A DNA stretch of 22,257 bases from a virus. Where the stretch lies: positions 1 through 22,257 of the IMG/VR virus record IMGVR_UViG_3300025159_000753. One strand, written 5' to 3'. Both the position numbers and the translations under genes were made by a program. Each line of letters starts with the position of its first letter. Position 1 is the stretch's first letter. Of the stretch, positions 1 to 22,257 are shown piece after piece. The notes under the pieces are model-generated. The model was not told where the DNA came from, made no database searches, and saw only the letters and a program-made list of their open reading frames with translations.

Positions 1-1
1 C

Positions 2-937
2 AGAAGGCGCAAAACAATCAATGAATCAATACAAGCAATTGAAGAAGCTTATGACGTGGCAAAACCGTTACATTGCGTGGCAAAGGCTAATTTATCCGAA
101 AAAATTAAGGATTGGATAGACAACACAGAAGGTAGCTGGAATACCTTTCAACTTGATAAGGATTTATTTATTAATTCTGAGCGGGAAAAAACAAATAGAC
201 GCACAATACTGAAGCGCCTTAGAGATGGAAATTACATTGAAAAAACAAATTGCCGCGATGATGTATATAAGAGGATAATTTGCGATGAACAGGCTATTGA
301 TTGGTTATCGGCTGATGTTGATAGTGAATATCCTCTTAAATTACCATTTAGCATAGATTCTTATGTTAAAATATATCCAAAAAATATTATAATGATAGCT
401 GGTTCAAGTAACGCTGGGAAAACCGGGTTCCTGCTGAATGTAGCGAAAATGAATATGAATCAACATGATGTTTATTATTTTTCCTCCGAAATGGGGGCGC
501 AGGAGTTCAAGGTAAGACTTTCCAAATTTAAAAGTGAGGATGGCTCACAATTTCCATTGCGTAGCTGGAAATTTAAGGTTATAGAAAGATCGTTTGAATT
601 TAACCACGTTATACGGCCAGATGACCTAAATATCATAGATTACTTAGAAATATATGACAACTTTTATACGATTGGCACGGATATTAAGAAGATATACGAT
701 AAACTCAAAACAGGGATAGCAATTATTGCTATCCAAAAAAAGAAGGGCGAAGAACTTGGAAGGGGTTCAGATTTTACTTTAGAAAAAGCAAGGCTTTATA
801 TTACTCTTGAACGAGCTTGGAAAGAATATGGAAAGTGTAAAATAATTAAAGCAAAAAATTGGCGTACCGACCAAAATCCAAATCAAATGGAGTTCCGTTT
901 CGACTTGCTACAAGGGTGTAAATTTATTCAGACGTGA
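2..937 (+). CDS. RecA/DnaB-like replication ATPase, 5'-truncated by window edge
   Basis: The frame is open to the left edge with no stop, so the GTG at 56 is probably internal and the true start lies outside the window. Counting from that GTG, residues about 10-75 resemble a winged-helix domain. A P-loop ATPase core follows: Walker A motif AGSSNAGKT near residue 115, then YYFSSEMG, then a hydrophobic strand ending NIIDYLEI as the likely Walker B. A KLKTGIAIIAIQKKKGEELGRG segment resembles the sensor region of DnaB/RecA-type helicases. From memory, this winged-helix plus RecA-fold layout occurs at the C-terminus of phage replication proteins, sometimes fused to a primase. The role is inferred to be helicase or helicase-loader at the phage fork, possibly acting at the origin-like region near 6.1-6.3 kb. 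Whether a primase domain lies upstream cannot be seen here. Confidence 0.75.
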   Translation, partial: RRRKTINESIQAIEEAYDVAKPLHCVAKANLSEKIKDWIDNTEGSWNTFQLDKDLFINSEREKTNRRTILKRLRDGNYIEKTNCRDDVYKRIICDEQAIDWLSADVDSEYPLKLPFSIDSYVKIYPKNIIMIAGSSNAGKTGFLLNVAKMNMNQHDVYYFSSEMGAQEFKVRLSKFKSEDGSQFPLRSWKFKVIERSFEFNHVIRPDDLNIIDYLEIYDNFYTIGTDIKKIYDKLKTGIAIIAIQKKKGEELGRGSDFTLEKARLYITLERAWKEYGKCKIIKAKNWRTDQNPNQMEFRFDLLQGCKFIQT

Positions 938-959
938 CAGAATCGTGACAAGCGTGACA
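933..959. repeat. three short CGTGACA direct repeats at the ATPase stop codon
   Basis: CGTGACA occurs at 933-939, 944-950 and 953-959, spaced 11 and 9 bp. The first copy contains the TGA stop of the upstream ATPase gene. The spacing is near one helical turn, so they could be a small protein-binding array, but the units are short. Confidence 0.45.
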
Positions 960-971
960 AGTTGCTTTTCT

Positions 972-988
972 CTGTACTGAGTACAGTA
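972..988. promoter_or_regulatory. operator-like palindrome
   Basis: Positions 972-986 read CTGTACTGAGTACAG, a perfect 7-bp inverted repeat around one base. A second inverted repeat, TACTG-N4-CAGTA (975-988), overlaps it. It lies between two rightward genes and looks like a repressor operator. It resembles a LexA CTGT-Nx-ACAG box but has N7 rather than the enterobacterial N8, so no regulator is assigned. Confidence 0.4.
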
Positions 989-1015
989 TAGACTGGATAT
1001 GGAATACGGTACTAT

Positions 1016-1049
1016 GTTAATACTAACGCGCGCGCGGTTATTATATTAA
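1016..1049. other. alternating (CG)5 tract inside an AT-rich imperfect inverted repeat
   Basis: Ten bases of strictly alternating CG (1027-1036) sit in otherwise very AT-rich intergenic DNA. They are flanked by TTAATACTAA on the left and TTATTATATTAA on the right, which form an imperfect inverted repeat. Alternating CG can adopt Z-DNA under negative supercoiling. No function is assigned. Confidence 0.4.
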
Positions 1050-1080
1050 TAATTATATATATTACACAACTTATGTTACA

Positions 1081-1111
1081 TTGATACAAAAACCGTCCTA
1101 AAGACTATAAA
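1081..1111 (+). promoter_or_regulatory. weak candidate promoter for the 1183-1922 gene group
   Basis: TTGATA (1081-1086) is followed by ACTATA at 17 bp or TATAAA (1106-1111) at 19 bp. It lies about 70 bp upstream of the next well-supported start. Such AT-rich matches are common by chance. Confidence 0.3.
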
Positions 1112-1182
1112 CAACAAAAACTACCATTCAAACTATTTATCTTATACCAAAGGCTTAAATCAATTTAATGGGAGGGTGCAAA

Positions 1183-1569
1183 ATGAAAAAGCTGGTAGAA
1201 AAATCAACAGGGCACAGGATTGAGAGTACAATGGCTATGATTGAACCATTTGCGATTCAGGATGTATTAACAGGCATCAAAATCAAACTCACCGTGTCTA
1301 AGCAATACTCGGTCTTGTCCATTGACGACAGAAGTTACTATTTTTGTCGTGAGAATGGCAAGTTTGACGGCATGAGCTCCTATTTCCCCCCCATACCATA
1401 CAAAGGAGGCTTGATGGTTAGAAAATTACCAATGACCAACCGAATGCAAAATGTATGGTTAGTGTGCGAACCTGGAAAATCTTTATTCATGGAGAAACCA
1501 AAAAAGGCAAAGAGACCTTCCGTGATGCCAAAAAATCGCAATAGCAAAGGCAAGGCGCCACTCTGGTAG
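1183..1569 (+). CDS. hypothetical small basic protein
   Basis: This protein of 128 residues is not recognised. The start at 1183 is preferred over the in-frame ATG at 1168 because GGGAGGGTG lies just upstream of 1183, at ribosome-site spacing. The body (residues about 10-90) is a mix of hydrophobic and polar residues with one isolated Cys pair. The C-terminus is Lys/Arg-rich (KPKKAKRPSVMPKNRN), which suggests nucleic-acid contact. It stops with TAG, 41 bases before the next start, so it is probably co-transcribed with the small zinc-finger gene at 1611. Confidence 0.65.
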   Translation: MKKLVEKSTGHRIESTMAMIEPFAIQDVLTGIKIKLTVSKQYSVLSIDDRSYYFCRENGKFDGMSSYFPPIPYKGGLMVRKLPMTNRMQNVWLVCEPGKSLFMEKPKKAKRPSVMPKNRNSKGKAPLW

Positions 1570-1610
1570 CATTTTACTACTTTTACAAAATTGACTGGGA
1601 GGATTGAAAG

Positions 1611-1769
1611 ATGGAAGAAAGGGACGAAAGGACACCAGATAACCTATCGCCGTATGATAATAGTGAAATATATTGTCCGTTTTGCGGTGACACGGGCTAT
1701 GATTTGCCTGGACTGAAATACCATTTTACTTATTGTGAAGAATATGCAAAAACGGAATTTCTAAGGTGA
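1611..1769 (+). CDS. small C2HC zinc-finger protein (52 aa)
   Basis: The ATG at 1611 is preceded by GGGAGGATTGAAAG, a near-ideal ribosome site. The product contains YCPFCGDTGYD, then H38 and C42, giving a CxxC-x12-H-x3-C pattern (C22, C25, H38, C42) typical of a small zinc finger. It ends FLR-TGA. The frame beyond that stop stays open for another 50 codons of protein-like sequence (see 1773-1922). Function is unknown; small phage zinc-finger proteins are often inhibitors or regulators of host factors. Confidence 0.6.
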   Translation: MEERDERTPDNLSPYDNSEIYCPFCGDTGYDLPGLKYHFTYCEEYAKTEFLR

Positions 1770-1772
1770 AAG

Positions 1773-1922
1773 ATAACCAAAGACGAATTAATCGCATTAC
1801 AGCAGATAATGAAGGGGAAAAAATTGAAAATAGATATTACCGGGGTCAAAAATAAGTACAAAATCCGAAACATCGTTGCGTGTATCAATAAATGCCACAA
1901 AAAACGTTCTGGGATGCCCTAA
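1773..1922 (+). pseudogene. small ORF with no normal start; probable frameshifted gene
   Basis: This frame reads ITKDELIALQQIMKGKK..., then a basic hydrophobic stretch ending in KKRSGMP and a TAA. The composition is convincingly protein-like, and KITKDEL is a plausible N-terminus. It is in the same frame as the zinc-finger gene at 1611 and is separated from it only by the TGA at 1767. A GTG overlaps that TGA (GTGA, 1766-1769) but reads into another frame. Removing one A from the AAA run at 1769-1771 would place this GTG in frame (GTG AAG ATA ACC). The alternatives are stop readthrough, reinitiation at the internal ATG at 1809 (37 residues), or a sequencing indel. Confidence 0.4.
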
Positions 1923-1925
1923 GAA

Positions 1926-1970
1926 GGCAATCGGGTAGTCTTTGGTGTAGTCTAGGGCGATGCCGTTTTT
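1926..1970 (+). terminator. probable intrinsic terminator of the rightward early genes
   Basis: GGCAATCG (1926-1933) can pair with CGATGCC (1958-1964) with one bulged A. The right arm is followed by G and then five T's (1966-1970). It lies just after the last rightward ORF and at the point where the leftward operon converges. The loop is long (about 24 bases), which lowers confidence. Confidence 0.4.
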
Positions 1971-2008
1971 GATAATTATTAAAAAAATGTTTGTAAGTCT
2001 CTAGCAAA

Positions 2009-2263
2009 TCAAGCTTTCCGTGCAAATTCCCCAAAATATTGAAGCTCCGCTTTTCTGTAGGCATTATCAGCATCTTCTAATACACTAAAAAATCCAAGAT
2101 GAATACTTTTACTATTAACTGCTATATGTGCACAAAACTTTTTCATTTCTTTATCCCAACTAACGCCCTTTATTCCCAGTTTGTTATTCTTGTTACAGCG
2201 ATGTCTGTTGAATGCGTTATAATAATATTTATTTATTATTTTGCAAGAGTTATTTTTAGTAAT
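2009..2263 (-). pseudogene. AP2-domain remnant of an HNH-type homing endonuclease
   Basis: Between an upstream TAG (2264-2266) and a TGA (2009-2011), one leftward frame reads NRHRCNKNNKLGIKGVSW, then ...HIAVNSKSIHLGFFSVLEDA, then NAYRKAELQYFGEFARKA. From memory this matches the AP2/ERF-like DNA-binding domain at the C-terminus of phage HNH homing endonucleases, including the GVSW strand, the IHLGxF turn and the A-A-Y-x-YFGEFAR helix. The N-terminal HNH nuclease is missing. There is no good start: the first ATG (2146) lies mid-domain and lacks a ribosome site. The open frame also overlaps the end of the gene at 2236-2460. It is therefore best read as the surviving tail of an inserted free-standing endonuclease. 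A short protein of 45 residues from 2146 cannot be excluded. Confidence 0.7.
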
Positions 2264-2460
2264 CTATCGGCGAAAACTTCATAGGTCTCCGTTTTACATT
2301 CCTTTAGGTATGTCATGGAGACGCCATGTTTTACAAGTTGCCAGGCATCCTTAAATTCTAACACTTCCCAGTAATCTGTATCAAACAGCATTTTCCGGTT
2401 GTAAATCATATTCTTCATTTCCTGTTTCGATCCCCATAAGTCCTTCCCACAGTATTTCAT
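2236..2460 (-). CDS. hypothetical protein (74 aa)
   Basis: Not recognised. The ATG lies after AGGAGGTCAATC, a strong ribosome site, and it overlaps the stop of the upstream gene by four bases (ATGA), so translation is coupled. The product is soluble and mixed in charge (MKYCGKDLWGSKQEMKNM...), with predicted helical stretches and no obvious catalytic motif. Its last codons overlap the AP2 remnant in another frame, which suggests the endonuclease debris joined directly onto this gene's 3' end. Confidence 0.65.
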   Translation of the reverse strand: MKYCGKDLWGSKQEMKNMIYNRKMLFDTDYWEVLEFKDAWQLVKHGVSMTYLKECKTETYEVFADRLLKITLAK

Positions 2461-2750
2461 GATTGACCTCCTATACTATTTAAGGTTTTTATCATTTCGT
2501 TATGTTCGGTTATAAAATTCCTTTTATATTTATTTCTTTCATTCTCCTTTATTTGATTGAAGATGTCTTTTCTGACTATATCGATAATGTAATAGGAATA
2601 ATCTCCTTTTTCGAGATAGGATAATAAATTAGCTTTGCCCTCTCTAGATAAATGTAAAGAAACTCCACATTTAATTTCTGCTTCAACGTACTGCTGTGTT
2701 GCGTTATCTGATAAAATGTTAAGCTGTTCTTCAAGTGATTCGCAGTTCAT
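2457..2750 (-). CDS. hypothetical helical protein (97 aa)
   Basis: Not recognised. The start is set by GAGGAGGTGG 6 bases upstream. It begins within a TAATG overlap with the extended frame of the zinc-ribbon gene upstream. The protein is polar and mostly helical (SLEEQLNILSDNATQQYVEAEIKCG...), with a Lys/Asn/Glu-rich second half (QIKENERNKYKRN). The first codons and ribosome site are inside the exact 28-bp repeat that also occurs at 3726-3753, so this start has been copied or was a recombination point. Confidence 0.65.
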   Translation of the reverse strand: MNCESLEEQLNILSDNATQQYVEAEIKCGVSLHLSREGKANLLSYLEKGDYSYYIIDIVRKDIFNQIKENERNKYKRNFITEHNEMIKTLNSIGGQS

Positions 2751-2765
2751 TATTTTTCCACCTCC
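2738..2765. repeat. 28-bp exact direct repeat, copy 1 of 2
   Basis: The 28 bases are identical to 3726-3753 and in the same orientation, 988 bp apart; the flanking bases differ. Read leftward, the unit holds a ribosome site (GGAGGTGG), the codons for V-E-K, an overlapping TAATG stop/start, and the first codons of MNCE. Here it provides the start of the 97-residue gene. Confidence 0.9.
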
Positions 2766-2794
2766 TCACAATAATGACAATGACCAAAAGTAAA

Positions 2795-2989
2795 CTAACG
2801 CTTGGCATATTTTTCAGAAAAGTTTTTCTTGCATTTTTTGCAAGTTCTTTGGCAACCAGGGCAGTAATGCGAGCCATATCTGCCAGTCTCCAGCCAGTTT
2901 GCGGGGAGTTCGCCCACAAAAACAGTAACCCTACCGCAATTATTACATTTGTACAATTCTGCTTTCGTATTTTCAGAATAAATTTTCAT
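2795..2989 (-). CDS. zinc-ribbon protein, probably truncated by an amber codon
   Basis: The protein of 64 residues has a CNNC (C15, C18) and a CPGC (C43, C46) forming one zinc ribbon, then a further CKKC (C50, C53). A TAG stops it at 2795-2797. Beyond the TAG the same frame continues FTFGHCHYCEEVEK to a TAA at 2750-2752 that overlaps the next gene's ATG. The extension supplies a CHYC, the missing second half of a CKKC...CHYC ribbon. The ancestral protein was probably a 79-residue double zinc ribbon. The ATG at 2989 has an in-frame TAA just upstream. The only strong ribosome motif (GGAGGTTAC) is about 20 bases away, so initiation may be weak. Function is unknown; DNA or RNA binding is plausible. 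Confidence 0.6.
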   Translation of the reverse strand: MKIYSENTKAELYKCNNCGRVTVFVGELPANWLETGRYGSHYCPGCQRTCKKCKKNFSEKYAKR

Positions 2990-3030
2990 TTAATTTTTAC
3001 TTATTTCTAAGTAACCTCCGACTCTGCATC

Positions 3031-3198
3031 TTAAAATAAATTTCCTTGGCTATCTATTTGCCCCTCATAGCCGCACCATCTACATTTTGCGTATGTCAGG
3101 AATTTTAAAGGGTCCTTCGGCTTTTTGTGAACACAAACAAAACCAACAAAGATGCTATGCCAGCCGATCCAACACAAAAATTTCTTTAAATATTTCAT
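3031..3198 (-). CDS. small Cys-rich protein (55 aa)
   Basis: The ATG follows directly after the stop of the upstream gene (TAA-ATG), with AAAGGTGA as the ribosome site inside that gene's end. The product starts MKYLKKFLCWIGWHS, a basic amphipathic/hydrophobic N-terminus. It carries a CRWCGYEG zinc-ribbon half near its C-terminus (C39, C42), with earlier Cys at 9 and 22. Small phage proteins with an LCxxGxH N-terminus and a CxxCG C-terminus are familiar but have no assigned role. Spacing and coupling support it as real despite its size. Confidence 0.6.
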   Translation of the reverse strand: MKYLKKFLCWIGWHSIFVGFVCVHKKPKDPLKFLTYAKCRWCGYEGQIDSQGNLF

Positions 3199-3588
3199 TT
3201 AATCACCTTTAAAAAAATCAATTATTGCTTTTTTTTCTTCTTCCCAGGGATCATTGCGAAATACCTGCGTGTAATTTGCGCATGGGATTGGTGCATTTGT
3301 GGTTTCCCATAGCTGGTCGCCTTTTTTATTCTTTAACATTTCGATCGCTTCTTCGTCTCTCCCCTCATAGCTTCCATTTGGATTTTTAAAAGCAACAAGT
3401 ATTCTACCCATCCTCAGTCTGAATCGTTGCGCTTGTTTTGCTTTGTAAAGCCTGATTTCACCGTTATAATTTTTGAAGGCTTTAATTGCATGGGGTTTTA
3501 TACCCATAGAGTCCAGGAAAGAAACGGTCTTTTGTCTAAATTCTTTTAATTCTGTCTCTGTGCATTTGATTTTATGATATGCGCTCAT
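3199..3588 (-). CDS. hypothetical basic protein (129 aa)
   Basis: Not recognised. The start follows CTGGAGGTGGTAAA, an excellent ribosome site. The sequence is hydrophilic, with a basic middle (RLYKAKQAQRFRLRMGRILVAF) followed by KNPNGSYEGRDEEAIEMLKNKKG, and an acidic tail (DPWEEEKKAIIDFFKGD). Composition suggests a small soluble DNA- or protein-binding factor. The neighbouring downstream gene starts on the base after its stop, so the two are translationally coupled. Confidence 0.65.
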   Translation of the reverse strand: MSAYHKIKCTETELKEFRQKTVSFLDSMGIKPHAIKAFKNYNGEIRLYKAKQAQRFRLRMGRILVAFKNPNGSYEGRDEEAIEMLKNKKGDQLWETTNAPIPCANYTQVFRNDPWEEEKKAIIDFFKGD

Positions 3589-3608
3589 TTTACCACCTCC
3601 AGGTAAGC

Positions 3609-3725
3609 TTAAATGATTCTCAATTTAGTAAATTTTGGATATTCCTCCACCCTCCAAACCATATGGGCATATTCGATTGAATCCGTGCCGCCGGTGTTTG
3701 TAAATTTTAATCGCTTACTATGCAC
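3609..3725 (-). CDS. small protein (38 aa) with GTG start behind a six-codon leader ORF
   Basis: The frame reads MHSKRLKFTNTGGTDS... and ends YPKFTKLRII-TAA. It is protein-like in composition, and the other two frames are interrupted or less plausible. The GTG at 3725 has no ribosome site of its own. Instead, the strong site GGAGGTGG drives a six-codon ORF, MNCECA-TAG (3738 down to 3718), whose stop lies five bases beyond the GTG. Termination-reinitiation would therefore deliver ribosomes to the GTG. The mini-ORF start is the second copy of the 28-bp repeat. Confidence 0.45.
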   Translation of the reverse strand: MHSKRLKFTNTGGTDSIEYAHMVWRVEEYPKFTKLRII

Positions 3726-3753
3726 ATTCGCAGTTCATTATTTTTCCACCTCC
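3726..3753. repeat. 28-bp exact direct repeat, copy 2 of 2
   Basis: Identical to 2738-2765. Here the unit ends the 55-residue membrane-protein gene (VEK-TAA) and starts the six-codon mini-ORF MNCECA. Recombination between the copies would delete 988 bp and place the membrane gene directly upstream of the 97-residue gene, with the TAATG coupling intact. Confidence 0.9.
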
Positions 3754-3905
3754 AAGTATCCTCCTTTTTTCCACGCTCCGTTATAAATTTTTACAGGTAC
3801 TGTTTTGGGTGGTTTTTGGTATTCCCGACCTACCCACCACCATGCGCATCCCGCAAAAGTCAGGATAAGTATACATTCAATTCCTTCGCGTTTCCAGGTT
3901 TTCAT
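3738..3905 (-). CDS. small single-pass membrane protein (55 aa)
   Basis: The start is set at 3905 rather than the upstream in-frame ATG at 3938, because GTGGAGGGAAAACAA lies immediately before 3905. The product has a short basic N-terminus (MKTWKREG), a hydrophobic segment (residues about 9-26, with ILILTFAGCAWWWVG), and a basic Lys/Tyr-rich C-terminus. LTFAGC is a near-lipobox, but the -3 residue is Phe and the hydrophobic run continues past the Cys, so a membrane anchor is more likely than a lipoprotein. It could be a superinfection-exclusion or lysis-related peptide, but nothing in the sequence decides this. Its TAA overlaps the next mini-ORF's ATG. Confidence 0.6.
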   Translation of the reverse strand: MKTWKREGIECILILTFAGCAWWWVGREYQKPPKTVPVKIYNGAWKKGGYLEVEK

Positions 3906-3978
3906 TTGTTTTCCCTCCACTAAATCAACAATGGTCATAATTTTTATTAGTAGGCTTTTTTTGTACTCGAACAGGTCA

Positions 3979-3994
3979 ATTACAAATTTGTAAT
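3979..3994. promoter_or_regulatory. 16-bp perfect palindrome, operator candidate
   Basis: ATTACAAATTTGTAAT is perfectly self-complementary. It lies in the 130-bp gap between the sigma-like gene (ends 4040) and the membrane-peptide gene (starts 3905). On the leftward strand a TTGACC -35-like motif begins at its edge, but no good -10 is seen at standard spacing. A repressor operator controlling the distal small genes is a reasonable guess. Confidence 0.45.
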
Positions 3995-4039
3995 GCGACT
4001 AGACTAGATATATCGCAATCCCTTTTTATACGAGCGCTA

Positions 4040-4435
4040 TTACACATTCGCAAAATCAAAGGATGTTGTCAACTTTGTTTTGCGATTTCTTCCACAAAAT
4101 TTATAGATATAGCCCCTCATTCCTTGTGAGGCCAATCTCGCATAACTCGCTGCCAGGTCGGCACCCTTACCTCCTTTTAGTAATATCTCTAGGACTCCTT
4201 CCTGGATTAAATCGTCCTGCAAATCCAGGCGGGCGAAATATTTTCTCTGCACTGACTTGGCTATTTTGTATGCCAAGTCTACATCTATTTTACAATGGAT
4301 ATCAATCTCCTTTTTATGATATCCAAGACAAAAATACCCTCTTTTTTTCGCCCGGTAAAAGGTTGCCCGGTGAATACCATACTGCCGCTGCGCCTCCTGC
4401 AGCGTATTTGACTCTAATATCATAATCTTAATCAA
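4040..4435 (-). CDS. HTH / sigma-70 region-2-like DNA-binding protein
   Basis: The protein has 131 residues, with a TTG start at 4435 seven bases after GAGGAG and an 8-bp overlap with the upstream gene's stop; the ATG at 4423 is an alternative. Residues about 12-34 (LQEAQRQYGIHRATFYRAKKRG) look like a helix-turn-helix. Residues about 52-117 (DLAYKIAKSVQRKYFARLDLQDDLIQEGVLEILLKGG...GMRGYIYKF) resemble sigma-70 region 2 (DLxQEGxLGLL). There is no clear region 4, and the HTH precedes the sigma-like part, which is reversed from normal sigma order. It may redirect host RNA polymerase or act as a transcription adaptor. It is coupled to the vWA pair upstream. Confidence 0.55.
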   Translation of the reverse strand: MIKIMILESNTLQEAQRQYGIHRATFYRAKKRGYFCLGYHKKEIDIHCKIDVDLAYKIAKSVQRKYFARLDLQDDLIQEGVLEILLKGGKGADLAASYARLASQGMRGYIYKFCGRNRKTKLTTSFDFANV

Positions 4436-4991
4436 TTTGCAACTCCTCTTGTAACTCCTCGATTAGTGTCCGTCCTCTAGCGCTGAAAAAAGTTCGGCAG
4501 ACAGATGCCTCTGCCTCGGCATCTGTCTTGTAATACCGTTCTTTAAGATTACTTAACGTACTCATTTTTTTTACGAGCACGTTTTGATTTAGCCGCAAAA
4601 GACCTGCATCGGCCATTTGCAAGACTATTTTTTCGATTTTCCTATATGCCCTCCCTAGATATTCCGTATTAATCCACGAGAAGGCGTCGTGGATTAAATC
4701 CTCTAGGGATTCGACAATCATCAAATCTTGAGAGGCGATGATTATCGAGTCGGTTTCCTTTCTTTCTTCCTTGCGGATTAAGGAGGGGATGACTACCCCG
4801 TGTGGCGATTTGCGAACGGAGAAAAACTCCATCTGCAAATCGCCCTTTTTTGTCCTTGATTCCACAAAATAAAATGTGGAATCTGACATCGGATTTCCGG
4901 TTTGGGTGAGGATAAAAGGTTTTTTTTGCTGCACCTCCCCAACCCTGTTTTTGACGTAAAATGACTTGTGGGCGGTATATGCCATGCTCAT
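4428..4991 (-). CDS. vWA-coupled protein of unknown function (187 aa)
   Basis: Not recognised. The ATG overlaps the vWA gene's TGA by four bases (ATGA), so the two are translated together and probably act together. The N-terminal half (residues 1-95) is beta-rich (KSFYVKNRVGEVQQKKPFIL, then DSTFYFVESRTKKGDLQMEFF). The C-terminal half is helical and charged, ending EELQEELQID. No nuclease, ATPase or transmembrane motif is visible. A second in-frame ATG two codons downstream is possible. By context it is the candidate binding partner or effector of the vWA protein. Confidence 0.65.
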   Translation of the reverse strand: MSMAYTAHKSFYVKNRVGEVQQKKPFILTQTGNPMSDSTFYFVESRTKKGDLQMEFFSVRKSPHGVVIPSLIRKEERKETDSIIIASQDLMIVESLEDLIHDAFSWINTEYLGRAYRKIEKIVLQMADAGLLRLNQNVLVKKMSTLSNLKERYYKTDAEAEASVCRTFFSARGRTLIEELQEELQID

Positions 4992-5542
4992 CTGCCACTT
5001 CCTGACAGCGCCAATAGCTGCCCTTTTAAAGTAGGCAAGTCTTCTATTTTTACATTTGTTGCCACCCGGCCACCCGATACGGCGGATAGGGTTTTCATAA
5101 ATGCAATTCCTTTTGGATCATCTCCGATCAAAATTGTTTCGATCGGAATCCTCCTTGATTCCGCTACATTTAGCGCGGAATCCTGATTATCTGGCAATCC
5201 ATCACTTACCAAGATAATCTTTTTCGTTGTTGGAGGGATAGCCTCCAACGCTGCCGTCAGGTTTGTACTGCCTGACGGATACATTTGGGTCGTTCTGACC
5301 ACAAAGTTAAAATACAGTTTGTCGCATTTTAACTCTCTTATGGCATCGAGTAAGTACTCGTATTTACTTTTGCCGTCATACTTTTCCCCCATACTCCCGG
5401 AACAATCCAGGATGAGCATTGTACCGGTGAAATTGTTGCTTTTTTTAATTGTGGCTTGCAGTCTATCACAAAAGGAAAGACTTTTTACTTCTGCAATGTC
5501 GCCTGATTTGGTGAGTCTCCTTTTACATTCCGTTATTATCAT
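4988..5542 (-). CDS. von Willebrand factor A domain protein with intact MIDAS
   Basis: The 184-residue protein is nearly all vWA domain. LILDCSGSM gives the DxSxS metal site (D46, S48, S50). GSTNL supplies the MIDAS Thr (T93), and ILVSDGLPD the Asp (D114). All metal-coordinating residues are present, so metal-dependent protein binding is expected. Residues 1-38 form a short charged lead-in; there is no signal peptide or membrane anchor, so it should be cytoplasmic. The ribosome site is CGGAGGAGGAAC. It is followed by the overlapping 187-residue partner and the sigma-like gene. No MoxR-type AAA+ ATPase, the usual partner of bacterial vWA proteins, lies in the window. Confidence 0.85.
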   Translation of the reverse strand: MIITECKRRLTKSGDIAEVKSLSFCDRLQATIKKSNNFTGTMLILDCSGSMGEKYDGKSKYEYLLDAIRELKCDKLYFNFVVRTTQMYPSGSTNLTAALEAIPPTTKKIILVSDGLPDNQDSALNVAESRRIPIETILIGDDPKGIAFMKTLSAVSGGRVATNVKIEDLPTLKGQLLALSGSGR

Positions 5543-5564
5543 TATTTTGTTCCTCCTCCGAATA

Positions 5565-5642
5565 TCACAAGTATATCACACCCAACAATTCCACAACGGC
5601 AATCTTTGTAGCCATTCCAGATTTATCCCAGGTTATCTTCAT
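5565..5642 (-). CDS. possible 25-residue peptide upstream of the vWA gene
   Basis: MKITWDKSGMATKIAVVELLGVIYL follows AGAAGGAGAAGGAAAA, a strong ribosome site almost identical to that of the 71-residue gene at 5920. Its stop lies just upstream of the vWA gene's own ribosome site. It could be a real micro-protein, the start of a broken gene, or a leader peptide. Confidence 0.4.
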   Translation of the reverse strand: MKITWDKSGMATKIAVVELLGVIYL

Positions 5643-5670
5643 TTTTCCTTCTCCTTCTAAGTTTGTATCC

Positions 5671-5690
5671 CCCCGCCCGGACTAGCGGGG
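5671..5690. other. GC hairpin between two leftward genes
   Basis: CCCCGC (5671-5676) and GCGGGG (5685-5690) form a 6-bp stem around an 8-base loop. No T-run follows on either strand, so it is not a standard terminator. It may stabilise or partition the leftward mRNA. Confidence 0.4.
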
Positions 5691-5704
5691 AGATGGGTTA
5701 AAAA

Positions 5705-5920
5705 TTAACTTAATAACACTACGCCCAGGTCGGCATACGTTATGTCAGAGTGATTCCTCAAGATTGCCTTGAGTTTGCTTGTACTGATTTTTACTCCACC
5801 ACCCTCACAATCAAGGTACGGACTGTACAGAATGTGTATATTACCGTCCGTAATTATATATTCGCCAATATCTATCTTGTCGAGATTGTGCAAGTTTATT
5901 CTTACTTCTCCTGGCTTCAT
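5705..5920 (-). CDS. hypothetical protein (71 aa), first gene of the leftward operon
   Basis: Not recognised. The start follows GAGAAGGAGAAGGAAA. The protein is compact and beta-rich (MKPGEVRINLHNLDKIDIGEYI, then DGNIHILYSPYLDCEGG), with a helical C-terminal third. Its upstream DNA holds the best leftward promoter of the window (about 5978-6004) and a hairpin in the leader, so it is probably the first gene transcribed in the 5920-to-2009 direction. Confidence 0.65.
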   Translation of the reverse strand: MKPGEVRINLHNLDKIDIGEYIITDGNIHILYSPYLDCEGGGVKISTSKLKAILRNHSDITYADLGVVLLS

Positions 5921-5954
5921 TTTCCTTCTCCTTCTCTCAGAGTTTTAGTCGGTT

Positions 5955-5970
5955 TGCGGCACACGCCGCA
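5955..5970. other. leader hairpin of the leftward operon
   Basis: TGCGGC (5955-5960) and GCCGCA (5965-5970) form a perfect 6-bp GC stem with a 4-base loop. It lies just downstream of the predicted leftward start site and would sit at the 5' end of that transcript. Confidence 0.45.
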
Positions 5971-5976
5971 CACTAG

Positions 5977-6004
5977 GATTATAAGCGATAATCGTGCCGC
6001 TCAA
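5977..6004 (-). promoter_or_regulatory. leftward promoter with overlapping operator-like repeat
   Basis: On the minus strand a perfect TATAAT (5978-5983) lies 15 bp downstream of TTGAGC (5999-6004); shifting the -35 by one base gives 16 bp. The -10 is contained in an inverted repeat, GATTAT-N5-ATAATC (5977-5993), which suggests repressor control. It would drive the 5920-to-2009 operon. Confidence 0.55.
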
Positions 6005-6025
6005 AAAATTATTTTAATTATTTTT
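6003..6025. other. AT-rich block, possible DNA-unwinding element
   Basis: Twenty-three consecutive bases contain no G or C except the ending context. The block lies 100 bp from the iteron array, as expected for an unwinding element of a plasmid-type origin. In an AT-rich genome it is weak evidence by itself. Confidence 0.3.
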
Positions 6026-6123
6026 GCTCAATAACCCGCAAACCCGCACGCAATAAGCAACAGCGGGCGATTATATATTTTCGCAAATTGTGCGGTTGCA
6101 ACACAGTCTCAGTTGTTTTGACC

Positions 6124-6227
6124 ATTTTCGGTCAGCCTTGATGCCCCAAAACACGATGTAACTTTCTATCGGTCAACCGTTTGCGACTTTCGGTCAGCAA
6201 GTGTCCATTTTCGGTCAGCAAGTGGCC
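6124..6227. repeat. four iteron-like TCGGTCA repeats in 21-bp phase
   Basis: TCGGTCA occurs at 6128-6134, 6169-6175, 6190-6196 and 6211-6217, with start-to-start steps of 41, 21 and 21 bp, so all four face nearly the same side of the helix. The last two share a longer unit (TTTCGGTCAGCAAGTG), and the first shares ATTTTCGGTCAGC with the last. This periodicity is typical of initiator-protein iterons or a multi-site operator. No Rep gene is visible in the window. Confidence 0.7.
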
Positions 6228-6245
6228 ATACAGACTTATCGTTTA

Positions 6246-6265
6246 GTGCAGTATTTTTACTGCAC
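6246..6265. other. perfect 8-bp hairpin with TTTT loop
   Basis: GTGCAGTA-TTTT-TACTGCAC. No T-run follows, so it is not an intrinsic terminator. It sits between the iterons and the parS site and could be a cruciform, a primosome/single-strand site, or a dimeric-protein binding site. Confidence 0.6.
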
Positions 6266-6275
6266 CTGAAAGAGG

Positions 6276-6294
6276 TGTGGAATTAGTATCCACA
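6276..6294. promoter_or_regulatory. inverted repeat with DnaA-box-like half
   Basis: TGTGGA (6276-6281) and TCCACA (6289-6294) are perfect inverted repeats with a 7-base spacer. The right half extends to GTATCCACA, one mismatch from the DnaA consensus TTATCCACA. In the context of the iterons this supports an origin. Confidence 0.4.
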
Positions 6295-6305
6295 TGCGCT
6301 AGGGT

Positions 6306-6321
6306 TGTTCCACGTGAAACA
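6306..6321. promoter_or_regulatory. parS: parS site (ParB/Spo0J centromere consensus)
   Basis: TGTTCCACGTGAAACA matches the established chromosomal parS consensus TGTTNCACGTGAAACA at every defined position. A chance match of 15 fixed bases in a 22-kb window is very improbable. No parA or parB gene is in the window, so the site would be read by the host's ParB or by a phage ParB encoded elsewhere. It lies about 80 bp from the last iteron. Expected effect: ParB loading and spreading, giving segregation or local DNA condensation. Confidence 0.85.
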
Positions 6322-6689
6322 TAATTGCTACAGAATATAGAGAGCAAGAGAGCATACGAAACGTATGTATGTGTATGCACGTTTTGTATCAATGTAACAT
6401 AATATGTATTATCAGACGTTGTTTTGTGGGTGATTCAGGAGGGAGACTTCATTTTTCTTCATATTTCGTCCGTTTTCTTTTGTGCTTTCTGCTGGATTCT
6501 CACTACGTACAGGGGGAGGGGGGGGAGCGGTTTCTGCTTTTCCACTGGGTTCGTATAATATAGGTCACAAACACACACCAAGTATATAGTTATGACTAAA
6601 AATGAATAAAACTAGAATAAGCTAACCCCTATTTAAACAATAGGAAAGTGCGTTGATTTTTATAGGTTTTAGGGTTTGTCGATTATTAG
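6322..6689. other. gene-poor stretch after parS
   Basis: I see no convincing gene. It holds a perfect inverted repeat CATACG-AAA-CGTATG (6353-6367), a pyrimidine-rich stretch (about 6449-6495), a G-rich tract (6512-6530), an isolated perfect TATAAT (6553-6558) without a good -35, and a small inverted repeat CCTATT-N5-AATAGG (6628-6644). Confidence 0.5.
6512..6530 (+). other. G-rich tract, possible G-quadruplex
   Basis: Five G's, an A, eight G's, then AGCGG. It stands out sharply from the AT-rich surroundings and follows a pyrimidine-rich stretch on the same strand. Four G-runs are available, but the last is only GG. Confidence 0.35.
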
Positions 6690-6857
6690 TTATCTATCGA
6701 GCGTCATAATGTTTTTACAGGCGTGGCAATGGTATTCTTTTTTATTGGTGGTTAAGATTAACAAGGTATGGCATTTGGTACACATGATTTTGTAATGATA
6801 GCCAAATAAACGAGGCTGGGAATCGGAATCTTTGTTTATTGGTTTTTTATAAGGCAT
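6690..6857 (-). CDS. small zinc-ribbon protein (55 aa)
   Basis: MPYKKPINKDSDSQ... leads into YKIMCTKCHTLLILTTNKKE and HCHACKN, a complete four-Cys zinc ribbon (C26, C29, C44, C47) with 14 residues between the pairs. The frame is open upstream with no other normal start, and no ribosome site precedes the ATG. A TATAC motif sits only a few bases upstream, so the message could be nearly leaderless. Its layout (basic/proline N-terminus, then CxxC) resembles the next leftward gene, 6930-7157, and they may be distant relatives. Function is unknown. Confidence 0.6.
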   Translation of the reverse strand: MPYKKPINKDSDSQPRLFGYHYKIMCTKCHTLLILTTNKKEYHCHACKNIMTLDR

Positions 6858-6929
6858 AAGAGGGTATACAATAATAAGAGTTGGGTAGTAATATAAAAGG
6901 CTGCCAAGAATACTTTTGTTATTTACTAA

Positions 6930-7157
6930 TTAACAAAAAGAGAGTTGACGTTGATTTAAAGTGACCATTTTATTGTTTGTTTGCTTTTCAGATTCTAGCA
7001 TATACATTTGTTTGCAGTTCGGGCAATAGAGATATGATTTGAATGTAAAGGATCTATTTGATCGGAGCGGGGTTGGTTTTGGATATCTTCGGATGACAGG
7101 AGTGTAGCCTTTTCTGCATTTTTGACCTTCGTACAACATTTTTATTTTATTGGACAT
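6930..7157 (-). CDS. small basic zinc-binding protein (75 aa)
   Basis: The product has a very basic N-terminal half (IRRYPKPTPLRSNRSFTFKSY) followed by YCPNCKQMYMLESEKQ, a zinc-ribbon half. Additional Cys residues occur at position 14 and at the extreme C-terminus. No ribosome site precedes the ATG and the upstream DNA is AT-rich. A leftward -10-like TATTAT lies about 50 bases upstream within an inverted repeat (7197-7214). It is probably a nucleic-acid-binding regulator; no family is recognised. Confidence 0.5.
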   Translation of the reverse strand: MSNKIKMLYEGQKCRKGYTPVIRRYPKPTPLRSNRSFTFKSYLYCPNCKQMYMLESEKQTNNKMVTLNQRQLSFC

Positions 7158-7196
7158 GTTTTATATTAAACAATTTTAAAGATTAAAAACATTAAG

Positions 7197-7214
7197 ACTA
7201 TTGTATATAATAGT
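7197..7214. promoter_or_regulatory. inverted repeat upstream of the leftward zinc-ribbon gene
   Basis: ACTATT-N6-AATAGT, AT-rich, 40 bp upstream of the ATG at 7157. It overlaps a leftward -10-like TATTAT. It may be a promoter/operator, with low confidence because of the base composition. Confidence 0.3.
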
Positions 7215-7225
7215 TTTTAAAGTTG

Positions 7226-7255
7226 CTGGTCTTTTACTAACAGTTCGGCGACCAG
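7226..7255. other. hairpin in the divergent intergenic region
   Basis: CTGGTC (7226-7231) pairs with GACCAG (7250-7255) around 18 bases. No T-run follows on either strand. The gap between the leftward gene (7157) and the rightward operon (7435) otherwise contains a C-rich run (7265-7271) and A-rich DNA. Confidence 0.3.
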
Positions 7256-7378
7256 ACCTAAAAGCCCCCCCTCACCTCTGGCCCCACCGACATAGCGAAA
7301 TGATACTACATAAATTTATGTTTGTCCAGGTAAATCCGAAAAAAATGTAAAAAAAATGTAAAAATATCTTTTTAATGC

Positions 7379-7408
7379 TTGACAGTGGTATACCATATAT
7401 GGTAATAG
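7379..7408 (+). promoter_or_regulatory. rightward late promoter with palindromic operator in the spacer
   Basis: A perfect -35 TTGACA (7379-7384) is followed by TAATAG at 18 bp (7403-7408). The spacer and -10 edge contain a perfect 14-bp palindrome, TACCATATATGGTA (7391-7404), where a bound dimer would block polymerase. It stands in front of the long rightward packaging and structural operon. The -10 is weak, which suggests dependence on an activator or a modified polymerase. Confidence 0.6.
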
Positions 7409-7434
7409 TTAAATCAATACATACAATAAAGACT

Positions 7435-7710
7435 ATGAATATAACTCCTTCAAAGGCTATCAAACTGGAATGTAAGTGGTGCATGGGAAGCGCAAAAAGT
7501 TTTACATGCGATAGCCAGATTTGCGAATTGAACAACAGGACACTATCACACTTAAAACGTATTAAACTACACTGTCTTGATTGCGTGGAAATAAGACGAG
7601 AGATTAAGGATTGCACAGTTAAATTACTTTCTGAAGACAGGCTTTGTTATTTGCATCCATACAGACTCGGACACAATCCGAAAAGAATCAGAGCTAAGTG
7701 GCTTCAATGA
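7435..7710 (+). CDS. small Cys-rich phage protein (91 aa)
   Basis: The frame is open from 7375, but the start is placed at 7435 (MNITPSKAIKLECKWCMG) because the promoter and operator at 7379-7408 lie over the earlier Met codons. Cys pairs CKWC and CLDC, plus CDSQIC and later single Cys residues, suggest two metal sites. From memory, proteins with a C-x2-C / HCLDC-x2-I/S-R-x-E-I-x-x-C / HPYRLG pattern commonly sit just upstream of phage terminase genes. This one ends DRLCYLHPYRLGHNPKRIR, matching that pattern. Its role is unknown. It overlaps the next gene by ATGA. Confidence 0.6.
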   Translation: MNITPSKAIKLECKWCMGSAKSFTCDSQICELNNRTLSHLKRIKLHCLDCVEIRREIKDCTVKLLSEDRLCYLHPYRLGHNPKRIRAKWLQ

Positions 7711-7937
7711 GAAATATTAACTTACAATTTAAAGATAGTTGTGCGGGGTGCAGTCACATGCATGGCGCTAATCATGATGTGTCTTGTGATGCAGGGCAAC
7801 TTATTGACGATAAGGGCATCCCAAGAATTTACCACTTAGACAAGGCTTATAGTAATCCTTACCAATGGCCGTCAAAGGGCATTCCTTATAAAAGCTGGAC
7901 AATTGCAAAAGACTGTAAATTTTCCGTTGATTCATAA
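7707..7937 (+). CDS. small Cys/His-containing hypothetical protein (76 aa)
   Basis: The start is chosen at ATG 7707, which overlaps the previous TGA by four bases; a GTG at 7698 is the alternative. The product contains DSCAGCSHMHG, a CxxC with two nearby His, and further Cys residues at about positions 27 and 70, so one metal site is plausible. There are no other recognisable motifs. It sits between the Cys-rich protein and the small terminase and is probably co-translated. Confidence 0.55.
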   Translation: MRNINLQFKDSCAGCSHMHGANHDVSCDAGQLIDDKGIPRIYHLDKAYSNPYQWPSKGIPYKSWTIAKDCKFSVDS

Positions 7938-7954
7938 TTAAGATAAATAGATAT

Positions 7955-8389
7955 ATGCCTAAAATAACAAACCTTGCTAGCCAGGCAGGACAATTAGACG
8001 TTATACAAAGAATTGCGGCAGGACAGTCGCAGACTTCTATTGCAGAAGAATACGATGTCGACCAATCTACTATTTGTAAATTCGTAGCAAGAGACGAAAT
8101 TAGGAAAAAAGTTGAGGTGGAAAGAGATAGATTGGTGGCCACCCTGCCTGATGCTGTGGAAAACATCAGAAAAATAATAATGAATATGTTGGATTCGACA
8201 GATATTCGGGGAAAAGAGTTAGCCTATAAAGCTAGCAAGGATTTGCTTAAAGGATTAGGTCTTTATTTAAATCCGGCAATGATGGTTAACGTATATAACG
8301 ATAATCGGAAAAAGATGACCGTAATACATCCAGACGTTCTTCAAATATTGCAAAATCATTCAATCACTGGAGAAAAATTAATTGACTGA
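7955..8389 (+). CDS. terS: probable terminase small subunit
   Basis: The protein of 144 residues has an N-terminal helix-turn-helix (residues about 16-50: IQRIAAGQSQTSIAEEYDVDQSTICKFV) of the type used by small terminases to bind the packaging site. A helical middle with many charged residues follows (about 52-110), then a short beta-type stretch with NVYNDNRKKM, a motif I associate with small terminase C-terminal regions. Size and position, upstream of the large terminase, fit. A generic HTH regulator is the alternative. It is separated from the large subunit by four fibre/spike genes, which is unusual. Confidence 0.6.
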   Translation: MPKITNLASQAGQLDVIQRIAAGQSQTSIAEEYDVDQSTICKFVARDEIRKKVEVERDRLVATLPDAVENIRKIIMNMLDSTDIRGKELAYKASKDLLKGLGLYLNPAMMVNVYNDNRKKMTVIHPDVLQILQNHSITGEKLID

Positions 8390-8717
8390 ACTTGAAATAC
8401 TTTGGATAGATTTATTATTTAAAGAAAACAAGTTGAAAAATATTGCGAAATTATGCGATAAAATTAATATCATATATGCTGACACTTATAATGAGCATCA
8501 ATTGGCTTTTGATAAGTATAATCAAAAACGTTTGCGATCTGAAAACAACTTACCCTCTGAAAACAACTTACCCTTGTTTATTAAAAAAGAAAACATAAAA
8601 TGTCCATGCTGTTTGACAGAATGGAATGCCGTATATCCTGATATTTGCAATCAATTACAATGTCCACATTGTAAGTATTGGATAAAATTGTTCGATGATA
8701 TTTTATATAAGGATTAA
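8382..8717 (+). CDS. zinc-ribbon protein with in-frame tandem repeat (111 aa)
   Basis: A TTG start at 8382 lies 7 bases after GGAGAAAAA and overlaps the terS stop by 8 bp. The N-terminal two-thirds is helical and charged. A tandem duplication gives SENNLP-SENNLP (residues about 53-64). The C-terminus carries CPCC and CPHC, a complete zinc ribbon. Function is unknown. Its position between terS and the spike genes and its ribbon suggest a DNA-binding packaging or late-expression accessory. Confidence 0.6.
   Translation: MTELEILWIDLLFKENKLKNIAKLCDKINIIYADTYNEHQLAFDKYNQKRLRSENNLPSENNLPLFIKKENIKCPCCLTEWNAVYPDICNQLQCPHCKYWIKLFDDILYKD
8538..8573 (+). repeat. two exact tandem copies of an 18-bp unit within a CDS
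   Basis: TCTGAAAACAACTTACCC is repeated exactly (8538-8555, 8556-8573). It adds six residues in frame, consistent with recent replication slippage. Confidence 0.9.
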
Positions 8718-8720
8718 TTT

Positions 8721-9182
8721 ATGAGAAAAAAATCGATACTGTCTTGTTTTCTGCGTATATTGGCTTTCCCATGTTTCGCCTACCCCCTCCTCCTGGTTGG
8801 AGTCGCTATGTTTTGCTTTATAACTATGGCTCCAATACGAAATGGTACGTCATATAGTCTCGTTACTACGCCATTTAATGCCATCAGTATTAATGGCGCT
8901 GCCGTTGGAACCAGCACGGCAATAGAGATTGGCGATAGTGAATATTTTGGCGTTCAATATTTTGCCACAGGAACTGCTCCTGACCTTACGCTTACCTATG
9001 ATTTGAGCGGAGATGGCACGAACTGGCAAAATTCAATTGGCACAATAACTACTACATATACGAGCGGGAATGTTGTTGCCTCTGTCAATCCGCCTGTAGC
9101 TCCTATTATTCGATTTAGATATACGGGCAATGCCGGCAATGGAACTAATACGGCGCTTACTCTTAAATTTATGAGGCAATAA
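8721..9182 (+). CDS. probable small virion/fibre-associated protein with hydrophobic N-terminus
   Basis: Starting at 8721 (AAGGA seven bases upstream), residues 1-35 are basic then strongly hydrophobic (SCFLRILAFPCFAYPLLLVGVAMFCFITM), like a signal or anchor sequence. The rest is a Thr/Gly/Asn-rich beta domain (MAPIRNGTSYSLVTTP...YDLSGDGTNWQ) typical of phage surface beta-sandwiches. An internal ATG at 8826 (MAPIRNG) would give the beta domain alone, but lacks a clear ribosome site. The stop overlaps the next start (TAATG). It is probably a head or tail decoration or fibre partner; the hydrophobic leader is unexpected for a virion protein. Confidence 0.5.
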   Translation: MRKKSILSCFLRILAFPCFAYPLLLVGVAMFCFITMAPIRNGTSYSLVTTPFNAISINGAAVGTSTAIEIGDSEYFGVQYFATGTAPDLTLTYDLSGDGTNWQNSIGTITTTYTSGNVVASVNPPVAPIIRFRYTGNAGNGTNTALTLKFMRQ

Positions 9183-10045
9183 TGAAAAATATAAATAAAT
9201 TATCATTAATAATTATTTGCTTTTCCTTTATTGTTGCAACCAAAGCCTTTTCGTGGGACGTTAATAAATATCTACCACTCGGTGGCACGTCTTCACAATT
9301 TTTAAGAGGCGATAATACTTGGCAAAATACGTCTAACTTCGCGGCTTCCGGTGCAAATACGGATATAACTTCCTTAACGCCAGGAACGGATTTTACTTTA
9401 AATCAAAATTCTGTTGTGCCATTTAAAAGCATTAGTTCGGGAGCGATTGCTAATACGCTAGTTCTTGATTCCGGGAGAGTATCGATAGGGACCGCCACCT
9501 CGAGCGCCCCCCTACATGTTTATGCAAGTAATTCCGGAGTGACAGACCATACCTCCGCAATTCTGATACTAGAAAAAGGGTCTAGTTCAGTTTTACAATT
9601 CCAAAGTGCAAACACTCAAACAGCGACGGGTATCGTTTGGGGTGATCCGGAAGACAACGACGTTGCAAGAATGACCTACGATCACACGGTAAACAGATTC
9701 AATTGGTGGACTAGCGGAACTCAAAATATGGTATTAGTAGGCAGTAGTGGTCAATTGGGAGTTGGCACAACTACCCCTTCTGCAATCGTTCATATAAAAG
9801 CAGGCACATCGGCGGCTTCTACCGCTCCTCTTAAATTTACCAGCGGAACAGTTAATACTACACCAGAAGTAGGCGCAGTCGAATATGATGGAACTAACTT
9901 ATTATTCACTAGAAGCGCAACAAGAGAAAGCGTAATAACTGCAAACGCAGTAAATGTAGTAAGTCCCTCCGCTCCGAATAGAACTATTACGGTAATAATT
10001 GACGGAACAACATATTATCTACATGCTAAAACAACTAACGACTAA
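9182..10045 (+). CDS. tail-fibre-like protein with apparent Sec signal peptide
   Basis: Residues 1-24 (MKNINKLSLIIICFSFIVAT then KAFS) form a textbook signal peptide: basic start, hydrophobic core and small residues before a probable cleavage. Fibre-type sequence follows: YLPLGGTSSQFLRGDNTW, then FAASGANTDITSL, then two GRVSIGTATSSAPLHV-like segments (the second is GQLGVGTTTPSAIVHI), and a C-terminal APLKFTSGTVN / ATRESV region. These are characteristic of phage tail and head fibre shafts. Phage fibres normally lack signal peptides, so either this is an exported phage product or the fibre sequence was captured onto a host-type leader. It is coupled to 8721 by TAATG. Confidence 0.65.
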   Translation: MKNINKLSLIIICFSFIVATKAFSWDVNKYLPLGGTSSQFLRGDNTWQNTSNFAASGANTDITSLTPGTDFTLNQNSVVPFKSISSGAIANTLVLDSGRVSIGTATSSAPLHVYASNSGVTDHTSAILILEKGSSSVLQFQSANTQTATGIVWGDPEDNDVARMTYDHTVNRFNWWTSGTQNMVLVGSSGQLGVGTTTPSAIVHIKAGTSAASTAPLKFTSGTVNTTPEVGAVEYDGTNLLFTRSATRESVITANAVNVVSPSAPNRTITVIIDGTTYYLHAKTTND

Positions 10046-10051
10046 GAAAAA

Positions 10052-12205
10052 ATGAAACACCCGTTTCAGTCGATATTTAAAGATGGGCAAGGTAAGGTTG
10101 TAGTCGGGGGGAACGTTACTGTTTATAAAGCAGGGACAACGACTCTTGCCAATATATATTCAAGTGAATCCGCCGTTAGTCCGATAACTGGAAGCGTTGC
10201 AATTTCCGGCAACATAGGGCAATATAACTTCTGGGTAGACGATAGCGAATATTTCGCAAATCAAAAGTTTGATCTTCAATTAAGTAAAACAGGTTTTACT
10301 ACGCAGCTTTATACAAATATTCCAATTATACGGGGGCTGGAATATGATTATTATGCAGATTTTAATGAGGCAGATCAGGGAATAACGGGAAATGGCAATA
10401 CTATTAAAGCAATAATCGATACTATAGGTTTGGCAGATAAATCTGTTGCTTTAAAAGGTGGTGTTTTTACGATTGCAACAAATTTAGAAGTTCCATCAAA
10501 TATTACCACGAAAATCTTGCCGAATTCATTTATTGCTACAAATCCAAACAAATCATTTACTATTAATAATTTTGAAGATATTAGCTTATATCGGGCATTT
10601 ACAAATAGCGGAACAATAAAATTGCCAAAGCGCCATTCTCATAGCAAATGGTTTGCCAAAGGAGATGGCGCAACAGACGATACTCTAGCGTTATTGCGGT
10701 GGATCGCCAGCGCCGATCATCTTATTTTGGACGATGGCACATATATTGTCAATAGACAAGGCTCAGAAGGCGTTGTATTAGGATTGCGCTCTAATATAAT
10801 TGTCGAAGGGGACAGAAATGCAATTCTTAAATTTGGGGCCGGCGTTAACGACACCAATTTTTGGCGCGTCATCGGCATTAGCAAATCAAGCGGTGCAGCA
10901 GCAAATTACGAAAATATAACGTTAAGGGCATTTACTGTCGATGGCAATACAAACAAGACTGATTATGATGCACTCTATGAGCAAAATCATGGCATATTTT
11001 TCTACAATAATACAGGTTATATTTCCAATATTATAGTGGACGAGATGAACGTTGGAAACTGTTCCGGCGACGGTATGGCAATTTCAACAGGGACAAAGGA
11101 TGTATATATTACCAATTGCAGAGCGACGGATTGGCTTCGTCAAGGTATTAATTGTGCAGGTAGCGGGAATATTGTAATCGAAAAAAATTATTCAAACAAA
11201 ATGGCGAGTTCTACATATTCAGGGTCAGGCATTCACGCAGAGCCATCTTTGTCAATTACAGGAATGTATGTTGCCCATAACGAAACCTATGCATTATTAG
11301 TGAGCGGGCATAACGATGCAGATCCTTTGATTGGCGCAAGGATACATCATAATCGTGTTTTCGGAAGCAATATCGGTGGGGCTTTTCATAAAAACATAGA
11401 GATAACAAATAATTCTTGTCCCTATATTTTAATCACCAGAACCGTCGGAGGAAAAATTCTTCACAATAAAGTTGAAACTGACATAGACATAGAAGGTATT
11501 TATGTTGCTGCTGTATCCGGGGTCGGATCTGATATTGTAATTATGGATAATGATGTCTCTACCTCCTATGTCACGCCCACAAAAGCGGCCATTTATTTAA
11601 ATCAAAATAACGGACAATCAATTTTATACAATAAGACCGATAATAGGTTTAAATATGGAATCAGAACACAAGGAGGGAGTAATAATAAAATTATAGGGAA
11701 TAACGCAAGCGGGACTACCAATGGATTATTGCTGTCATCTCAAGCAGCAACGCCAACTTCTGGAATTTCAATTGTTGCGAATAATATTCTAGATGGTACC
11801 GTAGCTGATATGGATATTGGCGATAGTACCTGGATCGGATTACATTTAAGCAAAAACAAATTGGTTAATAATACGGTAACGTTTAGCGGAACTCCTACTT
11901 TTATTTTCGATGATTACGAACGAATCTCAGCAGATATTGGGAATGCCGCTGCAACCTTATACCCCGTCACCTCACCACAAACCAATATTTGGAACACCCC
12001 AATATCAGCAGACCGTGCCGTGACGCTATCTACTACGGGCGCACAAAACGGAATGAAATTCAAAATTGTTAGAACTGCTGCCGCAACGGGCGGATTTAAT
12101 CTTAACGTTGGGACTGGCCCTCTTAAAGCATTAGCGGCAGGACAATGGTGCGAGGTTGAACATAATGGTACGGCATGGTTTTTAATAGCTTTCGGATCGC
12201 TATAA
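10052..12205 (+). CDS. tailspike / receptor-binding protein with right-handed beta-helix
   Basis: A protein of 717 residues. Residues 1-100 (FKDGQGKVVVGGNVTVYKAGTTT...) resemble the N-terminal virion-attachment domain shared by many phage spikes. At about 203-230, WFAKGDGATDDTLALLRWI and then DDGTYIVN is the classical entry into a pectate-lyase-like beta-helix. Residues about 230-600 show repeated short strands with Asn ladders (NIVIEKNYSNK, KNIEITNNSC, NKIIGNNASG), as in polysaccharide-degrading spikes. The last 80 residues (RAVTLSTTGAQNGMKFKIVR...WFLIAFGSL) look like a C-terminal beta cap. It probably binds and cleaves host surface glycan. Active-site residues cannot be assigned by eye. There is no signal peptide. 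Confidence 0.8.
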   Translation: MKHPFQSIFKDGQGKVVVGGNVTVYKAGTTTLANIYSSESAVSPITGSVAISGNIGQYNFWVDDSEYFANQKFDLQLSKTGFTTQLYTNIPIIRGLEYDYYADFNEADQGITGNGNTIKAIIDTIGLADKSVALKGGVFTIATNLEVPSNITTKILPNSFIATNPNKSFTINNFEDISLYRAFTNSGTIKLPKRHSHSKWFAKGDGATDDTLALLRWIASADHLILDDGTYIVNRQGSEGVVLGLRSNIIVEGDRNAILKFGAGVNDTNFWRVIGISKSSGAAANYENITLRAFTVDGNTNKTDYDALYEQNHGIFFYNNTGYISNIIVDEMNVGNCSGDGMAISTGTKDVYITNCRATDWLRQGINCAGSGNIVIEKNYSNKMASSTYSGSGIHAEPSLSITGMYVAHNETYALLVSGHNDADPLIGARIHHNRVFGSNIGGAFHKNIEITNNSCPYILITRTVGGKILHNKVETDIDIEGIYVAAVSGVGSDIVIMDNDVSTSYVTPTKAAIYLNQNNGQSILYNKTDNRFKYGIRTQGGSNNKIIGNNASGTTNGLLLSSQAATPTSGISIVANNILDGTVADMDIGDSTWIGLHLSKNKLVNNTVTFSGTPTFIFDDYERISADIGNAAATLYPVTSPQTNIWNTPISADRAVTLSTTGAQNGMKFKIVRTAAATGGFNLNVGTGPLKALAAGQWCEVEHNGTAWFLIAFGSL

Positions 12206-12220
12206 AAAGGAGAATAAAGT

Positions 12221-12676
12221 ATGTCATGCGAAGAATTTAAAATTATAGAATCAGACGTTACGGCAAATTTTACTGATGCACTAGTTCAGGACGCAAAAGA
12301 AGACGAAGATGTTTCTATGCCTGCTGATTGGACAACTTGTACTATCAATAAATGTGCTATCTCGGGAGTATCGATCCAGTCTAAACAAAATCTGGAATTC
12401 GATTTAATTTTATGGTCTAAGTCGGCCAAAGATAATACATCGTTGAATCTTGACAATTTTGTTATAAGTTTGAATTTTCCAGTTTCCAGTGGTAAACAAA
12501 TTGCCGCAGCCAATCAATATTATTATGAGCAAGACAATTTGATTCCTATTAAATATAATGACGATAGCAATCAAAGCAAGATACATTGCAGTATTGTAAA
12601 TCGTAGCATTACCGCTAAAGACGCAGGCGTTGCGGGACAGATAAAAGTGAGATTCGTAGCATCGCCTAGACTATAA
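12221..12676 (+). CDS. hypothetical structural protein (151 aa)
   Basis: Not recognised. The start follows AAAAGGAGAATAAAGT. The first part is acidic (ALVQDAKEDEDVSMPADW), followed by a beta-rich body with Lys/Asn/Ser turns. It has four Cys residues but no zinc-ribbon spacing. Lying between the tailspike and the large terminase in the late operon, it is probably a minor virion protein or a spike accessory/cap. Confidence 0.6.
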   Translation: MSCEEFKIIESDVTANFTDALVQDAKEDEDVSMPADWTTCTINKCAISGVSIQSKQNLEFDLILWSKSAKDNTSLNLDNFVISLNFPVSSGKQIAAANQYYYEQDNLIPIKYNDDSNQSKIHCSIVNRSITAKDAGVAGQIKVRFVASPRL

Positions 12677-12680
12677 AAAT

Positions 12681-13766
12681 ATGTTACGACTAGAGAATAT
12701 CCCCGAATGGGGAATGAAGCAACTGAACGATTCTAAGAATTTCTTATCGTATCAATGCACGGAACAAGCACTGCAATTTCTAAACGAGCCTGCGCGGACG
12801 CTAGCCATATTCTATGGTAATCAGGCGGGCAAGAATGCGCTTGTATCTTATAATTATGTAGCACGCATTCTCGGCAAGCATCCAGTAGCCAAGAAAAATG
12901 TTTTATATTTTGAATGCGATAACAAGACCAGTCCAACGAAAATGCCGAATATTTTTGAAGGTCATACTTTTGCGCCTTATAAAGTAGATAATGGCAATAT
13001 GACGAAATGTCCGATTTGTACTGCTAAATTAATGCCACATATACGTAAATCGAGAATATTCAGATTTGCGTCTGAAAGATTGCCGACACAATCGGAAGAC
13101 ACGAACGAAGACGGTGGTTCGTCTGCGGAAGTGTCAAATACCCAATATCCTGAATTCAAAAAATGGCTGCCGCCTTATTTGATTAAAAACGACATTGTAG
13201 CACGGAATCTATCTGTGATTGTATATGACCCATTTGGTGGCGATGATATTATTGTAGAGTTTGTTTCGTATGGGCAGACGGCTCGAAGCCAAAAAGGCGT
13301 ACAGCGTTTGAGCGTATGGATGGACGAAGAACCTCCGGAGAATTTTTTTGGCGAGCAATATCCAAGAATTATTATGGAAGATGGAGATATTATTATAACT
13401 TATGCACCCGTAGAGGATATTACATATTTATACGATATGATTTACGAACGAGCAAAAATTTATTACAGAACGAAAACGGTTTGCGAAGAATATTATAAAA
13501 AAGTAGAAAAGAAGTTTGTTCCACAAATACAACTAACTGGATTAAATGATAAAAAAGACATTGCCGTATTCCAGGCGGCGACTTCCGATAATCCTATGTA
13601 TAAAAATAGAGACGTACGCGATATTTTGGGCATATATGACGATATTGACGTGTTTTACATGCGATTCTTTGGCATATTCAAAGCAATTTCGGGCAGGATA
13701 TTTAAATGTTTCGACCCTAGTATTCACGTAATCGACGAAGCTAGATTTTTTAAGGACGCAGCTTAA
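12681..13766 (+). CDS. terL: terminase large subunit, ATPase part
   Basis: A protein of 361 residues. A P-loop GNQAGKN lies at residues 46-52, where most relatives read G-N-Q-x-G-K-T/S; here the last residue is Asn. Walker B is LSVWMDEEPP (D215, E216), and a TYAP coupling motif is at 240-243. A CPIC (C110, C113) with C79 and H120 may form a zinc knuckle inserted in the ATPase. The gene ends FFKDAA-TAA, and the very next codon in the same frame is the ATG of the nuclease part. Together they would make a normal-sized 578-residue large terminase. Its role is ATP-driven packaging of DNA into the prohead through the portal encoded downstream. Confidence 0.85.
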   Translation: MLRLENIPEWGMKQLNDSKNFLSYQCTEQALQFLNEPARTLAIFYGNQAGKNALVSYNYVARILGKHPVAKKNVLYFECDNKTSPTKMPNIFEGHTFAPYKVDNGNMTKCPICTAKLMPHIRKSRIFRFASERLPTQSEDTNEDGGSSAEVSNTQYPEFKKWLPPYLIKNDIVARNLSVIVYDPFGGDDIIVEFVSYGQTARSQKGVQRLSVWMDEEPPENFFGEQYPRIIMEDGDIIITYAPVEDITYLYDMIYERAKIYYRTKTVCEEYYKKVEKKFVPQIQLTGLNDKKDIAVFQAATSDNPMYKNRDVRDILGIYDDIDVFYMRFFGIFKAISGRIFKCFDPSIHVIDEARFFKDAA

Positions 13767-14417
13767 ATGATACCCCACGACTGGACGCATTTCAGGGCCA
13801 TTGATTATCATGAATTATCGCCATGGGCCATAATATTTGTTTCATTATCGGGCTACGATGAAGCCTTTGTCTGGGGCGAATTAAACCCTTCGCCTGAAAA
13901 AAACACTACGAAAATGATTGCTGAGATGATTGCCGACAAGAGCGGCGATTATAAATTTCAAATGAATTTAGTCGATCCATTGGCTATGGTAAGACAATCA
14001 AATACGGGGTCTACGGTTGTAGAAGACCTGAATCATATTTTTAATACTTATCGGAAAGAGGGTAGATGCTCCGGTGGAACGTGGGAATCGTGGGATACCA
14101 AAGCGACAGTTGGGCGGGATAGAGTCAGGGAAAGATTGATGAATGCATCGATGTGTAAGAAGCCTTTTAATAATGAAATTTTAAAAGATGGCATACCCGT
14201 CAGGGTCCCTACGTTATGGATATTTAATTCTTGCGTTAATACTTATAAATCATTGCAGCTTTGGCGATTGGAAAAAGATAGGCCAGCGCAAATGTGGAGT
14301 CATTTTTGTATGACATTGGAAGCATTAATGAAAGACGTTAGATTCAGGCCCAGGAGAATCGAATATGCGGAACAACGGAAAAGTCCGCATTCATCGTATT
14401 TTAGGACAAATAGATGA
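13767..14417 (+). CDS. terL: terminase large subunit, nuclease part
   Basis: A protein of 216 residues whose start directly follows the TAA of the ATPase part, in the same frame. The ribosome site AAGGA lies 10 bases upstream inside the previous gene. HFRAIDYHELSPWAII (D13) and FQMNLVDPLA (D70) match the first two acidic motifs of the RNase H-like terminase nuclease. The third acidic residue is not assigned with confidence. The IPxDWxxFRAIDY opening is what normally follows the ATPase linker in intact proteins, so the split falls exactly at the domain boundary. It should cut concatemeric DNA at headful or cos/pac sites. It overlaps the portal gene by ATGA. Confidence 0.8.
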   Translation: MIPHDWTHFRAIDYHELSPWAIIFVSLSGYDEAFVWGELNPSPEKNTTKMIAEMIADKSGDYKFQMNLVDPLAMVRQSNTGSTVVEDLNHIFNTYRKEGRCSGGTWESWDTKATVGRDRVRERLMNASMCKKPFNNEILKDGIPVRVPTLWIFNSCVNTYKSLQLWRLEKDRPAQMWSHFCMTLEALMKDVRFRPRRIEYAEQRKSPHSSYFRTNR

Positions 14418-16360
14418 TTAACCAACCGGTAATAGAAGAAAAGAAGGCGGACGAGGGAAACAGGAGAATAGAAAACGCTTTAGCAACTCTTGTTTATAGT
14501 GAATACCAAATTTCTAAAACAAATAAACAGGGGGCGGATGCTGATCAGGAGGCTTATTTGGATTTATTCGATTGTATACGTTCGGAGAAGGATTATGACT
14601 GGAATTCAGACGTTTTTATTCCTGATTTTTTAACACATATGCTTGTCCAATCGAGCTTGTTTGTAGGACAATATTTTAAATCTCGTGAGTTTGTAGAGGT
14701 ATACGTTGCCAGCGAAAAAGACAAGGATATCGCTGCGGCGGAAGCCGATAAAGAGTTGGTTAATAGAACGTTGAACCAAAAACATCTTTATTATTATAGT
14801 AAATGTTTAAGGGCCGTTAATATGAAAAATATTTGCGGACATATTTATTTCCGCTGCTGGTGGGAGAAAAAAAGCAAGAAGATAATTACCGGACAAGAAT
14901 TAGTGCAAGTTGAAAACGAACCAGAAAGATATATTCCTATTTATGGACAAAAATTAGTATACGATAGATTTAATTTTGGCCTCCTAGACCCTCGTGACGT
15001 TTTTACTTCAAACGAATATACTTATAGCTTGCAGGAAAAAAAATGGATAATTATTAGATTTGATTCAACTATTGAGGAACTTGAAGATAATAAGGAATTA
15101 ATGGGCTATACTAATCTTGATACGTTGAAATTGGCGCATTTGGGAAGTTTCCAAACTGAAACCAAAGGTTCGGAGTCGAGCAGCTATTATACTAAAGAGA
15201 AGAAACCGGAATCCCCTTCTACTCCTATAAAAAATTGGATGATTCTCGAGCGACATGGTAAGTATTGGGCTGACGTTATAACTCGTAATCAATTAGGCGA
15301 ACCATTGGAAATCAGACCAGGCATTGACGAACAGGGCAAGCCGCTTGATATTGCCGAATTGTTCGATGTGGTAATTACTTATGCAGTACATGGTGATAAA
15401 AAATATTTAATCCGATTTCAATTGGCGCCTTATATGGATGCCGAGGGTAATAGATACAAACCAATTATCAGAGGTTTATGTTATATTCATCCTACAATGG
15501 ATACGGGTTTTGGCGACGGCAAGGGCATGAGAGAATTACAAATAGCCATTAATGATAATATAAATATGAGCAATGATCGCGTGAAATTTGCAATGTCGCC
15601 GGTACTAAAAGGCAGAAGAAACGCAATAGAAGATAATGAATCTATTTATTTTGCGCCAGAACACATTATAATGCTTGACGATCCGGAGAGAGATTTAAAA
15701 GAGATACAAATATCGTCCGATATTAGTGGGGCATTAGCCCAGACTCAATATTTTACCAATAAAGAGGAGGCTGTTAGCGCAACGTTCCCAACTACAACGG
15801 GTGCATTGCCTTTGTTTGCTAGCACAACGGCAACCGCGGTTGCCGGGGCAGAATCCAGAGGTGATACGAGAAATAATTATCGCTATTTAACTCAGGAAAA
15901 TACGTTATTTTCGGAGTTATATTGGATGATAACGCAAATGACATATCAATTTGCTAATCAAGAAACGGCAGAGAAATTAATGGGTGATAAGGCTTACGAT
16001 TTCAATCCAACGTTGGATTATACCTACAAACCCGTTAGCGAATCAATAGAAACGGAAGTAAGTAGACGTGCAAAAATTCAAAACTGGCAACAAGTATTGC
16101 AAATTGTTTCAAATTTGCAACATCCCGATGCCGTGAAAATGGTTAATTTCGTATTTGCAAAAATAGCGGCATTGATGGGCGATGAATATGTTAATTTTGC
16201 CGATAAATTATTGAATCCCAAAGAACCTATCGGAAAATCACAAGGGCAGGAAATGCCCGTCATGACGGGAATGCCTATGTCTAATCAAAATAACGTGCCT
16301 CAGTCTGCATTGGAAACGCAGGCTCGGTCTGCGATGGAAGGTATGAATAATGCTCGATGA
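14414..16360 (+). CDS. portal protein
   Basis: A protein of 648 residues immediately after the terminase, with a four-base ATGA overlap. The N-terminal 170 residues are helical and charged (EAYLDLFDCIRSEKDYDWNSDVFIPDFLTHML). A DPRDVFTSN-type segment and a GFGDGKGMRELQIAINDNINMSND region (about 370-395) are typical of podovirus-like/P22-type portals. The C-terminus is low-complexity (PVMTGMPMSNQNN). It forms the dodecameric vertex where the terminase docks and the neck attaches. Assignment rests on size, position and these patterns. Confidence 0.75.
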   Translation: MINQPVIEEKKADEGNRRIENALATLVYSEYQISKTNKQGADADQEAYLDLFDCIRSEKDYDWNSDVFIPDFLTHMLVQSSLFVGQYFKSREFVEVYVASEKDKDIAAAEADKELVNRTLNQKHLYYYSKCLRAVNMKNICGHIYFRCWWEKKSKKIITGQELVQVENEPERYIPIYGQKLVYDRFNFGLLDPRDVFTSNEYTYSLQEKKWIIIRFDSTIEELEDNKELMGYTNLDTLKLAHLGSFQTETKGSESSSYYTKEKKPESPSTPIKNWMILERHGKYWADVITRNQLGEPLEIRPGIDEQGKPLDIAELFDVVITYAVHGDKKYLIRFQLAPYMDAEGNRYKPIIRGLCYIHPTMDTGFGDGKGMRELQIAINDNINMSNDRVKFAMSPVLKGRRNAIEDNESIYFAPEHIIMLDDPERDLKEIQISSDISGALAQTQYFTNKEEAVSATFPTTTGALPLFASTTATAVAGAESRGDTRNNYRYLTQENTLFSELYWMITQMTYQFANQETAEKLMGDKAYDFNPTLDYTYKPVSESIETEVSRRAKIQNWQQVLQIVSNLQHPDAVKMVNFVFAKIAALMGDEYVNFADKLLNPKEPIGKSQGQEMPVMTGMPMSNQNNVPQSALETQARSAMEGMNNAR

Positions 16361-16682
16361 ACTAAATTTAGAGAAACTTAAAATCGACGAGTTCCAGACA
16401 TATATAAAAAAAAAGCCTCAGAGTAGTTACGAGGCAATTACGAGAACATTATCTAAATGTCAAAATTATATTGATTTGTTCGATTCTCAAATTGGACAAA
16501 TATTGTTAAGTGATTTAATGCCGATGATACAAGAAAGAATTGGTGCGGTTATAGACGGCAAAATAACCGACGAGGCCAGAATAGAGTTAAAGGTTATGCT
16601 GAATCTTATGAATCGATGGAATAAAATGGTTAGCGACTATAACAAAAATTGTGAGATAGTAAGAAAAACAATCATTGCCTAA
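16350..16682 (+). CDS. small helical protein between portal and scaffold (110 aa)
   Basis: It overlaps the portal gene by 11 bp. The protein is almost entirely helical and polar (LEKLKIDEFQTYIKKKPQSSYEAITRTL, then DEARIELKVMLNLMNRWNKMV). No catalytic motif is seen. Similar short helical ORFs often lie between portal and scaffold in phage head modules, perhaps as an assembly factor. The function is not known. Confidence 0.6.
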   Translation: MLDELNLEKLKIDEFQTYIKKKPQSSYEAITRTLSKCQNYIDLFDSQIGQILLSDLMPMIQERIGAVIDGKITDEARIELKVMLNLMNRWNKMVSDYNKNCEIVRKTIIA

Positions 16683-16705
16683 ATTTATATAAGGAGTATG
16701 TTTTT

Positions 16706-17485
16706 ATGTCAAAGGCAGAAAAAGAACCAGACGCAATGTTAGTAACAACGACAGAAGCAGCGTTGGAGCCAGCGCTAGAGCCAGTGCTAGAGGAGAAAGA
16801 AAATATTAATGAAGAAATAGAAAATCTCAAATCGGAAAGGAAAAGATTGCTTGAGGAGCGGTCGGATATGGGCCGCAAAATCAAGCAAATGCAAGACGAT
16901 TTTGGATTTTTGAGGGAGGAAGTTTTTAGATTAAAAACGCCAGTCGCAAAAGAAGTTATTGATCCTGAATTAGAATCGGAACTTTTAGATTTTAACGATC
17001 CTAAACAAATTGCTAATATTGCCCGAAAAGCGGCAAATATGGAAATCGAAAAAAGGGAAAAAGAAAGAGTGGATAAGGAATCTGAAAAAATATCGGCTCA
17101 AAAAAATTATGAAGATAAATTATATGACGAACTCCAAAAAACATATTTAAAAGGCGACAAGGAAATCGAAGACGAATTGTTGTCAATGAAATTTACACAA
17201 TCGGGCGATCCAATAGCAGATGCAGAAAGATTTTATAATAAAGCAGAAACGGCAGTATTGAAAAGAAGAATAGCCACGTTGACTTCTAAAAAAGAAAGTC
17301 CGTTTAAAGGTACAAATACGAACATGGCTACAGGCGTAGGTGGTTCTTCAAATGTATCGACAAGAGAGGTAAGATTGCCAGTTATATCAGATGAAGTTCA
17401 AAGGTTGTTAGTAAGATTAGGTAAAAATATAGAAAAGCCGGAAGATCGGCAATGGGCGGTTGATGCTTTAGCTAAAATCAAATAA
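16706..17485 (+). CDS. probable scaffolding protein
   Basis: The start follows ATAAGGAG. The 259-residue product is highly charged. It has an acidic repeat-like start (ALEPALEPVLEEKE), a long predicted coiled coil (residues about 28-78: INEEIENLKSERKRLLEERS...), a second helical Glu/Lys-rich stretch (about 105-140), and a small basic C-terminal region (EVQRLLVRLGKNIEKPEDRQW) that could contact capsid protein. Composition and the position between portal and capsid genes are typical of internal scaffolds. No protease motif is seen. Confidence 0.6.
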   Translation: MSKAEKEPDAMLVTTTEAALEPALEPVLEEKENINEEIENLKSERKRLLEERSDMGRKIKQMQDDFGFLREEVFRLKTPVAKEVIDPELESELLDFNDPKQIANIARKAANMEIEKREKERVDKESEKISAQKNYEDKLYDELQKTYLKGDKEIEDELLSMKFTQSGDPIADAERFYNKAETAVLKRRIATLTSKKESPFKGTNTNMATGVGGSSNVSTREVRLPVISDEVQRLLVRLGKNIEKPEDRQWAVDALAKIK

Positions 17486-17872
17486 ATGAGAAATGAGACA
17501 AGACTGCGATGGCAACGAAAAAGTAAAGTCCGCAAAGAAAGCCGGCGAATTAAACTCCCCGGCGACGAGCCGGAAGGCGGCGCACTTTACCGATGTTGGA
17601 ATTGTGGTCAAATATGCGATGAGAGTAAAGATGCGCTTGGCGGCAAGTCGAGCGGAAGCGGGGCTGTATATTTGGACTATATCGAAGAAGCTCAAGGAGC
17701 AGAATCAGGCATACCGGAATCCGCTATGTCGGTGATGAGCGGTATACTCCACGTAATGGTCGCCCTCCCCTCTGATTTGAGCGGGAATCCAGGCCTTGAC
17801 CCTCACATCCATGTTATAACCGGCACGGGATGCCCTCTGTGCCATTCGTTAAATTGGAGAGGAGATTATTAG
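17486..17872 (+). CDS. zinc-ribbon head-module protein (128 aa)
   Basis: The ATG directly follows the scaffold stop. The product has RIKLPGDEPEGGALYRCWNCGQICD (C37, C40 region), DALGGKSSGSG and a C-terminal CPLCHSLNWRGDY. From memory, proteins with LPGDxPEGGxLYRCWNCG...GCPxCxSLNWRGDY are common in phage head operons, just before the capsid gene. Two CxxC pairs imply one structural zinc. The N-terminus is unusually basic. The other ORF in this stretch (17493-17735) lacks such conservation and is a shadow. It ends with TAG just before a strong ribosome site. Confidence 0.7.
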   Translation: MRNETRLRWQRKSKVRKESRRIKLPGDEPEGGALYRCWNCGQICDESKDALGGKSSGSGAVYLDYIEEAQGAESGIPESAMSVMSGILHVMVALPSDLSGNPGLDPHIHVITGTGCPLCHSLNWRGDY

Positions 17873-17883
17873 GAGATAAAATT

Positions 17884-18690
17884 ATGGAAGTTGTCAATAG
17901 AAATAGCACTGGGCAGGGATTGTGGGTGCCGGTAGATTCCACGTCTAGCCCAACGCTATATGTTGGTTCTTTAGTTAAATCTGCCGGCGATGGCGTAGGT
18001 CTCGTAGCAATTGCGTCGGGCGCAAGAGATACGTCTCAAAAGCAGGTATTATGCGGAGTCGTAACTGCTACTAACGATAATGCATATACAAAGACGACTG
18101 ACGAGACGACATTGCAGGATAAAATAACAGGCATGACTTCGCAGGCTGCACAAACAGCCAGGAATTTTTGGGGTGCGAATCAAGGCCCAATACCGGCAAA
18201 TGACCCGCAGCCATTTGTATATATCGAGCAAATTGACGCAGCTACCATTTTGAGAGCGCCTTTGTATAATGCTACGTGGGGCGTTGCTCCAACATTGTTA
18301 ACGGTTACGACAGGCTCAAGCACAGGATTAGGCTTTACTTCTAATGCTTGTGATTTTACGCCTGTTGCAGATTTATGCACGTCCTTTGGAAGGTCTGGTG
18401 CAAACGTGAGCATAGCAAGAATCTCGGATGATACCAGCACGACAGTCGAAACAAACGATGTTTCTTTTCCGCAAGACATTGCGGTGGGAGATAAGTTTGT
18501 AAGAGTGCCGCTTAGGCCTTGTTTTGAAAGTTTTGTGCAAATTGATGCCAAGTCAATGTTTTTCGATATTTCCCAAACTCCAGCTACCAATTACTTCAGC
18601 ATAATTGTTTTAAGACTGGACTTATCCGTTGCTGGCAAGGAATATGTTGAATTCAAATTTTCGCCTGAACACTTCATGGCCAGGGCATAA
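17884..18690 (+). CDS. head structural protein upstream of capsid (268 aa)
   Basis: The start is set at 17884 (MEVVNRNSTGQGLWVPV), which follows TTAGGAGATAAAATT; the frame is open from 17830 but those codons lie inside the previous gene. The protein is Thr/Ser/Ala-rich and beta-type, with a STGQGLWVPVDSTSSPTLYVGSLV opening that I associate with phage capsid-decoration or minor head proteins encoded next to the major capsid gene. No enzymatic motif is seen. It is probably a virion component. Confidence 0.6.
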   Translation: MEVVNRNSTGQGLWVPVDSTSSPTLYVGSLVKSAGDGVGLVAIASGARDTSQKQVLCGVVTATNDNAYTKTTDETTLQDKITGMTSQAAQTARNFWGANQGPIPANDPQPFVYIEQIDAATILRAPLYNATWGVAPTLLTVTTGSSTGLGFTSNACDFTPVADLCTSFGRSGANVSIARISDDTSTTVETNDVSFPQDIAVGDKFVRVPLRPCFESFVQIDAKSMFFDISQTPATNYFSIIVLRLDLSVAGKEYVEFKFSPEHFMARA

Positions 18691-18708
18691 AAGAAAGGAG
18701 GAATAAAT

Positions 18709-19650
18709 ATGGGTATGTCAACTCAACAGTCGCAACAATTTGCAGCCATTTTGGAAAAAAAACTATATGACGTGACAAAAGAACGGCAAGCGCTTGGAGA
18801 GCTTCCCGATCCTGTATTGGATTTATATACGGATATAACTGATAGTAAAAATCCATACGAGGAATTCATGGAATTATCTACGTTAGGAGATATTCAGGAA
18901 TTCAATGGCAAATTTACGACACAAAGTCTTTATGAGGGATTTACGACCAAGATAGAATTGAAAAGATATGGTCTTATGGTGGCTACCGACCGGGACTTGG
19001 TCGATGACGAGAAGTTTGGAATGCTAGAGGAAGTGGCGGCCGGTATGGTTGATGGCTGTAATAGATTGAGACGGAAAAATGCCGTGCAGACTTTTGCACG
19101 TGCAAATACCGTTGCATTCGATACCATGAAATCAGGAGAGGGCGTAAGTCTTGCTTCTACTGGGCATAAGACGAAAGTTCCTGGTATTAGCACGGCAACG
19201 GGCTTTTCTAATTCCGGAACGGATGCTCTTACGAAATTATCTCTGGCTGCTGCTAGAATTAATATGCGTAAATTCAGGAATAGTCAGGGAATAAGATTTA
19301 ATACGACTGGCGATAACTATGCAATTATACATCCAGACGAATTAGATTTTAAAGTACAAGAGATTTTAGGTACGCCTTTTGGCTTGGATACTGCTGAACA
19401 TAACAAAAACGTCCAGGCTGGTAAGTACAAATCTATCAATTCCTTGTTGCTTAGCGATTATTCATCAACGTCATGGGGATTAATTGATATGGATATGGTT
19501 AAAAAATCTCTGAAATGGATACAGAGAGCAAAAGCCGATTATAAAGTCACTATCGACTTTATGACTTTAGCCACGATGCAAAGCATCTACGAAAGACACG
19601 GCTACGGTTTCGTGGGGTGGAGATGGCTGTATTGGAATACAGTCGTCTAA
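18709..19650 (+). CDS. major capsid protein
   Basis: The start at 18709 follows AAAGGAGGAATAAAT. The 313-residue protein fits a HK97-fold capsid of the Mu gpT-like type: KKLYDVTKERQALGELPDPVLDLYTDITDSKNPYEEFMEL, then EFNGKFTTQSLYEGFTTKIELKRYGL. A central Gly-containing helix region and a conserved C-terminal domain follow (NYAIIHPDELDFKVQEILGTPFGLDT and GYGFVGWRWLYWNTVV). It comes after the scaffold and before a hairpin, consistent with high expression. It assembles the icosahedral shell. Confidence 0.75.
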   Translation: MGMSTQQSQQFAAILEKKLYDVTKERQALGELPDPVLDLYTDITDSKNPYEEFMELSTLGDIQEFNGKFTTQSLYEGFTTKIELKRYGLMVATDRDLVDDEKFGMLEEVAAGMVDGCNRLRRKNAVQTFARANTVAFDTMKSGEGVSLASTGHKTKVPGISTATGFSNSGTDALTKLSLAAARINMRKFRNSQGIRFNTTGDNYAIIHPDELDFKVQEILGTPFGLDTAEHNKNVQAGKYKSINSLLLSDYSSTSWGLIDMDMVKKSLKWIQRAKADYKVTIDFMTLATMQSIYERHGYGFVGWRWLYWNTVV

Positions 19651-19664
19651 GTTTACAATTATCG

Positions 19665-19691
19665 TCCGGCAATCTGACGAGGGTTGCCGGA
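19665..19691 (+). other. hairpin after the capsid gene
   Basis: TCCGGCAA (19665-19672) and TTGCCGGA (19684-19691) form a perfect 8-bp stem with an 11-base loop, 15 bases after the capsid stop. No T-run follows, so it is not a full terminator. It may protect the capsid mRNA 3' end or allow partial readthrough. Confidence 0.6.
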
Positions 19692-19770
19692 TGAATTTAG
19701 GGTAATGGCTGGTTGGATTCCGGCTGGTATTGCATGAGACAGGGCGATATTCCTGAATAAAGGAGCATAT

Positions 19771-21432
19771 ATGAGTATGACGCCTTTCCCGCATGGGATA
19801 AGTTCAAGAGGAGTTCCAATTATGGGTTCGGTTAACGAATCAGTAATAGTTGGAAATGTATTTTTTGTTTGTTCCGCAGCCTCAGCAGATTCAGGTGAAT
19901 CCTGGCTAGCGGGAACAGACTCTACAAGCAATGGGGATAAATTAAATCCATTCGCTACTATCGACTATGCTATTGGTAGATGTAAAGCGAACAATGGTGA
20001 CGTTGTTTTTGCATTGCCTGGACATATCGAAAACGTTGCTTCTGCGGGAGCATTGACGTTTGACATTGCAGGTATTACTGTGGTTTTTCTTGGTAACGGT
20101 AATAAAAAGGCGACTATCAATTTCAAAACGTCTGTTAATGCAGATATGAATATTGAGGCCGCCAACGTTACTCTCGTTACTCCACGTTTTGCCGCAGGTA
20201 TCGATGCTCTAACGGGGCCTATTGACGTAAATGCCGCAGATTTTAAAATGTTTGAGAGTGAATGGTATGATAGCACTGGCATAGATACTACAGACTGTAT
20301 CGTTGCTGATGCAAATGCAACGCGGATAACAATCGATGGCTGGAAATATTTCGTTGGCGATGGGTTAGGAACGCAAAAGCAATCGAATATCCAAGTTGCG
20401 GCTGCAACAAAACCTGTATTGAGAAACATAGATATTGTTGGTGATTTCGCAACTGGTAATATAGAAAACGGAACGGCATGGATTAACGCATTTCTTGAAA
20501 ACATTATAATTAATAATACGAATGCAAGTCCTACCGTTGGTATTCTGTTGCAGGCAACGTCAACGGGTACGGCTGCGAACGTAAAGGTCAGGGTGGCAAG
20601 TGGAACTACGTACGTGACAGCCAATAACGATATGCAATGGTTTGAATCCTTCGGTACGGGTACGGATGCTACGGCGGGCGAAAAGATAGGCACTATCTTG
20701 TCTGGCGATATTGAAGGTAAACTTGATATTGTTGATGGTTATTTTGATGCTCCAACAGCCGATGCTACCACAGATACTACAATAAGAGATGCAATCGGCA
20801 GGAAAACCGATGCTGCCGTTACGGTAGTCGCTGCCACTAAAACATTAATGGCTTATCTGAAGGGAGCCATTAACTGGTTAACTGTTGGAACCGCAGATGC
20901 GACAAGTAATGCAAGCGCAGCAGACGTGGTTGGCAATAAAACTGATGCAAGTGTCTATGTCCCTGGGACTACAAAATCACTTTCTGCTTATGCAAAAGGT
21001 ACGGCTAATTTACAAGAAAGGGTAGCCGTTTCAAGTACTGCGGCATTAGTTGACGGAACGACTATCTTTACGATTGCAGGCGGCCTGATTAAAATCGAAG
21101 CCCTCTTTGGTCTTTGCATGACTACGGGTGATGGCGGCGCAGCAACGCTTCAATATAGCGCCGACCCAACAGAGGGGGCGGCAGGCACAATTTCGGGTGC
21201 TACAGGATCGCTTGCTACGGCAGTAGCAGGTTCTACTGTTACGTTGGCGGGAACAGCAATGGCAACGGCAGCTTTATTTAGCGTAACTGGCCCAAACTTG
21301 ATTGCTAATCCAGGCACAATAATTGTTCCTGCAGGAATTATTACAACAGTAGTTGGTGGGGCGGCTTCAACGGCTACTTGGGCATTCTATCTTAGATATA
21401 AACCTTTAGCAGTTGGCGTAACCGTATCTTAA
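19771..21432 (+). CDS. beta-rich virion surface protein (553 aa)
   Basis: The start follows AAAGGAGCATAT. Residues about 40-260 (SNGDKLNPFATIDYAIGRC...) are Asn/Thr/Ala-rich with repeated strands such as NADMNIEAANVTLVTPRF, suggesting a beta-helix. Two imperfect repeats follow: ADATTDTTIRDAIGRKTDAA..KTLMAYLKGAINWL and ADATSNASAADVVGNKTDAS..KSLSAYAKGTANL. This coiled-stalk repeat is familiar from phage fibre and decoration proteins. A glycine/alanine-rich beta C-terminus ends the protein. It is probably a capsid spike or head fibre. Placement right after the major capsid gene supports a head-surface location. Confidence 0.6.
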   Translation: MSMTPFPHGISSRGVPIMGSVNESVIVGNVFFVCSAASADSGESWLAGTDSTSNGDKLNPFATIDYAIGRCKANNGDVVFALPGHIENVASAGALTFDIAGITVVFLGNGNKKATINFKTSVNADMNIEAANVTLVTPRFAAGIDALTGPIDVNAADFKMFESEWYDSTGIDTTDCIVADANATRITIDGWKYFVGDGLGTQKQSNIQVAAATKPVLRNIDIVGDFATGNIENGTAWINAFLENIIINNTNASPTVGILLQATSTGTAANVKVRVASGTTYVTANNDMQWFESFGTGTDATAGEKIGTILSGDIEGKLDIVDGYFDAPTADATTDTTIRDAIGRKTDAAVTVVAATKTLMAYLKGAINWLTVGTADATSNASAADVVGNKTDASVYVPGTTKSLSAYAKGTANLQERVAVSSTAALVDGTTIFTIAGGLIKIEALFGLCMTTGDGGAATLQYSADPTEGAAGTISGATGSLATAVAGSTVTLAGTAMATAALFSVTGPNLIANPGTIIVPAGIITTVVGGAASTATWAFYLRYKPLAVGVTVS

Positions 21433-21448
21433 TCTTAGTTTATTATTT

Positions 21449-21478
21449 ATGGAGAGAGGCAATTTTGCCTCTCTCCAT
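21449..21478 (+). other. 14-bp perfect hairpin in the late operon
   Basis: ATGGAGAGAGGCAA pairs fully with TTGCCTCTCTCCAT around two T's. The sequence after it is CACAAATTATT, without a U-run, so it is either a weak terminator or an RNase III-type processing or stability element. An ORF starting at the ATG in the stem (21449) is not credible, because the next gene has its own ribosome site beyond the hairpin. Confidence 0.75.
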
Positions 21479-21505
21479 CACAAATTATTAGGAGAGAAAA
21501 AAATT

Positions 21506-22129
21506 ATGGCTAAAAATTACTTCTTTTTTGGTGCATTAGATAGAAAGAATAACGAACTGGATGGTGAGATTTTATCTGAATATCCAGTATATATGCTGCC
21601 AAATCATGTATTGGAACTAGAAAATCAGATTGTTGCATTAAAAGGAATGATGGCCAGGAATGAAATTCCACCGAATGATATTATGTATAAGAAGCAAGAA
21701 TTAGTAAATATGGAAATGAAGTTGGATGGTATTAATAAAAGCAAGCATGACTTTACAGCCGAAGAAAAAAAAGAGATAGCAGATGAATACGAGAATCTCA
21801 GGGACCAGATAGGGGGTAGCTTATTTACCAAATCTCAAATGGAAATGGGGACGGCGGACCCGCATGTGGAAGCGGAAAGGAACGTTAGTCCTTGTATTAA
21901 AATAAAAAATCCTTATATTTCAAAAACGCTTAATCTTAAAGCTACAGGGAATTTTGGCGGCTCTAAAATTTCGAGACATGAGGCTATTCGAGCATGTAGA
22001 ATTATGGGATACCATTTAGGTGAAGATTTTAATGTTGAAGAAATAAGGAAGGATAGAGTAACGGCGCGTGGCTCGAAATATGTCACTGTTACCTCTGAAG
22101 GACATGCTGCCGCCTCGACTAAAGCTTAA
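21506..22129 (+). CDS. hypothetical structural-module protein (207 aa)
   Basis: The start at 21506 (MAKNYFFFGAL) follows TTAGGAGAGAAAAAAATT. The protein is charged and helical in the middle (residues about 34-105: LELENQIVALKGMMARN..., then HDFTAEEKKEIADEYENL), consistent with a coiled coil. The C-terminal half has SKISRHEAIRACRIMGYHLG, resembling a small winged or SAP-like helical domain, and a TARGSKYVTVTSEG tail. Not recognised. It lies between the surface protein and the neck-type gene, so a head-completion or tail-assembly role is possible. Confidence 0.6.
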   Translation: MAKNYFFFGALDRKNNELDGEILSEYPVYMLPNHVLELENQIVALKGMMARNEIPPNDIMYKKQELVNMEMKLDGINKSKHDFTAEEKKEIADEYENLRDQIGGSLFTKSQMEMGTADPHVEAERNVSPCIKIKNPYISKTLNLKATGNFGGSKISRHEAIRACRIMGYHLGEDFNVEEIRKDRVTARGSKYVTVTSEGHAAASTKA

Positions 22130-22146
22130 ATTCAGGAGATTGTAAA

Positions 22147-22257
22147 TTGGATGGGAAAGAATTGCTATATGGTCTTAGACAGCTCTTAAATGAATCTTCA
22201 ACCTCTACCTTCCTAGATATCAAGAGTAGTTATTATTGGATTAACGAGGCAGCAAAG
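22147..22257 (+). CDS. probable neck / head-tail adaptor protein, 3'-truncated by window edge
   Basis: A TTG start lies eight bases after AGGAG. The visible 37 residues, MDGKELLYGLRQLLNES..., then TFLDIKSSYYWINEAAK, match from memory the N-terminus of phage proteins beginning MTGKELLYGLRQLLNE, found just after capsid genes and thought to be head-tail connectors. The frame is open to the right edge. No in-window ATG is as well supported. Confidence 0.6.
   Translation, partial: MDGKELLYGLRQLLNESSTSTFLDIKSSYYWINEAAK

Follow-up and report, generated by a model that had tools for sequence, protein, structure and literature searches.

An exact chromosomal-type parS site in a phage with no recognised ParA or ParB gene, and the recurrence of such sites across phages

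The DNA word parS is among the best conserved of bacteria, most of which have ParB, the protein that loads on it. What such a word might do in a phage is the question raised by a single IMG/VR virus record, IMGVR_UViG_3300025159_000753, which is classed as linear and was analysed over its whole length of 22,257 bp (hereafter, the window). The original prediction held that the 16-mer at 6306-6321 (plus strand), TGTTCCACGTGAAACA, fits the bacterial parS consensus at every fixed position. This is confirmed here, as the site presented no mismatch to TGTTNCACGTGAAACA at any of the 15 fixed positions (one mismatch when read on the opposite strand) and thus has the sequence by which bacterial chromosomal parS is defined. 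The record has no other exact match, and we regard the 16-mer as a putative loading site for host ParB. A first-order Markov model predicted 3.0e-5 exact matches per window, both strands included, and for 5921-7374 by itself the figure was 4.4e-6; a shuffle control that allowed up to three mismatches (mean 0.71, two or more matches in 22 of 100 shuffles) is irrelevant to an exact match. According to the ORF list, no ORF of 60 aa or more crosses the site in any of the frames, and the longest stop-to-stop frame spanning it has 63 codons. The outer bases are G before and T after, one of which fits the usual A/T frame.

It had also been claimed that no ParB or ParA gene lies in the window, and profile searches agreed. 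ParB_N (PF02195) matched none of four records (the window and G001 to G003) and AAA_31 (PF13614, ParA) none of five (the window, its sister contig and three relatives), so that neither gene of a self-contained ParABS system was found by these searches, the sister included. Likewise, Phage_integrase had no match in the window or the sister, and the genes recognised include none for plasmid replication, a repressor or an integrase. The sister, IMGVR_UViG_3300025174_000064 (G001, 36,864 bp), displayed 99.8-99.9% identity over the window and carries the identical 16-mer at 27433-27448 as its only parS site; the search for parB was thereby extended beyond the window, and PF02195 found no match in these 36.9 kb. 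As the sister is almost identical, the shared site is no test of selection. Another near-identical contig, G002 (15,643 bp), aligns only to 11973-22257 of the window and stops short of the site. A MORN-repeat reading frame exits both ends of the sister on the same strand (L128:1-657 and L129:18156-18364), which suggests a circular or permuted genome broken within one repeat gene, and we infer that this contig is probably near complete. Among selected proteins of this contig, family scans picked out a DnaB-type helicase, a DNA methyltransferase-like, an endonuclease-like and a holin-like protein. The observation of an orphan parS-type site is therefore confirmed.

Two divergent gene blocks flank the stretch that holds the site (5921-7374), whose own ORFs are all short and doubtful (6930-7157 on the minus strand, for example). 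The leftward block begins with an ORF of 71 aa (5705-5920, minus strand) without a PHROG match, and the rightward block with one of 111 aa (7375-7710, plus strand) without a PHROG or Pfam match. The window's cumulative GC skew is lowest at 6178, which is 128 bp from the site, and gene orientation switches at the same place as the skew. Three copies of an iteron-like word, TTTCGGTCAGC, were found inside 6125-6219 as direct repeats on the plus strand (TTTTCGGTCAGC at 6125-6136, CTTTCGGTCAGC at 6187-6198 and TTTTCGGTCAGC at 6208-6219); an 11-mer present at least three times occurred in 11 of 1000 Markov-simulated regions. Folding of 6100-6330 as DNA disclosed an 8-bp hairpin, GTGCAGTA-TTTT-TACTGCAC (6246-6265, plus strand), the fold of the whole region being not significantly better than that of shuffles (z -1.15), and at 6286-6294 (plus strand) stands GTATCCACA, a weak match that is one mismatch from a DnaA box. 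The divergent stretch resembles an origin or a regulatory switch. As to an origin, the signs are no more than suggestive, because the skew change coincides with the switch in gene direction and 33 such DnaA-like matches occur in the window. With the sister treated as a circle opened at the site, the detrended skew minimum fell 3.9 kb downstream and was shallow (-18, versus a maximum of +609).

Other signals in this region were few. Promoter-like matches in 5500-7500 were at chance level (7 versus 6.4 expected), terminator signals were no more than chance, and the Spo0A, CtrA and DnaA words, taken as signs of the host, gave nothing significant in the window, where TGTCGAA, presumably the Spo0A-box word, has three scattered exact matches. 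DNA similarity was found neither between 5900-7000 and phages nor between 6050-6420 and plasmids, and Rfam and tRNA scans of the window gave no match. In the same intergenic stretch, the sister carries 142 extra bases at window position 7276/7277. The leftward block contains an exact 28-bp direct repeat (2738-2765 and 3726-3753) near the ends of small ORFs, a weak HTH match below cut-off (4040-4435) and, at 4988-5542 beside two ORFs without strong family matches, a von Willebrand factor A match too weak to reach the Pfam cut-off.

The rightward block, from 7375, comprises a small terminase subunit-like gene (7955-8389, plus strand; PHROG 2538, E 3.5e-6), the large terminase (12681-14417, plus strand), a major head protein and further ORFs. 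The large terminase is carried by two abutting ORFs (12681-13766 and 13767-14417) and was named via its relatives, since, of the 14 members of the alignment, six match Terminase_6N and two PHROG 2; the window's own copy had no terminase family match, and the best hit of the profile to solved structures was no better than E 0.22. At 13764-13769, a TAA followed immediately by an ATG (KDAA*MIPHDW) interrupts the frame, in the sister as well. This break separates the part aligned to the ATPase half from the remainder, and the terminase may be made as two polypeptides; in the eight relatives compared (seven IMG/VR loci and L178) the frame is uninterrupted. A 648-aa ORF beside the terminase gave nothing in tblastn against the phage collection (phi29 included) and no match in genome contigs.

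We used the terminase to reach more distant relatives, which in IMG/VR amounted to 36 loci, two of them the near-identical contigs. The prediction of a host-type parS had allowed that a lack of the site in related phages would tell against it, and here it stands in part only: the site is real, unlikely to be due to chance and orphan in the sister too, but it is not conserved in the wider group. In their whole records, none of 14 terminase relatives (L134-L147; best-segment identity 33-48%) displayed parS within two mismatches; three of these records are of 47, 46 and 53 kb and the others are fragments of 4-17 kb. The flanks of 20 weaker relatives (L148-L167) yielded a single two-mismatch word, in L162, and two viral-contig scans gave relatives at 100% or at no more than 48% identity, with none between. 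Given the 14 relatives, parS is not a trait that the wider group has long shared. A terminase-profile scan of genome contigs gave one relative, a 50-kb contig binned to a MAG of candidate division WOR-3, in which the 21 kb examined held no parS within three mismatches; the one exact parS of that MAG sits on a different contig. We do not claim WOR-3 as the host, a phage contig in a MAG bin being weak host evidence.

The word is nonetheless in excess among phages at large. In IMG/VR, the consensus scan returned at least 120 matching stretches, versus 10 for a reversed-word control. The free base in their 149 sites was T in 102, C in 41, G in 4 and A in 2, and outside the searched word, where the search demanded nothing and background was not computed, 80 of the 149 had A before and 85 had T after. 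ParB_N was found in 6 of 120 listed records at E 1e-3 or better, 4 of the 6 being above the curated cut-off, although many of the 120 are fragments; the search was run in three sets of 40 (two matches in each), and seven terminase relatives included alongside gave none. A terminase homologue (cluster c0, c5 or c7, one representative of each matching PHROG terminases) was present in 42 of the 120 loci, and ParB_N in none of these 42. On this basis we rejected the possibility that the matches are host fragments, though some contamination is likely among the other 78 loci, which were hardly tested. A conserved protein motif was likewise rejected as the sole source of the excess, as the word is read in more than one frame: the 56 sites in ORFs of 150 aa or more encode V.R.T in 42 cases, FHV in 13 and CFT in one. 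The word may nevertheless be protein-driven in one group (L035, L045, L084 and L087), where it is readable as V(S/P)RET of a small protein. While 67 of the 149 sites are not within ORFs of 80 aa or more (82 are), versus 12.4% of the DNA, this comparison is weaker than it appears because 4 of the 10 control sites are outside such ORFs too. One 201-kb record, L106, carries parS at 4944 and 5819; the 20 or so bases to either side are nearly identical in the two copies and have TTTTGACAAAATG / GTGTCAAAATG arms, so that the pair looks like a repeated control element.

A similar picture was obtained with the 50,697 records of INPHARED, queried with N-padded 18-letter words and counting matches of at least 16 exact letters of the extended palindrome. 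The T form was present in 315 records and the C form in 164, versus none for two control palindromes. It is the excess rather than the count that we take as the result, since the two lists overlap and hold RefSeq copies and close relatives, which are not independent, as well as some probable host DNA. Phages of Listeria, Microbacterium, Arthrobacter and Gordonia lead the T-form matches. The Listeria count of 87 is probably inflated, because unannotated records named Listeria phage LM 4-11-1 / 4-14-1, some with several parS places and one with 10, look like host chromosome fragments. Microviridae also appear (14 records for the T form, 10 for the C form), and a partition reading does not readily explain matches in these small ssDNA phages. 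Escherichia-named phages contribute at most 6 T-form records, as names outside the ten shown cannot exceed 6 records, and at most 3 C-form records, although the collection has 538 Escherichia records recognisable from T4-like capsid genes alone. In plasmids, a search with no control palindrome and a limit that seemingly admits 17-18 letters only gave the T form in 18 of 72,556 records, a few of which are as large as a chromosome. Among phages, 38 of 60 evenly sampled rows reach 17 letters, that is, about 200 of the 315 records, in a third of the plasmid DNA amount.

Eleven annotated phages were searched whole. All displayed an exact parS, and ParB_N was found in one (Microbacterium phage KaiHaiDragon). 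The inspected site lies between annotated genes in Roseobacter phage DSS3P8, Gordonia phage Woes, Butyrivibrio virus Arian, Stenotrophomonas phage BUCT548, Arthrobacter phage Huntingdon and Lactobacillus phage Bacchae, in the direct terminal repeat of Pseudomonas phage phiPsa374 (L182, record 1-526), in the left terminal repeat of Vibrio phage phi 3 (L186), directly next to the end of a small CDS, and inside or overlapping genes in phi29, KaiHaiDragon and P100plus. A parS in a terminal repeat, as in phiPsa374 and phi 3, is present at both genome ends and is perhaps among the first DNA entering the cell. The first eight of these phages resemble the window in having an exact parS, no ParB_N match and an inspected site outside annotated genes, but differ from it in that six (all but Huntingdon and BUCT548) carry more than one site; kinship to the window phage is not claimed.

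The closest known precedent is phi29, which carries the 16-mer of the window, identical, four times and has no ParB_N match; its relatives PZA, Goe1 and B103 are among the INPHARED matches. We take the parS sites of phi29 to be what Spo0J reads. Spo0A is reported to suspend the lytic cycle of phi29, which enables Spo0J to trap the phage chromosome in the spore (Meijer et al. 2005, EMBO J, via PMC9437464). The window and its sister share with phi29 a host-type parS without a ParB of their own, use of host ParB being reported there and proposed here. However, phi29 has four copies, the inspected one in gene 10, and a known host that sporulates, whereas the window phage has one copy, outside ORFs. 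Bacterial chromosomal ParABS offers the same consensus and a position near an origin-like skew switch, but the window site belongs to a phage in which neither ParA nor ParB was recognised. Phage-plasmids such as P1 and N15, and the actinobacteriophage parABS systems, have their own ParA and ParB and a plasmid-type parS; as in these, the window site would serve the inheritance of an extrachromosomal phage, but neither gene was found in the window phage.

We believe that some use of host ParB, whichever of the three considered below it may be, is very probable. The reading that we prefer, with a probability of roughly one half, is that this chromosomal-type parS is read by host ParB, most likely so that a phage genome kept outside the chromosome can be positioned and passed on. 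Once loaded there as a CTP clamp, host ParB would slide out over the flanking phage DNA and attach the phage genome to the ParA/SMC segregation machinery of the host. The benefit would be an extrachromosomal genome that is placed and inherited in cells not lysing at once, in a carrier or dormant state comparable to that of phi29 and the spore. We infer the binding by host ParB, the partition complex and the carrier-state role. Placement and inheritance are favoured by the case of phi29, by the lack of a recognised tyrosine integrase and by the effect of one parS on plasmids: two papers report that unstable plasmids gain stability from chromosomal par operons with one parS (PMC7022226), and that P. 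aeruginosa parAB with one parS does so (PMC4368675). They are weakened because no plasmid-type gene was recognised, and the carrier state is without independent support because genes for plasmid replication, a repressor or an integrase were not recognised. The single site in the 36.9-kb sister and the distance of 3.9 kb to the skew minimum of the circular sister also speak against this reading.

Control of gene expression is an unlikely, though the next best, explanation. ParB spreading from the divergent region would repress or delay the promoters of both blocks, and the phage would thereby sense the cell-cycle state of its host. The location between divergent blocks fits, and so do two reports, namely that P. 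aeruginosa ParB lowers the expression of adjacent genes when parS is inserted upstream of a promoter (PMC7022226) and that the phi29 family also halts its lytic cycle through host Spo0A (PMC9437464). However, the promoter-like matches at chance level, the 82 of 149 listed IMG/VR sites within ORFs of 80 aa or more and the two exemplars with parS in terminal repeats argue against it. A little less probable still is a service during the lytic cycle, in which clamp loading and SMC recruitment would condense, protect or position phage DNA as it enters or replicates, or ParB would be titrated off the host chromosome by the growing number of phage copies. Those same terminal repeats, the nearness of the window site to the skew switch and the presence of parS in phages that we take to be lytic (phi29 and P100) are all consistent with such a service, but one site per genome would be a weak sink and the window phage has no known terminal repeat.

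That the match is due to chance, or is a neutral scrap of host DNA without function, we consider improbable. Findings such as this one result from a choice among many windows and motifs, none of the 14 terminase relatives has the site, and the IMG/VR control allows for some 10 chance matches beside the at least 120 found. Nevertheless, that control bounds chance at about 8% of the IMG/VR matches or less, and the expectation of 3e-5 per window, the two INPHARED controls without a match and the absence of an ORF of 60 aa or more over the site all point the other way. Finally, the site is most improbably the operator of a phage-encoded regulator, or of a divergent centromere protein sharing the palindrome, for although several leftward-block ORFs have no family match and one has the weak sub-cut-off HTH, all 15 fixed positions agree with the ParB site consensus and the sister has no ParB_N match, even if that search would miss a ParB-like protein that has diverged very far.

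The principle of a phage using host ParB is thus already known from phi29, and the new part is its breadth across phages. In the open literature, seen in part and with preprints and subscription papers outside the scope, we found no description of orphan host-type parS across phages, which is weak evidence of absence: PMC3362512 has nothing on parS, PMC10197239 maps parS in gut bacteria beside prophages, with nothing on parS in phages in its available passages, and those of a 2025 survey of the ParB fold (PMC12704722) cover phage ParB-like proteins without mention of orphan parS. That an orphan parS gives phages the use of the host segregation clamp as a general strategy, with many independent origins and beyond phi29 and sporulation, is a hypothesis for which we see even odds; as a whole it would span lytic and possibly temperate phages of ParABS hosts. 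To our knowledge, Enterobacteriaceae lack chromosomal par genes. If the strategy is general, orphan parS should be rare in Enterobacteriaceae phages, and rare also in plasmids, where competition with the host centromere would be harmful. Some parS-bearing phages, we assume, infect hosts that do not sporulate, and for a specialist the surprise would be this recurrence across many phages, in terminal repeats and presumably in such hosts. With those of the named phages that have laboratory hosts, the borrowing is testable at once. If phages regularly borrow parS, host ParB and SMC may be the route by which their DNA is placed, inherited without integration and silenced, and the conflict between phage and host would then extend to chromosome segregation.
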